Below, in pieces: positions 1 to 64,000 of a DNA stretch of 64,000 nt. Origin of the DNA: Arthrobacter citreus (lineage in GTDB: Bacteria; Bacillota; Bacilli; Bacillales; Bacillaceae_G); NCBI GenBank assembly GCA_013200995.1, contig CP053688.1, positions 5,143,262 to 5,207,261 on the forward strand, written 5' to 3'. A model generated the notes under the pieces. It worked only from the letters and a program-made list of their open reading frames with translations, ran no database searches and had not been told where the DNA came from. The position numbers and the translations under genes were made by a program. The number at the start of each line of letters is the position of its first letter. Position 1 is the stretch's first letter.

Positions 1-1
1 T

Positions 2-571
2 TCGATGATTCCAACCTACTCTGAAACGTTTGGTGATGTATTAGCAGAAGGTTTAATGAGAAATGGCGCTGCGTACTTTGGAATTGATCATACTACAGTT
101 GGTGGAACAATTAAAGCAGTTGACGTGAATGGAATCGCTTATAATGGCGTCATTTCAAAACAGCCATCTTTTACTTTATCAAAACTACCAATTATGAATA
201 AGCCATTAACATTTGTAATGGATATTCCTGGACATTTTACAGTAAGAAAACCTTTTATAATTAGTGATAACGATAATGGTAGTTTAATAGGGCAACGCAT
301 GAAGCTTAACTATAATCCCGCTATTGCTGGAGATGTAAATAAAGATGATGCGATCGATGTTCTTGATGCGCTTTACATCCAAACTTATTGGGGTACAAGT
401 AAGCGTGAAGCAGATATTAACTTTGATGGGAAAGTGGATGCGACAGATATGGGATTTGTAAAGAAAAATTATTTAATGCAAAATCCGACAGCTACAAATA
501 CTCCTAAACCTAAAAAGACATATAAAGGTCAAACATTAGAGAGTGTACTAGAATCACTTAACATTCAGTAA
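2..571 (+). CDS. C-terminal end of a dockerin-bearing S8 protease paralog (cut by window edge)
   Basis: Only the last ~189 codons are present; the frame is open to the left edge, so the internal ATG at 5 is not a start. The visible part has a beta-rich module (with a DIPGHFTV segment) followed by a dockerin type I-like pair of calcium loops (GDVNKDDAIDVLDA and DINFDGKVDATD) and a basic tail ending in ESVLESLNIQ. The same C-terminal order is found in the two complete subtilases at 634-4758 and 13174-17229, so I infer that this is the end of a third paralog. The catalytic part is not visible, so the protease call rests on paralogy. A tandem copy follows after 62 bp. Confidence 0.85.
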   Translation, partial: SMIPTYSETFGDVLAEGLMRNGAAYFGIDHTTVGGTIKAVDVNGIAYNGVISKQPSFTLSKLPIMNKPLTFVMDIPGHFTVRKPFIISDNDNGSLIGQRMKLNYNPAIAGDVNKDDAIDVLDALYIQTYWGTSKREADINFDGKVDATDMGFVKKNYLMQNPTATNTPKPKKTYKGQTLESVLESLNIQ

Positions 572-633
572 TAAAATAGCAATCTATAGAAGATGATTCG
601 TAATAATATTACTTACTTAAAAGGAGAAAGAGA

Positions 634-3600
634 ATGAAAAAAAACATTACAAAATCAGTTACAGCAATTGCTTTAGGAGCAAGTTTACTTGCTGGGGGTT
701 TTGTATCATCATCTGGAATTAAGCCAGTTAATGTACAAGCTGCCATGAATACAGAATCGATTTTAGCAAAGCTTACACCAGAACAAAGAAAAGCTTTAAC
801 CCAATTAAAAATGAGCGATCAATCTGGTCTGCAGATTAGTCCTGATGTAAATTTGAACAGTGATGAAAAAATCACGGTAATCGTCCAGTTTAAAACATTA
901 CCATCTAAAACAGCTGTCCTGTCTGCAAAGGCTGAAGGTAAGTCTATAAGTGTGGCGCAGGCTGATCAACAAGTTGAAGATTCTCATACAAATTTTCAAA
1001 AGGATTTAACATCAATTTTTAAAAATGATAAAGATAAAACGCCTTACACAATTAAGCGAAAGTACAGGCATGCTTTTAACGGGGTTTCTATGCAAATTCC
1101 AGCTAATAAAGTTGAAGCTTTAATGCAATCAAAAGCTGTTAAAGCGGTGTGGGAAAGTAAAGAAATAACCGTCGATCCACCGGTTGAACAAGAAAGTACT
1201 GAAACTGGAATTGGAACTGATTTACCTGAAGGAGATGTGAATTCCTTTTTAGGAGTGGACAAGCTTCATAAAGAAGGTTACACAGGTAAAGGTATCAAAG
1301 TAGGAGTTATTGATACAGGAGTTGACTACAATCATCCTGATATTAAAGCAGCGTATAAAGGTGGCTATGATTTTGTCGATAATGATAATGATCCAATGGA
1401 AACAACTTACGACGACTGGAAAAAATCTAAACAGTTAGAGGTTGTTTCAGGAGCAACATATTATACTGTACACGGAACTCATGTTTCTGGGACTATTGTT
1501 GGACAAGGCACAGCTGACTCTGACTACTCGGTTACAGGTATAGCTCCGGATGCTGATTTATATGTGTATCGCGTACTTGGTCCATACGGTAGGGGTTCAT
1601 CAGATGCAATCATCGCTGGAATTGACAAGGCTGTAAGTGACGGAATGGACGTTATTAATCTATCACTTGGATCGGATTACAATGACCCGATGAATCCACT
1701 TGCTTTTGCAATTAATAACGCTGTTTTGTCAGGTGTTACAGCGGTATTAGCAGCAGGAAATGCTGGAAGTGGTATGTATACGGTTGGAACTCCGGGAAAT
1801 GCACCATTAGGGCTAGCAGTTGGCACTAGCAGTGTACCGGCTACAATTGAAGAAATAAAAGGTTCGGTTCAAACTAGCACAGGAAAAACTGCGGCGGATA
1901 TTCGCTTAATGGCAAAGAGTTTTACAGACGATATTCAAAACTTTGTTGGTAAAAATTTACCAGTGGTAGAAGCGGGTTATGGTGCCCTTGCAGACTATAA
2001 TGGTAAGGATGTTAAAGGGAAAATTGCTTTAGTTCAACGTGGTAGTATAGCGTTAACCGATAAAATTAAATTTGCAAAACTAAAAGGAGCAGCGGCTTTA
2101 TTTATCTATAATAATGATCCAGCAGAAGGATACGTTCCGAACAATTTAGGTGAAGGTGTTGTAAATATCCCTACTTTCTCTTTAACAAATGCTCAAGGAC
2201 TAGATTTATTACAAAAACTAAATGCAGGAGATACTTCCTACACTTTTGAAAAAATAGGTGAAGTAAAAACAGAAGGTGACAAGCTTGCTTCGTTTAGTTC
2301 ACGTGGTCCTGCGCGAGTAACGTATGACATTAAACCTGAAGTTACGGCACCCGGCGTAGATATTCTTTCGACTGTACCAACAGATTTTGCTGGTAGTTCA
2401 TCTCTTGGTGATTATAAGCACGCTTATGCACGATTATCTGGTACATCGATGGCAAGTCCACATGTAGCTGGTATTGCAGCGTTATTACTACAGGCTCATC
2501 CGGATTACACGCCATTAGATGTAAAAGCTACTTTAATGAATACAGCAGATCCGCTTAATGATAAATATAGTGTATTCGAAGTAGGAGCAGGGCGTGTTGA
2601 TGCTTATGAAGCAGTGCATGCGGGAGTGAATTTAGAGGTATTAGATACTACAGACACAATGATCGGCAATAAAATGAAAACAATTAAAGAAAGAACAGGT
2701 TCGATTAGCTTTGGCACATTTACTTCTACTGGAGTAAATAGAGAAGACTACCGCAACGTACTTTTAAGAAACGATAGTAAAGAAACGAAAAATTTTGATG
2801 TAAAAGTAGTTTACCAAACTTCTAGAATTTCAAAAGATGCTGTTGCGAATAATGTAAAGATAACAGTAGATTCAGAGTTAAAGGTAAAAGCAGGTCAACA
2901 AAAGAAACATGCAGTATTTATTGATATTCCAGCTAATGCTGAAAAAGGGACATATGAGGGGTATATTGTTTACACAAATAAACAAAATCCAGATGAAACG
3001 TATCAAATTCCGTTTGCAGCACGTTTCGTTGAAGAAGGTATTGAAGAAGTAGGAGCATTTCCATATGCTCTGACAAATAACACATATGACGCTCATCCAT
3101 TTACGAGACCACGAACAGATCTATTCTTCCAGTTGAAGTCTCATATGCGTTATATTGACGTAATACTGACAGATGCAAAAACGAATGAAGACCTTGGTAT
3201 TATTGGAACATTGGATGGAATTCAGGCCGACGAGAATGTATTATATCGAGTGGCAAATGGATTTGGTGGAATTTATATACCATTTTCTGCTGATCCAAAT
3301 AGTCCGCTAGTTTACAAATATGTGCAGGCAAAATCAGGGTTATATAAAATTAAATTTATTGGTCGAAATGATCAAGGAAAAACCTTCACTTCTGAAACCA
3401 AAGTATATATAGAAGACAATAATCCGACTGTTCAACATAGTTTACCATTCGGAGTTTACGAGTACGCAGATGGACAACAATCAATTCCGTTTTCAGGAAA
3501 AGTTTTCGATAAGGATATTGAGGATATGAAAACAATGGGATTTGATATCGACCAGTCATTTAACTCGGTTGTTGGGTATTATGATACATTCATGGGTCCT

Positions 3601-4758
3601 TACGGATGGGTCGATTCACCTTCAGAAGAATTAACTGTTGACGAAAATGGTAACTACAAAGGTGAGGTTAAATTAAATCCAAACGCTAATTTTACAAGAT
3701 ATTACTCATTTGCGATGGACTCCGCATCAAATGGTGATTTTGGCAGAATGAATGAGACACTTTTTGTTAAAAAAGGTAGTCCATATGTGACAGGTACCTT
3801 AAATAAAGAAACGATAAAAGCTGGAGAAACCGTTACAGCCACTTTATCTGCTAATAACTTAAATAAAACAAATAAAGTTTCATTTGAATTTGACTATGCG
3901 TCATACAACTTTGATATCGTTGGAGTATTGAAAAATTCACAAACGAAAAGTCAAATTAGTTCAGTGACAACTGAGGAATCAGCTTCGACAAGTGGAAAGC
4001 ATATGAAGATAACAGTAGAGTTAACAAAGCCTGTAACTGGTGAAGTACCACTTCTTGATATTCAAGTAAAGGCTAAAAGTGATAACTATAATAAAGGTTG
4101 GTATGAACTTCAGGATTTAAAAGCTAACGTTACAAACAAAGACGGTACTACAGAAAGTGCACCTGGATTTATGAAGTCATTCAATGTAATACCGACTTTT
4201 TCACAAATGGCTGCCAAAATTATTCCAGAAGCATACTTTACAACTCAAGGAGTACAAATTGCAAAAATCGATTACACGAAAATTGGTGCTAATGTAAAGA
4301 TAACTGATGCTCAAAATAATGTTTATACAAACGTAACATATCATCCTGACGGTTTCTTTGAAGTTTTCAATCTTCCTTTATCTGATAAACCTTTTACAGT
4401 TGAAGTCGCTGTACCAGGTCATTTTACAACGAAAGGTATATTTACAATTGGAAAGGCAACCGAAAATGGTGTACTTGGAGAAGCAAAATTAATTGGTGGA
4501 ATTAGTCTAATCGCAGGAGACGTCAATAATGATGACGTTATTGATGTAAAGGATGCAATTGCGATGAAAGCAAACTGGGGTACAACTAATCGTGCAACTG
4601 ATATAAATTTCGACGGTACGACGGATGCAAAAGATTTTGCTCTCATTGAGCAAAATTATCTAATGAAAAATCCAACCGTAACTGATGCGCCAAAACCAGT
4701 TAAGAAGTATCAAGGTACAACAATTGATCTTGTTAAGACTCAATTAGGCATTAACTAG
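634..4758 (+). CDS. Secreted S8 subtilase with PA insert, cohesin-like and dockerin-like modules
   Basis: 1374 aa, start ATG after AAAGGAGA. Signal peptide at residues 1-36 (KK, hydrophobic core, VQA cleavage). An inhibitor I9-like propeptide spans about 70-180. The S8 catalytic domain starts near 210: Asp227 (VIDTGVD), His280 (HGTHVSG), Asn376 (AAGN) and Ser605 (SGTSMASPHVAG) form a complete triad and oxyanion site. A PA-type insert lies between about 430 and 545. Fn3-like and other beta modules follow, then at about 1050-1160 a module resembling cohesin (KKGSPYVTG..., KAGETVTATLSANN), a carboxypeptidase-regulatory-like module, and a dockerin-like module at 1294-1351 (GDVNNDDVIDVKDA, DINFDGTTDAKD). 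It resembles Vpr/lactocepin-type extracellular proteases in overall order. Cohesin and dockerin in one chain suggest self-association or assembly; that is inference. It closely resembles the paralog at 13174. Confidence 0.92.
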   Translation: MKKNITKSVTAIALGASLLAGGFVSSSGIKPVNVQAAMNTESILAKLTPEQRKALTQLKMSDQSGLQISPDVNLNSDEKITVIVQFKTLPSKTAVLSAKAEGKSISVAQADQQVEDSHTNFQKDLTSIFKNDKDKTPYTIKRKYRHAFNGVSMQIPANKVEALMQSKAVKAVWESKEITVDPPVEQESTETGIGTDLPEGDVNSFLGVDKLHKEGYTGKGIKVGVIDTGVDYNHPDIKAAYKGGYDFVDNDNDPMETTYDDWKKSKQLEVVSGATYYTVHGTHVSGTIVGQGTADSDYSVTGIAPDADLYVYRVLGPYGRGSSDAIIAGIDKAVSDGMDVINLSLGSDYNDPMNPLAFAINNAVLSGVTAVLAAGNAGSGMYTVGTPGNAPLGLAVGTSSVPATIEEIKGSVQTSTGKTAADIRLMAKSFTDDIQNFVGKNLPVVEAGYGALADYNGKDVKGKIALVQRGSIALTDKIKFAKLKGAAALFIYNNDPAEGYVPNNLGEGVVNIPTFSLTNAQGLDLLQKLNAGDTSYTFEKIGEVKTEGDKLASFSSRGPARVTYDIKPEVTAPGVDILSTVPTDFAGSSSLGDYKHAYARLSGTSMASPHVAGIAALLLQAHPDYTPLDVKATLMNTADPLNDKYSVFEVGAGRVDAYEAVHAGVNLEVLDTTDTMIGNKMKTIKERTGSISFGTFTSTGVNREDYRNVLLRNDSKETKNFDVKVVYQTSRISKDAVANNVKITVDSELKVKAGQQKKHAVFIDIPANAEKGTYEGYIVYTNKQNPDETYQIPFAARFVEEGIEEVGAFPYALTNNTYDAHPFTRPRTDLFFQLKSHMRYIDVILTDAKTNEDLGIIGTLDGIQADENVLYRVANGFGGIYIPFSADPNSPLVYKYVQAKSGLYKIKFIGRNDQGKTFTSETKVYIEDNNPTVQHSLPFGVYEYADGQQSIPFSGKVFDKDIEDMKTMGFDIDQSFNSVVGYYDTFMGPYGWVDSPSEELTVDENGNYKGEVKLNPNANFTRYYSFAMDSASNGDFGRMNETLFVKKGSPYVTGTLNKETIKAGETVTATLSANNLNKTNKVSFEFDYASYNFDIVGVLKNSQTKSQISSVTTEESASTSGKHMKITVELTKPVTGEVPLLDIQVKAKSDNYNKGWYELQDLKANVTNKDGTTESAPGFMKSFNVIPTFSQMAAKIIPEAYFTTQGVQIAKIDYTKIGANVKITDAQNNVYTNVTYHPDGFFEVFNLPLSDKPFTVEVAVPGHFTTKGIFTIGKATENGVLGEAKLIGGISLIAGDVNNDDVIDVKDAIAMKANWGTTNRATDINFDGTTDAKDFALIEQNYLMKNPTVTDAPKPVKKYQGTTIDLVKTQLGIN

Positions 4759-4772
4759 AATCAAATTTTTAG

Positions 4773-4815
4773 AGACAATCAAAAGGGAGAAATCCTGATT
4801 GATTGTCTTTTTTTT
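4773..4815 (+). terminator. Rho-independent terminator of the subtilase gene
   Basis: Stem AGACAATCA / TGATTGTCT followed by eight T residues, 14 bp after the stop codon. Confidence 0.9.
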
Positions 4816-4895
4816 CGTTATTTTTGGGAGGTGCCGCCATTTTCATTAAATCGTGTGTAATTAATACGATTTAAGTTTTGATTTCAGCAGGAAAA

Positions 4896-5120
4896 GCGAT
4901 ATATCAACGAACATTTGCATTATATCAACGAACATTTGCATTATATCAACAAAAACTAGCGATATATCAACAAACATTTGTGATATATCAACGAACATTG
5001 CATTATATCAACGAACATTTGCATTATATCAACAAAAACTAGCGATATATCAACAAAAACCAGCATTATATCAACAAATTTCACAGCTTTATCAATAAAA
5101 TCCACAAAGTGTTCGTATTT
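4896..5120 (-). repeat. 21-bp-period tandem repeat block 1 (composite repeat family)
   Basis: Ten units of 20-22 bp, each opening with TATATCAAC or a close variant (TATATCAACGAACATTTGCAT is a typical 21-bp unit, split here as TATATCAAC + GAACATTTGCAT). The right end carries a header-like AAGTGTTCGTATTT, read as AAATACGAACACTT on the minus strand. The same header and units occur in the opposite orientation at 40131-40240, 47553-47680 and 47721-47870. A GGAGGTGCC half-hairpin lies to the left at 4829-4837. No unique spacers of constant length, so not CRISPR. Confidence 0.85.
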
Positions 5121-5197
5121 TCTGGTAATCACTACCCTGAATAGATGAAAGCTTACTTGAATATAAATTAAATAAAAACTGTATATGGGGGACTATT

Positions 5198-5665
5198 ATG
5201 GCTTTTGTTGCAATCTATACAGTTGGTAGGCTAAAACACCCATATGATCACTCTGCCTCACGTGATTTTTTTAGTGTGGGAAATGATGTATTTCATCAGG
5301 CCACGAAGTCAGGTCATATGGTTGATGCGTTTTCATCCGATGGAATCTCACTCCCTAAAGAAAATACTAAGGGGGATGGTGATCCCGTTCTTACACTAAC
5401 AGTATGGAAGAACTTAGAATCCTTATATCGTTTTACGTACTCAGGTCACCATAAGCAAGCATTGAGAGATAGAAGTAAATGGATGGAGTCATACAAAAAT
5501 AAACACCTTTCATATGTTGTGTGGTGGACGGAGAAGTTGAGTCATGTTTCGTGGGAAGAAGCTTTTAAAAGATATGACTATTACATTCAATATGGAGCAA
5601 CTTCTACTGCTTTTGATTTCAAGCATGCATTTGACGAGTATGGAGAAGCGATATTAATTAAGTAG
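5198..5665 (+). CDS. DUF3291 family protein
   Basis: 155 aa, ATG preceded by GGGGGAC. The opening FVAIYTVGRLKHPYDH and the WWTEKLSHVSWEEAFKRYDYY segment match the DUF3291 family (dimeric alpha/beta barrel-like fold, no known reaction) as I know it. No signal peptide or membrane segment, so cytoplasmic. It stands alone between the repeat block and tcyP on the same strand; no terminator is visible between it and tcyP, but tcyP has its own promoter. Function unknown. Confidence 0.75.
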   Translation: MAFVAIYTVGRLKHPYDHSASRDFFSVGNDVFHQATKSGHMVDAFSSDGISLPKENTKGDGDPVLTLTVWKNLESLYRFTYSGHHKQALRDRSKWMESYKNKHLSYVVWWTEKLSHVSWEEAFKRYDYYIQYGATSTAFDFKHAFDEYGEAILIK

Positions 5666-5730
5666 TAATAGATTTCTAGATAAATTGCATCTTAATGATA
5701 GAAAAATAAGAATTTTACAAAAAAATAACA

Positions 5731-5767
5731 ATTCCTACTTGATTTATAGGAATACTTGTATTAATAT
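5731..5767 (+). promoter_or_regulatory. tcyP promoter with overlapping dyad (candidate CymR operator)
   Basis: TTGATT (5739-5744), 17-bp spacer, TAATAT (5762-5767) make a good sigma-A promoter. A 7-bp dyad ATTCCTA (5731-5737) / TAGGAAT (5747-5753) lies across the -35 box. In B. subtilis tcyP is repressed by CymR, whose box contains GGAAT-type half-sites. Assignment to CymR is inference; the dyad and promoter are seen directly. Confidence 0.6.
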
Positions 5768-5806
5768 TTTCGTAAATTATATTATTAAAAGAAAAGGGGG
5801 AGAAAG

Positions 5807-7189
5807 ATGAATAACTTTCTGATCTGTGTAAATGTCGCTATATTATTATTACTTATGTATGGCTTGTATTTTATGCAAAAGAAGCATGTATCTTTTTCAA
5901 AACGTGTATTCACAGGTTTAGGTTTAGGTCTTATTTTTGGTTATATTATTCATTTAATTTATGGAACTGAGCATGATGTTACAGTTGGAACAATTGACTG
6001 GTTTGGTATTGTTGGTAGTGGGTATGTAAAACTATTACAAATGATTGTCATGCCACTAGTATTCGTTTCAATTGTAGGAGCGTTTACTAAATTAAAGTTA
6101 ACTAAAAATATCGGGAAAATTAGTTTCTTAGTTATTGGAATTCTGCTTGGTACGACTGCTATCTCAGCAGCAGTTGGAATTGGTTCTGCGTTAGGTTTCG
6201 GACTTGATGGCGTAAAGTTATCTGCTGGTGCCGCAGAGACTGCTAGAATTACAGAGTTACAGGGACGTGTTCCTTCTGTTGAAGCTATGACAATTCCAAA
6301 ACAAATTCTTGAGTTAATTCCAAGTAATCCATTTTTAGATTTAACTGGTGCGCGTGCAACATCTACAATTGCAGTTGTAATTTTTGCAGCAATTGTCGGA
6401 ATTGCCTACCTTGGAGTAAAACGTAAAGAACCCGAGACTGCAGAGTTTTTTGGAAAAATAATTGATACGCTATACACAGTTACGATGAGGGTCGTATCGT
6501 TAATTCTTCGTTTAACACCATATGGAATCTTAGCAATTATTACAAAAGTAGCAGCAACAAGTGATTATGATGCAATCGTAAAATTAGGTAAGTTTGTAAT
6601 AGCATCTTATGTGGCTTTAATTGTAATGTTTATAGTGCATTTATTATTATTATCATTTGCAAAACTAAGCCCAGTAAGATATGTGAAAAAAGCATTGCCA
6701 ACTCTATCATTTGCATTTACGTCACGTACGAGTGCTGGAACATTGCCGATGACAATCAAAACACAAACAAAAGATTTTGGAGTTTCAGAAGGAATAGCAA
6801 ACTTCGCTGGCTCTTTTGGACTATCAATTGGTCAAAATGGATGTGCAGGTATTTATCCAGCAATGTTAGCGGTTATGGTAGCGCCAACAGCTGGTGTTGA
6901 TCCTACAAGTGCATCATTTATTATTTCTCTAATATTAGTAGTAGCAATCAGTTCATTCGGTGTAGCTGGTGTCGGCGGAGGAGCAACTTTTGCGGCTCTG
7001 ATCGTCCTATCAGTTATGAATCTTCCAATTGCAATTGTTGGACTATTAATCTCAGTCGAACCTTTAATCGACATGGGTCGTACAGCTCTAAACGTTAGTG
7101 GAGCAATGACATCAGGTATTTTAACGAGTAAAGCAACAGGAGAATTTGAATCTGAAGTCTACCAACAAACGGATGTTGTAGAAGCATAA
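5807..7189 (+). CDS. tcyP: L-cystine uptake carrier TcyP
   Basis: 460 aa multi-pass membrane protein of the sodium/proton:dicarboxylate symporter (DAACS) family. The conserved opening (YFMQKKHVSFSKRVFTGLGLG), VKLLQMIVMPLVFVSI and the NGCAGIYPAMLAVM region match B. subtilis TcyP in order and length (about 463 aa). It imports L-cystine and would act with sulfur-starvation regulation. The start ATG follows AAAAGGGGGAG at good distance. It is monocistronic: own promoter at 5739-5767 and own terminator at 7209-7244. Confidence 0.92.
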   Translation: MNNFLICVNVAILLLLMYGLYFMQKKHVSFSKRVFTGLGLGLIFGYIIHLIYGTEHDVTVGTIDWFGIVGSGYVKLLQMIVMPLVFVSIVGAFTKLKLTKNIGKISFLVIGILLGTTAISAAVGIGSALGFGLDGVKLSAGAAETARITELQGRVPSVEAMTIPKQILELIPSNPFLDLTGARATSTIAVVIFAAIVGIAYLGVKRKEPETAEFFGKIIDTLYTVTMRVVSLILRLTPYGILAIITKVAATSDYDAIVKLGKFVIASYVALIVMFIVHLLLLSFAKLSPVRYVKKALPTLSFAFTSRTSAGTLPMTIKTQTKDFGVSEGIANFAGSFGLSIGQNGCAGIYPAMLAVMVAPTAGVDPTSASFIISLILVVAISSFGVAGVGGGATFAALIVLSVMNLPIAIVGLLISVEPLIDMGRTALNVSGAMTSGILTSKATGEFESEVYQQTDVVEA

Positions 7190-7208
7190 TTTAATAAGTT
7201 GAAAAATA

Positions 7209-7244
7209 AAGAGTCCCAGGTAAATACATTTGGGACTCTTTTTT
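7209..7244 (+). terminator. Terminator of tcyP
   Basis: AAGAGTCCCA / TGGGACTCTT perfect 10-bp stem with T-run to 7244. Confidence 0.93.
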
Positions 7245-7373
7245 AGTTTCTTTATAGGATTCAGCACATTAATTAAAAAAAAATTTAGATTGATGAAGTT
7301 TTACAAAATATAGAAAGGATCAATCCTCGTTAAAATGAAATAGTAGATTTTTTTTCATTAGGAGGATGAAAAT

Positions 7374-7601
7374 ATGTTTAAAAAATTATCAATTATCACT
7401 TTACTAATTTTAGTAGTAATGACTATTTATGGATATTTTACGACTCTGTTTTTGGAATTATTGCCATATTTAAGTTTAATAGTAGGAATTGTAATCTTGG
7501 TGAATGGATTAAAAGTAAAGGACAAGCCATTAAAGAAAAATCTTTACATTATTTCAGCTAGTTTATTTTTTATATCCTTTATAAGAACAAAGTTCCATTA
7601 A
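7374..7601 (+). CDS. Small membrane protein, DUF3953-like
   Basis: 75 aa with strong SD TAGGAGGA before ATG. Two or three hydrophobic segments (about 5-22, 25-47, 54-68) separated by a short charged loop (KVKDKPLKK), i.e. a small integral membrane protein. Layout and length resemble the DUF3953 group of Bacillus; I cannot confirm the family. Stands alone; its terminator is probably at 7774-7799. Confidence 0.6.
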   Translation: MFKKLSIITLLILVVMTIYGYFTTLFLELLPYLSLIVGIVILVNGLKVKDKPLKKNLYIISASLFFISFIRTKFH

Positions 7602-7773
7602 GGAAAAGGATCAATAGTATAGTTTGCAAAATTATTTCATTTTTTCAGTTTTTTTGAATGGTTAGATGCTTAAATGAATGTATTAAAAGCAAACAATCAT
7701 ATTAATGATCCTCATTGTCAATTGTATTTTTATGGAATTGATAGGCTAATAAGAAATATGTTAATTCTAGTAA

Positions 7774-7799
7774 ATGAAGCTACTTTTGGCTTCATTTTT
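7774..7799 (+). terminator. Terminator, + strand
   Basis: ATGAAGC / GCTTCAT stem with an 8-nt loop followed by TTTTT; lies between the small + strand gene and the end of the minus-strand regulator. Confidence 0.7.
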
Positions 7800-7828
7800 G
7801 CTTTCCCATACGGAATGACTAAGTATAT

Positions 7829-9901
7829 CTAATACGTTTCACTTAAATGACAAGCTAGTAACAATTTTAGCCAAACATTAGAATCGTTTAGATCAACGAT
7901 AAGTGTTTCCTCGATTTTTCTTATTCGATAGTAAAGCGTATTTTGGTGGATATGTAGTCGTTTGGCCGTATCAGAAATGGAGCGATTAGTTGCAATAAAT
8001 GTTCTTAGGGTTAACTCAAGTTCACTGGCTTTTGATTTAGGAGTTTGTAGCGGTGCAAACACATCTTGAATGAATTGTTGGATATCCTCGTTCTGCTGAT
8101 TTAGAAATAAGCGGTTTATACCTATACTTTCATAACTAATGATGCCTATAGTTCCGCGGTTTGAAAGATAGGTTAACGATTTAATCGCTTCTTCATTACT
8201 TTTTGCAACATGTTCAAGCCCTTGATAAAGTCTTCCTATTCCTCCAGAAAGGTTTGGGGAGTGCTGTTTAGTCCAAAGTTGTATCATATTTTTTAACTTT
8301 TTTATCAGTAACTCCTGTTTAGAAGAGTTAGAAGCATTCATGATGATTGTCACCTTATCCTGAAAACCAAACATTAGACACTCGTTAGTCTCAAATTCTT
8401 TGTGTAAAGCGGCGATGAGCATTCTCAAATATGTCTCTCTCTTCTTTATGGATAAAGCATTTCCATTTACCTTTATGATTGATACAAAAATTGGTTTTTC
8501 TGGGTTAAGCCCAAAATCTCTTGATTTAGAATCAAGCAATTTTATTTCCTTATATTGAAGAAGGTCATTGAAGAATTCATAACATTGTTTATAGTACAAA
8601 TCCGTCATGGAATATTTATTAACCATTTTTAGTGCTACCAAAGCACTTCCTTGCTCTAACACTACAGTGTCAAGAGGACCGAGAGAGCCACGAAGCTCTA
8701 CCACAAAGTAACCGATTAGAACTCCATCATTCACAATAGGATAAAAGTAAACAGAAATTTCATTAATTGTAGCTGTCCAAGAGTTTACATGATTTTCTCC
8801 GCCCTTTATTAGATCTGTATTCTTTAGCATTTTTGAAAGAGGGGTATAATGTGGATACCAATCATTTTTAGTCATATCAAAAAGGGAAACAGGAAGGTTA
8901 ATCATTTGTTCAACTGTTTTAGCAACCATAATTAAATCGGAATCTTTTAATAATAGTTTTGTGAAAATTTCGTGAATTTGATTGCGTTTTAACAAATACT
9001 CGTTGCTTTCCCTTAATTCAGAAAAAAGTCTTGCGTTGGTAATAGCAATAGCTGCTTGATCGGCAAAACCTTGCAACCTTCGTAAATCATCTTTCGTTAA
9101 CTTCCGTTTTTTATTAATTTGGTGAACTATCATGACACCAAGCTTGTCATTGTTCATACTAACAGGAACTGCCATTGAGGTTATTTTAGTTTCACCTTCG
9201 GATTCCATTGAATCCTTTAAGCTTTTCATGTTATTTGGTTGTATATTCGAAATAGCTTCTAATCCTTGTTCAGGACTGAAGATCCGACCTATCCCATCTT
9301 GAAAAACTTTCCCTCCAATACCTTCCCCTACATTTGTCTTGAAATCATAGATTGATTGGCTCAATCCAATACTTGCTTTAGGAATAAGTTTTTGTAAATT
9401 AGTATCGTAAAGCATTAAAAATCCACGATCAATTGCTGGAATCGCAATTAAAGTGTTGTTCATAATATTGTGTAAAAGTTCCTCCAATTTAAGCATAGAA
9501 GTCAATGAATGCAAACCTTCGAGCCAAGTTTCATGCTCATGCCAATGTCTTTCTAATGATTGTTGAAGTAGTAAATAACGGATTTTCAACACGAAATGAT
9601 CACACTCTAATTCTGTCAATGTCCTGCTTGAATAAATACTTGCACGAATTAAGGTTGATTCTGGAACTTCAGTTTCAAACAAGAAAAGCTGGCTGTTTGT
9701 AAGTGAATTGTAGACTGTTACATAGTCATTTTCAATGCTAGTTAATTTTGGCCAAGTATGTTCCTTTGAAAATAGTTTTCGGTCATTTTCAGTGAGTGGT
9801 TCCCCATAATAATGGACCCAGTCATCAGTCGAATCTAAGATCCAAATATGGTAAGACAGATATTCGTGAGATTTAAAAATTTTCTTCTCCTTTTGTTCCA
9901 T
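7829..9901 (-). CDS. PucR/CdaR-type transcriptional regulator with GAF domain
   Basis: 690 aa. About 125 N-terminal residues are unassigned. A GAF domain follows at about 130-295 (LLHNIMNNTLIAIPAIDRG..., VGEGIGGKVF). A middle region of about 310-560 resembles the sensor/GGDEF-like part of PucR proteins. The C-terminus (about 620-690) is the PucR helix-turn-helix with ISDTAKRLHIHQNTLYYRI. No signal peptide; cytoplasmic. It is transcribed divergently from an MFS carrier and an M20 amidohydrolase, so I infer that it senses their substrate and activates them through the dyad at 9977-10004. The start ATG follows GAGAGAACGAG, a modest SD. Confidence 0.85.
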   Translation of the reverse strand: MEQKEKKIFKSHEYLSYHIWILDSTDDWVHYYGEPLTENDRKLFSKEHTWPKLTSIENDYVTVYNSLTNSQLFLFETEVPESTLIRASIYSSRTLTELECDHFVLKIRYLLLQQSLERHWHEHETWLEGLHSLTSMLKLEELLHNIMNNTLIAIPAIDRGFLMLYDTNLQKLIPKASIGLSQSIYDFKTNVGEGIGGKVFQDGIGRIFSPEQGLEAISNIQPNNMKSLKDSMESEGETKITSMAVPVSMNNDKLGVMIVHQINKKRKLTKDDLRRLQGFADQAAIAITNARLFSELRESNEYLLKRNQIHEIFTKLLLKDSDLIMVAKTVEQMINLPVSLFDMTKNDWYPHYTPLSKMLKNTDLIKGGENHVNSWTATINEISVYFYPIVNDGVLIGYFVVELRGSLGPLDTVVLEQGSALVALKMVNKYSMTDLYYKQCYEFFNDLLQYKEIKLLDSKSRDFGLNPEKPIFVSIIKVNGNALSIKKRETYLRMLIAALHKEFETNECLMFGFQDKVTIIMNASNSSKQELLIKKLKNMIQLWTKQHSPNLSGGIGRLYQGLEHVAKSNEEAIKSLTYLSNRGTIGIISYESIGINRLFLNQQNEDIQQFIQDVFAPLQTPKSKASELELTLRTFIATNRSISDTAKRLHIHQNTLYYRIRKIEETLIVDLNDSNVWLKLLLACHLSETY

Positions 9902-9976
9902 CTCGTTCTCTCCTCAAAAAGAAGTTTACTAATAATTGTACATTTATTCATAAATTATCTAATACGTTGTGGAAAA

Positions 9977-10037
9977 ATACAATAATATTCTGAATATATT
10001 GTATATTTTGACAATGACGTTCAACTGCTTATTTAAT
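9977..10037 (+). promoter_or_regulatory. Dyad plus promoter ahead of the MFS/M20 genes
   Basis: ATACAATAATATTC (9977-9990) and GAATATATTGTAT (9992-10004) form a long dyad with one unpaired base. Four bases later TTGACA (10008-10013), an 18-bp spacer and TTTAAT (10032-10037) form a promoter reading into the MFS gene. A dyad just upstream of -35 suits an activator; the divergent PucR-type protein is the obvious candidate. Confidence 0.6.
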
Positions 10038-10080
10038 TAATATTAATCTTGTAAACATTAAAACCAAAAGGAGGTTTGTG

Positions 10081-11307
10081 ATGGGGGACATGGTCAATTC
10101 TTCAAAAGGTAAGGTGATTTTATCCGTACTTTATTTCGGATGGATGGTATCGTATATTGACAGAACGGTCGTGAGTCTTTCCATAGTACAAATGGGAAAG
10201 GATTTATCACTTGATGCATCCAAATTAGGGATTGTACTAAGTGCCTTTTTTATGGGGTATGCGCTGATGCAAATTCCAGGTGGATGGCTTGCAGATCGTT
10301 ATGGATCAAGAAGGGTTATCGTGACAGCTGTTTTATTTTGGTCAATTTTTACAGCTTTGACCGGACTTGCATGGTCACTATCTTCATTGATATTTATTCG
10401 TCTCCTTTTTGGAATAGGAGAAGGTGGATATCCAGCAGCAAGTACAAAGGCGATATCTGATTATTTTCCAGCGGATAAAAGGACGAAAGCTCAATCAACG
10501 ATGATGTCCTCAAATTCACTTGGCGCAGCTGTTGCACCTATAATTTGTGCGCCACTTCTAGCGGTATTAGGATGGAGGCATGTGTTTTGGGTAATCTCCC
10601 TTTTAGGCATAATTGTTGTGATTAGTTTACTAATTACTACTAGGAAATCAAGTAACTATTCTAATAATGATACTGTACATAAACCTAATCGTGAGGAATA
10701 TTTTCAATTATTTCGTAATTCTTATTTATGGAAAGTTCTATTAATATTCTTTTTTATTAACATAACAGGCTGGGGACTTTCTTCATGGATGCCTTCATAT
10801 TTGATGCAGGAACTTGACATAAATCTTAAAGCAGTTGGAATCATTAGTGCTATACCTACTTTGTTCACTGCAGTTGGAATGATTATAAGTGGAAGAATCA
10901 TTAATAAAGTTGGTACAAACGCGAAATATGGTGTCATAACTGCAATTCTTATAGTAGGTGGTTCACTTTATTTGATGACGTATTCATCAAATATTGTTCA
11001 AGTTATTATTTATCAAAGCATTGCAAGTGCTTTTATGTCTTTTATTATGTGTTTTATATTTACACTACCACATCGAATTATGGAACAGAAGGTCGTAGGT
11101 TCGGCATTCGGTATTTTAAATTTTGGTGGCCAAGCTGCTGGAATTTTTTCACCAATCATCATGGGTGCATTAATCGCTTCTTCAAATGGTTCATACAAAA
11201 GTGCATTTTTGTTCTTATCTGCTAGTTGTTTAGTCGCTGCAATTATTGCATGTTTATTACCATCAACTAAGAGAAACGAAGTATTAGATCAGCCAATCGT
11301 AGGCTAA
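10081..11307 (+). CDS. MFS transporter, anion:cation symporter type
   Basis: About 408 aa with 12 predicted membrane spans. The N-terminal YIDRTVVSLSI and the loop GGWLADRYGSRRVI are MFS signatures of the ACS (hexuronate/phthalate-type) group. AAAGGAGG (10067-10074) favours ATG 10081 (6-nt spacing) over GTG 10078. The M20 amidohydrolase gene begins 43 bp after its stop without a terminator, so the two form an operon. Likely imports an organic-acid or acyl-amino-acid substrate for that enzyme; the substrate cannot be read from sequence. Confidence 0.85.
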   Translation: MGDMVNSSKGKVILSVLYFGWMVSYIDRTVVSLSIVQMGKDLSLDASKLGIVLSAFFMGYALMQIPGGWLADRYGSRRVIVTAVLFWSIFTALTGLAWSLSSLIFIRLLFGIGEGGYPAASTKAISDYFPADKRTKAQSTMMSSNSLGAAVAPIICAPLLAVLGWRHVFWVISLLGIIVVISLLITTRKSSNYSNNDTVHKPNREEYFQLFRNSYLWKVLLIFFFINITGWGLSSWMPSYLMQELDINLKAVGIISAIPTLFTAVGMIISGRIINKVGTNAKYGVITAILIVGGSLYLMTYSSNIVQVIIYQSIASAFMSFIMCFIFTLPHRIMEQKVVGSAFGILNFGGQAAGIFSPIIMGALIASSNGSYKSAFLFLSASCLVAAIIACLLPSTKRNEVLDQPIVG

Positions 11308-11350
11308 ACGACTACTGCAGTGAAAAATATACTAAGAAGGGTGATAATGA

Positions 11351-12790
11351 ATGGGAAAATCTAATATTGCTAAATGGATTGAAGAAAATCAGGAAAAGTT
11401 TACAAAAATGGCTAAAGATATTTGGGACCACCCTGAAGTCGGCTACACTGAAATTTACGCATCTACATTGCAAATGAAAGAATTAGAAGAAGCTGGTTTT
11501 CGAGTTACTTCTGGAATCGGTGATGTGCAGACCTCATTTGTTGCTGAATATGGAAAAGGAAAGCCGGTAATCGGTATTCTTGGTGAATTTGATGCTCTTC
11601 CCGGTTTATCTCAAAAAGTCAATCCAAAACAAACACCAGTTATTCAAAATGGTCCAGGTCATGGTTGTGGTCATAATCTGCTTGGAACAGCTGGAGTAGA
11701 AGCTGTTATTGCGTTAAAGGAAAGAATGGATGCAGAAATGCTACCTGGAACGATTCGTTACTATGGATGCCCAGCTGAAGAAATGCTTTCAGGTAAGACT
11801 TTTATGGCTAGGGAAGGTGTATTTGATGATTTGAGTTGCGCTCTTACATGGCATCCAGGGAATAATAATATGACTTCTAATTTTCGTTCTCAAGCATTAA
11901 CTGCCATTGAATTTTTCTTTTCCGGCAGAACTTCCCATGCTGGAGGGGCTCCACACCTTGGAAGGAGTGCCCTTGACGCAGTCGAGTTAATGAATGTCGG
12001 GGCTAATTATTTACGTGAGCATGTACCTGATGGTAGCCGGATTCACTATCAAATCACTAATGGGGGTATGGCACCAAATATCGTGCCAGACAATGCAAGT
12101 GTCTACTATTTCTTGCGCGGAGCAGGCCGAGATCAAGTGGCGGAATTGGAAGAAAGATTAAATAAAGTGGCTCAAGGTGCAGCGATGATGACAGAGACTT
12201 CGGTAAGATGGGAGATTAAAGCGGGATGCTATGATACATTGCCAAATGAAACGCTTAATGAGCTAATGTATACACAAGCCGAAGTAGTAGGAAGAATGGA
12301 GTTTTCTTCAGAAGAAAAGAAATTTGCAGAAGAATTACGTGAAACAGTCGATCCATCTGTCTTAGCAGCAGCAAATGATATCATATTTAGTATTAGTGAT
12401 GATACAAATAAAATACTGGAAACAGACTTTTATCACAACCGAAAGCATTTCGGGCAAACTATGGGAGGATCCACTGATGTAGGAGATGTATCTTGGATTG
12501 TTCCGATGGGACAAATCATGACTACTTGTGCACCTTTAGGAATTCAATTCCATACATGGCAGGCTACAGCCTCTTTTGGTTCAACAATCGGCATGAAAGG
12601 AATGCACTATGCAGCAAAAATTATGGCTTTATCTGCTTACGAATTGCTGAAGGATCAGTCTGGCATTCTTGAAAGAGCGAAAGTTGAATTTGATGCAAGT
12701 ACAAAAGGACTGACTTACAAATGTGGTATACCTACAAGCGTGAAACCACCTGTTTTAAATAGTGAAGCAGTTCCAGTAATGACAAACTAA
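11351..12790 (+). CDS. M20 family amidohydrolase, AbgB-like
   Basis: 479 aa. Metal-binding and catalytic signatures of M20D peptidases are present: GHGCGHNLLG with Cys106 and His108, PAEE with Glu143/Glu144, WHPG with His168, dimerisation-domain SHAGGAPHLGRSALDAVELM, and a C-terminal HTW. Length and motifs fit the p-aminobenzoyl-glutamate hydrolase subunit B (AbgB)/amidohydrolase group, which cleaves an amide between an acyl or aryl group and an amino acid. Substrate is not determined. Second gene of the MFS operon, ended by the terminator at 12841. Confidence 0.85.
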   Translation: MGKSNIAKWIEENQEKFTKMAKDIWDHPEVGYTEIYASTLQMKELEEAGFRVTSGIGDVQTSFVAEYGKGKPVIGILGEFDALPGLSQKVNPKQTPVIQNGPGHGCGHNLLGTAGVEAVIALKERMDAEMLPGTIRYYGCPAEEMLSGKTFMAREGVFDDLSCALTWHPGNNNMTSNFRSQALTAIEFFFSGRTSHAGGAPHLGRSALDAVELMNVGANYLREHVPDGSRIHYQITNGGMAPNIVPDNASVYYFLRGAGRDQVAELEERLNKVAQGAAMMTETSVRWEIKAGCYDTLPNETLNELMYTQAEVVGRMEFSSEEKKFAEELRETVDPSVLAAANDIIFSISDDTNKILETDFYHNRKHFGQTMGGSTDVGDVSWIVPMGQIMTTCAPLGIQFHTWQATASFGSTIGMKGMHYAAKIMALSAYELLKDQSGILERAKVEFDASTKGLTYKCGIPTSVKPPVLNSEAVPVMTN

Positions 12791-12840
12791 GGTATATATG
12801 GACTGGAGTATCTAGAAGATTATTTTTAATTGTGCTATTT

Positions 12841-12871
12841 AGCGTCACCTTTATATGGTGGCGTTTTTTTT
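12841..12871 (+). terminator. Terminator of the MFS/M20 operon
   Basis: CGTCACC / GGTGGCG stem (one G-T pair) with a 7-nt loop, followed by eight T. Confidence 0.88.
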
Positions 12872-13173
12872 GTAAATATAGAATTACAGTTGTTCTTTAT
12901 TAGAAATATTTGGTGAAATCTATCGATTAATATTTAGATGGTTGAGAGAATTGATCAATTTAAAATTCGTATCAACTGTCAGTATAATAAAATTGTAATT
13001 TTGTGGAAATCAAATGCTTGATGAAAGGAGCTGATCGAGCAGATAATGGTATGCAATCAAAATCTATATTCAAGTGCTGTAATTAACAAAAATTTCATAT
13101 CCAATAGCCCCCGTGCCCCTACAATGTAATAGCAAAATTACATAAAAATTTAAAAAATACGGAGGGAATAAAT
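12872..13173 (+). other. Intergenic region ahead of the second complete subtilase
   Basis: No gene I can support. A 27-codon frame from ATG 13045 with a distant AAAGGAG is visible but has no other support. The region must hold the promoter of 13174; I see no clear -35/-10 pair. Confidence 0.4.
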
Positions 13174-16100
13174 ATGAAAAGTGTATGGAAGGTATTAAGT
13201 TTAACAGTACTAGCTACATCTTTAATTGCAGCCCCGACAGCAAATGCTGCAAATACAGGGCTTGTTACTAAGTCTGATGGAAATACAATACATCACGTAA
13301 AAACTTCAGTAAAGATTAATCAGTTTTTAAATGACTTATCTCCTGAGCAAAGAAAAGCACTCCAAGATTTGACCTCAGCTAATGAACAAGTACTAAACAT
13401 TTCACCAGAAAAGGACTTGAACACTTCAAAAGAAATTTCAGTTATTGTCGAATTCAAACAACCAACAGCAAACACTTCAATTTTGTTAGAGAAACTTAAA
13501 GGTAAGTCTTTATCAGAAGAAGAGGCGAATAAAAAATTAGACGGATCACATGATCAATTTAAGAAAGATTTATCTAAATTAAAGGTTAAATACAAAGTGA
13601 AAGATACTTTTAAAGAAGCATTTAATGGTGTTTCAATAACATTGCCCGCCAATCAAGTTAAAAGCTTACTTCAATCTGATGTAGTAAAAAGTGTATATGA
13701 AAATAAAAAAGTTCAGTTAATTGAGCCTATTTCTCCTCTTAAAGAAAACGGGGTAGCAAGCTATAGTGGAAAATCTCCCCAAGAAATAATGGGAGTAGAC
13801 AAGCTTCATAAAAAAGGTATCACAGGAAAAAACGTTAAGATTGGTGTCCTTGATACTGGTATTGATTATAATCATCCAGATTTAAAATATGCATACAAAG
13901 GCGGATACGACTTTGTCGACAACGATAGCGATCCAATGGAGACAACATATAAAGACTGGGAAAAGGCTGGGAAACCAGGAGGGACTGCTTCGGGCTATGT
14001 TACATATCACGGGACACATGTTTCAGGAATAATTGCCGGTCAAAATAAGTCTACATCGAAATATGCAATGGAAGGTGTTGCACCAGACGCACAGCTTTAC
14101 GTATATCGGGTGCTTGGTCCATACAGCACTGGTTCAACAGAAGATATATTAGCTGGTATTGAAAAATCAGTGGAAGACCAAATGGATGTCATAAATCTAT
14201 CTTTAGGTGCAAGTTATAATGATCCGTATTCACCTTTAGCAATTGGGATCAATAATGCAGTATTGTCAGGTGTTACATGTGTTCTAGCTGCAGGTAATGA
14301 TGGTGGTGCAATGTATACGCTTGGCACTCCAGCCGCGTCGGCACTTGGGATTACCGTTGGTTCAAGTAATCCTGAAGTTGCTGAGTACAATTATTTAGGA
14401 TCATTTAAAAGTAATAATACAGTACTAGATTCTGAGATTCATTATGCTACAAATGGTTTTGAAGAAGATCCTAGAAAATTAGAAGGAAAAAGTTTCGCTA
14501 TCGTTGATGTAGGTCAAGGACAAGAAACCGATTTTAATAGTAAAAACGTCAATGGAAAAATTGCGCTAGTGTCAACTGGTGTAACTTCTCTTCAGGATAA
14601 GGTCAGGTTAGCAAAAAAATACGGAGCAGCGGCTGTATTTATGTATAGTACTTCTAATGGCTATGTATCTGACAAGCTACCAGTAGCGATTGAAAATACA
14701 TATGCTTATATTTTAAGTGGGGAACAAGGAAAAGCTTTTAAAGAAGTCTTAAAGAATGAAAAAGCAAAATATACATTTACGACACTTCAAAAAAATGTGC
14801 TATACACTGAAGATTCACTTTCCTATTTTAGTTCACGTGGTCCTGCATTAATGACATACGATATAAAACCAGAGGTGACTGCGCCAGGCTTAAATATCAT
14901 GTCAACTGTTCCGCCATATGTATATGGTGAAAAATATGATGGAGTGTATTCATATGGTTACGCCCCTCTTTCTGGAACTTCTATGGCGACACCGGAAGTA
15001 ACAGGGGTGGCAGCCTTACTAATTGAGGAAAATCCAAAAGCAACACCTGCTGACATAAAAACAATTTTAATGAACACTGCTGATACAATGAATGGAAATT
15101 ATAGCGTTTTTGAAAGTGGTGCCGGGCGTGTCGATGCTCTAAAGGCGATTAATTCCGATGCCTCTTTCCAAGTTCAAGATAAAACAACAAATATTAATAA
15201 TAATGAAGAAGTGCAAGTCGATGATTTAACAGGAGCATTAAGCTTTGGTAGTTTATATTCAAATGGAGAAGCAGTACAGGATAAGAGAACCATAAAGATC
15301 CAAAACAATAGTAATAAGGAAAAAATCTTTGAAGTTAATGTAAGCTATCAAACAGTAAGAGATTCACTTGATTCGACAGCAAACGGAGTAAAAATAAGAA
15401 CGAGCAGGACCTTTGTACTCCTAAAAGGAAAAAGTCAGCAAAATATAGAAGCATCAATAGAGTTCCCTGCATCTGCCAAATATGGTATGTATGAAGGAAT
15501 TATCACATTTACAAATGTTTTAAATCCAGATGAAACATACAAGATGCCATTTGGTGCTCGTAAAGTAAAAGAAGGAATTGAATATCTAAATACGAGCTCA
15601 GGAATATCAACAATTAACAACGGTAATTTAAATTACAACAGTATGGCATCTGCAACTTTTAAATTAAATTCTCACATTCGATCTCTTGATATTTTCTTAG
15701 CGGATACAAACTCAGAAGATATCGGATACCTTGGATATTATGATGGAGTAGGAATACCAGAAAATCAAGATGTTAAATTAAACAATTTCTTCGATGGAGA
15801 TTATTATCCTATTGGAATAACAACTGAACAGTTGGTAGGTATTGAACCTACTCAAGTAAAACCTGGTACGTATAATGTGAAATTTGTATTTACAGAAGAA
15901 AATGGAAAACAAATTATTATGGTAAAGCCGATTTCTGTTGATAATTCAAAACCTGAAATGACAACGAACTTAGCTGATGGTGTTATTGAAGTAGATCCTA
16001 ATAATCCAATTGAAATAAAAGGGAATGTAATGGATCAAGGAGTAAAAGAATTAATAGCGGCTGGTTCTGAAATAACGCAAGGAAATAACAAACTTTATTA

Positions 16101-17229
16101 TAAATACAACACTAATTATCCGACTACCCAAACTCTTGATACAAATGGGAATTTTACTTTTGCCAGAAATAATATACCTAGCACCTTAAGTGTATTACCA
16201 ATTGAAATGTATGCAATGGATTATATAGGAAATAAAACAAATTCATTGCAATACTATTTTGTTAAAAAAGGATCTCCTTACGTGACAAGTATTGCTAATC
16301 ATAAAGAAGTATCTCAAGGTGACACAATTACATTCGATGTAAATGCTGTAAATCAAGGGGTATTTAAAACTGCAGAATTAGAATTCAAGTACGATCCAAA
16401 TATTCTTTCATTTAATGATATGACTTTAGTTGATAAAATAAAAGATCGATTTGATTCAACAATAACAAATGAAAACGGAACAATTAAAGTCAACTTACAG
16501 GCGAAAGACACATCCTGGAGTCCAGAAAATGTATTATCGATGATGAAACTGACAGCAACAGTTAAAAATGATAAGTATTTTAATGATTATACAAAAGTCA
16601 CCATATCAAAAGCTAATTTTACAAACCTATCTGATGTGAAAACAGCTAGTGGACGTATCGATCCATCAATTAAAATTAATGCTACGAATTCTCAAATATT
16701 AGGCACTATGAATGGAGAAGCAGTCTATAAAGTAGTAGCAACTGGACCTGTAAAGTTGTTTGATTACTCTAAAATGGGTGCTACTGTAAAGGTAATTGAT
16801 AATAACGGCAAGGAGTATGTTGGAAAAGTATTAGATACTCCTAATTTTGAAGTAGATTCATTACCGTCTAGTGACTCATTCAAGTTAGTATTAGATATCC
16901 CTGGCCATTTTACAGTACAAAAATCCTTCTATATAGGGCTAGATGATAAAATTGGTGAAAAGAAATTTATTGATAAGAAACTAACAAGTGCTGGAGATGT
17001 AAACAAAGACAATGTTATCGATATACTAGATGCAATTTATCTACAAGATCATTGGGGTACAAATGACCGCAAAGGAGATATTAACTTCGATGGTAAGATT
17101 GATATGACTGACATGAATTATATTAAGCAAAACTTCCTTATGGAAAATCCAACAGTTCCTCATCAAAATAAACCGAAGTCAACTGAAAATGGGAAAACAT
17201 TACAAAGTATTATTGAGAGTCTAAATTAA
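13174..17229 (+). CDS. Secreted S8 subtilase with cohesin-like and dockerin-like modules (paralog)
   Basis: 1351 aa; ATG after CGGAGGG. Signal peptide 1-25 (ending ANA). Same module order as 634-4758. I9-like propeptide; catalytic Asp227 (VLDTGID), His279 (HGTHVSG), Asn375 (AAGND), Ser603 (SGTSMATPE). PA-type insert about 440-530. Beta modules follow, then a cohesin-like module at about 1035-1150 (KKGSPYVTS..., FKYDPNILSF), a regulatory-like beta module with DIPGHFTV, and a dockerin-like pair (GDVNKDNVIDILDA, DINFDGKIDMTD). Odd feature: the usual PHVAG after the nucleophile reads PEVTG, so a near-invariant His is Glu here; the triad itself is intact. Expected extracellular. Confidence 0.92.
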   Translation: MKSVWKVLSLTVLATSLIAAPTANAANTGLVTKSDGNTIHHVKTSVKINQFLNDLSPEQRKALQDLTSANEQVLNISPEKDLNTSKEISVIVEFKQPTANTSILLEKLKGKSLSEEEANKKLDGSHDQFKKDLSKLKVKYKVKDTFKEAFNGVSITLPANQVKSLLQSDVVKSVYENKKVQLIEPISPLKENGVASYSGKSPQEIMGVDKLHKKGITGKNVKIGVLDTGIDYNHPDLKYAYKGGYDFVDNDSDPMETTYKDWEKAGKPGGTASGYVTYHGTHVSGIIAGQNKSTSKYAMEGVAPDAQLYVYRVLGPYSTGSTEDILAGIEKSVEDQMDVINLSLGASYNDPYSPLAIGINNAVLSGVTCVLAAGNDGGAMYTLGTPAASALGITVGSSNPEVAEYNYLGSFKSNNTVLDSEIHYATNGFEEDPRKLEGKSFAIVDVGQGQETDFNSKNVNGKIALVSTGVTSLQDKVRLAKKYGAAAVFMYSTSNGYVSDKLPVAIENTYAYILSGEQGKAFKEVLKNEKAKYTFTTLQKNVLYTEDSLSYFSSRGPALMTYDIKPEVTAPGLNIMSTVPPYVYGEKYDGVYSYGYAPLSGTSMATPEVTGVAALLIEENPKATPADIKTILMNTADTMNGNYSVFESGAGRVDALKAINSDASFQVQDKTTNINNNEEVQVDDLTGALSFGSLYSNGEAVQDKRTIKIQNNSNKEKIFEVNVSYQTVRDSLDSTANGVKIRTSRTFVLLKGKSQQNIEASIEFPASAKYGMYEGIITFTNVLNPDETYKMPFGARKVKEGIEYLNTSSGISTINNGNLNYNSMASATFKLNSHIRSLDIFLADTNSEDIGYLGYYDGVGIPENQDVKLNNFFDGDYYPIGITTEQLVGIEPTQVKPGTYNVKFVFTEENGKQIIMVKPISVDNSKPEMTTNLADGVIEVDPNNPIEIKGNVMDQGVKELIAAGSEITQGNNKLYYKYNTNYPTTQTLDTNGNFTFARNNIPSTLSVLPIEMYAMDYIGNKTNSLQYYFVKKGSPYVTSIANHKEVSQGDTITFDVNAVNQGVFKTAELEFKYDPNILSFNDMTLVDKIKDRFDSTITNENGTIKVNLQAKDTSWSPENVLSMMKLTATVKNDKYFNDYTKVTISKANFTNLSDVKTASGRIDPSIKINATNSQILGTMNGEAVYKVVATGPVKLFDYSKMGATVKVIDNNGKEYVGKVLDTPNFEVDSLPSSDSFKLVLDIPGHFTVQKSFYIGLDDKIGEKKFIDKKLTSAGDVNKDNVIDILDAIYLQDHWGTNDRKGDINFDGKIDMTDMNYIKQNFLMENPTVPHQNKPKSTENGKTLQSIIESLN

Positions 17230-17244
17230 TTAAATTGTAAGAAG

Positions 17245-17287
17245 AACTAGTCCTAAGATGTAGATTATAATTAGGACTAGTTTTTTT
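17245..17287 (+). terminator. Terminator of the second complete subtilase
   Basis: AACTAGTCCTAA / TTAGGACTAGTT 12-bp stem followed by T-run. Confidence 0.93.
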
Positions 17288-17658
17288 AGTAGGATAAATG
17301 CAAACAGATCATTAATAGCAAAAAGAGAAAAAATAGTTGTAATGTATTAAAAAGAGTTAATTCAAAATAGGTTCATATATACATTATTTATTGAATTATT
17401 AGAAGTTGTATCGTACTTTGGAAATTGTTTTGTGGAGAAGTTATTTTAGTTATGTAGTACTTTAGAATCCTATATAAAGTTCGTAGTTTACCAAGACTTT
17501 ACAAACTATAAATTTCAAATTTATACTGAAATAGTTGGAATTTTATTTCATTTGAATATTCGTTAAAATTGAAATTTATTTTCAATAATAAGATCTATTT
17601 TTCCAAAAATTAGACTAGTGTAAGTTTTGGTAAATATATTAATGGGAGGAGAATTTAT
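17288..17658 (+). other. AT-rich intergenic region with a dyad upstream of the serine hydrolase
   Basis: No coding frame. A dyad ATTGAAA (17568-17574) / TTTCAAT (17580-17586) lies about 75 bp ahead of the start and may be an operator. No convincing promoter pair was found by eye. Confidence 0.4.
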
Positions 17659-19053
17659 TTGACTCGAATAACTCGAAGTATTGTAACATCAACCTTAACT
17701 CTTGCTTTAGTAACTGCAACAGGCTCTGCTAGCTATGCACAAACAATTTCAGACAAAACCTCAATTCAAGCGGAGGTGAATGGAATGAAACAAACCAAAA
17801 ATAGTGAGAACTTTCCTGTATTAAAGAAAGTTAAACGGCCTGAAGAAGTCGGATTCTCATCTGAAAAACTAAAACAAGTAGATGAATTGATCCAACAAGA
17901 CGTAGACCATGGTTTTCCTGGTGCAGTTCTAATGATTATCAAAGATGGGAAAATCGTAAAAAACACTGCATATGGTTATGCGAAAAAATATGATGGACTA
18001 ACACCACTGAAACATCCTGAAAAAATGAAGACTACTACAATGTTTGATTTAGCGTCAAACACAAAAATGTATGCGGTTAACTTCGCTTTACAACATCTTG
18101 TTAGTTTAGGGAAAATAGACCTAAATTCAACTGTACAATCATATTTTCCAAATTTTAAAGACAAACCAACTGATGTGATTAAAGGGAAGGATACTTTACG
18201 CTTAATCGATATTTTACATCACACTGCAGGCTTCCCTGCTGACCCACAATATCATAATCTATCTGTAGCCGGATCTTTATATACACAAGACCGTAATGAA
18301 ACATTAGAGAAGATCGCTGAAACACCACTTGAATATGTACCTGGTACGAAAAATATTTATAGTGATGTAGATTATATGATCCTTGGTTTTATTATTGAAA
18401 AAGTAACTGGTCAACGACTTGACGATTATGTTGAAAATACGATATATAAGCCACTAGGTCTAAAGCACACTATGTTTAATCCGTTGCAAAAAGGATTTAA
18501 ACCAAAAGATTTTGCGGCAACAGAGCTAGAAGGGAATACTCGTGACGGTGTCATCTCCTTCCCAAATATTCGTACATATACTTTACAAGGTGAAGTTCAC
18601 GATGAAAAAGCTTATTACTCTATGGGCGGTGTCTCTGGTCACGCGGGACTTTTCTCTACGACAAACGATTTAGCTGTTCTATTACAAGTAATGCTAAACG
18701 GAGGTGGATATGGCAAAGTAAAACTATTTGATCAAAAGACTGTTGATCAGTTTACAGCACCTTCCGATTTAAATCCAACTTACGGTTTAGGATGGAGAAG
18801 AAATGGTTCTTCTAGTATGGCATCTACATTTGGATTGTACGCAAGTCCAAATGCGATTGGCCATACTGGATGGGTTGGTACTCTGACAATTATCGATCCA
18901 GATAATGACTTAGGTATTGTTTTATTGACGAACAAAAAACATTCACCAGTCATTGATCCAGCAACAAATCCGAACAAGTTTGAAGGGGATGACTTTGCTA
19001 CAGGACAATACAAAGCTGTAGCGACTGCCGTATATGAAGCGTTGTTAAAATAA
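17659..19053 (+). CDS. Secreted serine hydrolase, beta-lactamase/PBP4*-like
   Basis: 464 aa. TTG start chosen because GGGAGGA lies 8 nt upstream. Signal peptide 1-27 (ASYA cleavage). Class C beta-lactamase-like fold with SxxK at Ser133-Lys136 (SNTK), a YSD in the position of the YxN motif (Tyr234) and HTG near 405 in place of KTG. Resembles the B. subtilis YbbE/AmlE and E. coli YfeW (PBP4B) group, implicated in peptidoglycan fragment processing rather than antibiotic resistance. Monocistronic; converges on the MerR gene through the terminator at 19092-19120. Confidence 0.85.
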   Translation: MTRITRSIVTSTLTLALVTATGSASYAQTISDKTSIQAEVNGMKQTKNSENFPVLKKVKRPEEVGFSSEKLKQVDELIQQDVDHGFPGAVLMIIKDGKIVKNTAYGYAKKYDGLTPLKHPEKMKTTTMFDLASNTKMYAVNFALQHLVSLGKIDLNSTVQSYFPNFKDKPTDVIKGKDTLRLIDILHHTAGFPADPQYHNLSVAGSLYTQDRNETLEKIAETPLEYVPGTKNIYSDVDYMILGFIIEKVTGQRLDDYVENTIYKPLGLKHTMFNPLQKGFKPKDFAATELEGNTRDGVISFPNIRTYTLQGEVHDEKAYYSMGGVSGHAGLFSTTNDLAVLLQVMLNGGGYGKVKLFDQKTVDQFTAPSDLNPTYGLGWRRNGSSSMASTFGLYASPNAIGHTGWVGTLTIIDPDNDLGIVLLTNKKHSPVIDPATNPNKFEGDDFATGQYKAVATAVYEALLK

Positions 19054-19091
19054 TGTGATTTTAACTAAAATAGGAAGCTTTGAAAACAATA

Positions 19092-19120
19092 AGACAGCAA
19101 GAGTAATATTCTTGCTGTCT
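19092..19120. terminator. Bidirectional terminator between convergent genes
   Basis: AGACAGCAAG / CTTGCTGTCT perfect 10-bp stem between the stop of the serine hydrolase (+) and the stop of the MerR gene (-). T-rich flanks are modest on both sides. Confidence 0.75.
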
Positions 19121-19129
19121 AAAGTATCT

Positions 19130-19864
19130 TTATAAATTTTCTGCAACGGCTACTAAATAATAAGATAATCCAACCTGTTGATTTTCCAATAAATCTCTAT
19201 GAAAATCTTCATGCAGGAAAAACTTTGTTTGATTTACAAAATCCTCTTTACTAATTACATGTCCATTTTTATTTAAAAATTGTATATGTGTAGAAGTTAC
19301 TTTCTGTACAATCGGATCGTTAAACTTTACTCCTGCTTTTAGAAAATCTGCCATTTTGACTTGGAAATTTTGTGCTTCGATTGCCATTAAATTCATTCTT
19401 TCAACATCAATCGCACTTACATCCAGTGAAACATTATATGTTTCCTCTAAATAACTATTCTGTTCTTCGAGCGCATTTTTCCAATCTTCTTCTCTTTCAA
19501 ATCCTTTAAACATTAAATTTTTCTCCATTTTTTCTCCCTTATTTACATAATTTAATGACGTTTTTACCGTTTGAATTAATTGTTCGTATCGGTTAATTTT
19601 TTTCTCAAAAAGAGCTAATTGTTTTTCAAGAGTAGTTGACCTATTTGATTCTTCATCTAACAAATTTTTAATTTCTAACAATGGAATGTCTAATTCTTTA
19701 TAAAAAAGAATTTCCTGTAAGCGATCTAGATCATTTAAAGAATAGTAACGGTAGCCTGTTTCTCCGATTTCAAAAGGAACTAGTAATCCAATTTTATGAT
19801 AATGGTATAGTGTCTTAATGGAAACACCAGCGATACTTGATAAATCTTTAACTGTTAGTCTCAT
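19130..19864 (-). CDS. MerR-family regulator with TipAS-like ligand domain
   Basis: 244 aa. Residues 1-70 are a MerR winged helix (LSSIAGVSIKTLYHYHKIGLL, GYRYYSLNDLDRL). A dimerisation coiled coil follows at about 75-105. A C-terminal TipAS-type antibiotic-recognition domain covers about 120-244. Related proteins (TipA, Mta) bind hydrophobic drugs and activate efflux genes. No efflux gene is adjacent; the CDF transporter lies 630 bp upstream on the other strand, so the target is unclear. AAGGGGGAAA is the SD. Confidence 0.83.
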   Translation of the reverse strand: MRLTVKDLSSIAGVSIKTLYHYHKIGLLVPFEIGETGYRYYSLNDLDRLQEILFYKELDIPLLEIKNLLDEESNRSTTLEKQLALFEKKINRYEQLIQTVKTSLNYVNKGEKMEKNLMFKGFEREEDWKNALEEQNSYLEETYNVSLDVSAIDVERMNLMAIEAQNFQVKMADFLKAGVKFNDPIVQKVTSTHIQFLNKNGHVISKEDFVNQTKFFLHEDFHRDLLENQQVGLSYYLVAVAENL

Positions 19865-20132
19865 AATTTCCCCCTTTCCGACCTTTACTATGGGATATGA
19901 CCTAAGGTTGGAGTCAATATTTTATTTGAATTTAATTGATATATCTTTGTATAGAATGCATTCATATCATTGGAAGAAATAGATGATTAAAATTTTTGGT
20001 GAAATAGTTCTTACATCAGTTGAAACGATTAGTAATCTTTATATAATAATACTCATATAAATTAAGGGTTTTCTAAACAAACAGAAACAATTCGATTAAA
20101 ATGTGAAATCTCAATTAGGGACGTGAATGTAG

Positions 20133-20309
20133 ATGTTGATTCTGTTACTAACAGTTCCAATCATGTTATTAGGGTTAATTTGTTTGTGGGTTTCGATTTT
20201 TAATAAAAAAAAGCGTTTATTAAGTAGGATATTTTATTTGTTTTTAGGAATAACATTGGGAATTATCTCGATTTATCTATTAGATTTCTATTTATTTTTC
20301 CGACTATAA
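20133..20309 (+). CDS. Small two-span membrane protein
   Basis: 58 aa, two hydrophobic stretches (about 1-22 and 33-56) around a basic loop NKKKRLL, the typical layout of a small Bacillus membrane protein. The start is uncertain: only TAGGGA, about 12 nt upstream, resembles an SD. No family recognised. Lies in an otherwise empty 630-bp gap between divergent MerR and CDF genes. Confidence 0.5.
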   Translation: MLILLLTVPIMLLGLICLWVSIFNKKKRLLSRIFYLFLGITLGIISIYLLDFYLFFRL

Positions 20310-20498
20310 TAACTCAATTCAGTTTAAGTTTTTGTTGCATATACACGAAGAATGAGAAGAACTTATGGTACTATTAAATTACATAACTTTCCAATTTAGT
20401 TTGAAAACATCTTTGAATTGATTAGAGCTTGCAGCTGTTAGCTAATAAAAAGTTATAAAAATACATAATATAGAAATACGAAATAAGAGGAGAAGATA

Positions 20499-21482
20499 AT
20501 GAAAGAATTTTTACTGCTTTTAAAGAAAGGGAATAAATCTGCATTATTAGCAGCCATAGTTAATGCTGTAATCGCCATAATTAAAGGAATTGGTTTTGGT
20601 ATGACAGGAAGTGTAGCGCTTTTCGCAGAAACAATGCATAGTGCTGCTGATACAGCAAACCAACTTTTTGTATTTAGTGGCTCTGCACTAAGTAAAAAGG
20701 CACCAACGGATCGGTTTCCAAATGGATTTGGCCGACTAGTTAATCTAGTTTTACTTGGAGCCGTATTAATAGTAGGAATTATGGCATATGAAACGATTGT
20801 CGAAGGAATTCATCATATCATCCATCCGACACACTCTTCAGGATTAATCATAACTCTTGTTATTTTAGCAGCTTCAACAGTTCTTGAATCATTTGTATTA
20901 TTTAAAGCGATGAAGGAAATTAATCATGAACTAGGAATTCAACCAACGGGTTTTGCAGTAGTTACCCAAGCGATGGCTAATATGGGAAAGGCTAAACCAG
21001 CTACAAAATTAGTGTTCTTAGAAGATACTGTTGCAACGCTTGGCGGTTTACTAGCAATGATTGCGGTAATCATTGCTTACTTTACACCATTTCATCAAGC
21101 TGAAGGTATTGCTTCCGTGATCATCGGTCTTTTAATGTTCATAGTAGTTGGAAAGGTATTTCTTGATAATGCTGCTGGTGTAATTGGAGAATCCGACGAA
21201 GAAATGGAAGACAAAATCGGCGAAATGGTAATGAACGATCCAGACGTAAAAGATATTCAAGCTCTAACAGTTGTAAAGGAAGGCGAAGATTTACATGTTG
21301 AATTGGAAATTGAACTTGACCCTAGTTTAACAGTTGCACAAGCCGATGACATAAAAGACAGATTAGAAGAAAAAATTATGCAAGAAAATGGGGTAACTGA
21401 CGTAATTATTGAATTAGATGAGGACGACGGGATTCAGAATTGGGCTGAAGAACATAAGAAGTCAGATTTAATTGAGAAATAG
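20499..21482 (+). CDS. Cation diffusion facilitator (CDF) transporter
   Basis: 327 aa, about six membrane spans then a cytosolic C-terminal ZT-dimer domain (VKDIQALTVVKEGEDLHVELEIEL). A metal-site segment in span 2 reads ETMHSAADTAN with Glu44/His47/Asp51 in place of the common DxxHxxxD. The closest layout I know is YdbO-type CDF proteins, proton-coupled exporters of divalent metals such as Zn, Co, Fe or Mn; the metal cannot be decided. ATG follows AGAGGAGAAG. Own terminator at 21513. Confidence 0.88.
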   Translation: MKEFLLLLKKGNKSALLAAIVNAVIAIIKGIGFGMTGSVALFAETMHSAADTANQLFVFSGSALSKKAPTDRFPNGFGRLVNLVLLGAVLIVGIMAYETIVEGIHHIIHPTHSSGLIITLVILAASTVLESFVLFKAMKEINHELGIQPTGFAVVTQAMANMGKAKPATKLVFLEDTVATLGGLLAMIAVIIAYFTPFHQAEGIASVIIGLLMFIVVGKVFLDNAAGVIGESDEEMEDKIGEMVMNDPDVKDIQALTVVKEGEDLHVELEIELDPSLTVAQADDIKDRLEEKIMQENGVTDVIIELDEDDGIQNWAEEHKKSDLIEK

Positions 21483-21512
21483 AATACGTTGAAAGCGGCA
21501 ATTTACTTTTTA

Positions 21513-21546
21513 GCTGGATAGTCAATATGATTATCCAGTTTTTTTT
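21513..21546 (+). terminator. Terminator of the CDF gene
   Basis: CTGGATA / TATCCAG stem followed by eight T. Confidence 0.88.
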
Positions 21547-21681
21547 ATTTTAAATCATCATATTATAAAGAAATCATCTCAATATCCTGAAATAGAAGTT
21601 CAGTTTTGTTGAATAAAAAGAGGATTTTTAGCCTCTATATAGAATCAATTACTAAATTTTTAATTTAGTTGGGGTGAGACG

Positions 21682-22230
21682 ATGATTTATAGTAAAACAG
21701 ATAGAATGATCGAGACAGAAAGATTACGTTTACGCTTATTTAAAAAATCAGATGCAAAAGAAATAGCATTGATGTGCAATAATTACAATGTTTATAAGAG
21801 TACATTAAGTCTACCAAATCCATACACTATAGAATGTGCTTTATCTTGGATCGAAAGCCACGAGGAAAATTTTAAAGAAAACAGTAAGTATGAATTCGCA
21901 ATTACAGACAAAGTGACTGGACAATTATACGGAGCAATCGGTATTTCAAATCAAAAGCAATTTAAACATGGTGAAATGGGCTATTGGATTGCCGAGGCAT
22001 ATTGGGGAAACGGATATGCATCCGAAGCAGCTAAAGCAGTCATTGAATTTGTCTTTAAGGAAAAAGATTTTCATAGAGTTTATGCACGTCATTTCGCATC
22101 AAACCCAGCATCCGGAAAAGTAATGAAAAATTGTGGAATGCTCTACGAAGGTACAATGAAAGATCATATAGTTAAGAATGGAAGATTTGAAGATATTGTT
22201 CTTTATGGCATTATTAATTCGAGGAAATAA
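21682..22230 (+). CDS. GNAT acetyltransferase, RimJ/RimL type
   Basis: 182 aa. Opens with the family signature ETERLRLRLFKKSDA, has the acetyl-CoA loop region GYWIAEAYWGNGYASEA and the ARHFASNPASGKVMKNCGM segment typical of RimJ/YjcK-like N-acetyltransferases that modify protein N-termini or small amines. Substrate unknown. SD GGGGTGAG. Single gene. Confidence 0.85.
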   Translation: MIYSKTDRMIETERLRLRLFKKSDAKEIALMCNNYNVYKSTLSLPNPYTIECALSWIESHEENFKENSKYEFAITDKVTGQLYGAIGISNQKQFKHGEMGYWIAEAYWGNGYASEAAKAVIEFVFKEKDFHRVYARHFASNPASGKVMKNCGMLYEGTMKDHIVKNGRFEDIVLYGIINSRK

Positions 22231-22420
22231 GTTGTTTAGGAAAAATGCTTGTTTAACTACCTTGTGAACAAGCTCTTTGTTGATAAATAAATTCTGGGAA
22301 CGGAAAAGTATAAATCTAGGAGTTAATTCAGAAATCACTGCCTTACTATTAGCTAATGATACAGAGCCTCAAGGAATTGACGCTATTCATGGTAGAGTGG
22401 ATTTTTTATAACTAGTGGGG

Positions 22421-22605
22421 ATGTCGCAACAAAAATTGGAAGTGTTGAAAGGAGAGCGTACGAAAGCAGAACTTCTTTTAGAAAATATGAAGAAGAATAA
22501 TCTTTATTTGATTACTGATATGAAGAGAACGAAATCATATTTGTAGAGTTTTTAGAGGGAAAAGAACTTGGTTATTTTAAATCCTTTTTATATGAAATGA
22601 TATGA
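22421..22605 (+). pseudogene. Frameshifted remnant of a short gene
   Basis: An ATG at 22421 opens a frame (MSQQKLEVLKGERTKAELL...) that stops at 22545. Slipping one base back near 22519 continues as YEENEIIFVEFLEGKELGYF... to a stop at 22605. Just upstream (22270-22411) another frame without a start reads ...ITALLLANDTEPQGIDAIHG. The coding-like composition in changing frames suggests one or two decayed genes. No family recognised. Confidence 0.35.
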
Positions 22606-22607
22606 AA

Positions 22608-23384
22608 TTAGCTTTCTATTTGATTATTTAATTCTGTCACTTCATCATTTACTTCTAACTCTTTTTTTTCTTCTTCTGTACTTATATTTTTAGGTATACC
22701 ACGTTTGAATCTCTTCGTCTTAGTTTCCTGAGTAAATCTGCCTTTGTATGCTCCTCTTATTCCGTATAGCTTTGACTCTATATCTAAGACATCTTTATCA
22801 TCTACCAAAAAAGCGACCATATTCTGTCCAGCTTTAGAATTGGGAACTCCATCTATAGATACTTGAAGTTTTTCTTGTAATTCGGAATTAGATATATTAT
22901 CGAACTTTTTATCTAGACCGAAATCTTTTTTTGAAATTATTCCTCCATACTCTAAAATCGATATTGTTTTACCTTTTAGCTTTTTGTCTCCCGATATAAC
23001 ATGTTTGATTTTAAAAGTTAATTTAGTATATGGTCTTCCAATTCCTTCATTATTTTTTTTAACATACGGTTCTGTAGCTTTGACAGTACCTTTTACGACT
23101 AAATCGGAATCTTTCATCAAGTCTTGAACTCTATCAAAGTTTCCAAAGAGTGATGCACTAGCAACTACAGTTTCTATTTTATTTTTAGACAGGTCATTGT
23201 TATTAACATTATTAATTATTAAATTAGCATTTTTATCACCTAAATCTTTTTTTAGCTCTTTATTATCCTCTAAGACGATTGAGGCATTATTTTGTTTATT
23301 TGGTTTTGGAAAAGTATAAAAGTAAAATAGGGAACAAATAGATAATGTAACTATAAAACTAAAAATAATTATATTTTTTTTCAA
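22608..23384 (-). CDS. Exported protein of unknown function, partner of the matrixin gene
   Basis: 258 aa. TTG start, supported by AAGGAGG 7 nt upstream. N-terminal hydrophobic segment (about 4-24) is a signal peptide or anchor; no lipobox Cys. The rest is Lys/Asn/Asp-rich with a central beta-rich part (about 85-205). No family recognised. It begins 12 bp after the stop of the secreted metalloprotease at 23397-23975, so the two are cotranscribed; it could be the protease's substrate, inhibitor or chaperone, which is inference. Confidence 0.7.
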   Translation of the reverse strand: MKKNIIIFSFIVTLSICSLFYFYTFPKPNKQNNASIVLEDNKELKKDLGDKNANLIINNVNNNDLSKNKIETVVASASLFGNFDRVQDLMKDSDLVVKGTVKATEPYVKKNNEGIGRPYTKLTFKIKHVISGDKKLKGKTISILEYGGIISKKDFGLDKKFDNISNSELQEKLQVSIDGVPNSKAGQNMVAFLVDDKDVLDIESKLYGIRGAYKGRFTQETKTKRFKRGIPKNISTEEEKKELEVNDEVTELNNQIES

Positions 23385-23396
23385 AGCAATGCCTCC

Positions 23397-23975
23397 TTAT
23401 TTATACATAAAATTTATACCGTTAAATTGATTATTTAAAGGAATATTGGTAGTTGAATTGTTCCCATTTGGGTTCATTAAATTACCATAAATATTTGTGT
23501 GGTTTAAACCGAATGCATGTCTTATCTCATGCGCATGAACCAATCTTTTTTTCCAATCTGTTAATTTACTATAAGTATCAGATTGTAAATCTATATATGC
23601 CCAGTACCAATCAGTTTTGGAGGCATCAACATTTTTCTTTCCATACATAAAATATGTGATACCAGCTACTCCTTCGTCCTTTGTATTAAATTTATATACA
23701 TCAAGAACAGAAGATGATTTGGTTATAGTTTCTCTAAAAGAAATAGGGGTTGTAATAGTACAATAAATCCATTTTTCCATTGCATCCCTAAATTTTTGTT
23801 TTTCTGAACCAATTGATTTATCTAGAAAATAATATTGTCTGTTTTGTCCATAATGACCTACACCATTAACCAGTTTGTGGCCGAAGGTATTATAGGCATA
23901 CGACTTTTTGATCTGGATAGAGAAACTCGTATAGAAGCAAACTAAAACAATTAAACTTGTAAAAATTTTTTTCAT
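23397..23975 (-). CDS. Secreted matrixin-like zinc metalloprotease
   Basis: 192 aa with signal peptide (about 1-27, KSYA). Zinc site HEIRHAFGLNH with His149, Glu150, His153 and His159 is the extended metzincin motif, and Met167 in GNLMNP is in the right place for the Met-turn. Short for the family: essentially only a catalytic domain, without a clear cysteine-switch propeptide. Expected to cut extracellular proteins or peptides. First gene of a two-gene operon. SD AAAGGAGAGAG. Confidence 0.82.
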   Translation of the reverse strand: MKKIFTSLIVLVCFYTSFSIQIKKSYAYNTFGHKLVNGVGHYGQNRQYYFLDKSIGSEKQKFRDAMEKWIYCTITTPISFRETITKSSSVLDVYKFNTKDEGVAGITYFMYGKKNVDASKTDWYWAYIDLQSDTYSKLTDWKKRLVHAHEIRHAFGLNHTNIYGNLMNPNGNNSTTNIPLNNQFNGINFMYK

Positions 23976-24476
23976 ACTCTCTCTCCTTTAGCAACATATT
24001 TTGTAAATAAATATAGAAGTAATTTCCTATATACCTATATTTTACCAACACATAATTTTATTTGAGAGATGAAGTATGTATAATTTGTGAATCATATCAC
24101 ATAATCATTTTTGAATTCTTTGATTAAGCACTCTATTCATAGAGGATTTCGCTTAAAAAGAAAAGAATTATATAATTTGTACGTATCTTTTGATGGATGT
24201 TTTATTACGAAGATGAGAGAGATATTACATTAAGATGTTAAAATACATGATTTAGTTAAAGGTATATTAAGGAAAAATTATCAAAAAGATAACAAGTAGT
24301 TTTCTAGTATAGTAGGGTTAGGGGAATTAGGACAATTCTATGTCTAGAAGCGAATTGTTTAATTCTAAACTACTAAAGCATAATACAGTACATAAAAAGA
24401 TAAATCTTAGAATGAAAATAAATGGTTCTTTGAAAAACGTGAAATTATGTGATCGGAATGACGAGGAGGAATGATC
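23976..24476 (+). other. Intergenic region between the matrixin operon and ftsZ
   Basis: 500 bp, AT-rich, holding both divergent 5' ends. Only a small hairpin CTCTAT/ATAGAG (24131-24144) stands out. No ftsA or other division gene precedes ftsZ here. No promoter pair convinces by eye. Confidence 0.45.
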
Positions 24477-25865
24477 ATGTTTGAATTTGATGGTATAGAA
24501 CAGTTTGCAAGGATAAAAGTTATTGGAGTTGGCGGCGGTGGGAACAATGCCGTTAACCGCATGATTGAAGACGGAGTAGAGGGTGTTGAATTTATTGCCT
24601 TTAACACAGACGCACAAGCATTAAAGCAATCAAAAGCGGAAATTACGATGCAAATCGGCGCAGCGTTGACGCGTGGTTTAGGAGCGGGTGCAAATCCTGA
24701 AATTGGAAGAAGAGCTGTAGAAGAGAGTAAGTCGCAAATAGAGGATGTATTAAAAGGTGCGGACATGGTTTTCGTTACAGCCGGAATGGGCGGCGGAACA
24801 GGTACAGGGGCAGCACCTGAAGTTGCGAAAATTGCTCGTAAGCTTGGCGCATTAACAATTGGAGTAGTAACGCGTCCATTCAAATTTGAAGGGAAAAAGC
24901 GTGCAACAAATGCTGAAGGTGGAATTAAAGAGCTTAGGGAAGCAGTTGATACATTAATCATTATTCCAAATGATCGATTATTAGAGCTTGTTGATAAAAA
25001 AACACCGATGCTAGAAGCATTCCGAGAAGCGGATAATGTACTTCGACAAGGTGTTCAAGGTATTTCTGACTTAATCGCAGTACCAGGATTAATCAATCTT
25101 GACTTTGCCGATGTAAAAACAGTTATGTCTCATAAAGGGACAGCCCTTATGGGAATTGGGATTGCAAAAGGTAAGGACCGTGCTACGATCGCTGCTCAGA
25201 AGGCATTAAATTCTCCTTTACTAGAAACTTCAATTAATGGAGCTCACGGTGTAATCATGAATATCACTGGTGGACGTAATTTAAGTCTATTTGAAGTACA
25301 AGAAGCTGCAGATATCGTTGCTTCTGCGTCCCATGAAGAATTAAATATGATTTTCGGTTCGGTAATCGATGAAAGCTTAAAAGATGAAATTATTGTAACT
25401 GTTATTGCTACGGGATTTGCGGATAAAGAAGATAAAATGGTAAGAACGCCTTCTAGACCAATAGAAGAAGCACCTAGCTTATACAATAGAGAGCAAAGAT
25501 TCCAACAAGAACAAAGATATCGTGTAGATCAACCGCAAGATTATGGAAGATACACAGATCAGCAAGACTACGGTAGATACTCAGAACAACAAGATTATGG
25601 ACAATACAATGAACAAAAAGACTTTAATCGTAATAATGAGCAACGAGAATATAATCGATTGAACGAACAACAAGACTACGGTCGATATTCTGAACCGCAA
25701 GATTTCAACCGTTATTCTGAACGTCAAGACAATAATCGTTATACGGAGCAACAAGACTATAATCGCTATAACGAGCAACAAGAATATGGCCGATACAAAG
25801 AGAAGGAAGACTCAACTTCATATATTCCGGCTTTCTTACGCAATCGAAAAAACAGATCTAGATAG
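24477..25865 (+). CDS. ftsZ: FtsZ cell-division GTPase, orphan copy with repetitive linker
   Basis: 462 aa from ATG 24477, chosen over ATG 24471 because GGAGG (24465-24469) leaves 7 nt rather than 1. The GTPase core (1-315) is canonical: [15 protein letters not shown], tubulin signature GGGTGTG at 105-111, T7 loop [11 protein letters not shown], so polymerisation-dependent GTP hydrolysis should be intact. After the core comes a long disordered linker holding ten 9-residue repeats (354-443, typical unit QDYGRYSEQ), then a conserved C-terminal peptide [12 protein letters not shown] that in FtsZ binds FtsA, SepF and others. No ftsA upstream, flanked by a protease and a sigma factor, so it is outside a normal dcw cluster and is probably a second copy or a relocated gene. 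Confidence 0.95.
25536..25805 (+). repeat. Ten in-frame 27-bp repeats inside ftsZ linker
   Basis: Ten consecutive 9-codon units fill 270 bp exactly. Examples are [90 protein letters not shown]. Tyr/Gln/Arg-rich, low-complexity, with diverged codons, so not a very recent expansion. Confidence 0.95.
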
Positions 25866-25880
25866 ATTAATAGATTGAGA

Positions 25881-25913
25881 AAAAGACATGAGTATAATGC
25901 TCATGTCTTTTTT
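25881..25913 (+). terminator. Terminator of ftsZ
   Basis: AAAGACATGAG / CTCATGTCTTT stem followed by T residues. Confidence 0.92.
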
Positions 25914-25970
25914 ATTTGAATGTTTTTAAGTTGAAGATCTGCATTTAAAATTGGAAAATCTTCAACTCAA

Positions 25971-26003
25971 ACACCCGCAACAAATAAGTTGTGGGTGTTT
26001 TCT
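25971..26003 (+). terminator. Second hairpin/terminator downstream of ftsZ
   Basis: ACACCCGCAAC / GTTGTGGGTGT stem with T-rich tail. Between it and the first terminator lies another inverted repeat GTTGAAGAT / ATCTTCAAC (25930-25966), making three stacked hairpins. Confidence 0.75.
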
Positions 26004-26122
26004 TTATTTCAGAATGAATTACATACATAGGTAGAAAGTAACGCTCAATAAAAAAGTGAAGTATGTATAATTACAAGATATGTTGATTTTTTTTAAGGAA
26101 TTTTAATTTTTATAAAAAAATT

Positions 26123-26149
26123 AAAACTTTTTTAGCTCTCAGGAGTCTA
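26123..26149 (+). promoter_or_regulatory. Candidate autoregulated ECF promoter
   Basis: AAAAC (26123-26127), 17-bp spacer, GTCTA (26145-26149), resembling the AAC ... CGTC layout of ECF-sigma promoters, 33 bp ahead of the sigma gene start. Autoregulation is usual for this group; assignment is inference. Confidence 0.4.
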
Positions 26150-26181
26150 ATGTATAGAACAGCGAGATGGAGGGATTGAAA

Positions 26182-26703
26182 TTGCAGGATTATAGTCTAG
26201 TGAAAAGGGCTATCAAAGGCGATAAAGAGGCATTTTTATCAATTATGCATGAGCATAAATTGTCATTATATAAAACTGCGCTTGCTTATTTGAAAAATAA
26301 AGATGAGGCGATTGAAGCAATTCAAGAAGTAACGTTCCGCGCCTATCAAAATATTAAAACATTGAGAGAACCAAGTTATGTAAAAACATGGCTTATTCGA
26401 ATTATGATTAATTATTGTCAGGATTATATTAAGAAAAATAAAAGAGTAACTTTCGACGATGAATATATTATGCAGCAAGGAACGAACGAAGACTATCAAT
26501 CTATTGAGATTGAAGAAGCAATGTCCAGGCTCGATGAAACACAGCGACAGCTATTACATTTAAAATATTTTCACGATGTAAAAATCAAAGATATTGCAAT
26601 TATGTGGAATCGCCCAGAAGGTACAGTGAAGACCTGGTTAAATAAAGCATTGAGTTCATTACGTGGAATCCTTGAAGAGAAAGGAGAAAATGGCCGTGTT
26701 TGA
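26182..26703 (+). CDS. ECF-type RNA polymerase sigma factor
   Basis: About 173 aa from TTG 26182, favoured because GGAGGG (26169-26174) lies 7 nt upstream; an in-frame ATG at 26167 has no SD. Region 2 (LYKTALAYLKNKDEAIEAIQEVTFRAYQN, TWLIRIMINYCQDY) and region 4 (RQLLHLKYFHDVKIKDIAIMWNRPEGTVKTWL) are complete. Resembles SigV/SigW-type envelope-stress sigmas. Overlaps the next gene by 14 nt, a sigma/anti-sigma arrangement. Confidence 0.9.
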   Translation: MQDYSLVKRAIKGDKEAFLSIMHEHKLSLYKTALAYLKNKDEAIEAIQEVTFRAYQNIKTLREPSYVKTWLIRIMINYCQDYIKKNKRVTFDDEYIMQQGTNEDYQSIEIEEAMSRLDETQRQLLHLKYFHDVKIKDIAIMWNRPEGTVKTWLNKALSSLRGILEEKGENGRV

Positions 26704-28015
26704 AAAAGAAGAAAATGAACTAAAAGATTGGAAACAGAAATACGAAAACATTGATCTACCAATTGATGAAATTGATGAGGCAATACAAATTGGTTTTCAA
26801 AGAGGAAAAGATAGCAATAAAATACATAAACAGAAGCGAATGACTAAGATTTTGTATACTCTTGCTGCTTCGATATTTATATTTGGGATTCTCGCTGGTA
26901 TTCGTGTATCTCCAACTTTTGCTGATTATATTACGAAAGTTCCAGGTATGGAGAAAATCGTTGAGATGATTCGTGAGAGAGATGATAAAGGATTACTAGC
27001 AGCTGTCGAAAATAAATATGCTCAAAAGATTAATGTATCTCAAGAAAAGAACGGTGTTAAAGTTACAATTGATTCTGTTATTGCTGATGAACAACAAATT
27101 GTGGTGTTTTATACGATTAACGATAAATCAAAAAAGCAAAATTTTGAAATAAATGTAGCGAACCTTATATCGGCAGATGGAAAAGAATTACCTGTAAACG
27201 GTGTATCGTTTGAAGGTCCTAATGAATATAAAGGCTCACATACTAGCACAGTTGAATGCGAATTTAATCAGCCTTATGAGCAAAAAGATTTTAAATTAGT
27301 TTTAAAAGTTAAGACTGAAGAACAAACAGAAGAGTTTTCTATTCCATTTTCAATAAAAAAACATGAAAAAACGAATCAAATATACAAAATAAATAAAACC
27401 GTCGTAATTGATGGACAAAAAATTAAAATAAAGAAACTTACAATTTTTCCACTTCGAGTAGCTATGAACGTTGAAATGGATCAATCAAATACTAAGAAAA
27501 TTTTAGACTTCCCAGACATTCGACTTGTCGATCAAAATGGTGAAGTATGGTCTAAAATAAGAAATGGTACGTCTGCTGAAGGAGGAGATAGTAATAAAAT
27601 TTACTATCTTCAAAGTAATTACTTTAAGGAACCAAAAGAATTATATTTGGTCATAAATGGGCTTCAGGCTATTGATAAGGGAGATGATTATCTTGTAGTT
27701 GATACTGAGAAACAACAAATTCTGAAACAGCCAAAAGGTAATTATTTAACTGACTTAAAAAAAGATGGAGAAACTATGTTTTTCACTTTAAATACAAAAA
27801 AGGAATTTAATTACTCAATGTTTGGCGGAAGTTTCATTGATGCAAAAGGAAAAGAGATTGAAATTAACGAATCCTATTCAGGATTTTCAGAGGATAATAA
27901 GCAAATAATGGGCTTTAAGATTTCTTCAAGTCAAAAGTATACGAATCCGATTAAAATAAAACTTAATTTTTTCCCTTCATACATTAAAGGCGAAATTAAG
28001 ATCAGAGTTAAATGA
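26690..28015 (+). CDS. Membrane-anchored anti-sigma factor, DUF4179-like
   Basis: About 441 aa from ATG 26690 (SD AAGGAG 26681-26686; GTG 26696 is an alternative). An N-terminal cytosolic part of about 50 residues would bind the sigma factor; a single membrane span lies at about 53-71; the remaining ~370 residues are extracytoplasmic and beta-rich, with DUF4179-type sequence after the span. Role inferred from coupling and topology: holds the ECF sigma factor at the membrane until an envelope signal arrives. No ZAS zinc motif (HxxxCxxC) is present. Confidence 0.82.
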   Translation: MAVFEKEENELKDWKQKYENIDLPIDEIDEAIQIGFQRGKDSNKIHKQKRMTKILYTLAASIFIFGILAGIRVSPTFADYITKVPGMEKIVEMIRERDDKGLLAAVENKYAQKINVSQEKNGVKVTIDSVIADEQQIVVFYTINDKSKKQNFEINVANLISADGKELPVNGVSFEGPNEYKGSHTSTVECEFNQPYEQKDFKLVLKVKTEEQTEEFSIPFSIKKHEKTNQIYKINKTVVIDGQKIKIKKLTIFPLRVAMNVEMDQSNTKKILDFPDIRLVDQNGEVWSKIRNGTSAEGGDSNKIYYLQSNYFKEPKELYLVINGLQAIDKGDDYLVVDTEKQQILKQPKGNYLTDLKKDGETMFFTLNTKKEFNYSMFGGSFIDAKGKEIEINESYSGFSEDNKQIMGFKISSSQKYTNPIKIKLNFFPSYIKGEIKIRVK

Positions 28016-28030
28016 ATTAACTAAAATAAA

Positions 28031-28070
28031 AACGTAATCCTTTCTATGAATATCTAGAAAGGATTACGTT
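28031..28070. terminator. Bidirectional terminator between anti-sigma and patatin genes
   Basis: 16-bp perfect stem AACGTAATCCTTTCTA / TAGAAAGGATTACGTT. The T-run is better on the minus strand (TTTTATTTTAG). Confidence 0.88.
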
Positions 28071-28079
28071 GTTTAGATA

Positions 28080-29018
28080 TTAAAAACTATTCACTTTATT
28101 ACAAATGGGCTCAGAAGGATAATTGTGTTTAAACTTTTCAAAATCCCAAGTCGTAAGAAATTTTTTAGCTGACTGGTATCCATTTGTGAAAAGTGCTTCT
28201 TTTTCTTTTTTAGTTAAATAAAAATCAGTGCTTGAGATGTCACCTGTAGGGATTTTTATTGTTCGTTCGTTTACTTCTGCTGTTAGATGTCGTAGATCAT
28301 GTGCTTGTCTCATCGTTATAAAGATAGATTTGTAAAAAGAGATAGGGGTATGGCCTTCTAGCGGTTTACCGATAATTTCATCATCTATTAAACGAAAACC
28401 AAATGTTGGCCAATCTTGATGGTCGTCAAAAATCCAAATTGGAAAATTACTTAGTATACCACCATCGACGAGTAAAATTGGGTAATTAAAGTAAGGAGTT
28501 TTTAATTTAATTGGTTGAAAGAAAAAGGGGATTGTACCACTCATTCTAACTGCTTGAGCGATTGTAATATCTTTCGTAGTTAAGCCATATTCAGGTAGAT
28601 CATCAGGTAAAACTACCATTTTGCCATTACTAATATCAGAGATAATGATTTTTAGTTTTCCTTCTTCTAGATCATCGAAAAAGCGAATACCTTTTCTAGA
28701 TAATAAAGAATCCAACCATTCTTCTTCAAAGTCATTTTTATATAATCCATTTTTAAATAAGACATTTAAAGCTAATCCTATTAAGGGTAAATAGTGTAAC
28801 CATGTTTTTGTAATAAATTTCTTATAATTTAGACTTTCCATAATTACTTTTAATTCTTTTCCAGTATAACCACTTGCTAGAAGAGCAGCTACAATTGCGC
28901 CTGCAGAAGTGCCAGCTAAACGTGCCCATTCATATCCTGTTTCTTCTAAGGCACAAATAGCGCCAACATGTCCAATACCTCGAACTCCTCCGCCTTCAAA
29001 GATGCCATCTAATTTCAT
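28080..29018 (-). CDS. Patatin-like phospholipase (RssA-type)
   Basis: 312 aa. Patatin signatures: oxyanion FEGGGVRGIGHVGA, nucleophile elbow GTSAGA with Ser38, and the dyad Asp185 in VDGGILSNFP. No signal peptide, so probably a cytoplasmic or membrane-peripheral acyl hydrolase acting on phospholipids. Single gene ending at the bidirectional terminator. SD AAAGGCAGG. Confidence 0.9.
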   Translation of the reverse strand: MKLDGIFEGGGVRGIGHVGAICALEETGYEWARLAGTSAGAIVAALLASGYTGKELKVIMESLNYKKFITKTWLHYLPLIGLALNVLFKNGLYKNDFEEEWLDSLLSRKGIRFFDDLEEGKLKIIISDISNGKMVVLPDDLPEYGLTTKDITIAQAVRMSGTIPFFFQPIKLKTPYFNYPILLVDGGILSNFPIWIFDDHQDWPTFGFRLIDDEIIGKPLEGHTPISFYKSIFITMRQAHDLRHLTAEVNERTIKIPTGDISSTDFYLTKKEKEALFTNGYQSAKKFLTTWDFEKFKHNYPSEPICNKVNSF

Positions 29019-29238
29019 TTTGTTACACCTGCCTTTCAGAATTTTAAAAATATCTTAATATAATATATGGAAAGTTTTATTTAATGTGATAAATCATAGA
29101 TTCGATGACAATTAACAATCATTTTATTTTTGGGGAAATAAACTGACAATCTTTGCAATGTAATTTAATATCTTAAGTGTTAGATGGATGCTTAATTTAG
29201 GTTGAAACATTCAAAAAGTTATAGAAATAAGTATTTGA

Positions 29239-29268
29239 TGAATATTTTAAATTCAATATGAAATACTA
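29239..29268 (+). promoter_or_regulatory. Sigma-G-like promoter of the SASP gene
   Basis: TGAATA (29239-29244), 17-bp spacer, AATACTA (29262-29268): one mismatch to the forespore sigma-G -10 CATnnTA. Located 55 bp ahead of the SASP start, in the expected place. Confidence 0.65.
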
Positions 29269-29323
29269 ACAGCAATCTGATAGTTTTTATATCAGAAAAT
29301 ATTAATTAAAGGGGCTACATATC

Positions 29324-29524
29324 ATGGCAAACAGATCTTCAAATCAATACGTTTCATCAAATGCTGAATCTGCAATTGAGCAAATGAAATATGAAATTGC
29401 AACAGAATTTGGAGTACATTTAGGTCCAGATTCAACGTCTCGTGCAAATGGTTCAGTAGGTGGAGAGATTACAAAACGTTTAGTTCAAATGGCTGAACAA
29501 AGTCTCGGTGGCTATTCAAGATAA
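29324..29524 (+). CDS. Alpha/beta-type small acid-soluble spore protein
   Basis: 66 aa with the family signatures [35 protein letters not shown] (here read in parts: EIATEFGV is the germination protease cleavage site, [14 protein letters not shown] the DNA-binding helix). It coats spore DNA as an A-form-like complex and is degraded at germination. SD AAAGGGG. Sigma-G promoter upstream, terminator downstream. Shows that the organism forms endospores. Confidence 0.96.
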
Positions 29525-29540
29525 TAGTATTAAATTAAGG

Positions 29541-29588
29541 AAGAGTTGATTAGGGGTAATTCATTGCTCATTGATTAACTCTTTTTTT
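29541..29588 (+). terminator. Terminator of the SASP gene
   Basis: AAGAGTTGAT / ATTAACTCTT stem (one G-T pair), T-run of seven. Confidence 0.85.
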
Positions 29589-29821
29589 ATGTGATTTAAT
29601 GAGTTAATTCTAAAGTTTTTTCCATAATTTGTTAATAACAAAAGAGTTTGACAGAATTATTAAAAAATCAATGAAATATTTTCTATTTTGTATTAATATT
29701 AAAAAAAATGAGTCGATATAAGTAGAGAGAAAATTAAAATAATTTGGTATTATTATACTAAACTCAATAATTATATTGAGCATATAAAAATAGAGAGAGA
29801 AATAAATGGGGAGTTGCAAGT

Positions 29822-30253
29822 ATGAAATCAACTGGAATTATTAGAAAGCTAGATGATCTAGGTAGAATCGTTCTACCAAAAGAACTGAGAATTACAATGA
29901 ATTTAGGGAATAACGCTCCATTTGAAATTCATTTTGAAGACGGGATGATTATTCTTACGAAGTATGATGAAACGTCAGGGCTAAGTGGTATCGTCAGAAG
30001 ACTTGACGACTTAGGAAGAATTGTCCTACCAAAAGAATTAAGAAATATGTTAAACCTAAATAAATATGAACCCTTTGAGGTGTTCGTTGATGAAGATAAA
30101 ATTATCCTTAAACAATTTGTTGCATCTAATGCTTGTATGGTAACTGGTGTTGTTGATGAAAATAATTTTTCGTTTGATAGCGGCAAGATTATAGTTAGTA
30201 AAAATGGTGCAGAAATACTTATAAAAGAATTACAAGAATTCATTGCTAAATAA
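29822..30253 (+). CDS. AbrB-family regulator with duplicated DNA-binding domain
   Basis: 143 aa; AbrB and Abh are about 92-96 aa. Residues 1-48 (MKSTGIIRKLDDLGRIVLPKELR...) and 51-98 (GLSGIVRRLDDLGRIVLPKELRN...) are two copies of the AbrB/SpoVT swapped-hairpin N-domain. Residues 99-143 are a single AbrB C-domain (ACMVTGVV..., GKIIVSKNGAEILIKELQEFI). Arginines that contact DNA in AbrB (positions 8, 15 and 23) are kept in both copies. The copies differ at many synonymous sites, so the duplication is old. AbrB normally tetramerises to present several N-domains; here one chain carries two. SD GGGGAG. Own terminator. Confidence 0.92.
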   Translation: MKSTGIIRKLDDLGRIVLPKELRITMNLGNNAPFEIHFEDGMIILTKYDETSGLSGIVRRLDDLGRIVLPKELRNMLNLNKYEPFEVFVDEDKIILKQFVASNACMVTGVVDENNFSFDSGKIIVSKNGAEILIKELQEFIAK

Positions 30254-30261
30254 AAAACGTT

Positions 30262-30299
30262 AAAAGTGCTCTTTATTCAAATATGAAGAGCACTTTTTT
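30262..30299 (+). terminator. Terminator of the double AbrB gene
   Basis: AAAAGTGCTCTT / AAGAGCACTTTT 12-bp stem with T-run. Confidence 0.92.
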
Positions 30300-30362
30300 A
30301 ATTGATTCTGTTTAGGCAGTAATATTCAAACTTAATTGTCGTTAGATTTCCTTTCTTCGTTC

Positions 30363-30443
30363 TCATCGATTTACTACAAATTTGTTAAAACCTTCTAAAA
30401 TGCACCAAGATAATAAGACACTACATAAAATGATAATTTCCAT
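30363..30443 (-). CDS. 26-codon hydrophobic peptide gene
   Basis: ATG at 30443 with a strong SD AAGGAGATGTGACAA just upstream on the minus strand; encodes MEIIILCSVLLSWCILEGF + NKFVVNR, one membrane span with a basic C-terminal tail. A TATAAT box lies upstream on the minus strand at 30526-30531, with a CGAAC...ATTC dyad over its spacer (30533-30546). No family recognised. Small membrane peptides of this type can be stress or sporulation peptides or type I toxins. It is the only coding candidate in the 30254-30838 gap. Confidence 0.5.
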   Translation of the reverse strand: MEIIILCSVLLSWCILEGFNKFVVNR

Positions 30444-30782
30444 TTGTCACATCTCCTTTTGTTCGATTTTTGTTCTGCTTTTCACTTGAGATTGTATGTT
30501 CTGTTTTGTTTGGATATTTTTATTATACACGAACATTTATTCTATTAAAAGTAGTTTTTTTTGAAAATTTATGAATTTTATTTAAAAATATACAGCTTAT
30601 AGGTCGTTTGTTCGCATCAGTGCTAATTTTAAAAAGCTATTAAATTCATTAAATGTTGTGAACTCTACTTAAAGTTAAAACTGGCTTACTACCAAATCTA
30701 TCAATCCCTCTTATGCCTCACATAAAATAATCTCAAATCCAAAAATAATTCGATGAAACATGGGTGCAGCTTAAGATAAAAC

Positions 30783-30820
30783 AAAAAAACCGCTAGAAAG
30801 TTTAACAATCTAGCGAGTTT
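30783..30820 (-). terminator. Terminator of the SDR gene
   Basis: Minus-strand stem CGCTAGA / TCTAGCG followed by a run of seven T (reading leftwards). Confidence 0.88.
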
Positions 30821-30838
30821 TTATCTATTTTATATCGT

Positions 30839-31669
30839 TCAATTTTTAAAATAGTGACCATTTTCAAGATCATCTAGTAAACTTGGATGAATTGGCTGCC
30901 AATCTAAAAGTTCTTGAGTTTGTACGCTTGATCTAGGGATGTCGACAGAAGCGATCGTACCTAGAAACCCAAAGTGCTCAATTGCTTTTTCTGGTGAAAT
31001 GCTGACAACTGGTAGATTTAGTTTATTACCTATGACTGTTGCTATGTCACGAAATGGCACTGCTTCATCTGCCACTCCATCTAGAAGTGTACCGCCAGGA
31101 GCTTTTTCTAATGCAAGGCGGTACAGACGTGCGGCATCAAGTCGGTGAATAGCTGTCCAGTGATTTGATCCCTCATCGATATAGGCAGAAAAACCTTTTT
31201 CACGTGCTATATTGATTAAACTAGGAACAAAGCCCTTGTCACCAATACCATGTACGGAAGGAGCAAGTGACACGACTGAAGATCTTACACCTCTATTTCC
31301 TAGAGCAATCACTGCATTATCTGATGCCGTTCCGTTGAAGTGAGCAGTGGTCACAAATGGCTTTCCAGTTCCTTCTAATGCTTTTCCGATTGTCTCGATG
31401 ACGCTTAAATCAGTTTTTAGCGAGTTAGCAAAATCTGAGAAATCATTATTAAACGCTAAATGGATTACACCGTCAGCAGCGACGGCACCACTATAAATGC
31501 TTTCAAGATCGTTAAGATCACCTCGATGCACCTCAGCACCGGCTTCTTTTAGTTTCGCCGCACCATTTTCAGATCGAGTTAGCCCGACAATTTTATGACC
31601 TGCACTAATTAGTTCTTGTACAACAGCAGTACCGACGTATCCTGTTGCTCCAGTTACAAATATTTTCAT
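30839..31669 (-). CDS. Atypical SDR / NAD(P)-dependent epimerase-like oxidoreductase
   Basis: 276 aa. N-terminal Rossmann motif GATGYVG, acidic/phosphate-binding pocket with LTRSENG, and HRGDLNDLES suit an NAD(P)-binding atypical SDR of the epimerase/dehydratase group. The catalytic YxxxK is not obvious. Substrate unknown. SD AAGGAGG. Driven by a MerR-type 19-bp-spacer promoter shared with the divergent MerR gene, so probably induced by a reactive small molecule. Confidence 0.85.
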   Translation of the reverse strand: MKIFVTGATGYVGTAVVQELISAGHKIVGLTRSENGAAKLKEAGAEVHRGDLNDLESIYSGAVAADGVIHLAFNNDFSDFANSLKTDLSVIETIGKALEGTGKPFVTTAHFNGTASDNAVIALGNRGVRSSVVSLAPSVHGIGDKGFVPSLINIAREKGFSAYIDEGSNHWTAIHRLDAARLYRLALEKAPGGTLLDGVADEAVPFRDIATVIGNKLNLPVVSISPEKAIEHFGFLGTIASVDIPRSSVQTQELLDWQPIHPSLLDDLENGHYFKN

Positions 31670-31719
31670 AAGATAATCCTCCTTAAAATGTTGAGTTGTA
31701 GTATTGATTGAACAAATGT

Positions 31720-31750
31720 AGTATAAACTATAGAGTTGACTCTAAGGCAA
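31720..31750 (-). promoter_or_regulatory. MerR-type promoter/operator for the SDR gene
   Basis: On the minus strand: TTGCCT (31750-31745), a 19-bp spacer, TATACT (31725-31720). The spacer holds the perfect dyad TAGAGT-TG-ACTCTA (31731-31744). An over-long 19-bp spacer containing a dyad is the hallmark of promoters untwisted by MerR-family activators. Confidence 0.82.
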
Positions 31751-31770
31751 GACGTTTAGGAGGAAATAAA

Positions 31771-32139
31771 TTGAGGATTAATGAGTTAGCTAATAAAATG
31801 GATTTAACAGTCCACACTATTCGCTTTTATGAAAAGGAAGGCTTGTTGGATAGTCGTCACGTACAAAGAGAAAAAAATAACTATCGTAATTATTCAGACG
31901 AAGCGATTGAACGCCTGAAACTCATAAAAAAATTTCAAAATGTGGGCTGTTCTTTAATTGAATTAAAAGAAATCTTACAGGATAAGGATGAAAATACTCG
32001 TACTAATCAAGAAAGAATTGAATGGATTTCTCAAAAAATAGCTGAGGTCGAACAGATGCGAAATGAATATGATCAAATGCTTGTTACACTAAATATAATG
32101 CTTGAATATAGAAAGTCATTGGATAATAAGCCTAAATAG
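31771..32139 (+). CDS. MerR-family transcriptional activator
   Basis: 122 aa from TTG 31771, chosen because TAGGAGG (31757-31763) lies 7 nt upstream and the protein then begins with the usual RINELANKMDLTVHTIRFYEKEGLL. Winged helix 1-70, coiled coil about 78-115; no Cys pair for metal, so the AdhR/YraB-like organic or aldehyde-sensing subgroup is possible. Divergent from the SDR gene; its dyad lies 27 bp upstream. Confidence 0.88.
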   Translation: MRINELANKMDLTVHTIRFYEKEGLLDSRHVQREKNNYRNYSDEAIERLKLIKKFQNVGCSLIELKEILQDKDENTRTNQERIEWISQKIAEVEQMRNEYDQMLVTLNIMLEYRKSLDNKPK

Positions 32140-32493
32140 ACTTAATATTTCTTGGCTAATTAGTTAAAATTATAAATTAAATATGGTCAATCTGATTAAA
32201 AATGAGTTGTATCGCTATTTTCCACAATAAAAAAATCGACCAAATAGTCGATTATGTATCTAAAGTATGTATTAGCTTATAAAGGATTAAAATAATAGAA
32301 AAATAATCCTCTTCTAAGTTAATAGTTTTAAAATAGTAACAAGTTAATTCTAAAGTATTATTGAACTTCTACATCATTTTTAAATTTCATTTGTATTCAC
32401 CTTTCTTATCAAATGTTTTTAAATTAAAGTTATCTTTCCAACTAAGTAACTATGCATTTCCTGATACAAAAATACTGTATACTCTAATGTTTA

Positions 32494-32682
32494 TGGGCCA
32501 CATCTAAGGAATATTATCTATTAGCCCAACGTCATGGTCAACCGGGTTATTTTGCACCAATAAAATCAATGATTTCATTGTTCATAGACTTTAAACAACA
32601 AAATAATACAAAAAACTACATTGTTTTCACGCGTAATTTGGGCGGATTATGGCTTTGGTTTTTTAACAGAGAATTAAATTGA
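32494..32682 (+). pseudogene. Possible gene remnant in a 600-bp gap
   Basis: A 62-codon frame without a start codon (WATSKEYYLLAQRHGQPGYF... ending FFNRELN). Balanced composition suggests a coding fragment; no family recognised. The rest of 32140-32746 holds a hairpin AATCGAC/GTCGATT (32229-32248) with its T-run on the minus strand, and a 10-codon minus-strand frame (32358-32390) with an SD that I do not call. Confidence 0.3.
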
Positions 32683-32746
32683 AAAAGTATGTTTCTGTCA
32701 TAAATATGGTAGGATATGGTTATGCATTGTTAGAAGGAGATAATGA

Positions 32747-33703
32747 ATGGGCCTAATAGATAATCAAAAACATTTCTTTGAAAAATATAAAATAGATGAA
32801 CAAGATTTTGAACATTATTGCTTGAATTGGTCTACATATACTGAAATATACAAAGAATACATATCAGAAATACCGAATCTTGAGACTGTGGCTACATTTA
32901 TTTCAGAAATACTTCGTAAAAATCCTGAAATACATACAGTCAAATCGAGAATTAAATATCCTGACCATTTAATTGAGAAAATTATTCGAAAGACGATAAA
33001 AGGTAAGAAATCCGATCCTGCATATGAAATAAATGTTTCGAATTATAAATCTGAAATTACGGATTTGATTGGAATAAGAGCATTACATTTATATAAATAT
33101 CAAGCAGCGGATATAGATAAAACAATTAGGCAAAATTGGAATTTACATGAAAAAGCGACCATTTATCACCGCTTGGGTGATATGACGAGTGAGCAGCATA
33201 TTGAAGAAGAAAAGTTCCAGTTTCTAGTTCACGATGCTGGATACCGCTCGTGGCATTACGTAATTAAATCTCAAATGACAAAAGTAAACTATTTAGCCGA
33301 AATTCAAGTAAGAACAATTTTTGAAGAAGGCTGGAGCGAAATTGATCATCAACTAAGGTATCCATATGACTTGGATAATGAAATATTAAATGAACAGCTA
33401 TTAATCTTAAATAGGCTTTCGGGTGGAGCAGATGAATTAGTCAATTCAATCCTTCACACTAAGATGACAATTTATCAGCAGAACGAAGAAAAAGAATATC
33501 GTGATGAAAGAATTCAAGAATTATTAGATGAAATTTCTAGTTTGTCTGGGGATGGAAAATTAACCGATGCGGATAAACTCTCATTAGAAGAAAAAGTTAA
33601 ACAGTTAGAAGTTAAGAAGATTAAAGTAAATTATAGTAATCTGTTCAATAATCGCTCGGTTGAATATCATTTTAAACGAAGAATATTTCCTAGCGACTTT
33701 TAA
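32747..33703 (+). CDS. RelA/SpoT-domain nucleotide synthetase-like protein (long single-domain type)
   Basis: 318 aa. The RelA_SpoT synthetase fold is visible at about 60-210: KSRIK (66-70), DLIGIR with Asp106, GYRSWHY with Tyr166/His170, and AEIQVRT with Glu185/Arg189, so the (p)ppGpp-type pyrophosphotransfer site looks intact. No HD hydrolase or TGS domain. It is about 100 residues longer than the YjbM/YwaC small alarmone synthetases; the extra C-terminus (about 225-318) includes charged coiled coil. Could be a housekeeping alarmone synthetase or a toxSAS-type toxin; no antitoxin is evident. SD GAAGGAG. Own terminator. Confidence 0.82.
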   Translation: MGLIDNQKHFFEKYKIDEQDFEHYCLNWSTYTEIYKEYISEIPNLETVATFISEILRKNPEIHTVKSRIKYPDHLIEKIIRKTIKGKKSDPAYEINVSNYKSEITDLIGIRALHLYKYQAADIDKTIRQNWNLHEKATIYHRLGDMTSEQHIEEEKFQFLVHDAGYRSWHYVIKSQMTKVNYLAEIQVRTIFEEGWSEIDHQLRYPYDLDNEILNEQLLILNRLSGGADELVNSILHTKMTIYQQNEEKEYRDERIQELLDEISSLSGDGKLTDADKLSLEEKVKQLEVKKIKVNYSNLFNNRSVEYHFKRRIFPSDF

Positions 33704-33717
33704 AATAATCGTACCAG

Positions 33718-33747
33718 AGGCCATGGCTGAATGCTTTGGCTTTTTTT
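33718..33747 (+). terminator. Terminator of the RelA/SpoT-domain gene
   Basis: AGGCCATGGC / GCTTTGGCTT imperfect stem followed by seven T. Confidence 0.75.
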
Positions 33748-33862
33748 GTATTTTTTACCAAAAAAATTTCTAGCGTTAATAGTTGCCATTTCTTTTTTTC
33801 GAACATTAAATGTAATAACAGATCTAGTTTAGATTTAAAAAAATATGAGACTAGGTGGAAAT

Positions 33863-34606
33863 ATGGTTAAAAGGCCGATTTATAAGCAGGAATTTTTAAA
33901 TACGTTTAATTATGCTGATAAGAATTTCGATATTGCTTCGCTTAAAAATCTGATTGAACAATCATTTGGAGAAAATAATGCATTAGACTTTAAAGAAACA
34001 TTCGTTAGAGAGGATCAAATCGCTAAATTAATTATCGCAATGGCGAACTCTGGTGGAGGGTCAATCATTTTTGGCGTAAATGATGATAATCATCCAGTAG
34101 GAATTCTCAAAGAAGAGATAAAGGATCCAACTGATTTTCAAAGAAAATTAAATGGCTATTTACCTTCCATTTTAACTTATCACCTTCAACAAATTGATTA
34201 CGACGAAAATGAAATGTACGGATACTTTAGTGGCAAAACCTTTTTCATTATTTACATCCCCGAACAAAATCGTTATATTCCTTTTATTGCAAAAAGAGGT
34301 TCAGATAAATTATTTACAGATAAAATCTATATTAGAAAAAATACTTCAAATGAAACTGCCACAAGTGATGACTTAGAAATAATTTTTAGAAAAAGGTTAA
34401 TTGAGCAGTATGAGGACTTATCAAATATGAGTCTAAATGAGCATATGGAACAATTGAAGATTCTTTATCGAATCGCTGCAATTAGTGGGGAGACCAGAAA
34501 AAACGAAAAGAATAATAAAGAGGACTTTAGTGATTTTATTTCCAAAATGATTGAAAAAAAGAAGCGAAAGATTGAGATTGTTTTGGAAGTTAGTAATATT
34601 GAGTGA
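33863..34606 (+). CDS. Schlafen AlbA_2 domain protein
   Basis: About 247 aa from ATG 33863 (AGGTGG upstream; ATG 33845 lacks an SD). Residues about 35-175 match the AlbA_2/Schlafen putative DNA- or RNA-binding domain: ALDFKETF, IAMANSGGGSIIFGVNDDNHPVGI, IYIRKNTSNETAT. C-terminus charged, about 60 residues. These proteins occur as regulators and in phage-defence and tRNA-cleaving systems; function here unknown. 159 bp after the RelA/SpoT-domain gene, but a terminator separates them. Own terminator at 34637. Confidence 0.85.
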   Translation: MVKRPIYKQEFLNTFNYADKNFDIASLKNLIEQSFGENNALDFKETFVREDQIAKLIIAMANSGGGSIIFGVNDDNHPVGILKEEIKDPTDFQRKLNGYLPSILTYHLQQIDYDENEMYGYFSGKTFFIIYIPEQNRYIPFIAKRGSDKLFTDKIYIRKNTSNETATSDDLEIIFRKRLIEQYEDLSNMSLNEHMEQLKILYRIAAISGETRKNEKNNKEDFSDFISKMIEKKKRKIEIVLEVSNIE

Positions 34607-34636
34607 TGGAGAATAAGAATAGAATACTAAAATTAT

Positions 34637-34684
34637 AGGAATGAAGATGACAGGGAAGTATTAGTTTATCTTCATTCCTTTTTT
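34637..34684 (+). terminator. Terminator of the AlbA_2 gene
   Basis: AGGAATGAAGAT / ATCTTCATTCCT 12-bp stem with T-run. Confidence 0.92.
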
Positions 34685-34709
34685 ACTATTCTATGAGCTT
34701 ATTTTGAAA

Positions 34710-35024
34710 CTATTTTCTACTAGTATTTTCTATGTAGTCATCTTTCCTTAAATCCTTTTCTACCTTCTTTATTTCTTTATCCGTATTTAAATAGCGTATA
34801 TAAGTTGAATCCTTTGTTTTTTTGTAAAAGCAATCAATTTGATCCGGTTTATTTAAATCATAAATTAGATTTATATATTTTCCATTTTTATAGACTACAA
34901 TAGCAATTTCTGATCTCTTTATTTTTTCTGTATCATTTAATTCCCTTTTATTATGTTGATAAATGTTTTCAAGTTTAATAACATAATCGATCTGGGCATC
35001 ATATTTCTTTTGATTATTACAAGC
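34710..35024 (-). pseudogene. Cystatin-like fold lipoprotein (DUF4467-like) that lost its signal peptide
   Basis: Minus-strand frame beginning at the lipobox-like Ala-Cys (ACNNQKKYDAQIDYVIKLEN...) and running about 104 codons to TAG. A TAA stop sits directly before the Ala codon, and no signal-peptide-like sequence or start lies further upstream. The mature part resembles the cystatin-like lipoproteins of Bacillus. It is therefore a lipoprotein gene whose 5' end was lost or replaced. Confidence 0.55.
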
Positions 35025-35305
35025 TTAGACATCAATAATGAGCTCAGAACTCTGTGAAAAATGAGCCGTGTTTTGTATTTCATTTCTACTTTTCTAAATC
35101 TCAACTATGTTTATATTTTATGATAGTCGAATTATTAGAGCATAATTTTTATGTTTGTTATATTTTTGTGAAAGAATTATGTTATAAAGGTACAACCGCG
35201 GTTTTAACTATTTTTATTTTTCACATTAAGTTCATAGTTTAATTAACTTCTGGAATATATTTCATTTTATGATTAAGTAAAAGAAGTCGCAAATTTGGAG
35301 GTAAT

Positions 35306-35839
35306 GTGGCATTGACTTTATTTTTATTAATAGGTTTAATTTGCGTGGTCATAATTCTATTTAAGAAAGATCAACTATCAGTTATGATTGACGATAATCA
35401 TAAACTGATCATAAAATTGAAAAATTCTAGTTGGTTTCAAAACTATTGGAAGGCAGGATTTTTCTTATTTGTTATGAATGCAGCATTGTTTTTCATTACA
35501 CTTCTTATTCTCTTCATTTTAGGGTTTCACATAATTCCTTTTATGCATTTGCTAGTTATGGTTTTGGCTATTGTTGGAAGTTTTCTTTTATGGATGATCG
35601 TGAACAAAGTATATCAGGGTACAAATGGAAACCGTTTCAAAATGAGTATTATAGGAAGTAGTTTTTATGCAATATTGTCATTTTTGTTTATGTATTGGTT
35701 GGAAACTCTAAAACCTTCATATGAAGGTGAAGATTTGATTATGAGTTCAATAGGTTTATTGATTGGGATAATAGTTTCGGTAGTTGCATTTATTACGTGC
35801 TTAATAACTACGGGATTTGCTTTTAAAAGGAAGTTGTAA
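35306..35839 (+). CDS. Four-span membrane protein of unknown function
   Basis: 177 aa, GTG start at 35306 (or TTG 35312) behind GGAGG. Hydrophobic segments at about 1-18, 48-72, 77-99, 112-130 and 142-170. No recognised family and no conserved catalytic motif. Single gene upstream of the large S8 protease; function cannot be assigned. Confidence 0.7.
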   Translation: MALTLFLLIGLICVVIILFKKDQLSVMIDDNHKLIIKLKNSSWFQNYWKAGFFLFVMNAALFFITLLILFILGFHIIPFMHLLVMVLAIVGSFLLWMIVNKVYQGTNGNRFKMSIIGSSFYAILSFLFMYWLETLKPSYEGEDLIMSSIGLLIGIIVSVVAFITCLITTGFAFKRKL

Positions 35840-36227
35840 TAGGTAGTCTAATTTCTAAATGCCAGGGAGAACCTTGGCTTTTTAATTTGTAGTAATATTT
35901 GCTAACGCTTTTTTTTAGATACTTACTTGTGGATTTGGTATTTGAGAGACTTTCTATTTTTCTTTAAAAATGGTCGTATGTATATCCTTTTTTAGTATTC
36001 TTAGTGATTTGTTATAGGTATATTTAACTAAATAAGAATTTGAAAAGTTAATTTCTATCAAATTTTTTTGAGAAAAAAATTGGGTTAATTACATTTGAAA
36101 ATGATTAAAAATGTTAGAGTGTTTTAATGAAATGTTGATAAATCGGGACGTTAATAACCCAATTGACCAATAATTGAATATTCTTTATATTTTGATAATG
36201 TAGAGTGCTTTTTTGAGAGTGGTTTAA

Positions 36228-36263
36228 ATATGAACATTAAAATCGATTTTAATAGATTCATAT
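36228..36263 (+). promoter_or_regulatory. Large nested dyad upstream of the fourth S8 protease
   Basis: ATATGAA (36228-36234) / TTCATAT (36257-36263) flank the perfect inner palindrome ATTAAAAT-CG-ATTTTAAT (36236-36253). The next 35 bp hold a T-rich CGCTTTTTTTATTTT tract before the SD AGGAGAG. Could be an operator or an attenuator-like hairpin. The remaining 35840-36227 shows nothing clear. Confidence 0.5.
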
Positions 36264-36306
36264 TAGAAGTCGCTTTTTTTATTTTATCAGAATAGGAGAG
36301 TGTAAG

Positions 36307-39300
36307 ATGACAGGAAAGCCTAAGTTAAATAAGTATGTTACTGCGATGATGACGACAGCTCTTATTGCTGTTCCGACTTTTCAAGCGCTTGCTGCTGGGA
36401 CAAGCAATGTGAGTTTAAATTCAGCAAATAGTAGTTCTGTTGAAACGAATGTTCAAGGGATTAACGCAAAAGCAAGTACGGGGAAACATGTTATTACACT
36501 TATTACTGGTGATGTTGTAACTGTAACTGAGTTTGCGGATGGAAAAAGTGTAATTAGTGTTGAGCCAGCAGATAAAGCTAGTGGTGGTTCGCACATCATG
36601 ACGGTTAACAAGGATACATATGTAATTCCTCAACAAGCAATGCCTTATTTAGCTTCTGGTGCATTGGATCGAAATTTATTCAATATTACTGAATTAATTA
36701 CGGAAGGTTTTGACGATGCTTCTCAAAAGACTTTACCTGTTATTGTACAATACTCAGAGTCAAAAGCTCGTTCTGCAGTGAAGCCAACATTAAAAGCTTC
36801 AAAGAAAACTCATGAACTTGAAAGTATTAATGGAGCAGCACTATCTGCTGATAAGAAGGATTCGAAAGAGTTCTGGCAAGATGTTAAGAAAAATATACCG
36901 TCTGCTAGCACTACGAAATCTACAAAATCATTAGTTACACCGGGAATTGAAAAAATTTGGTTAGATGGACGTGTTAAGGCTACTCTTGAGCAAAGTGTTC
37001 CACAAATTGGCGCACCAACTGCTTGGAATGCTGGATACAATGGAGCAGGTGTAAAAGTAGCCGTTTTGGACACTGGGATAGACGCACAGCATCCTGACGT
37101 AGCAGGTCAAATAAAAGAAACAAAAAGCTTTGTCCCTGGTGAAGATGTACGCGATTTTCATGCACACGGAACTCACGTTGCATCGACTGTACTAGGTACA
37201 GGTGCGGCATCAGGCGGAAAATATAAAGGTGTAGCTCCAGGAGCAAGCTTACTAGTAGGAAAAGTGTTAAGTAATGATGGTTATGGTCTTGATTCATGGA
37301 TTATTGATGGAATGGAATGGGCTGCACATAATGCCAAGGTTGTAAGTATGAGTTTAGGTAGTGATCAGTCGAGTGATGGTACTGATCCGATGTCTCAAGC
37401 TGTTAATAATTTAAGTGCTGAGACAGGCTCACTGTTTGTTATTGCGGCTGGTAATACAGGTCGTGAAGGAATAGGGGCACCAGGAGCAGCGGATGCGGCA
37501 CTTACGGTTGGAGCAGTTGATAAGTCTGATAATCTTGCTTATTTCTCATCACAAGGTCCACGTTTTGGAAGTGAAGGGTTAAAGCCTGATTTAACAGCAC
37601 CGGGTGTAGACATAACTGCTGCACGTTCTCAGTATTCAAGTCAAGGTAGTGGATCTTATCTTACAATGAGTGGTACGTCAATGGCTACGCCACATGTGGC
37701 AGGGGCAGCTGCAATTCTTTCACAACGTCATCCTGATTGGTCGGGATCTCAATTGAAAGATGCTTTAATGAGTACAACTAAAAAACTAAATTATATTAAG
37801 CCGTTTGAAGGTGGTACTGGCCGACTTGATGTGGCAGCAGCAACTTTAGGTGATTTACGTGCGACAGGCTCTCTTGATTTTGGTTTCTATGCTTGGCCTC
37901 ATGATAATGATGCATCAAAAGAGAAAACAATTACGTACACAAATGATAGCGATAAGGCAGTAACGTTAGATCTTTCAGCGAAGATTACCGATAGTAACGA
38001 TGCAGATGCTCCTGCTGGTTTGTTTAAACTTTCAACAAATAAGGTAACTGTTGCAGCAAAAGGTAGTGCAAAAGTGACAGTAACACTTGATCCGAATGCT
38101 GGTGCTAGTGGTTCTCGTTACCAAGGTCAAATTTCTGCAAATGTTGATGGTAAAACAGTTGTGCATACACAAACGGCTATGATTAAAGAAGAGGAAAGAT
38201 ATCCACTTACTTTAAAAGCAATTGGTCGCGACGGGAACCCTACGCTAGCTTATATCAATCTACTTGGCCCTGATGGTGTACCAGATTTTATTGCGATTGA
38301 TGGCACAACAGAATTACGTTTAAAACCAGGAACTTATTCTGCAATGTCGATGATGGATGTTGATACTGAAACAGACCATGCTGGCGTTGCTCTAGTAGGA
38401 AATCCAGAAATTAACTTGAATGGTCCTCAAACTGTTACTTTGGATGCACGTAAAGCGAATGAAATTACAGCAAACGTACCGAATAAAACAGAAGCAAGCT
38501 TTAGAAAAATGGAATATTACCGTGAAGTAGATGGTAATAGTGTTGGTGATATTTATGTGATGCCAGTTACAGTTGATAAGATGTATGCTGAGCCAACTAA
38601 GAAAGTTAAAAATGGAAAATTTGCATTTAACACTCGCTGGAGATTGATTGAACCTTACATGACAATTAATTTCAAAGGCAATGAATTAGACGATATTCCA
38701 CAAGCTGGAAGTACGTTACTAGATGGAAAATACAACTTAGACGCTGTTTATGTAGGGAAAGGGGCGCAAGCAAACTATAAAGGACTAAATGTTAAAGGGA
38801 AAGCAGTTATCGTTGATCGAAGTGATGAAGTAACTGGTTCAGAGCGCTCTGCAGCAGCATATGCAGCAGGTGCAAAATTAGTTATTACAGTAAATGATGG
38901 GCCGAAAGAAATTAGTGAATATGTCGGTATTGAAAATGAAGATTACTCACTTTCAGATGCGCCGATTTCAGTTGTAGCAATTAGCCAAACAGAAGGTAAA
39001 AAACTGATTGAAGCTGCGAAATCTAAAAAAGCGAAAATAGACGTGAAAGGTACTCCTAATACGAAATACGTTTATGATCTTGTTGATAACCATGACAATG
39101 CTATTCCAAATGATTTAACTTATTCGCCTAAAGCAAATGAACTTGCAAAAATTAATGCGAAATATAAATCAGACCGTCCGACAGCAGGTGGCGAATTCCG
39201 TTGGGATATTCCGTCATACCGACCAAATGGAGTTGGTTTCCAATTTAAATTAAATCTACCATCAGTTCGAACAGAATGGGTTTCTGCTCAAAAAGGTACT

Positions 39301-40068
39301 TCTTGGTACCATCAAGCTAGCGTATTAGATGCTGCTTGGGAAGTACGTCAACCACTAGCAACATACAAACCAGGACAAACACTTGATGAAGAGTGGTTCT
39401 CGCCAGTTGCTCGTCCTCGTTTAGGTGAAGGTTTCTGGAAGCCGTATCGTACAGGAAACAACTTAGTCATCAACATTCCTGCATGGGCTGATTCTGGAGT
39501 AGGAACTACAGGTTCAGAAACAAATTATCCAGGTTCACAAACTCTAAAACTTTATCAAGGTTCTAAACTGATTAAGGCAGCGGATGGACAAGCAATTTAT
39601 GCATTTACTGAATTCCCAACTGCAAATACTCAGTATAAAGTAGTTAGTGATGCTTGGCGGGACCCAGCACGTTTCGATAAATCTGTTAAAACGCATACAG
39701 AGTGGACATTCTGGTCTAAGCAACAAGAAGAATATAAAACAGATCTTCCATTAATCTCTTTAGATTATAATGTAGATACTGACATGAATGGAGATGCAAA
39801 ATCAGGCCGTTGGATCGATTTAGACTTAAAAGCAATCCCTGTAGCAGGTGCACCAGGAAACGGTAAAATCAAAGGTGCAACGCTAGAAGTTTCATATGAC
39901 GAAGGCAAGACTTGGGAAATTGTTGATTTAAATCGTGAAAAAGATGGATGGAAAGCAAGAATCGAAAAACGTAAGAAGGCAACTTCTGTATCTTTAAGAG
40001 CTAGCGCCTGGGATGATGCAGGTAATAGTATTAATCAAGATGTAATTAAGGCATTTGGTTTGAAATAA
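36307..40068 (+). CDS. Large secreted S8 subtilase of actinobacterial-type architecture
   Basis: 1253 aa; ATG after AGGAGAG. Signal peptide 1-29 (LAA). N-terminal part with ITLITGDVVTV, a motif I know from long Streptomyces subtilases. Catalytic Asp255 (VLDTGID), His287 (HAHGTHVAS), Ser458 (SGTSMATPHVAG). A PA-like segment lies in the C-terminal half (about 815-900: YKGLNVKGKAVIVDRSD, AAAYAAGAKLVITVND). The C-terminus ends in beta modules (VSYDEGKTWEIVDL). No dockerin. Unlike the three paralogs in 1-17 kb it lacks a Bacillus Vpr-like order, suggesting separate ancestry and possible transfer. Confidence 0.9.
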   Translation: MTGKPKLNKYVTAMMTTALIAVPTFQALAAGTSNVSLNSANSSSVETNVQGINAKASTGKHVITLITGDVVTVTEFADGKSVISVEPADKASGGSHIMTVNKDTYVIPQQAMPYLASGALDRNLFNITELITEGFDDASQKTLPVIVQYSESKARSAVKPTLKASKKTHELESINGAALSADKKDSKEFWQDVKKNIPSASTTKSTKSLVTPGIEKIWLDGRVKATLEQSVPQIGAPTAWNAGYNGAGVKVAVLDTGIDAQHPDVAGQIKETKSFVPGEDVRDFHAHGTHVASTVLGTGAASGGKYKGVAPGASLLVGKVLSNDGYGLDSWIIDGMEWAAHNAKVVSMSLGSDQSSDGTDPMSQAVNNLSAETGSLFVIAAGNTGREGIGAPGAADAALTVGAVDKSDNLAYFSSQGPRFGSEGLKPDLTAPGVDITAARSQYSSQGSGSYLTMSGTSMATPHVAGAAAILSQRHPDWSGSQLKDALMSTTKKLNYIKPFEGGTGRLDVAAATLGDLRATGSLDFGFYAWPHDNDASKEKTITYTNDSDKAVTLDLSAKITDSNDADAPAGLFKLSTNKVTVAAKGSAKVTVTLDPNAGASGSRYQGQISANVDGKTVVHTQTAMIKEEERYPLTLKAIGRDGNPTLAYINLLGPDGVPDFIAIDGTTELRLKPGTYSAMSMMDVDTETDHAGVALVGNPEINLNGPQTVTLDARKANEITANVPNKTEASFRKMEYYREVDGNSVGDIYVMPVTVDKMYAEPTKKVKNGKFAFNTRWRLIEPYMTINFKGNELDDIPQAGSTLLDGKYNLDAVYVGKGAQANYKGLNVKGKAVIVDRSDEVTGSERSAAAYAAGAKLVITVNDGPKEISEYVGIENEDYSLSDAPISVVAISQTEGKKLIEAAKSKKAKIDVKGTPNTKYVYDLVDNHDNAIPNDLTYSPKANELAKINAKYKSDRPTAGGEFRWDIPSYRPNGVGFQFKLNLPSVRTEWVSAQKGTSWYHQASVLDAAWEVRQPLATYKPGQTLDEEWFSPVARPRLGEGFWKPYRTGNNLVINIPAWADSGVGTTGSETNYPGSQTLKLYQGSKLIKAADGQAIYAFTEFPTANTQYKVVSDAWRDPARFDKSVKTHTEWTFWSKQQEEYKTDLPLISLDYNVDTDMNGDAKSGRWIDLDLKAIPVAGAPGNGKIKGATLEVSYDEGKTWEIVDLNREKDGWKARIEKRKKATSVSLRASAWDDAGNSINQDVIKAFGLK

Positions 40069-40081
40069 GTAGAATGTGAGA

Positions 40082-40116
40082 GGGCACCTACCGTTTTTAG
40101 GGGGGTGCTTTTCTTT
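40082..40116 (+). terminator. Terminator of the fourth S8 protease
   Basis: GGCACCTACC ... GGGGGTGC hairpin followed by TTTTCTTTT. Confidence 0.75.
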
Positions 40117-40130
40117 TACGTTGAATAAAA

Positions 40131-40240
40131 AATACGAACACTATTTGAACAATATTGATATAGTTGTGAACTTCGTTGATATAATACTACTCTTCGTTGA
40201 TATATTGCTAATAGCCGTTGATAAATTACTTTGACGGAGT
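40131..40240 (+). repeat. 21-bp-period repeat block 2
   Basis: Header AATACGAACACTATTTGAAC, then units opening ATTGATATAG, CGTTGATATAATAC, CGTTGATATATTGC, CGTTGATAAATTAC. Same family as the blocks at 4896 (inverted) and 47553/47721. About 190 bp to the right lies a GGCACCCTCC hairpin, as in the other blocks. 40241-40430 holds nothing else I can name. Confidence 0.8.
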
Positions 40241-40430
40241 TTATTAATGGATAAAGCCACAAATAGTATGTAAACCTGGCATGAAAAACGGTCGATGTGG
40301 CTTAATTATCAATGAATGCTGCACAATTAACGAGTGAAACGTCTTAATTATGAACAAAGTGCCCCATCAAACCCTTATACCACCTCAATAAACGCAGAAA
40401 TTCGAAATTAACACAATATTCCCCACATAA

Positions 40431-40461
40431 AAAAGGCACCCTCCAAGTAGAAGGCGCCCTG
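40431..40461 (-). terminator. Terminator of the 60-aa gene
   Basis: Minus-strand GGGCGCC ... GGTGCCT stem followed by TTTTTT. Confidence 0.75.
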
Positions 40462-40467
40462 TAATAA

Positions 40468-40650
40468 TTAAATACCTTGGTCAGCTTTTTCAGCATCCAA
40501 TAATTCTTGCATGAATTTAAGATTATATGTATGGCTTTCTTTCAGTCTGCTGTGTCTTGTTAGTTTAATGAGATTTTGATAGTAAGCAATCTCTTCCTCT
40601 AGTGATGAAATGACATTTGTACGATATTCCTTTAATTCTGTTTCGTTCAT
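40468..40650 (-). CDS. 60-aa alpha-helical protein of unknown function
   Basis: Strong SD TAGGAGGAA before ATG. Entirely helical, charged sequence (LKEYRTNVISSLEEEIAYYQNLI, LKFMQELLDAEK) likely to form a helical hairpin or coiled coil. No family recognised, no export signal. Own terminator; the promoter should lie in 40651-40966, where I see no clear boxes. Confidence 0.7.
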   Translation of the reverse strand: MNETELKEYRTNVISSLEEEIAYYQNLIKLTRHSRLKESHTYNLKFMQELLDAEKADQGI

Positions 40651-40966
40651 TTTTCATTCCTCCTATAATAGGGATTTAATAATTTAAGTATATCCTTTTT
40701 GATTGGAACTATAAATAAATTATTTGTTAATTTTTATTAAACTTAAAAGTCGTTTCTTTCGTTGTATCGAAAAAGGAATCTAATATACCAATGTTTTCTG
40801 TATGAAGGGGATTCTTTTAAATAGTAAATAATATTTATTAAAGTCATAAAGTAAAATTTACTTGCCATATCATTCATATACATATGACCGTGATGATCAT
40901 CATAAAAGTAAGTAAATCATAGATTTGAAGGGAAATGTCAATTTATTGTGGTAAAGGAGATAACTT

Positions 40967-42097
40967 ATGAGTTTACTAAATGGTTTAAAAATATTAGATT
41001 TTTCAACTTTACTACCTGGTCCTTATGCAACGATGATGCTAGCGGACCTTGGTGCTGAAGTATTGCGCGTCGAGTCACCATCTAGACCAGATTTAGTACG
41101 AGATGGATACCCTCGTGATGGGAAAGATTCAGTTGCTCACGGTTACATAAACAGATCGAAACAGTCGATTGCTTTGGATTTAAAAAAGGAAGAATCAATT
41201 AATATCGTAAAAAAATTAATTGAAGAATATGATATCGTGATGGAACAATTTCGTCCTGGTGTAATGGAAAGATTAGGTTTAAGCTATGAAGAATTAAAGC
41301 TGATTAATCCTAAACTAATCTACTGTTCGATTACAGGATTTGGACAAACGGGTCCTTATCGAAATCGCGCAGGGCACGATAATAATTATTTATCGATTTC
41401 AGGAGTTGCAAGTTATTCTGGTCGTAAAAATACCGGACCATCACCAGCTGGGGTTCAAATTGCAGACGTTGCTGGCGGATCATTACATAGTGTAATCGGA
41501 ATTCTTTCAGCCGTTATTTATCGAAACCGAACTGGAGAAGGACAATGGCTAGATATTAGTATGACAGACTGTAGCTTTGCATTAAACGCATTAGCCGGTC
41601 CAAATTACTTAGTGGGAGGTGTTAACCCTGAGCTAGAAAGTACAATGCTCAATGGTGGAACATTTTATGACTACTATGAAACAAAAGATGGACGCTACTT
41701 TTCTGTAGGAAGTATTGAACCACAATTTAGAAAACTACTTTGCGTAGGAATCGAAAGGGAGGATTTAATAGAACTTGGCTTGAGCTTAAAAACTGAAGAT
41801 CAGATTACGTTTAAAGAAGAAGTAAGAACTACCTTTCTCACAAAAACATTTAATAAATGGAAAGAGATTTTTGAACGTTTAGATGCTTGTGTTGAACCAG
41901 TTCTTACACTTAAAGAAGCTAGTGAGCATCCTCAAATTGTTGAGCGAAATATGATCGTTGATGTTCCAAAGCCTAACGGTGGTTATCAAAAACAAATTGC
42001 AAGCCCAATTAAATCGAACGTATTTGTTCCTACCTATAGACATATTGGGGCAGGGCTTGGGGAGAATACAGAAGAGACGATTGGTAAATTAGTTTAA
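40967..42097 (+). CDS. Class III CoA transferase, alpha-methylacyl-CoA racemase-like
   Basis: 376 aa CaiB/BaiF family. LDFSTLLPGPYATMMLADLGAEVLRVE is the CoA-binding opening. AGHDNNYLS with His137 and ADVAGG with Asp167 correspond to the His/Asp pair of alpha-methylacyl-CoA racemases, so epimerisation of a 2-methylacyl-CoA is more likely than CoA transfer; both remain possible. SD AAAGGAGA. Single gene; the next operon is 600 bp away behind a TetR operator array. Confidence 0.87.
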   Translation: MSLLNGLKILDFSTLLPGPYATMMLADLGAEVLRVESPSRPDLVRDGYPRDGKDSVAHGYINRSKQSIALDLKKEESINIVKKLIEEYDIVMEQFRPGVMERLGLSYEELKLINPKLIYCSITGFGQTGPYRNRAGHDNNYLSISGVASYSGRKNTGPSPAGVQIADVAGGSLHSVIGILSAVIYRNRTGEGQWLDISMTDCSFALNALAGPNYLVGGVNPELESTMLNGGTFYDYYETKDGRYFSVGSIEPQFRKLLCVGIEREDLIELGLSLKTEDQITFKEEVRTTFLTKTFNKWKEIFERLDACVEPVLTLKEASEHPQIVERNMIVDVPKPNGGYQKQIASPIKSNVFVPTYRHIGAGLGENTEETIGKLV

Positions 42098-42109
42098 TTT
42101 TTTTGTAGA

Positions 42110-42150
42110 TGAAAAAGGAGATTCGAGGATTAATCGAGTTTCCTTTTTCA
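42110..42150 (+). terminator. Hairpin downstream of the CoA transferase
   Basis: TGAAAAAGGA / TCCTTTTTCA stem with an inner TCGA/TCGA pair; no T-run beyond the stem. Confidence 0.5.
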
Positions 42151-42324
42151 GTTTCTTGAATGGCTCGTAATAAATTAAAAATAGTTAATTTTACTATATT
42201 AATATTTTATTTGAAAAATTATCAGAAAAATTGTTGAATTCTGTGTTTTATGGTGGTAATATAGCTACAATACATTTTTTTAGAGAATGGAGGGCTTGGT
42301 TTAGGAATCATTTTTTTTACCTAT

Positions 42325-42678
42325 TTACCTAACGTTTGTTAGGTAAGTGTTGTAAGGTGTCACTTAACTCAATGCTAACAAGTGAATATTTTTTTACTCT
42401 ATTACCTAACGTATGTTAGGTAGATGTTGTTGGAATAACATTTAACACCATGCTGCGAAAAGAATATTTTTTTTACCCAATTACCTAATGCTTGTTAGGT
42501 AGGTGATGTTAGCCATGGTTTAAAATTATTCTAGCAAAAGAAAAAGAGTTCATATTACTAAAAGGGCATTAGTTAAGTGTTATGAGAATGTTGTAAACTA
42601 TAGATAATACAAAAATATGAGTGAAAGAAAGTATTCTTATTTTTTTAACTCATTACCTAACATACATTAGTTAGGTTT
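42325..42678 (+). promoter_or_regulatory. Array of four palindromic operators upstream of the TetR operon
   Basis: Site 1 (42325-42346): TTACCTAAC-GTTT-GTTAGGTAA, perfect 9-bp arms. Site 2 (42402-42423): centre GTAT, right arm GTTAGGTAG. Site 3 (42481-42502): TTACCTAAT-GCTT-GTTAGGTAG. Site 4 (42653-42678): same arms but an 8-bp centre. Sites 1-3 lie 77-79 bp apart and share flanks (GAATATTTTTTTAC before), so they are tandem copies of a ~78-bp unit. Dyad length and place fit the TetR-family regulator encoded at 42700. Confidence 0.85.
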
Positions 42679-42699
42679 TATAGGGGGACTGTATTAACT

Positions 42700-43293
42700 A
42701 TGACTACTAAACCAACAAAATCGACAAAAGAAAATATTAAAGAAGCAGCAACAATGTTATTTGCTAAAAAAGGATATTCGGGTATGACAATTAGAGAAAT
42801 TGCTAATGAAGTAGGGATTAAGCCACCTTCTGTTTATGCTTTTTTTGAAGGAAAGGATGATATTTTTCTAGCTGTCTATAAGGATGCGTTAAACGGGCAT
42901 TTATCAATTGTTGAATCACAGTTTAAAAATAACCAATCTAAAAAAGTTCAGCTTTATTCAATTTTAAAATCAGCGATCGATTTTCAATATAAGGAGGATC
43001 TTAAAGCTAAAATTATCGTACGACTTATGACATCTCCACCAGAGATTATAAAGGAAGATATTATAAAAAGATTCGGTTCAATGGAATTAAATGAATATAA
43101 AATTCTTTCCGAAATTTTTAGACAAGGTATTGAGAATGGCGAAATAAAAGAGTCTGATAGTCATGCGTTAGCTTTGTCATTCCAATGCATAATGGACGGG
43201 CTGTTTTGGCAAATGCACCGACACAGTGAGGAAGAAATTTATGCAAGATTAGATATTACGTTTAATCAATTTTGGAATGGCATTGAAAAATAA
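42700..43293 (+). CDS. TetR/AcrR-family regulator
   Basis: 197 aa. N-terminal helix-turn-helix (AATMLFAKKGYSGMTIREIANEVGIKPPSVYAFFEGKDDIF) is clear; the C-terminal ligand domain (about 70-197) has no recognised ligand class. SD GGGGGA. First gene of a unit with an NCS1 permease (45 bp to its start), DUF917 and hydantoinase genes; likely controls its own operon through the four upstream dyads and responds to the transported compound. Confidence 0.9.
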   Translation: MTTKPTKSTKENIKEAATMLFAKKGYSGMTIREIANEVGIKPPSVYAFFEGKDDIFLAVYKDALNGHLSIVESQFKNNQSKKVQLYSILKSAIDFQYKEDLKAKIIVRLMTSPPEIIKEDIIKRFGSMELNEYKILSEIFRQGIENGEIKESDSHALALSFQCIMDGLFWQMHRHSEEEIYARLDITFNQFWNGIEK

Positions 43294-43338
43294 AGATTAG
43301 TCTACAAATTGGTTAAAAAAATGGGGAGGTTTAGAGAA

Positions 43339-44658
43339 ATGGCAAGTAAATCAACTATTGGAGATGATTATTCACTATCTAGGGTTCCGAAGTCGGCGAG
43401 ATTACCGATGTGGGATATTATGCTTGTACGAGTTGGTGCTCTAGCAACATTATCACAGTTTATGTTAGGTGCTTCATTAGGATTTGGAATGACATTTTGG
43501 CAGGCGTTTTGGGCGACTATGTTCGGTAGCGTTTTGTTACAAATTGTTAGTTTCCTATTAGGATACGCTGGAGCACGTGAAGGTCTTTCTACTAGTCTAT
43601 TATCTCGTTGGACTGGATTCGGAAGATATGGCTCCAGTATTATCGGCTTTGTCGTTTCGATTTGTTGTATCGGTTGGTTTGGAGTACAGAACTCTGTATT
43701 TGCGAATGGACTAGTCGAGGCAACTAACGGTAAATTGATACTTCCCGTTGCTGCTGCACTGACAGGAATAGCGGTAACTGCTTTAGTAATTTTTGGATTT
43801 AAATTATTAAGTCTAACAGCAAAAGTTGCAGTTCCAGCTTTTCTAATTGTAGTAGGATTTGGTGTTTATAATGTTCTTAGTGATCATTCGATTGTTAGTT
43901 TAATAGGAACTCCTCCTCCAGGTGGTGCACTATCAATTGGAGTTGGTGCAACAATGGTTGCCGGAGGATTTATGATCGGTGCTGTTATTACACCAGACTT
44001 TAGTCGATTTGCTAGAAGCGGTAAAGATGTTTTTTGGATGACGACGATTGGTACTTTAGTTGGAGAATTAGGCGTAAGTATGATTGCTGTATTAATGTCA
44101 CACGCAGCAAAAACTAGTGATGTTGTTAGTATTATGCTTCAAACATCAGGTTGGATTGGCGCAGCAGTTGTTGTGTTCTCAACAGTAAAAATCAATAACT
44201 TGAACTTATATTCTTCTTCTCTAGGATTTACAAATATTATCGATACGATTTTTAAAGTGAAAGTAAATCGTGGAATTGTAACACTTGTAATTGGTTTAAT
44301 CGGAACTTTATTATCTATTCTTGGTATTCTTGATCGATTCGTTGATTTTCTAGTTTTCCTTGGCGTCATGATCCCACCTATTGCAGGTATTATGGTTATC
44401 GATTATTTTGTTTTAAAAACTCATCGAAAAGCATTGGATGAAAGTAGGGAGAAGGGAACTTTACCTGCTGAGCCAGAGAGATTTAATCCAGTGACATTCA
44501 TTGCATGGGTTGCAGGATTTGCTGCTGGCTATTTTGTTAAATTTGGTATTCCATCTATTAATTCACTAGTAGTAAGTGGAATCATTTATTACGTTGGTGT
44601 TTTAACTTTAAAAGCTATTAAAAATAAACGAGTTGTGGATGAAAAAATTACAGCTTAA
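43339..44658 (+). CDS. NCS1-family permease (cytosine/purine/hydantoin-type)
   Basis: About 439 aa from ATG 43339, chosen because GGGGAGG (43323-43329) lies 9 nt upstream. About 12 hydrophobic spans; SLSRVPKSARLPMWDIMLVRVGA and the GVMIPPIAGIMVIDYF region are typical of CodB-like NCS1 carriers. NCS1 proteins import nucleobases, allantoin or hydantoins with H+ or Na+. The downstream hydantoinase makes a cyclic amide (hydantoin-like) substrate plausible; inference. Confidence 0.87.
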   Translation: MASKSTIGDDYSLSRVPKSARLPMWDIMLVRVGALATLSQFMLGASLGFGMTFWQAFWATMFGSVLLQIVSFLLGYAGAREGLSTSLLSRWTGFGRYGSSIIGFVVSICCIGWFGVQNSVFANGLVEATNGKLILPVAAALTGIAVTALVIFGFKLLSLTAKVAVPAFLIVVGFGVYNVLSDHSIVSLIGTPPPGGALSIGVGATMVAGGFMIGAVITPDFSRFARSGKDVFWMTTIGTLVGELGVSMIAVLMSHAAKTSDVVSIMLQTSGWIGAAVVVFSTVKINNLNLYSSSLGFTNIIDTIFKVKVNRGIVTLVIGLIGTLLSILGILDRFVDFLVFLGVMIPPIAGIMVIDYFVLKTHRKALDESREKGTLPAEPERFNPVTFIAWVAGFAAGYFVKFGIPSINSLVVSGIIYYVGVLTLKAIKNKRVVDEKITA

Positions 44659-44687
44659 AAATTCTGAATCTTGGGGGTATTCTGAAA

Positions 44688-45782
44688 ATGAAAAAAATAG
44701 GTAAACAAGAAATTGAAGATATTGCAGTAGGTGCAGCTTTACTAGGTACAGGAGGAGGGGGAGACCCTTACATAGGTAAGCTAATGGCTCTTCAAGCAAT
44801 TGAGGAGTATGGTGAAATTACTTTATTAGATGTGGATGAAGTACCGGATGATGCGTTAGTTGTTCCATCAGCTATGATGGGTGCGCCAACTGTCATGTTA
44901 GAAAAAGCACCAAGTGGAGAAGAGGCAATTGTCGCATTTCAAAATCTCGAATCTTATTTAGGAAAAAAAATATATGCAACGATGCCAATTGAAGCAGGTG
45001 GTCTGAACTCCATGCTACCTCTTGCACTAGCAGCAAGGTTAGGGATACCTGTCGTTGATGTAGATGGTATGGGAAGAGCATTCCCTGAATTACAAATGGT
45101 TACGTTTTACCTTGATGGAGTTTCAGCAACACCAATGGTTCTTGCTGATGAGAAAGGAAATACTTCGGTACTTTCAACAATCAACAATCTATGGACTGAG
45201 CGAATTGCCCGTGCAGCAACAATTGAAATGGGTGGATCTGTCATGACTGCCATTTACCCAATGACAGGAAAAAATTTAAAAGATAGTGGAATTCGAAACA
45301 TTCTTCAGCTTGAAGAAAACTTAGGAAGAGCAATCAGACTTGCTAAACAAAACAACGCAGATCCAGTATCAGAAGCATTAAAATGTGCAAACGGCTTTGA
45401 ATTGTTCCGAGGAAAAGTAACTGACATTAATAGAAAAACTGAAAGCGGATTTGCAAAAGGAATCGCTACATTCGAAGGCATTAATGATTATAAGGGGGAA
45501 ACTTTAGAAGTTCGTTTCCAAAATGAGCACTTACTAGCACAAACAGAAAAACGTCTACTTTGCGTAACGCCTGATTTAATTGCAGTACTTGATGCAGAAA
45601 CAGGTCTTCCAATTACAACTGAAGGCATTCGATACGGTGCAAGATGCGTAGTAGTCGGCATTCCTTGTAATCCAAAATGGAGAACGGAAAAAGGAATTGA
45701 AACCGTTGGACCAAAATACTTTGGCTACGATGTTGACTATATTCCAGTAGAAGAACTTGCTAAAAAAGGAGTGACATTATAA
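44688..45782 (+). CDS. DUF917 family protein
   Basis: 364 aa. GTGGGGDPYIGKLMALQAIEEY and AMMGAPTVMLEKAPSGEE are DUF917 hallmarks. The family occurs next to hydantoinase/oxoprolinase genes and is thought to be part of such enzymes; no reaction is established. The stop overlaps the start of the next gene by one base (TAATG), implying translational coupling and a fixed ratio of the two proteins. Confidence 0.88.
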   Translation: MKKIGKQEIEDIAVGAALLGTGGGGDPYIGKLMALQAIEEYGEITLLDVDEVPDDALVVPSAMMGAPTVMLEKAPSGEEAIVAFQNLESYLGKKIYATMPIEAGGLNSMLPLALAARLGIPVVDVDGMGRAFPELQMVTFYLDGVSATPMVLADEKGNTSVLSTINNLWTERIARAATIEMGGSVMTAIYPMTGKNLKDSGIRNILQLEENLGRAIRLAKQNNADPVSEALKCANGFELFRGKVTDINRKTESGFAKGIATFEGINDYKGETLEVRFQNEHLLAQTEKRLLCVTPDLIAVLDAETGLPITTEGIRYGARCVVVGIPCNPKWRTEKGIETVGPKYFGYDVDYIPVEELAKKGVTL

Positions 45783-47362
45783 TGAGCACATACAGAATTG
45801 GAATCGACGTTGGTGGAACACACACAGATGCAGTACTATTAGATGAAAACAATCAAGTAGTGTCTGAAACAAAATCGCCTACAACAGAAGATGTAGCGAC
45901 AGGTATTTATACAGCACTAAAGAAAATTATCGGCGATGCGAATGTACCAAGAGAACAAATTAAATATGCAATGCTAGGAACTACTCATTGTACAAACGCA
46001 ATCGTAGAAAGAAAAAGACTAAATAAAATTGCGGCAATTCGTATCGGTGCTCCTGCAACTTTAGCCGTAAAACCGCTAATCGGTGTACCTGATGATCTAC
46101 GCGCGGCGTTCGGAAAACATATCTATTTAGTTCGTGGTGGACATGAATTCGATGGAAGAGAAATTGTCTCTTTAGATGAAGCACATTTGTATCAAATTGC
46201 GCATGAAATCGAAGGGAAAGTTGATTCTGTAGCCATTACTTCAGTATTTTCACCTGTATCGAAAGAACATGAAGAAAGAGCAAGTGAAATTATGAAGGAA
46301 GTTCTTGGAGAGAATGTAGCGCTTTCTTTATCATCAGAAATCGGTTCAGTAGGATTACTAGAACGAGAAAATGCTACAATTATCAATGCCGCAGTTGTAG
46401 ATGTTGCAAAAACAGCGGCTGATGGTTTCATAAATGCATTAAAAAATGAAGGGATTGAAGCAAAAGTATTTTTCGGCCAAAACGATGGTACATTAATGTC
46501 CGTAGAATACGCAGTGAAATATCCAATCTTTACAATCGCATGTGGTCCAACGAACTCATTACGTGGTGCATCTTACCTAACTAAAAGCTCAGATGCAATC
46601 GTTGTAGACGTAGGTGGAACAACATCTGATGTGGGTGTGTTAATTCAATCTTTCCCACGTGAATCTTCACTTGCAGTAGAAATTGGTGGTGCACGCACTA
46701 ACTTCCGTATGCCTGACCTAATTTCAATCGGACTTGGCGGCGGTACAATTATTCGCATTAAAGACAACGGAGAATTCACAGTTGGACCTGACAGTGTCGG
46801 CTATCGCCTTCCAGAAAAAAGCTTAATTTTCGGTGGGGACACATTAACTACAACAGACGTTGCTGTAGCACTTGGAAAAGTCGAACTTGGCGACGCATCA
46901 AAAGTAGCCCATTTAGATAAAGAAATATTAAATAAAGTATATGAGAAAATGGTAGAGCTAGTTGAAGAAGCTATCGACAAAATGAAAACAAGCGCTGAAG
47001 ATGTGCCAGTTATTCTTGTTGGTGGAGGTAGCATATTACTTCCTGAAGACTTAAAAGGAGCTTCAGAAGTGATCCGCCCACAACATTCAGGTGTTGCCAA
47101 CGCAATTGGAGCTGCTATTTCACAAGTAAGTGGTCAAGTTGAACGAATTTATAAATTAGTAGAATTAACGCGTGAACAAGCATTGGAAATGGCAAAAGAT
47201 GAAGCAAAACAAGAAGCGATTAAAGCTGGGGCAGATCCTGATAATTTGGTAATCGTTGATATTGAGGACGTGCCACTTGCTTACTTGCCTGGTAATGCGA
47301 CACGTGTAAGAGTGAAGGCTGCTGGGGATTTGGCGCAAGTTGAGGTTAATGAATTGGTTTGA
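45782..47362 (+). CDS. Hydantoinase/oxoprolinase family protein (HyuA-like)
   Basis: 526 aa. Two ASKHA-type phosphate-binding motifs: N-terminal GIDVGGTHTDAVLLD and VVDVGGTTSDVGVL near residue 285. The latter lies within the hydantoinase_A domain. Related enzymes hydrolyse cyclic amides (hydantoins, 5-oxoproline, N-methylhydantoin) with ATP. It lacks the HyuB partner; DUF917 seems to take that place, as in other genomes I know of. Last gene of the TetR operon; a weak hairpin plus T8 (47374-47406) follows. Confidence 0.88.
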   Translation: MSTYRIGIDVGGTHTDAVLLDENNQVVSETKSPTTEDVATGIYTALKKIIGDANVPREQIKYAMLGTTHCTNAIVERKRLNKIAAIRIGAPATLAVKPLIGVPDDLRAAFGKHIYLVRGGHEFDGREIVSLDEAHLYQIAHEIEGKVDSVAITSVFSPVSKEHEERASEIMKEVLGENVALSLSSEIGSVGLLERENATIINAAVVDVAKTAADGFINALKNEGIEAKVFFGQNDGTLMSVEYAVKYPIFTIACGPTNSLRGASYLTKSSDAIVVDVGGTTSDVGVLIQSFPRESSLAVEIGGARTNFRMPDLISIGLGGGTIIRIKDNGEFTVGPDSVGYRLPEKSLIFGGDTLTTTDVAVALGKVELGDASKVAHLDKEILNKVYEKMVELVEEAIDKMKTSAEDVPVILVGGGSILLPEDLKGASEVIRPQHSGVANAIGAAISQVSGQVERIYKLVELTREQALEMAKDEAKQEAIKAGADPDNLVIVDIEDVPLAYLPGNATRVRVKAAGDLAQVEVNELV

Positions 47363-47373
47363 TATTGATTTTG

Positions 47374-47406
47374 AGGGCATCTTCTTTTAGGGAGTGCCTT
47401 TTTTTT
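47374..47406 (+). terminator. Terminator of the hydantoinase operon
   Basis: AGGGCATCTTC ... GGGAGTGCCTTTTTTTT; GGCA/TGCC core stem and eight T. The stem resembles the GGCACC..GGTGCC hairpins found by the 21-bp repeats. Confidence 0.6.
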
Positions 47407-47552
47407 GTATGGGTTGCATTATGGGAATTGAGGGGGGGATGATATGTAGAAATGCGAACATTAAGTGGCGTTTGTGCGTAAAGGGTAGAAGTTTGTTCAT
47501 AAAGTACATCGCGCTTTATAAATGGGGTCAGACAAATGAAGTTTATGTTTAG

Positions 47553-47680
47553 TATTCCGAACACAGTGTGAACTTTATTGATAAAGTAGTGTTTTTTGTT
47601 GATAAACAGCTGATTTTTATTGATAAAGTAGTGTTTTTTGTTGATATAATAGCAATATTTGTTGATATATTGCTTTAGAC
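47553..47680 (+). repeat. 21-bp-period repeat block 3
   Basis: Header ATTCCGAACACAGTGTGAAC, then ATTGATAAAGTAG, GTTGATAAACAGC, ATTGATAAAGTAG, GTTGATATAATAGC, GTTGATATATTGC at 21-bp intervals, ending near GAGGCATCTACCTAAAAAAG. A header without units (AATGCGAACATTAAGTGG) lies at 47451. Confidence 0.82.
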
Positions 47681-47720
47681 CAATTTTAAGAGGCATCTAC
47701 CTAAAAAAGGGATCGCGGAA

Positions 47721-47870
47721 ACGCGAACATTAATTGAACAATATTGATAAAGTAGTGAACTCCGTTGATAAATGGATGTTTCTCGTTGATATATCGCTGA
47801 ACTTCGTTGATAAATAGTTGATCCTCGTTGATATATCGCTGAACTTCGTTGATATAATGCTTGAACCATG
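47721..47870 (+). repeat. 21-bp-period repeat block 4
   Basis: Header ACGCGAACATTAATTGAAC, close to that at 40131, followed by units such as CGTTGATATATCGCTGAACTT (21 bp, two identical copies at 47795 and 47837 region). Ends with GAGGCACGCTCC-AAAAATA-GGAGG (47881-47904), a hairpin present at the distal side of each block. Confidence 0.85.
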
Positions 47871-47928
47871 TTCAAAATGAAGAGGCACGCTCCAAAAATA
47901 GGAGGTCCCTCTGTGATGAACGTATAAG

Positions 47929-47970
47929 AAAGCTAGTTTTTCTATTGAAAATAGAGGACTAGCTTTTTTT
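47929..47970 (+). terminator. Strong hairpin terminator upstream of the Tet(X)-like gene
   Basis: AAAGCTAGT / ACTAGCTTT with inner TCTATT/AATAGA and a run of seven T. It insulates the monooxygenase promoter from the repeat region. Confidence 0.85.
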
Positions 47971-47994
47971 GATATTTTTAAATTTTATTTCAAC

Positions 47995-48023
47995 GAACAA
48001 TGTTCTTTACGAACACTGTTCGT
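47995..48023 (+). promoter_or_regulatory. Twin dyads upstream of the Tet(X)-like gene (candidate TetR operators)
   Basis: GAACA-A-TGTTC (47995-48005) and the perfect ACGAACA-C-TGTTCGT (48009-48023), overlapping the likely promoter region. The centre-to-centre distance is 16 bp. The GAAC spacing is N3, not the N4 of a LexA box. The TetR-family gene at 49357 is the natural candidate repressor. Confidence 0.7.
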
Positions 48024-48144
48024 TATGTTAAAGTGAATTTGCAAGAGAGAAATAAAGTAAACGAACTTAATTAGTAAGGAATTGGAATAGCAAATATTTA
48101 GAACTACAAATAAAGAACGAATTTAAATATAAGGAGTGGTAAGT

Positions 48145-49314
48145 ATGTCATCTTTATCAAAAAAACAAAAACGCATCGCTATTATTGGAGGTGGCCCAGG
48201 TGGGTTAACACTTGCATTAATCCTACAGCGCTATGGTATTAATCCAGTTATTTATGAACGTGAGCAACTTAATATGAACACTCAAAGAGGGGGTTCACTT
48301 GATATTCATGAAGAATCAGGGCAAATGGCACTAAAAGAAGCGGGTCTTTATGAGAAGTTTCAGGAAATTGCTCGTTATGAAGGTGAGGACTTCCGCCTTT
48401 TAGATAAAGATGGGAAAATCTATATCGACGAGATAACAGAGCACTATGAAAAAGGTGGGCGACCTGAAATTGATCGCGGCGATCTTTGTGATCTGCTTTT
48501 AAACGCACTTGATAAAAGCTGTATTAAATATGGTTATAAATTGGAAAAGGCTGTTTCACTTGAAAATGGAATGACAGAGCTTCATTTTGAAAATGGATTT
48601 GTCGATACGGTTGACTTGCTTGTGGGTGCGGATGGGGCATTTTCACGAGTTCGTCCTTTATTAACGGATACGAATATTGAGTATACAGGTATAACATTCT
48701 TTGAACTTAATATACTTGATGCTGCTAAGAATCATCCAGAACTTTATGAATTCAATAGACGTGGTAAAGTATTTGCATTTGGTGATAATAAAGGTATTCT
48801 AGCCCAACTAAATGGGGACGGGCGAATTAAAGTATACGCTAGTCTGAAAGTAGAAAAAGACTGGTCAGAGAAAAATGGATATTCGATGGAGAAGCCTGTT
48901 GAGGCGAAAGCTAAATTATTAGATTTATTTAGTGACTGGGATGAGCAACTAAAGAACTATATTCGTGCTTCTGAAGACTCAGTTGTGCAAAGACGAATTT
49001 ATATGTTACCAATAAATTTCAAGTGGAAACGTAATCCAGGTGTAACACTTATTGGTGATGCAGCTCATGTGATGTCACCTTTTGCAGGTGAAGGGGTCAA
49101 CTTAGCAATGTTTGATGCAATGAACCTAGCTCTTGCGATTGTACATCAAAACGATCTTGCGGAAGCAATTGAAGAATACGAAGAAAAAATGTATGCTTTT
49201 TCGTCTGAAAAGGCGCAGGAATCACTTGAAAATTTGGAACTAAGTTTCTCTGATAATGCAGCTGTTAAGTTCTTTGATTTAATGAGTTCTTTCCATGAGG
49301 ACCATGAAAATTAA
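48145..49314 (+). CDS. Tet(X)-like FAD-dependent monooxygenase
   Basis: About 389 aa from ATG 48145 (AAGGAG 8 nt upstream). FAD dinucleotide site IAIIGGGPGGLTLAL (Gly15-Gly20), GGSLDIHEESGQMALKEAGL, PEIDRGDLCDLLLNAL, second FAD motif GDAAHVMSPFAGEGVN with Asp305. These segments follow the order and length of Tet(X) tetracycline-inactivating monooxygenases (about 388 aa) more closely than generic PHBH-type hydroxylases. Related enzymes also hydroxylate other aromatics, so resistance is not proven. Operon with a TetR gene 42 bp downstream. Confidence 0.83.
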   Translation: MSSLSKKQKRIAIIGGGPGGLTLALILQRYGINPVIYEREQLNMNTQRGGSLDIHEESGQMALKEAGLYEKFQEIARYEGEDFRLLDKDGKIYIDEITEHYEKGGRPEIDRGDLCDLLLNALDKSCIKYGYKLEKAVSLENGMTELHFENGFVDTVDLLVGADGAFSRVRPLLTDTNIEYTGITFFELNILDAAKNHPELYEFNRRGKVFAFGDNKGILAQLNGDGRIKVYASLKVEKDWSEKNGYSMEKPVEAKAKLLDLFSDWDEQLKNYIRASEDSVVQRRIYMLPINFKWKRNPGVTLIGDAAHVMSPFAGEGVNLAMFDAMNLALAIVHQNDLAEAIEEYEEKMYAFSSEKAQESLENLELSFSDNAAVKFFDLMSSFHEDHEN

Positions 49315-49356
49315 TGGTATATTTACTAATTAATACCGTCATGTTATAAAGTAATT

Positions 49357-50037
49357 ATGGAAAATTCGAATCGAAAAATAATCAGTCGCCGAGATCGACC
49401 AGCTAAAGAGCCTTTAAGCAATGAGCTCATTGTAAGAACTGCTTATGAACTTCTTAAAGAAGAAGGCGTTGCGGGGATGAGTATGCGCAAGATTGCAAAA
49501 GCACTGGATACTGGTCCATCTTCATTGTATGTATATGTTAAAAATCTACAAGAATTAAGTTCATTAGTATTAGACTATGGCCTTGGGCAACTTGTATTGC
49601 CAGAGCCAAATGAAGAATCATGGAAGGAAAATTTATTTGGAGCGCTGAATGCTTACTTCTCGTTACTATACGAAGAACCCGGACTTGCTGAACTTTCTTT
49701 CTCCTCAATTCCGGTTGGCACAAACTTTCTTAGATTGACAGAATATATTCTTTCAACATTACAGGATGGTGGTGTCAAATCTAGATCTGCAGCATGGGGA
49801 GTAGACCTACTTTTATTATACGTTTCTTCAGTAGCATATGAACGAACTACTAAGAAAAAGCACGGTGATATGCAAATAGCTAAAATGAAAGAAGCATTCC
49901 AAAATGCTGATCCAGTTCTTTTTCCAATTCTTTTTGGTCTAGGTGAAGAAATGTTCTCAGGAGATACGAAGTCAATGGAACGTTTCCACTGGGGAATTGA
50001 AGTTTTAATCCATGGAATTCAACATTTCAATAAATAG
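49357..50037 (+). CDS. TetR-family regulator with TetR_C-like ligand domain
   Basis: 226 aa. Preceded by a basic arm (ISRRDRPAKEPLSNELIVRTAYELL), then HTH (GMSMRKIAKALDTGPSSLYVYV) and a C-terminal domain (about 85-220) of the tetracycline-repressor type. SD weak, so it may depend on translation of the monooxygenase gene. Likely represses the operon by the twin dyads at 47995-48023 and senses the monooxygenase's substrate. Confidence 0.87.
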   Translation: MENSNRKIISRRDRPAKEPLSNELIVRTAYELLKEEGVAGMSMRKIAKALDTGPSSLYVYVKNLQELSSLVLDYGLGQLVLPEPNEESWKENLFGALNAYFSLLYEEPGLAELSFSSIPVGTNFLRLTEYILSTLQDGGVKSRSAAWGVDLLLLYVSSVAYERTTKKKHGDMQIAKMKEAFQNADPVLFPILFGLGEEMFSGDTKSMERFHWGIEVLIHGIQHFNK

Positions 50038-50048
50038 AAAAGTTAAAA

Positions 50049-50085
50049 AGTAAGCAGCCAATAGATAATGGTTGCTTATTTTTTT
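50049..50085 (+). terminator. Terminator of the monooxygenase/TetR operon
   Basis: GTAAGCAGCCA / TGGTTGCTTAT stem followed by seven T. Confidence 0.85.
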
Positions 50086-50274
50086 GCACATTAAGAAAGT
50101 GTAAATTGGCAACGGTGAGGATCAGTTGACGTAGATGCCAATTTTAGGTATAAGTATAAGTGCAACTACCCCTCTGTCTTCGCCAATCGGCGAGTTTTCT
50201 TTATTTTTTTAGAATGAAACGCTATCTTAAACGTATTACTTAGTAATGTTCTAAATTTAGGTGGTGACTAAAAT

Positions 50275-51081
50275 ATGGAGATTCGAACTAGTGCGAGAGT
50301 TTCACTTTCCAAAAAAGTAGCCGAAGATGCAATGGTAGTAAACAAAATGTTAAATGTATTTGGAGTTTTTGATGGAGCAACGCCAATAAGTCCATTTAAA
50401 AATGCTGAAGGTAAGAATGGAGCATATTTAGCTTCAAATTTATTTAGAAAGTATTTCGAAAATTATTTTCAATTTAAACTGACTCTTGCTGAAGGAATTA
50501 TTCAAGCAAACAGAAGACTGATGGAAGAAATGATATTAAATAATATAGATATTACCCGCCCAGAAGAGTTGTGGACAACATGCGCTGCCGTTGTAAAAAT
50601 CGATAAACAAAAAATATCATTTGCTCAACTTGGTGATTGTATGATTATAGCAGAGTACCATAATGGCCATATAAAAACTTTAACGAAAGATACTGTAAAG
50701 GGAATCAGTAGCAGGGCGAAAGTAAAACGTGAGAATGATCGAAAGAAAGGAATAATCTTACCAGAAGAATCGTATTTCAATTCGGTTAAAAATCAACTGA
50801 TTTATAATCGAAGCATGGCTAATACGGTTAATGGTTATTCTGTTGCAAATGGAAAAGAAACAGTCAGAAGTTATATCCAATCGGGATATATAGATTCTAG
50901 GGATTTGAAGTCGATTTTATTAATCAGCGATGGATTATTTCATCCTAAGGTTGATTTGATACATGCATATAAAATAATCAATGCAATTGGGTTGGAGGAA
51001 TATTCGGTGCAATTGGAAAAGGAAGAGTTGAAAAATAAGACACATTCGGATGATAAAACGGGGATCTTTATTCGGTTTTAG
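50275..51081 (+). CDS. PP2C-family (PPM) protein phosphatase-like
   Basis: 268 aa. Metal-binding aspartates in the usual order: Asp33 in GVFDGATP, Asp121 in AQLGDCMII, Asp219 in LLISDGLF, Asp259-Asp260 in HSDDKTGIF. A short, divergent PP2C (no DGHGG), so substrate may be a phosphoprotein or other phosphoester. SD GGTGGTG. A small hairpin TCGCC/CGGCGA (50178-50193) lies upstream. Single gene with a strong terminator. Confidence 0.85.
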   Translation: MEIRTSARVSLSKKVAEDAMVVNKMLNVFGVFDGATPISPFKNAEGKNGAYLASNLFRKYFENYFQFKLTLAEGIIQANRRLMEEMILNNIDITRPEELWTTCAAVVKIDKQKISFAQLGDCMIIAEYHNGHIKTLTKDTVKGISSRAKVKRENDRKKGIILPEESYFNSVKNQLIYNRSMANTVNGYSVANGKETVRSYIQSGYIDSRDLKSILLISDGLFHPKVDLIHAYKIINAIGLEEYSVQLEKEELKNKTHSDDKTGIFIRF

Positions 51082-51199
51082 AAAATGTTCAAATATTTCA
51101 CATTTAATTTATTAATAGGGCTAAGCAAATCATGATAATATTTTAATGAAGAAATTAAAGTTAAAAACATATATTTAGTTTATATAATAACAAAGTAAA

Positions 51200-51247
51200 A
51201 AAAGGATTGAAAAGTAGAAGTGAATTCTACTATTTCGATCCTTTTTT
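51200..51247 (+). terminator. Terminator of the PP2C gene
   Basis: AAAGGATTGAAA-AGTAGAA / TTCTACT-ATTTCGATCCTTT long stem with T-run. The remaining gap to 51519 holds nothing I can name. Confidence 0.9.
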
Positions 51248-51519
51248 GTAATATAAATCAGCTCAAATTCATGGAATACTCTTAGCGAGATTTTGGAAAA
51301 ATTAATGAGAATTTTTTTGAAAATAAAAAAGTCTCCGTCGAAAATGTGACGTTAAAAAAACAAGTTAATTCAAAAACCTCTGTAACGGAGCATTTCCGAA
51401 CTATTTCACTAATAAAATGTTACAAATTGATGAACCAGTGATACAAAGGCTTTTTTTAAGATGAATATGTATTTTTTGAAGACTTATTTGAGCCTCGTTA
51501 TTGTAAGGAAGAAATGTTC

Positions 51520-52386
51520 TTAAACTTGTACTTTAGGCAGTTGGATTTCACTCCAGTTAGTTACATCGCATTGGCCCATTGCATGATCGCCCACAGCCAC
51601 CACGGTTCCGTCCGATTTAAGTCCAATTGAATGTGCGCAACCCGCTGCAATCGCGACGATATCGTGCCAGTCACTTACATTACATTGCCCATGCCCATGC
51701 TTATCGAGACCTACAGCTAGCACTGTACCATCAGATTTTAGTCCGATAGTATGATTACTACCAGCAGAGATCGCCACAATTTCACTCCAGTCACTGACAT
51801 CGCATTGGCCATGTTTATTCAAACCAATAGCAACAACCGTGCCATCTGATTTAAGCCCGACTGTATGAAGATAACCTGCATCAGCCTCTACAATGTTTTG
51901 CCAGCCTTTAACATTACATTGGCCATACCGATTATTTCCTACGTTCGTTACTGTGCCATCTGACTTAAGACCCACAGTATGCCAGTCCCCCGCTGAAATT
52001 GCCACAATATCCCGCCAGTCACTTACATTACATTGGCCATCATTATTTCGACCTACAGCCATCACCGTACCATCCGATTTAAGCCCGACAGATCGACGCC
52101 AACCCGCTGCAATCGCAACAATATCGCTCCAGTTACTTACATCGCATTGGTCATGCTTATTCCAACCTACTGCCACCACAGTTCCGTCCGATTTAAGTCC
52201 AATCGTATGAGCGTTACCAATATGACCATTACCTGCTGCAACTGCAATAATATCGTCCCAGTTGTTTACATCACATTGACCATATTTATTTTCCCCAACC
52301 GCCATGACAGTGCCATCTGATTTAAGTCCAACAGTATGACGATACCCAACAGCTATAGTATCTTTTTTCGGTGTATTAATTTGCAT
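51520..52386 (-). CDS. Seven-repeat RCC1-like beta-propeller protein
   Basis: 288 aa made almost wholly of seven repeats of about 38-43 residues, each with a core such as AAGxxHTVGLKSDGTVVAVG followed by GQCDVSDWSDIV. RCC1 propellers have seven blades of 50-60 residues; these shorter units match the bacterial RCC1-like type. No signal peptide or enzyme motif, so a binding scaffold is most likely. SD AAAGGAGG. The repeats are near-identical also in DNA (GTGCCATCTGATTTAAG on the + strand recurs), so recombination between units is likely. Confidence 0.85.
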   Translation of the reverse strand: MQINTPKKDTIAVGYRHTVGLKSDGTVMAVGENKYGQCDVNNWDDIIAVAAGNGHIGNAHTIGLKSDGTVVAVGWNKHDQCDVSNWSDIVAIAAGWRRSVGLKSDGTVMAVGRNNDGQCNVSDWRDIVAISAGDWHTVGLKSDGTVTNVGNNRYGQCNVKGWQNIVEADAGYLHTVGLKSDGTVVAIGLNKHGQCDVSDWSEIVAISAGSNHTIGLKSDGTVLAVGLDKHGHGQCNVSDWHDIVAIAAGCAHSIGLKSDGTVVAVGDHAMGQCDVTNWSEIQLPKVQV

Positions 52387-52593
52387 GTTTACCTCCTTTA
52401 TATTCGAGAAACTCTGTAATTAGTGTCAAGTATAAGTAACGGTTCAGCAGGATGTCAATTGAGATTATGATTTAATAGTCGGTTAAAAGACTAAAAAAAA
52501 TTGTTTAAACGAAGATTATATTAAAGTGGAATGGCATAGTTAATAAAAATAGAATCTTAGACTTAATTTCCATATTGATGAAAGGAGTTTAGA

Positions 52594-52715
52594 ATGTTTG
52601 AAATTACAACAACATACATTTTAAAATTAAAAGTTATGGATTAGATGTAATTCATTTGGAATTCAACCTCAGAGAGAGACGAATAACAGAATCAATAAAA
52701 AAATGTTTTAGTTGA
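52594..52715 (+). pseudogene. Frameshifted small gene at the head of the cassette array
   Basis: SD AAAGGAG and ATG 52594 open MFEITTTYILKLKVMD then stop; from the CAT at 52618 another frame continues HFKIKSYGLDVIHLEFNLRE... to TGA 52713-52715, which lies inside the first array repeat. Looks like a small cassette gene with a frameshift. The rest of 52387-52593 is empty. Confidence 0.4.
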
Positions 52716-52771
52716 AGATCACGAGTTGCTTACAGCTCTTTTTTTTATATTGAAGTAAATAGCAGATTAGT
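52703..52771 (+). repeat. Cassette-boundary repeat R1 (long form)
   Basis: TTTAGTTGAAGATC, hairpin GAGTTGC-TTA-CAGCTC with T8, then ATTGAAGTAAATAGCAG-ATTAGT. Left half-site partly missing. Confidence 0.75.
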
Positions 52772-52843
52772 AACATAAATTAAAGGACTATTTGAATGTT
52801 AAGTTTAATGTATATATTAAACTTTTGATAAGAGGTGGTTTAA

Positions 52844-53365
52844 ATGAACATAAGAAACGCAACTTTAACAGATGCAACTGGAATTGCGAAAGTCCACGTC
52901 GCAAGTTGGAAAACTACTTATAAAAACATTATGCCAGATGCTTTTTTACAGAAGTTATCTTACGACCAAAGAATTGGTTCGTGGACCAAAAATATTACTA
53001 AAGAGAGACATTATGTGTTTGTTGCAGAAAATGGTAATGGAGAAATTATAGGATTTGCAGACTGTGGAAAAAGAGAAGAGAATCAAGTCGATGATTCAGG
53101 AGACTTAACATCAATTTATCTACTTGAAGAATATCAAGGAACAGGAATTGGCAAGCAACTAATGGAACAACTTTTTAATCAATTTGAAAAGTTAGGTTTT
53201 AATAGAGTGTTTGTTGAGGTATTAGAAGATAATAAAACTCGTTTTTTTTATGAGTATTATGGTGCTGAATTATTGAAATCTGAAAAGATAACAATTGCGG
53301 GTAAGGATTTAAATCTTCTGACTTATGAATGGAATAATATTAAAAAGGTATTAGCTAAATTTTAA
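52844..53365 (+). CDS. GNAT acetyltransferase (cassette gene)
   Basis: 173 aa. GNAT fold: IRNATLTDATGIAKVHVASWKTTYKNIMPDAFL is the opening of the common Bacillus GNAT type with WxxTY; motif A LEEYQGTGIGKQLMEQLF binds acetyl-CoA. Substrate unknown. SD AGAGGTGG. First intact gene of the repeat-punctuated array; repeat R2 begins 8 bp after its stop. Confidence 0.87.
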   Translation: MNIRNATLTDATGIAKVHVASWKTTYKNIMPDAFLQKLSYDQRIGSWTKNITKERHYVFVAENGNGEIIGFADCGKREENQVDDSGDLTSIYLLEEYQGTGIGKQLMEQLFNQFEKLGFNRVFVEVLEDNKTRFFYEYYGAELLKSEKITIAGKDLNLLTYEWNNIKKVLAKF

Positions 53366-53373
53366 ACTTTGTT

Positions 53374-53454
53374 CTTATTGAACTAACTGATGAGATTCTT
53401 CAATAACGAAGGATCGTTTTTCTCATGTAGATAAATGGCAGTTTAGTTTAATAA
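53374..53454 (+). repeat. Cassette-boundary repeat R2 (long form)
   Basis: Opens CTTATTGAACTAACTGATGAG and closes AAATGGCAGTTTAGTTTAA; the two ends are imperfect reverse complements. Middle part GAAGGATCGTTTTTCTC. Confidence 0.85.
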
Positions 53455-53550
53455 AAACAGGACTATTATCTTTAATATAGAATTAATAATATTAGTTAAA
53501 ATATTTGTAAAATATTGGAATTACAATCGAAGTAAAAAGGAGAATAAATT

Positions 53551-54126
53551 ATGATTAGAAAATTATCTATTATACTTATGGCTACAATGATGCTTACAGC
53601 CTGTTCCGATTCTAGCAAAACAACAAAACAACAAAATGAGCAATCAACTGAAGCGACATCTTCTGTTACATCTAAGAAAGCAATAAAAAAAGTTTTTGAG
53701 AACCTATTTAATGGTCCAGATAAGAAGCTTATAGATTTAATGTGGAATCCTAAATATAAGACTGTTGTAAATAATAAAGAAGAAAACCCAACGTTCGATA
53801 AATATGTAGCAGAGGTATACGGACCATACATTGCAGATTCTTATCTCGATCCCTTCGTTTCAACAATTCTTAGTCAATATTCGAATTTTGCTTACGATGA
53901 TGGCTATAAGTTAAGTCTTAAGAAGATTTCAATTAAGCATAGTGATAAAGATTCAACTCGTTATACCTTCATAGCAGAGGTCGGCTATCAGAAAAATGAA
54001 GATGAAGAAAAATCTGTAAATGTAGAAGGCAAAGTCTACTTCTATTCAAAAGATAAAGGGAAAATCTCGGTAATCAAACTCATTAATGACAATGGCTTAT
54101 TGGATAACTTAAGAACGAAAAATTGA
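53551..54126 (+). CDS. Lipoprotein of unknown function (cassette gene)
   Basis: 191 aa. Signal peptide with lipobox LTAC, lipidated Cys18, then a Ser/Thr/Gln-rich linker and a soluble domain (about 45-191) ending in a beta-rich part (TRYTFIAEVGYQ, VEGKVYFYSKD). No family recognised. Expected on the outer face of the membrane. SD AAAAGGAG. Repeat R3 follows 46 bp downstream. Confidence 0.75.
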   Translation: MIRKLSIILMATMMLTACSDSSKTTKQQNEQSTEATSSVTSKKAIKKVFENLFNGPDKKLIDLMWNPKYKTVVNNKEENPTFDKYVAEVYGPYIADSYLDPFVSTILSQYSNFAYDDGYKLSLKKISIKHSDKDSTRYTFIAEVGYQKNEDEEKSVNVEGKVYFYSKDKGKISVIKLINDNGLLDNLRTKN

Positions 54127-54172
54127 ATATTTTATCTCAATAAAAAAGAACTACCATTAGTAATTCATGTTG

Positions 54173-54198
54173 TTCAACTAACTGATGCGTTAGTTGAA
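54173..54198 (+). repeat. Cassette-boundary repeat R3 (short form, perfect)
   Basis: TTCAACTAAC-TGATGC-GTTAGTTGAA: perfect 10-bp arms around a 6-bp centre. This is the clearest minimal unit of the family. Confidence 0.9.
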
Positions 54199-54241
54199 GA
54201 CCTAATTTCATATGGTAACAATTTAGAATAGGAGAGTCGGA

Positions 54242-54505
54242 ATGAAATATACTTGTCCTTGCTGTGGTTATAAAATTCTTGATGAAGAGCCTCCGGGAAC
54301 CTATGATATTTGTAGTATTTGTTTTTGGGAAGATGATCCAGTTCAATTTAAAGATCCTGATTTTGAAGGTGGAGCAAATATTCCTTCTTTAAGACAAGCG
54401 CAAATAAACTTTATTGAATTTGGTGCTTGCGAAGAAAGATGTATTGAATTTGTCAGAAAACCAAATGAAAGAGATAAAAAAGACACTAATTGGAAGCTTT
54501 TATAA
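54242..54505 (+). CDS. CPCC-type cysteine-rich protein (cassette gene)
   Basis: 87 aa. KYTCPCCGYKILDEEPPGTYDIC-SICFWEDDPVQ is the CPCC family signature (two CxxC-like pairs, presumably a zinc knuckle). Function of the family unknown; it is frequent among small accessory genes of Gram-positives. SD TAGGAGAG. Repeat R4 starts 9 bp after the stop. Confidence 0.85.
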   Translation: MKYTCPCCGYKILDEEPPGTYDICSICFWEDDPVQFKDPDFEGGANIPSLRQAQINFIEFGACEERCIEFVRKPNERDKKDTNWKLL

Positions 54506-54514
54506 TTTATTGTC

Positions 54515-54605
54515 CTTATGTAACTAACGCACTGTTTAGTTGAAAATCACGAGTTGCTTGCAGCTCGTTTTTTTATTCAAGTAAATGGCAGTTTAGTCGA
54601 ATAAG
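54515..54605 (+). repeat. Cassette-boundary repeat R4 (long form)
   Basis: CTTATGTAACTAACGCAC-TGTTTAGTTGAA, terminator hairpin CGAGTTGC/GCAGCTCG with T7, then ATTCAAGTAAATGGCAG-TTTAGTCGAATAAG. Confidence 0.88.
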
Positions 54606-54668
54606 AAATTAACTAAACAGCTTTTTCTTGTATTCTTAAGGAAATGTTGAACAAAAGGAGGGCGTTGA

Positions 54669-55235
54669 GTGAAGCTGTATACTTTTCAAAAACCAGCTTG
54701 GTGGGTTGCTTGTCGTCAACGTAGTTATTACGTAGCAGATTCGTCGTTCATATCTGATGAATTGATGGAATCTCCCTATAAGTGGATGCTCGAACAATAC
54801 AAGAAACGCATCCGTCATACGAGTGCACCTGCACTGTTATGGGTTTGGGAAGAAATTCCTGATGGGTACCGTGGCGGTGGGACAGATTGGGACATAGAAG
54901 AAGGTTATAAAGAAAACTATTTGTTTGTCTTCCAGCATAGCGAAAAGGACGTGCTGTGGAGTTGTTTTGACGCTTGGCATGTTCCACTAAATGAAGGCAG
55001 ACTAACATCTGCGGATGAAGAACCGTACGAAGACACCCTCCCTAAACGATATGGCTGGGAACGAGTTTTTGATTTTGACTGGCTAAAAAAGTATGAGTAT
55101 AGTGATATAACAACGAAGCAAGGTGTCATTGACGGCTTTACTGAGGACGAACTTCTTTCGGTCTATCGCTTTAACGAAGCAACACATTTCTGGGAGCTAC
55201 TTTATGGTGAAGCCGTAAAACTCGATTGGGCTTAA
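54669..55235 (+). CDS. DUF3841 family protein (cassette gene)
   Basis: 188 aa, GTG start 6 nt after AAAGGAGGG. Trp/Tyr-rich; LYTFQKPAWW and the PYKWMLEQYKKR, WVWEEIPDGYRGGG segments match DUF3841 as I know it. No export signal, no enzyme motif. Its base composition is richer in G+C than neighbours, consistent with independent origin. Repeat R5 begins 12 bp downstream. Confidence 0.78.
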   Translation: MKLYTFQKPAWWVACRQRSYYVADSSFISDELMESPYKWMLEQYKKRIRHTSAPALLWVWEEIPDGYRGGGTDWDIEEGYKENYLFVFQHSEKDVLWSCFDAWHVPLNEGRLTSADEEPYEDTLPKRYGWERVFDFDWLKKYEYSDITTKQGVIDGFTEDELLSVYRFNEATHFWELLYGEAVKLDWA

Positions 55236-55247
55236 ATAATTATGACC

Positions 55248-55281
55248 CTTAGGCAACTAAATAATGTTTTAGTTCAATTAG
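55248..55281 (+). repeat. Cassette-boundary repeat R5 (short form)
   Basis: CTTAGGCAACTAAATAATG-TTTTAGTTCAATTAG. Almost the same as the reconstructed site interrupted by the IS110 element (R7). Confidence 0.82.
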
Positions 55282-55320
55282 AGATTGTTACTCTAAAAGG
55301 TGTAAAAGGAGATATATATT

Positions 55321-55788
55321 TTGAAAAGAGGTATTAGTTTTGAGATACCAAATCAGTATGGACAATTTTTAGATGATATTTTAAAACCAGTGAATATTAA
55401 GGATTTTAACTGGTTTATTATAGGTGAAGAGTCTTATTTAGTGGTGGATGGAGACTTGGATAAACCTCTTTTTCCAGAATACATCCAAGTTATAAACGGT
55501 CCAGAACTTGATGATAAACTAAAAAAAAATGAATACTATTTAATATTTGCAGATTTAAAAGCTTTTCCCGAAAATAAAGATTCAATTGAAATAAGAACAT
55601 ACGAAGAATTTTTAAGTAGCGATTGCCAATTATGTTTATTAATAACAGATTGCATATATACAGATATTTATTGTAAAGAATTAGAGTTAATAGAAAAATT
55701 GTATACAAACGCACTACAAAATAATTACGAAAACCTATCCTATATCACAGATACGAATGATAGTAGAACAGGGCTCAGTTGTTGGTAG
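55321..55788 (+). CDS. DUF2691 family protein, copy A (cassette gene)
   Basis: 155 aa, TTG start after AAAAGGAGA. Opening KRGISFEIPNQYGQFLDDIL and closing DSRTGLSCW match DUF2691. Function unknown; cytoplasmic. A near-identical copy (about ten residue differences) is at 58105-58572, and similarity extends from repeat to repeat, including 60 bp upstream and 30 bp downstream. Confidence 0.85.
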   Translation: MKRGISFEIPNQYGQFLDDILKPVNIKDFNWFIIGEESYLVVDGDLDKPLFPEYIQVINGPELDDKLKKNEYYLIFADLKAFPENKDSIEIRTYEEFLSSDCQLCLLITDCIYTDIYCKELELIEKLYTNALQNNYENLSYITDTNDSRTGLSCW

Positions 55789-55798
55789 ATTTATATTT

Positions 55799-55890
55799 CT
55801 TATGCAACTAACTGATGCTTATGTTGAATAAGATCATAGTCGCAAATGCGAAATTCCTTATTCAACATAATGGCAGGTTAGTGGAAGAAG
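55799..55890 (+). repeat. Cassette-boundary repeat R6 (long form)
   Basis: CTTATGCAACTAACTGATGC then TTATGTTGAATAAG, inner hairpin around TAGTCGCAAATGCGA, then CTTATTCAACATAATGGCAG-GTTAGTGGAAGAAG. Identity with R10 ends precisely after CTGATGC. Confidence 0.88.
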
Positions 55891-55948
55891 GATTTTAATA
55901 GGTTTACGAGAAAAACTTAATATCAAATCAAGTATGATGGAGGAAGAT

Positions 55949-56398
55949 ATGGAAGAGTTAGAAGTAAAACAAATAAAAAATTTGTTATATGTTGATTTAA
56001 CATTTTTAGTGAAGGAAAGCAAAGATGAGGGTTTTCGTATGGTAGAAAGATTAGTAAATGATTATAAAAATGGTACTAATACTTTTAACAATTTAGGCGA
56101 GGTTTTATTTGGTGTTTTTAATGAAAAAGGTGAATTAGTTGCCGTTGGTGGATTAAATAAAGACCCTTTTTCGAATAAACAATATATCGGTAGACTTAGA
56201 AGGTTTTATGTTAGTAAAGAGTATAGGAGAAACGGTATTGGAAGCCTGTTGTTAAAAAGGATAATTAACGAAGCAAAAAAGTATTATAAAGTTTTAGTGC
56301 TTCATACTAATACAGAACAAGCTGATAAATTTTATACTTCCCTTGGATTTTCAAAAGAAAATAGATTTCTTAATTCTACACATTGTTTAAATATGTAA
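55949..56398 (+). CDS. GNAT acetyltransferase (cassette gene)
   Basis: About 149 aa from ATG 55949 (GGAGGAA just upstream; ATG 55934 and 55937 overlap the SD). Core acetyl-CoA motif FYVSKEYRRNGIGSLLLKRII and the LHTNTEQADKFYTSLGF end are typical GNAT. Substrate unknown. Repeat R7 begins 12 bp after the stop and is split by the IS110 element. Confidence 0.85.
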   Translation: MEELEVKQIKNLLYVDLTFLVKESKDEGFRMVERLVNDYKNGTNTFNNLGEVLFGVFNEKGELVAVGGLNKDPFSNKQYIGRLRRFYVSKEYRRNGIGSLLLKRIINEAKKYYKVLVLHTNTEQADKFYTSLGFSKENRFLNSTHCLNM

Positions 56399-56410
56399 AA
56401 ACAGTGAAGA

Positions 56411-56425
56411 GCTATACAACTAAAC
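56411..56425 (+). repeat. Cassette-boundary repeat R7, left half (split by IS110)
   Basis: CTATACAACTAA-AC. Joined to 58044-58072 (AC-TAATGCTTTAGTTCAATTAG) at the shared AC it gives a complete short-form repeat closely matching R5. Confidence 0.75.
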
Positions 56426-56556
56426 CAGCTAATAGTTTGTCAATAATTTTCAATAAAAAAATTTAGTGACCCATGTTATACTATTTTTGACATGCCAAAT
56501 AATCTTCCACTTATTCAAAAATTGGAAGATTATGGTAGTTGAAGTTAGTTCAGATT

Positions 56557-57792
56557 TTAAGCTAGATCTTGGAAAGTCGTTTTGCTTTTTAACAGGGCAT
56601 AAATCCAATGTAATAGTTTGTTTACACAAGCAATAACTGTTACTCTAAATGGTTTTCCTTCTTCACGCTTTTTATCATAAAATTGTCGCATTCGCTTATT
56701 TCGTGGGATGATTTCGTCTGTTGTCTTACTCTTACGATTATCACGAATTGCACACCGAACAGCCATAAATAACGCATGTCTCAATCGACTAGAACCACGT
56801 TTTGTAATACGGTTTCTACTGGCTGTGAATTTACCAGATTCAAAGACACTCGGGTCAACACCAGTGAAAGCCACAAGTTTTTTAGGATTATCAAACCGAT
56901 CAATTTCACCAATTTCAGAGATAATCGTTGCCGCGATTTTTTTTCCGATACCTGGAATCGATTGGATGATAGTATATTCTTCAATTTCTTTTACGAGGAC
57001 ATCTATCTCTGCTTTTAAATTGGATAGATGTTCTTTGTATTGAAGAACCATTTTAATATGCATCTCAAGCGAAATAATTAGGCTTCTATAAAGATTTACT
57101 TGAAACGGATTTTTTTCAGCCGCAGTAATTAAAAGCTTAGCTCTTTCGTTTGCCCATTGTTTAGAACGACTAGTACATAAAGATGCGATTCGTTTAGCTA
57201 GTTGATCTTCACCTGCTTGTAACACAGCTTCAGATGAAGGAAACTCCAGTAAAGTTAAGAGTGAAACATTAGAATACAAATCTCCAAATACACCTCGATA
57301 TTCAGGAAACACTTGATCTAGAATCGCTAAAAAATGTAGTTTTGTCTGAGAACTAATACCTGTTAAATGATCGTGCTGTCTGGTTAAATTTCGCAGGTTT
57401 AGTAACTGTGCACCACGTTTTTTATGTGGCTCTAACTCTTCTTTGTAATACAGCTCGCAGAGGTGGTACGCATCGATGACATCAGTCTTAACCTTTCTTA
57501 AACTCGAACTTTTAGCTCGATAAGAGATTAATGGATTAATAACGATGTAAATATAATTTAAGCTATCTAAGAACTGCATAACTGGAGAATGGTAATGTCC
57601 TGTCGATTCCATTATTAATACTGGTTTTGAATTGGCTTTTTCTTCGATACTCTGTAAGAATTGATGTAGCTGCTTAAACCCTTCAACTGTATGTGAAATT
57701 TTAAAACTTTTTTTAAAAGGAGTCTTTCTATCTAAAAAAGCTTGTATTTGGCTTTCTCCTTTTGCGACATCCAGACCAACTACTGGATTCAT
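56557..57792 (-). CDS. IS110-family DEDD recombinase (transposase)
   Basis: 411 aa, full length. RuvC-like N-domain with Asp8 (GLDVAKG), Glu62 (MESTGHY), Asp104 and Asp107 (VKTDVIDAYH). C-terminal Transposase_20 domain with IQSIPGIGKKIAATII and the serine region KRGSSRLRHALF (Ser334/Ser335). All catalytic residues present and no frameshift, so the element may be active. In this family the protein works with a bridge RNA made from the non-coding end; here that end is upstream of the gene, as in the IS110/IS621 subgroup. SD TAGGAGGAG. Confidence 0.93.
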   Translation of the reverse strand: MNPVVGLDVAKGESQIQAFLDRKTPFKKSFKISHTVEGFKQLHQFLQSIEEKANSKPVLIMESTGHYHSPVMQFLDSLNYIYIVINPLISYRAKSSSLRKVKTDVIDAYHLCELYYKEELEPHKKRGAQLLNLRNLTRQHDHLTGISSQTKLHFLAILDQVFPEYRGVFGDLYSNVSLLTLLEFPSSEAVLQAGEDQLAKRIASLCTSRSKQWANERAKLLITAAEKNPFQVNLYRSLIISLEMHIKMVLQYKEHLSNLKAEIDVLVKEIEEYTIIQSIPGIGKKIAATIISEIGEIDRFDNPKKLVAFTGVDPSVFESGKFTASRNRITKRGSSRLRHALFMAVRCAIRDNRKSKTTDEIIPRNKRMRQFYDKKREEGKPFRVTVIACVNKLLHWIYALLKSKTTFQDLA

Positions 57793-57844
57793 AAACTATC
57801 TCCTCCTAAAACTATTAAATTTATCGGTTCCCCTAATACTCCCT

Positions 57845-57985
57845 TATAGTGTCATAGGTTCGCTTGTTATGCGGGATCTATGTCCCAACCAGCCAAAATC
57901 ATGTTTCTATAAGTAGGGGGTGAACTGTTTAGTTGACGGGGTCTAAGCCCCACTAATGCTTCGTTCTGCCCCGACTACTTAATCA
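57845..57985 (-). ncRNA. Predicted IS110 bridge RNA (target- and donor-binding loops)
   Basis: Minus strand, read leftwards. Target loop (57966-57922): stem GAAC/GTTC inside an outer TAAGTAG/CTACTTA stem, a GGGG-CTTAGA-CCCC terminal hairpin, loop arms GAAGCATTAGT and GTCAACTAAACA. They match the right flank (ACTAATGCTT, 58044-58053) and the left flank (CAACTAAAC, 56417-56425). Donor loop (57894-57858): hairpin GGGA-CATAGA-TCCC, arms GGCTGGTT and AGCGAACC, matching the element's joined ends ...CGA-AC-CAGC. All four arms agree on core AC (+ strand). Exact RNA ends unknown. Confidence 0.72.
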
Positions 57986-58043
57986 TAAGACCATATAAAA
58001 AATGGTCAACCAGTAAATAAAACTGGATGACCTTATAATACGA

Positions 58044-58072
58044 ACTAATGCTTTAGTTCAATTAGAGATTGT
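58044..58072 (+). repeat. Cassette-boundary repeat R7, right half
   Basis: ACTAATGCTTTAGTTC-AATTAG; together with 56411-56425 it restores the repeat preceding DUF2691 copy B. Confidence 0.75.
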
Positions 58073-58104
58073 TACTCTAAAAGGTGTAAAAGGAGATATA
58101 CATT

Positions 58105-58572
58105 TTGAAAAGAGGTATTAGTTTTGAGATTCCAAATCAGTATGGACAATTTTTAGCTGATATTTTAAAACCAGTGATTATTAAGGATTTTAATTGGTTT
58201 ATTATAGGTGAAGAGTCTTATTTAGTGGTGGATGAAAACTTGGATAAACCTCTTTTTCCAGAAAACATCCAAGTTATAAACGGTTCAGAACTTGATGATA
58301 AACTAAAAAATAATGAGTACTATTTAATATTTGCAGATTTAAAAGCCTTTCCCGAAAATAAAGATTCAGTTGAAATAAGAACATACGAAGAATTTTTAAG
58401 TAGCGATTGCCAATTATGTTTATTAATAACAGATTGCACATATACAGATATTTATTGTAAAGACTTAGAGTTAATAGAAAAATTGTATACAAACGCACTA
58501 CAGTATAATTACGAAAACCTATCCTATATCACAGATTCGAATGATAGTAGAACAGGACTTAGTTGTTGGTAG
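58105..58572 (+). CDS. DUF2691 family protein, copy B (cassette gene)
   Basis: 155 aa, TTG start after AAAAGGAGA. Differs from copy A at about ten positions only (for example LADIL for LDDIL, VIIKDF for VNIKDF). Both frames are intact. The match to copy A starts in the upstream repeat and stops within the downstream repeat, i.e. the whole cassette was duplicated. Confidence 0.85.
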   Translation: MKRGISFEIPNQYGQFLADILKPVIIKDFNWFIIGEESYLVVDENLDKPLFPENIQVINGSELDDKLKNNEYYLIFADLKAFPENKDSVEIRTYEEFLSSDCQLCLLITDCTYTDIYCKDLELIEKLYTNALQYNYENLSYITDSNDSRTGLSCW

Positions 58573-58582
58573 GTTTATATTT

Positions 58583-58616
58583 CTTATGCAACTAACTGAT
58601 GCAATAGTTAAACAAG
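58583..58616 (+). repeat. Cassette-boundary repeat R10 (short form)
   Basis: CTTATGCAACTAACTGATGC-AATAGTTAAACAAG. Same as R6 up to CTGATGC, then different. Confidence 0.82.
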
Positions 58617-58639
58617 ACTTTTAAGAATTAAAGGAGAAG

Positions 58640-58798
58640 ATGAATAAAAACGAATTTCTACAATTCATTGAAGAGTGGGGAGAATACTTTAAATGGATAT
58701 CAGTTTCACTTAGAAATGAATATGAAAAAATATTGATAGATTTGAAAAGTATTTATAGTTCAAATGAAATAAATTACGTGAAATTCTTAGGAGATTAA
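58640..58798 (+). CDS. 52-aa protein (cassette gene)
   Basis: ATG right after AAGGAGA; MNKNEFLQFIEEWGEYFKWI... ends VKFLGD. Acidic, helical, no signal peptide; no family recognised. It fills the interval between repeats R10 and R11 (19 bp before R11), which supports it as a real cassette gene. May be the truncated start of a longer immunity-like protein. Confidence 0.55.
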   Translation: MNKNEFLQFIEEWGEYFKWISVSLRNEYEKILIDLKSIYSSNEINYVKFLGD

Positions 58799-58816
58799 TA
58801 AATATGTTTAACCATT

Positions 58817-58908
58817 CTAATGCAACTACGCAGTGCAATAGTTGAACAACAAGATCGGCTGTTTAGTCGATTTTTTTATTCAACAAAATGGCAGTTTGGT
58901 TCAATAAG
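58817..58908 (+). repeat. Cassette-boundary repeat R11 (long form)
   Basis: CTAATGCAACTACGCAG-TGCAATAGTTGAACAA, terminator GATCGGCTG-TTTAGTCGAT with T7, ATTCAACAAAATGGCAG-TTTGGTTCAATAAG. Confidence 0.87.
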
Positions 58909-58971
58909 GAATGATATACTATTAGTAATATTTTTAAACATCAAGAGGAAGTAGAACGGAGCATATGTTTA

Positions 58972-59289
58972 ATGGAAAAAAGAACTACTACTAATAAATA
59001 TCTACCTTATTTCTTTTCTTATTTACTTGTTTATCCCTGTAGCTTTCCTTTAGTTGTTATTATAGGATTAGCAACAGCCAGTCTAAGCGAAAGTAAAGCA
59101 AATGTGGTTTCTTATATTGTTTGCGCTTTAGTAACAATTGTAGGCGCTATAATATTGAATTTATATTTTAAGAATTTCATGGGATTGAAGAAAAATAATA
59201 AACAAACTTGGTCTATATTTATAACTCATTTAATTTTGATTCCTTTAACAGTTTTTATATATTACTGGGTTACATGGAACTTTTTTTAA
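58972..59289 (+). CDS. Small membrane protein (cassette gene)
   Basis: 105 aa, ATG with GGAG 9 nt upstream. Three hydrophobic segments (about 12-35, 43-65, 80-103). No family recognised. Repeat R12 starts 23 bp after the stop. Confidence 0.65.
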   Translation: MEKRTTTNKYLPYFFSYLLVYPCSFPLVVIIGLATASLSESKANVVSYIVCALVTIVGAIILNLYFKNFMGLKKNNKQTWSIFITHLILIPLTVFIYYWVTWNFF

Positions 59290-59311
59290 TTAATGAAAAT
59301 AGCGTATGGGT

Positions 59312-59377
59312 GATTGAACTAAATGATGCTTTAGTTATACAACGTAAAACGCGATCGGCGATTTTGTCGGTCTTTTT
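59312..59377 (+). repeat. Cassette-boundary repeat R12, left part (split by intron)
   Basis: GATTGAACTAAATGATGC-TTTAGTTATACAAC, then the terminator stem GATCGGCG-ATTT-TGTCGGTC and T5. The right part resumes at 61546. Confidence 0.82.
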
Positions 59378-61545
59378 GTGCGACGGGCAGTCGCATAGGG
59401 TGCTGACCTAGTCAGCACCCTTCAATCATTTTAACTAGACAGAGACGACACTTCGGTGTAACGACTGGACGAAGGATAAAATTATGAATTCCAGATGGTG
59501 AAAATCCATACTCGAGGAGACTGACCTAGCTCGAGAAGTCTAATCTAGGGCATTATCGCGAGGTATTGTCTGAAGGAGATGCGGTAAATCGAGAGACCCG
59601 TAGACGAAAAGATAGACCCTAATGCAAGAAGTGTGAAGCACGGCGGCGGGATAAGTTGGTGACTCTGCGAAAAGTGAGGAAACCCACTAAAACGGCATTT
59701 TCTTTAGAAGTCAGAGCGAGAAAATGTGGCTTATAACGTGATGGTGCAGGGTATGTCTTGAAGGAAAATGCGATGACCCCGTGAGGTCTCCACCTTACCG
59801 AACAGGCAGGGTTCTAATCTATAAGGGCAATCCGAAGTGATGAAGAACGGGTGGAGAAGTCAGACGTTCTCATAGTACGGAAGTAGTTCGATGACCATAA
59901 CATTGAATGAACGGAAGGGGAACGACCTATGGCTCCAAGTCATGGACGAGATGGAATGTCAACAATCAAGTTACTGAGGTAAAACCGTTTGAATGAACAT
60001 CAAGGAAAGGCATGGAATATGTAATGAATCAAGAGTGGAAATTTAAATTACACAGTGTTTATGGTCAATTATTATTCGACCGTAAATTAACAAAAAGCTT
60101 CGAACAAGTAAAAGCGAATAAAGGTACAGGTGGAATTGACGGAGAATCAATCGAAAGTTATGAATCTAACTTGAATGGAAATATTTTGTCATTACTTGAA
60201 AAGTTAAGAACGAAAACCTACAAAGCACAACCAGTCAAAAGAGTATACATACCTAAGAAAAATGGAAAGAAACGACCATTGGGAATTCCGACAATTCAAG
60301 ACCGTATTGTTCAACAGAGTTTAGTAAATGTGTTACAACCAAAATTTGAGGATCTACTGTTTCATAATTGGTCAGTAGGATATCGACCAAATCGAGGAGT
60401 TCAAAGAGCCCTTCAAATAATCTTATGGAATATAGAACAGGGATATAATCATATATACGATTGTGATATAAAAGGCTTCTTCGATAATATTCCACATAAG
60501 AATCTAATCGGAATATTAAAGAAATACGTCTCGGACCGAACGGTCCTTAGTCTCATAGAACAATGGTTAAAGGTTGGACACATGGAAGAAGGAAAACTGA
60601 TTCATTCTGACTACGGGACTCCTCAAGGTGGAGTAATTTCACCATTACTAGCAAATGTCTATCTTAATGAATTGGATTGGGAATGGGATTTGAATGGTAT
60701 TCGCTTCGTTCGTTACGCAGATGATTTTCTTTTATTTGCGAAATCAAAAGAATTAATCGAAAAAGCAGCGTCCTTAACTAAAGAAAAGTTGAAAGAGTTA
60801 GGATTAGAGATTTCAAAAGAGAAAACTAGAGTAGTCAACTTTGAGAAGGACGATTTCGATTTCCTAGGTTTTACATTTCATCATTGGAGACCGAATAAGA
60901 AAGTTAATAAACCTATATTTCATGTGACACCTAAGGAAGAATCAATCAAAGACTTTCGATTGAAAATTAAAGAAAAGACTCGAAAGACTTTAACTCTGAG
61001 CAAAGAAGAATGGGTTAGTCGTGTGAATCCAATTATACGTGGAAAAGTCAATTATTATGTGACAATCATCAAAGCGATTAAGGCTAATGAAGAACTAGGT
61101 CAGACAAGTCATTGTATTACCAGATGGACGAGAAATCGACTTCGAAATCTAGATGGATACATAAGAAGGCGACTGCGAGTAGCCTTTATTCATAAACATC
61201 CAACCCAAAGAAAAGGGGATAAAATGAATAGTTTATGGAATAACTCATTCTTTCTAAAGACTAACCTAATCCCATCTTATTGGCTTTACTTAAATAAAGC
61301 TTTCGGCTACACAAAAGAACAATATTTAAATGACATGAAGAAAACAACTAAACGCAACATACATACAAGGATTAAAAGAGAAAGAGAAAAGGGAAAAGAA
61401 TATTACAACCCTATTCGTCTCCAAAAGATGCAAAATGCCTGGAATGCATCCTCTTGATAAACACTACAACATATGGGTAAGCCGTATGCCTTAATTGGGC
61501 AAGTACGGTTTGATAAGGGGGAAGTCTCGTGAGAGATTTCCCTAC
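59378..61545 (+). mobile_element. Group II intron within repeat R12
   Basis: 2168 bp. The 5' end GTGCGAC follows the GUGYG rule. A ~630-nt structured 5' region precedes the reverse-transcriptase gene. Domain V is visible at 61479-61511 (AGCCGTATGCC ... GGGCAAGTACGGTTT, with the AGC triad), domain VI at 61517-61545 (GGGGAAGTCTC/GAGATTTCCC), and the 3' end is CTAC (AY). It sits directly after a terminator hairpin and T-run, the preferred site of class C introns. Removing it restores a long-form repeat like R11. Class assignment is inference. Confidence 0.88.
60012..61457 (+). CDS. ltrA: Group II intron reverse transcriptase/maturase (LtrA-like)
   Basis: 481 aa. RT domain with PLGIPTIQDRIVQQ, GYRPNRG, DIKGFFDNI, TPQGGVISPLLANVYL and the catalytic YADD at 235-238 (RYADDFLLF). 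Thumb/maturase domain X about 290-400 (GFTFHHWRP..., INPIIRGKVNYY-like VNPIIRGKVNYYV). No HNH endonuclease domain, as in class C and some related introns, so mobility would rely on DNA secondary structure or replication forks. Complete and probably functional. AAGGAAAGG precedes the ATG. Confidence 0.93.
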   Translation: MEYVMNQEWKFKLHSVYGQLLFDRKLTKSFEQVKANKGTGGIDGESIESYESNLNGNILSLLEKLRTKTYKAQPVKRVYIPKKNGKKRPLGIPTIQDRIVQQSLVNVLQPKFEDLLFHNWSVGYRPNRGVQRALQIILWNIEQGYNHIYDCDIKGFFDNIPHKNLIGILKKYVSDRTVLSLIEQWLKVGHMEEGKLIHSDYGTPQGGVISPLLANVYLNELDWEWDLNGIRFVRYADDFLLFAKSKELIEKAASLTKEKLKELGLEISKEKTRVVNFEKDDFDFLGFTFHHWRPNKKVNKPIFHVTPKEESIKDFRLKIKEKTRKTLTLSKEEWVSRVNPIIRGKVNYYVTIIKAIKANEELGQTSHCITRWTRNRLRNLDGYIRRRLRVAFIHKHPTQRKGDKMNSLWNNSFFLKTNLIPSYWLYLNKAFGYTKEQYLNDMKKTTKRNIHTRIKREREKGKEYYNPIRLQKMQNAWNASS

Positions 61546-61584
61546 TTTATTTTATTGAACAAAATGCCTGTTTAGTTGCTTAAG
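61546..61584 (+). repeat. Cassette-boundary repeat R12, right part
   Basis: TTTATTTTATTGAACAAAA-TGCCTGTTTAGTTGC-TTAAG: the right arm expected after the terminator T-run. Confidence 0.8.
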
Positions 61585-61679
61585 AATTTAGAGTGTATAA
61601 TGGGATGATGCTAGAAAATTCGCTTATTAAGAAGAATATGATTTTAATTATAAATACCACAACTGTATAAGGAGGACTT

Positions 61680-62036
61680 ATGAATAAACTTAAAGAATTT
61701 TATTGGGATATTTTATATAGGTTGTTTAGGATACAGTCTAAAAATGCAGGCTGGACAACATTTGCCCCTTTGAGAATTGCCCCTGAATATAGTGTTAACT
61801 TGGAAAAAGGTCAAGTTACAGGAGAAGTAAAATATAATGAAAAGATATACTTGACTGTTATTGTAGATGTTCCTAACGAAAGTACTGTGGTTAAAGGGAG
61901 TCTTAGACGTATTCATAAACATACAAGACCATTTAAAAAACATAATTACATAGAAATTATTAAAGATAATGCGGAATATTTTATTGAAAACAAAATAGCA
62001 AATCCAAAGGAACACTATGATAAGCTATTCAACTAA
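61680..62036 (+). CDS. 118-aa protein of unknown function (cassette gene)
   Basis: ATG after AAGGAGG. Basic, beta-rich middle (YSVNLEKGQVTGEVKYNEKIYLTVIVDVP) and a helical end. No signal peptide; no family recognised. The stop codon TAA lies inside the next repeat (TTCAAC-TAA-C), so the repeat abuts the coding end with no gap. Confidence 0.65.
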   Translation: MNKLKEFYWDILYRLFRIQSKNAGWTTFAPLRIAPEYSVNLEKGQVTGEVKYNEKIYLTVIVDVPNESTVVKGSLRRIHKHTRPFKKHNYIEIIKDNAEYFIENKIANPKEHYDKLFN

Positions 62037-62073
62037 CTAATGAACTAGTTTTATAAAATGGCAACTGAAAGAA
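62025..62073 (+). repeat. Cassette-boundary repeat R13
   Basis: CTATTCAACTAACTAATG-AACTAGTTTTATAA-AATGGCAACTG; it overlaps the stop codon of the preceding gene and lacks an internal terminator. Confidence 0.7.
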
Positions 62074-62147
62074 TCAGATTCCATTTTTAATTTTGATATA
62101 ATATTAATAGGTTGGTAAATACATATTGACATCTTGGGGGAATTAAT

Positions 62148-62486
62148 TTGGAAAAAGCTATTAGAAAAGGTCTCATTTATGGTATTTTGTTTGGGATAGC
62201 AATTGCAATTTTATTTATTAAACATTATGAAATTAACACATCATTTCAAGGAAATGAGATTATTTATTTAAACAAATTTGATTACTTAATATTAATTTTA
62301 AAGCGTGGCATTGTTGGTTCATTTTTTGGAGCCTTTCTAGCTTTTATTATTTTTAAACTAAATGATTCATTAAAACTGAGTAAAAAAATGAAATTTGCTG
62401 CCATTATATTTGGCATATGCGTAGTTGGACCAGTTATACAATATTTAGTTTCTTTAAGACTCAATGAATTATCGCTGTTTAACTAG
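62148..62486 (+). CDS. Small membrane protein (cassette gene)
   Basis: 112 aa, TTG start with GGGGGAA upstream. Three hydrophobic segments (about 7-25, 55-70, 84-104). No family recognised. Ends ...SLFN with its stop (AAC-TAG) in a degenerate repeat, R14, like the preceding gene. Confidence 0.62.
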   Translation: MEKAIRKGLIYGILFGIAIAILFIKHYEINTSFQGNEIIYLNKFDYLILILKRGIVGSFFGAFLAFIIFKLNDSLKLSKKMKFAAIIFGICVVGPVIQYLVSLRLNELSLFN

Positions 62487-62502
62487 AGCGTTCGTAAGTT
62501 AG
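62476..62502 (+). repeat. Cassette-boundary repeat R14 (degenerate)
   Basis: TGTTTAACTAGAGCG-TTCGTAAGTTAGT: arms AACTA / TTAGT with a GCGTTCG centre. Confidence 0.45.
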
Positions 62503-62536
62503 TGATTAATCTTTAACCTGATTGAAGGGACTTAAA

Positions 62537-62854
62537 ATGAAAAAGAAAATTAGTGTAAGTTGGTTAATAGTATTATTATTTATTTTTTATTTAATATCGA
62601 CTTTTGTAGGTGGTTCAACTTTTGAGGATTTTTTAGCTAGGAATAAAAATATTCATTCTGATCGAACTAACCATACAGAAGGATGGACTGGTCCGAATAA
62701 CGAAAAACTTGATTGGGACTCAAGCGAAGAGAATTATAGAATTATTTATGTAAGATATGCTTATACCTTTATTAAACCAAATAAAAAAATAATGGAAGTA
62801 TCTGCAATAAAAATTTTTGGAATTTGGATTGATACCACTAAAAGTAAACAGTAA
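62537..62854 (+). CDS. Small exported or membrane-anchored protein (cassette gene)
   Basis: About 105 aa from ATG 62537 (AAGGGA upstream, preferred over TTG 62522). N-terminal KKK then a hydrophobic span (8-26) acts as signal or anchor; the outer part has EGWTGPNNEKLDWDSSEENYRIIYVRY. No family recognised. Repeat R15 starts 29 bp after the stop. Confidence 0.62.
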   Translation: MKKKISVSWLIVLLFIFYLISTFVGGSTFEDFLARNKNIHSDRTNHTEGWTGPNNEKLDWDSSEENYRIIYVRYAYTFIKPNKKIMEVSAIKIFGIWIDTTKSKQ

Positions 62855-62883
62855 GAAAAAGAGATTTAAAATGAAATAAATTA

Positions 62884-62917
62884 CTTATTGAACTAACGCA
62901 TGTCATTGTTCAATAAG
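62884..62917 (+). repeat. Cassette-boundary repeat R15 (last of the array)
   Basis: CTTATTGAAC-TAACGCATGTCATT-GTTCAATAAG: perfect 10-bp outer arms. Confidence 0.85.
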
Positions 62918-62924
62918 ACTTCCT

Positions 62925-62951
62925 AAAGTTGTCTAATTAGACAACTTTTTT
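62925..62951 (+). terminator. Terminator closing the cassette array
   Basis: AAAGTTGTCT-AATT-AGACAACTTT perfect stem with T-run. Confidence 0.9.
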
Positions 62952-62971
62952 AGTCGAAACATCAGCATTTA

Positions 62972-63000
62972 AAAAGAGGCAACTAAAAATTGCCTCTTTT
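62972..63000. terminator. Bidirectional hairpin between the array and the minus-strand gene
   Basis: AAAAGAGGCAA / TTGCCTCTTTT 11-bp stem, T residues on both sides; serves the convergent gene at 63057-63908. Confidence 0.8.
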
Positions 63001-63056
63001 CAAATGTGCACAAAAAACCATTTTCAAGTAATTCCCAAGAACCGGTAACTAAACAA

Positions 63057-63908
63057 CTAATTAATTCTTGAAAGCAAAGGATCAATATTCACTTTCCATG
63101 GAGAAAGAGGTGACGTTCTCACCAATATAAAAGTAATATTGGTTCTAACCCGACCTTTATTTTTAATAAAGAGATTAAGTTCAACTGGTATTTCAGATGC
63201 AAGAGAGTATGTTTCTGATTCCCTTGTTTGTGGTGAAGTCCACTGTATCGCATCTATTTTTTCAATTTTCTTAAGTTCTTCTTTGAAATCTTTTTGATCA
63301 CTTATGGCAATTTTTTTTATCAAACCTTTATCACCGTTTTTTATCGTAAATAATATTACATTTAGCATTTGGGAAGGTGAGAGGTTATTCATATATTCAT
63401 CAAACCTCCCAGCAGCTTTAAGAACCATCAGATGATGAGATAAGTCTGATTTTCCTGTCTTATGTGTTGTGCTTCCCATAAAATGAATGCAAAAGTGACC
63501 AGGGAAACCGTTAGGAAGAGTACCTGCTCCATGTGGCATTCCGTGCATGGATGCAGGGATTAGGTTGTCATGAGCTAAAATTAATACAGCCCTCCTGCGC
63601 CAACTCCATTCCCCACCGTATATTTCCTTCATTATCCTAGTATCTTCCCTTGTTAATGGCTGGACATCTGCATGTCTACTACCAGCTCTTCGTTGTACAT
63701 TAAAGCTCTTTCCACTTTCCACATCGATTACAGTGAACAATGAGTATTTTGGGATTATTTTGTTGACAGCTTCCCAATCTTGAATTTCTATATGGAAGCT
63801 AATTGGGCAATGGACTGTTTCGTCTGTCGTAGCGATCGTAGCGTATGTAAGTTCTGATGAGAAAAATAATGTAAGTGACAAAATGACAATAAAAAAAGCT
63901 TTTTTCAC
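63057..63908 (-). CDS. Secreted protein with a conserved GHFCIHF-motif domain
   Basis: 283 aa, GTG start (weak SD). Signal peptide 1-23. Conserved-looking core SRHADVQPL, IYGGEWSWRRRAVLIL, ASMHGMPHGAG, GHFCIHFMGSTTHKTGKSDLSHHLMV at about 75-185. I recall this motif set from secreted proteins of Bacillus and Paenibacillus, often with wall-binding or copper amine oxidase-like domains. A Cys flanked by several His suggests a catalytic or metal site, but no reaction is established. It is the first minus-strand chromosomal gene beyond the array. Confidence 0.65.
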   Translation of the reverse strand: MKKAFFIVILSLTLFFSSELTYATIATTDETVHCPISFHIEIQDWEAVNKIIPKYSLFTVIDVESGKSFNVQRRAGSRHADVQPLTREDTRIMKEIYGGEWSWRRRAVLILAHDNLIPASMHGMPHGAGTLPNGFPGHFCIHFMGSTTHKTGKSDLSHHLMVLKAAGRFDEYMNNLSPSQMLNVILFTIKNGDKGLIKKIAISDQKDFKEELKKIEKIDAIQWTSPQTRESETYSLASEIPVELNLFIKNKGRVRTNITFILVRTSPLSPWKVNIDPLLSRIN

Positions 63909-64000
63909 AGCTATAAGTCAACTCCGATGTCTAATAATTGAATACATCTATTTTGTCTAATTTTTTAGATAAAATAGCTATAAAAAAATTGGGAATATAA

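Follow-up and report, generated by a model that had tools for sequence, protein, structure and literature searches.

A putative site-specific gene-cassette system with two-core sites and an Xer-like recombinase in Gottfriedia

The window, a 64-kb stretch of a Gottfriedia genome, contains one of several arrays in that genome in which small genes are separated by a shared repeat. Sequence comparison makes it highly probable that these arrays constitute a site-specific gene-cassette system with two palindromic cores, P1 and P2, and an Xer-like recombinase. We view them as a gene-collecting system because small, swappable genes share a bounding site and are linked to a dedicated recombinase. An earlier note on the window had placed a cassette array with an unrelated or diverged site here, in a Bacillaceae genome, and this reading is upheld by site-bounded units, by reuse of units and by variable content beside a conserved gene. 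The repeats and the right-facing small genes lie where that note put them; the small-gene array itself thus stands, although its count of about thirteen genes becomes 12 rightward ORFs once the inserted elements are left out, with one of these only 52 aa long.

The array and its sites

The features of the array are collected in the table below. Long sites consist of a P1 core, a terminator hairpin and a P2 core and span 82-108 bp (37 aligned sites), rather than being the single imperfect palindrome that had been proposed; the minimal repeat described earlier is real and is the P1-only site at 54169-54202, and all short sites are P1 alone. Each core has two inverted arms with a 6-7 bp spacer between them, and the cores show many mismatches. 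Two sites in the window array are split by insertions, one by an IS110-family element and the other by a group II intron. The intron matches Rfam RF02001 and RF00029, was the sole match in an Rfam scan of window positions 50000-64000, and has 99.9-100% identical copies in array A.

Table. Features of the window array, in window coordinates; arrays A, B and D are other arrays
Feature	Position	Strand	Remark
Degenerate site at left edge: P1 right-arm-like stretch, terminator, weak P2	52705..52779	+	sequence; P2 match at 52757, 6 mismatches
Cassette gene, GNAT acetyltransferase	52844..53365	+	85% identical unit in array A
Long site, P1-terminator-P2	53374..53455	+	
Cassette gene, lipoprotein-like, without Pfam family	53551..54126	+	
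Short site, P1 only	54169..54202	+	
Cassette gene, Cys-rich CPCC protein (PF14206)	54242..54505	+	
Long site	54515..54605	+	
Cassette gene, DUF3841 (PF12952)	54669..55235	+	83% identical unit in array B
Short site	55248..55281	+	
Cassette gene, DUF2691 (PF10903), first copy	55321..55788	+	unit 55256-55818 present again at 58040-58602
Long site	55799..55890	+	
Cassette gene, GNAT acetyltransferase	55934..56398	+	96% identical unit in array D
P1 left arm of site split by IS110-family element	56411..56423	+	sequence
IS110-family element within P1	56424..58044, ends approximate	-	transposase 56557-57792
Remaining right part of IS110-split P1 site	58045..58065	+	
Cassette gene, DUF2691, second copy	58105..58572	+	
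Short site	58583..58616	+	
Small ORF, 52 aa, possible cassette gene	58640..58798	+	
Long site	58817..58908	+	
Cassette gene, small membrane protein, no family above cut-off	58972..59289	+	
P1 and terminator of long site split by group II intron	59310..59377	+	
Group II intron, after terminator	59378..61545, ends approximate	+	reverse transcriptase 60012-61457
P2 of intron-split long site	61562..61584	+	
Cassette gene without Pfam family	61680..62036	+	
Short site	62024..62057	+	
Cassette gene, small membrane protein, without Pfam family	62148..62486	+	
Cassette gene	62522..62854	+	
Short site, last of array	62884..62917	+	
Conserved right-flank gene, outside array	63057..63908	-	81-87% identity in 11/12 other Gottfriedia genomes

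Across the whole genome, a right-half pattern allowing up to 3 mismatches gave 71 matches, compared with 0 for the reversed pattern used as a control, so the repeats are not chance matches. Most repeat copies lie in co-oriented clusters of up to ~65 kb, with some single copies elsewhere. Sites share one orientation along the arrays, and in seven arrays 136 ORFs of at least 80 aa follow the orientation of the sites while 35 oppose it. Repeats tend to follow gene 3′ ends closely: for the 133 ORFs having a further downstream site, the median distance from stop codon to site is 31 bp, and it is 60 bp or less in 80. When 118 cassette proteins were compared with PADLOC models, PDC-S07 was matched by 4 and 11 other models by one each, and no clear defence theme emerged among them.

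Two further proposals about the sites were examined. A folded form of the site may exist but gained no support from covariation of the arms, whether inside one site or across adjacent ones (22 tests with z between -1.7 and 2.0, a single one at p = 0.03), or from RNAalifold, which returned no pairs and no consensus structure; DNA folding of 37 sites was mixed, the outer arms pairing in 14 top and 15 bottom strands and a local P1 hairpin forming in 17. A built-in promoter 3′ of P2 was rejected, as base frequencies and TATAAT-like positions at 87 P2 matches revealed no single fixed position.

Units with site-defined ends

Homologous gene units stop sharply in the spacer of P1, at the end of TGATGC, or of P2, at the end of GGCAG; these junctions fall in the 6-7 bp spacer though the next arm is still similar. 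Unit ends lie within 25 bp of a site in 44 of 72 cases (6.1% under the null, and at most 16.7% in any of 500 shuffles), and homologous units are found again in other arrays, in unrelated neighbourhoods. Two Peribacillus genomes have common cassettes of up to 98.7% identity in a different order; of 38 ends, 7 fall at a site in each of the two copies, where the null gave a mean of 0.02 and never more than 1. Among cross-species matches within Gottfriedia, at least 3 ends near sites were found in only 13 of 344, 9 of these 13 being the recombinase block. The content of the array beside the same right-flank gene differs in 9 relatives; since one genome per species was compared, gain and loss rest on between-species comparison. 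The gene on the left flank (window 50256-51081), although conserved, lies elsewhere in relatives (in genome G003 at 1.35 Mb, versus 2.58 Mb for the right flank), so the position of the array is anchored by the right flank only. On two Peribacillus frigoritolerans plasmids, the annotated genes around a recombinase remnant are nearly the same and are uninformative on exchange. Because their ends are sharp at the spacers, because they recur in unrelated neighbourhoods and because species differ beside a conserved gene, we conclude, at the level of sequence, that the units behave as cassettes, mobile with site-defined ends.

An array-linked Xer-like recombinase

The earlier note saw no integrase, and indeed the 64-kb window has none. 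A tyrosine recombinase, for which a search near the largest cluster had been suggested, is encoded in array B of the same genome, antisense to the cassettes, and has 279 aa from its likely start; a P2-only, attI-like site lies directly upstream of it, and this upstream P2 is conserved in Gottfriedia. Array B holds a further tyrosine recombinase distinct from the first, and host XerC and XerD genes are present in the genome. The best profile, sequence and fold matches of the array recombinase are Xer recombinases (XerA, XerC, XerD); a structure model from 5 sequences was poor (pLDDT 55), and a rerun with 58 sequences reached pLDDT 80.5 and pTM 0.56. Unlike the Xer recombinases, with which it has ~31% identity (host XerC/XerD), it forms a clade of its own (support 100/100) that is patchy in distribution and linked to arrays. 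A phage origin was rejected, since none of the 50,697 phage records searched matched the recombinase at E 1e-50; 6 of 72,556 plasmid records did match at E 1e-60.

The order Bacillales was sampled through 397 genomes. Relatives of the recombinase occur in 71 of them, often within co-oriented arrays, and are 48-68% identical outside the genus. Sites at 19 loci in other genera are almost all antisense to the recombinase (63, against 1 in the other orientation; control 1), with no site at 3 of the loci. At 20 of 29 loci the distance from P2 to an end of the recombinase gene is no more than 170 bp, 15 of these P2 sites being upstream and antisense; the null for this proximity is too lenient, as it drew a single random window and strand whereas the real count had four tries. 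The number of sites tracks the presence of the recombinase (p = 7e-10, against p = 0.12 in the control), if not strictly: outside the genus, 20 or more sites occur in 37 of 322 genomes that lack the recombinase, and fewer than 10 in 21 of 63 genomes that have it. Several genomes carry more than 100 sites. In Gottfriedia, 7 of 11 genomes have a recombinase gene that is disrupted or incomplete.

Based on these observations we propose that a cassette is one small gene, sometimes more, between P1 and P2 cores, with a terminator between P1 and P2 that probably insulates it from its upstream neighbour. The Xer-like recombinase, encoded in the array beside the attI-like site, would recombine core with core and excise cassettes, probably as circles, which could then be re-inserted at attI or at other sites. 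Several findings tell against this model: the loose match between site number and recombinase presence, including the 52 sites of genome G005, which has no orthologue; the 3 loci free of sites; the frequent decay of the Gottfriedia recombinase; the second recombinase in array B; and the small share of Gottfriedia matches with ends near sites.

We weighed three other explanations. As in the dif modules (pdif, XerC/XerD) of Acinetobacter, whose short Xer-type cores likewise serve to shuffle genes, on plasmids as well as on chromosomes, host XerC/XerD might move the cassettes at dif-like cores; the array recombinase would then be a passenger. The cores do resemble Xer-type sites, XerC and XerD are present, and many sites can exist without the array recombinase, as in genome G005, which has 52 sites and no orthologue. 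We nevertheless regard this as unlikely, given a dedicated recombinase within the arrays, the attI-like site beside it at most loci, and the co-occurrence of sites with recombinase. Published accounts distinguish C and D types of dif modules and have them use host XerC/XerD, whereas the sites here are unidirectional. Adjacent sites of dif modules alternate in inverted orientation, an alternation not encountered in these arrays; the dedicated recombinase and the attI-like site are further differences.

Much less probable still is that the repeats are a REP/MITE family inserting behind gene 3′ ends, with the arrays as mere insertion hot spots, an alternative that the earlier note had raised. It would account for repeats that are numerous, mostly just past stop codons and sometimes single and away from clusters. 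Homology, however, spans whole gene units and halts in the site spacers, co-orientation extends over tens of kb and content varies beside a conserved gene; we therefore disfavour it because of co-orientation, gene-bounded units and the link to a recombinase. Shuffling of units by ordinary homologous recombination is equally improbable: the sites do offer common short homologies of 34-108 bp, yet the many mismatches in the cores and the placement of junctions in the spacer, despite similarity in the next arm, argue against it. A cassette system with its own recombinase is the explanation we favour.

Comparison with integrons and significance

As in integrons, chromosomal superintegrons included, the recombinase gene adjoins an attI-like site and is antisense to a co-oriented array of small, site-bounded cassettes, a site that may be structured stands behind each cassette, content varies at a fixed place and the recombinase is often decayed. 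GNAT-rich cargo, and group II introns and IS110-type elements inserted into sites, appear to be further parallels with integrons. In contrast to integrons, the recombinase is Xer-like rather than IntI: it scores 93.1 bits against TIGR02249 (IntI; curated cut-off 265), and none of the 21 matches in its own genome exceeds that cut-off. The IntI-specific stretch is missing, profile positions 166-213 being spanned by ~6 residues, and host XerC and XerD likewise skip this region; PMC9668308 names this IntI-specific additional domain as defining for integrons. Other differences are the two cores around a terminator, with exchange points in P1 as well as in P2, the lack of covariation indicating a folded site, and, in Peribacillus, a recombinase oriented like the cassettes and followed by a site 42-43 bp past its stop codon. 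On the tests run, the system appears integron-like in its working, built from different parts and outside the integron family.

With moderate confidence, we suggest that an equivalent of the integron evolved independently in Bacillales, with an Xer-derived recombinase, a two-core site with an insulating terminator, and cassettes that can be exchanged at either core, probably in double-stranded form. We found no description of such a system in the open papers that were searched. A survey with the standard finder (PMC9024848) lists for Firmicutes a single complete integron, that of Limnochorda pilosa, besides a few clusters without an integrase; here, the array-linked recombinase family is present in 71 of 397 genomes sampled from one Bacillota order. 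If our interpretation is correct, cassette capture evolved at least twice, and a large pool of mobile genes, so far unannotated, moves among Gram-positive soil bacteria; this cassette gene pool would become open to study. The system would offer a natural comparison for cassette systems arising from Xer enzymes, and its sites and small recombinase could be used to compare double- with single-strand cassette exchange.

Sites and arrays

The structure of the repeat was derived from an alignment of 37 long sites, in which the order is constant: a palindromic core site, P1 (CTTATTCAACTAAC-TGATGC-ATTAGTTGAACAAC), a terminator hairpin (several kinds occur), and a second core site, P2 (TTATTCAACAAAATGGCAGTTTAGTTGAATAAG). 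Short sites consist of P1 alone. Both P1 and P2 consist of two inverted arms separated by a 6-7 bp spacer, as is usual for the core sites of tyrosine recombinases. The terminator in the middle of the long form is as the earlier note described; the single palindrome of left and right arms that it proposed gives way to the P1-terminator-P2 order. Peribacillus sites have the same order as those of Gottfriedia, the genus in which named loci place the genome of the window, with spacers GGGTGC and GGGGCAG. At some half sites (fetched loci L125, L160, L167 and L169, and two positions in array B) a common GTGAAG...CACTTAAACTAA leader replaces P1; such sites may represent a further attI or the terminus of an element.

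In the window, 12 small rightward ORFs are interleaved with repeats; the rightward row had been recognized earlier, with a count of about thirteen that does not hold. A Pfam scan of nine window proteins identified two GNAT acetyltransferases, a CPCC protein, a DUF3841 protein and a DUF2691 protein, in line with the unrelated families previously seen there; a sixth protein gave a weak match below cut-off and three had no Pfam match. A second DUF2691 gene is a copy unit (96% identical). Contig C1, 5.2 Mb long, ends with the window; contig C2 measures 250 kb. Across the genome, the right-half pattern gave 71 matches at up to 3 mismatches versus none for the reversed pattern, and several of these stand as single copies away from arrays. 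ORFs of at least 80 aa in the seven arrays run along the site orientation in 136 cases and opposite to it in 35; for 133 of the 136, the median distance from stop codon to site is 31 bp, in keeping with the earlier observation that each gene is followed by a repeat. The cargo scan, which covered 118 of the 129 listed cassette ORFs, gave matches to GNAT families for 8 and to NUDIX for 5, with 73 Pfam families in all.

Two window sites are interrupted, one by an IS110-family element and the other by a group II intron. IS110-family elements also lie inside P1 at several positions in arrays A and B, and an IS110-like end adjoins P2 in Peribacillus; judging from these positions, the elements apparently target cassette sites. 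The group II introns within sites, in the window and in arrays A and B, are of two kinds, one inserted after the terminator T-run and the other directly 3′ of TGATGC in P1. A dispersed intergenic repeat of ~125 bp (more than 20 copies in this genome, many in other Gottfriedia) is unrelated to the cassette sites and had no Rfam match at the gathering threshold.

Coordinates of the arrays and of features associated with them or nearby
Feature	Location	Strand or direction
Large co-oriented array	C1 757-803 kb	+
Large co-oriented array	C2 119-185 kb	-
Smaller array	near C1 622 kb	
Smaller array	near C1 2,986 kb	
Smaller array	near C1 3,288 kb	
Smaller array	near C1 4,960 kb	
Smaller array (12 ORFs)	window ~52,700-62,920	rightward
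IS110-family element inside P1	window 56424-58044	
Group II intron within site	window 59378-61545	
Dispersed repeat	window ~50079-50210	
GTGAAG-led half sites, array B	C2 184918, 155059	
Second tyrosine recombinase, array B (locus L054)	C2 ~124.4-125.6 kb	antisense to cassettes
Peribacillus G198 recombinase	C1 1777260-1778111	same as cassettes
Peribacillus G307 recombinase	C1 4875468-4876319	same as cassettes

Unit boundaries and reuse

Blast searches within the genome revealed that the same gene units recur in different arrays with different neighbours. After insertion elements, introns, and repeat-coded and protease genes were dropped, 18 of 65 matches were kept; 44 of their 72 unit ends lay no more than 25 bp from a site boundary (shuffled mean 6.1%, maximum 16.7%), and 10 of the 18 pairs had three or four ends near one. 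Aligned junctions break directly 3′ of TGATGC in P1 or ATGGCAG in P2, and identity between the two window DUF2691 units stops at CTTATGCAACTAACTGATGC, beyond which the arms differ. Such reuse of site-bounded units supports the earlier proposal of a cassette array using an unrelated or diverged site.

The site occurs in each of the 13 Gottfriedia genomes searched, at 10-88 copies, and the control found none. Of the 12 other genomes, 11 keep the gene that borders the window array on the right; beside it, in nine fetched genomes, 40 site hits have the window orientation and 8 the opposite. Conserved gene order in relatives, which the earlier note had named beforehand as counting against its reading, was not seen: by blastn, the window and these nine right-flank regions have no cassette gene in common. 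Between two Peribacillus genomes, G198 and G307, single units of up to 98.7% identity are located in different arrays, and neighbours in one genome are ~30 kb apart in the other. With repeats dropped (19 of 27 cross-genome matches kept), 7 of 38 ends fell at a site in both copies, against a mean of 0.02 and a maximum of 1 in 1,000 shuffles. Among 344 cross-species matches inside Gottfriedia, three or more of the four ends lay near sites in only 13, and the recombinase block makes up 9 of these.

The array recombinase and its relatives

The earlier note had advised looking for a tyrosine recombinase near the largest cluster; one of the 12 in this genome is encoded within array B, oriented antisense to the cassettes and flanked by P1 and P2. 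It probably starts at position 2827 of locus L036, giving a product of 279 aa, which equals that of most relatives among the matches listed. Array B also encodes another tyrosine recombinase, distinct from this one and 388 aa long. Upstream of the first, seven Gottfriedia genomes have a common leader with an invariant TTTCGTCAATAAT block, followed by a P2-like half site without P1, which five of them show clearly and two in diverged form; leader and half site form an attI-like arrangement. Orthologues occur in 11 of 13 Gottfriedia genomes, open in four and broken or fragmentary in seven, and are missing from G005 (52 sites) and G011 (10 sites). P1 and P2 delimit the recombinase block in G000 and G001; in G009 and G012 one side is recognized. 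G006 has two open copies, in one of which (L108, on C13) Asp replaces the conserved tyrosine. In both Peribacillus genomes a site lies 42-43 bp downstream of the recombinase stop codon; the recombinase on contig C2 of G198 has coordinates equal to those in Peribacillus simplex NZ_CP011009.1.

The top profile for the recombinase was XerA-like NF040815 (213.8 bits; cut-off 220), and the integron integrase profile scored 93.1 bits against a cut-off of 265. The latter match leaves out profile positions 166-213, with ~6 residues between the pieces, and host XerC and XerD skip these positions likewise. In a tree whose other long branches are unsafe, the family forms its own clade (support 100/100), separate from host XerC and XerD. 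The predicted fold comes closest to XerA and next to an archaeal Xer; XerD ranks sixth and integron IntI4 ninth, and TM is ~0.5 for all of them.

At E 1e-30 there were 1,150 protein matches, with identity of at least 65% among the 120 listed. At E 1e-80 the family has members in 71 of the 397 genomes examined in the order, spread over 37 of 135 genera; among 398 phylum-wide samples there were four positives, of which three belong to that order. At 19 recombinase loci of other genera, 63 sites are antisense to the recombinase and 1 has its orientation, three loci having no site; at two further loci, L172 and L125, all 11 sites are on the recombinase strand. The reversed control gave 1 site in total. 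In 20 of 29 loci one or other end of the recombinase has a P2 within 170 bp, a comparison for which the null used was too lenient. Site number is clearly, but not strictly, linked to recombinase presence: the median over the 397 genomes is 21 sites with the recombinase versus 7.5 without, and outside Gottfriedia 31 of 63 positive versus 37 of 322 negative genomes have at least 20 sites (p = 7e-10; reversed control, p = 0.12), while 21 of the 63 have fewer than 10.

A probable cassette system with its own recombinase and site

Arrays of this kind in Bacillales were not described in the open literature searched, which included no preprints and few subscription papers, and none of the three core sequences occurred there. 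Tests for two defining features of integrons were negative, and for this reason we do not class the system as one. Together, these data demonstrate the sites, the unit boundaries, the reuse of units and the link to the recombinase. They are best accounted for by a cassette system, integron-like in function, that has a recombinase and a site of its own; in it the array recombinase would carry out catalysis, cassettes would form circular intermediates and insert at the attI-like site, and the terminator may serve to insulate.
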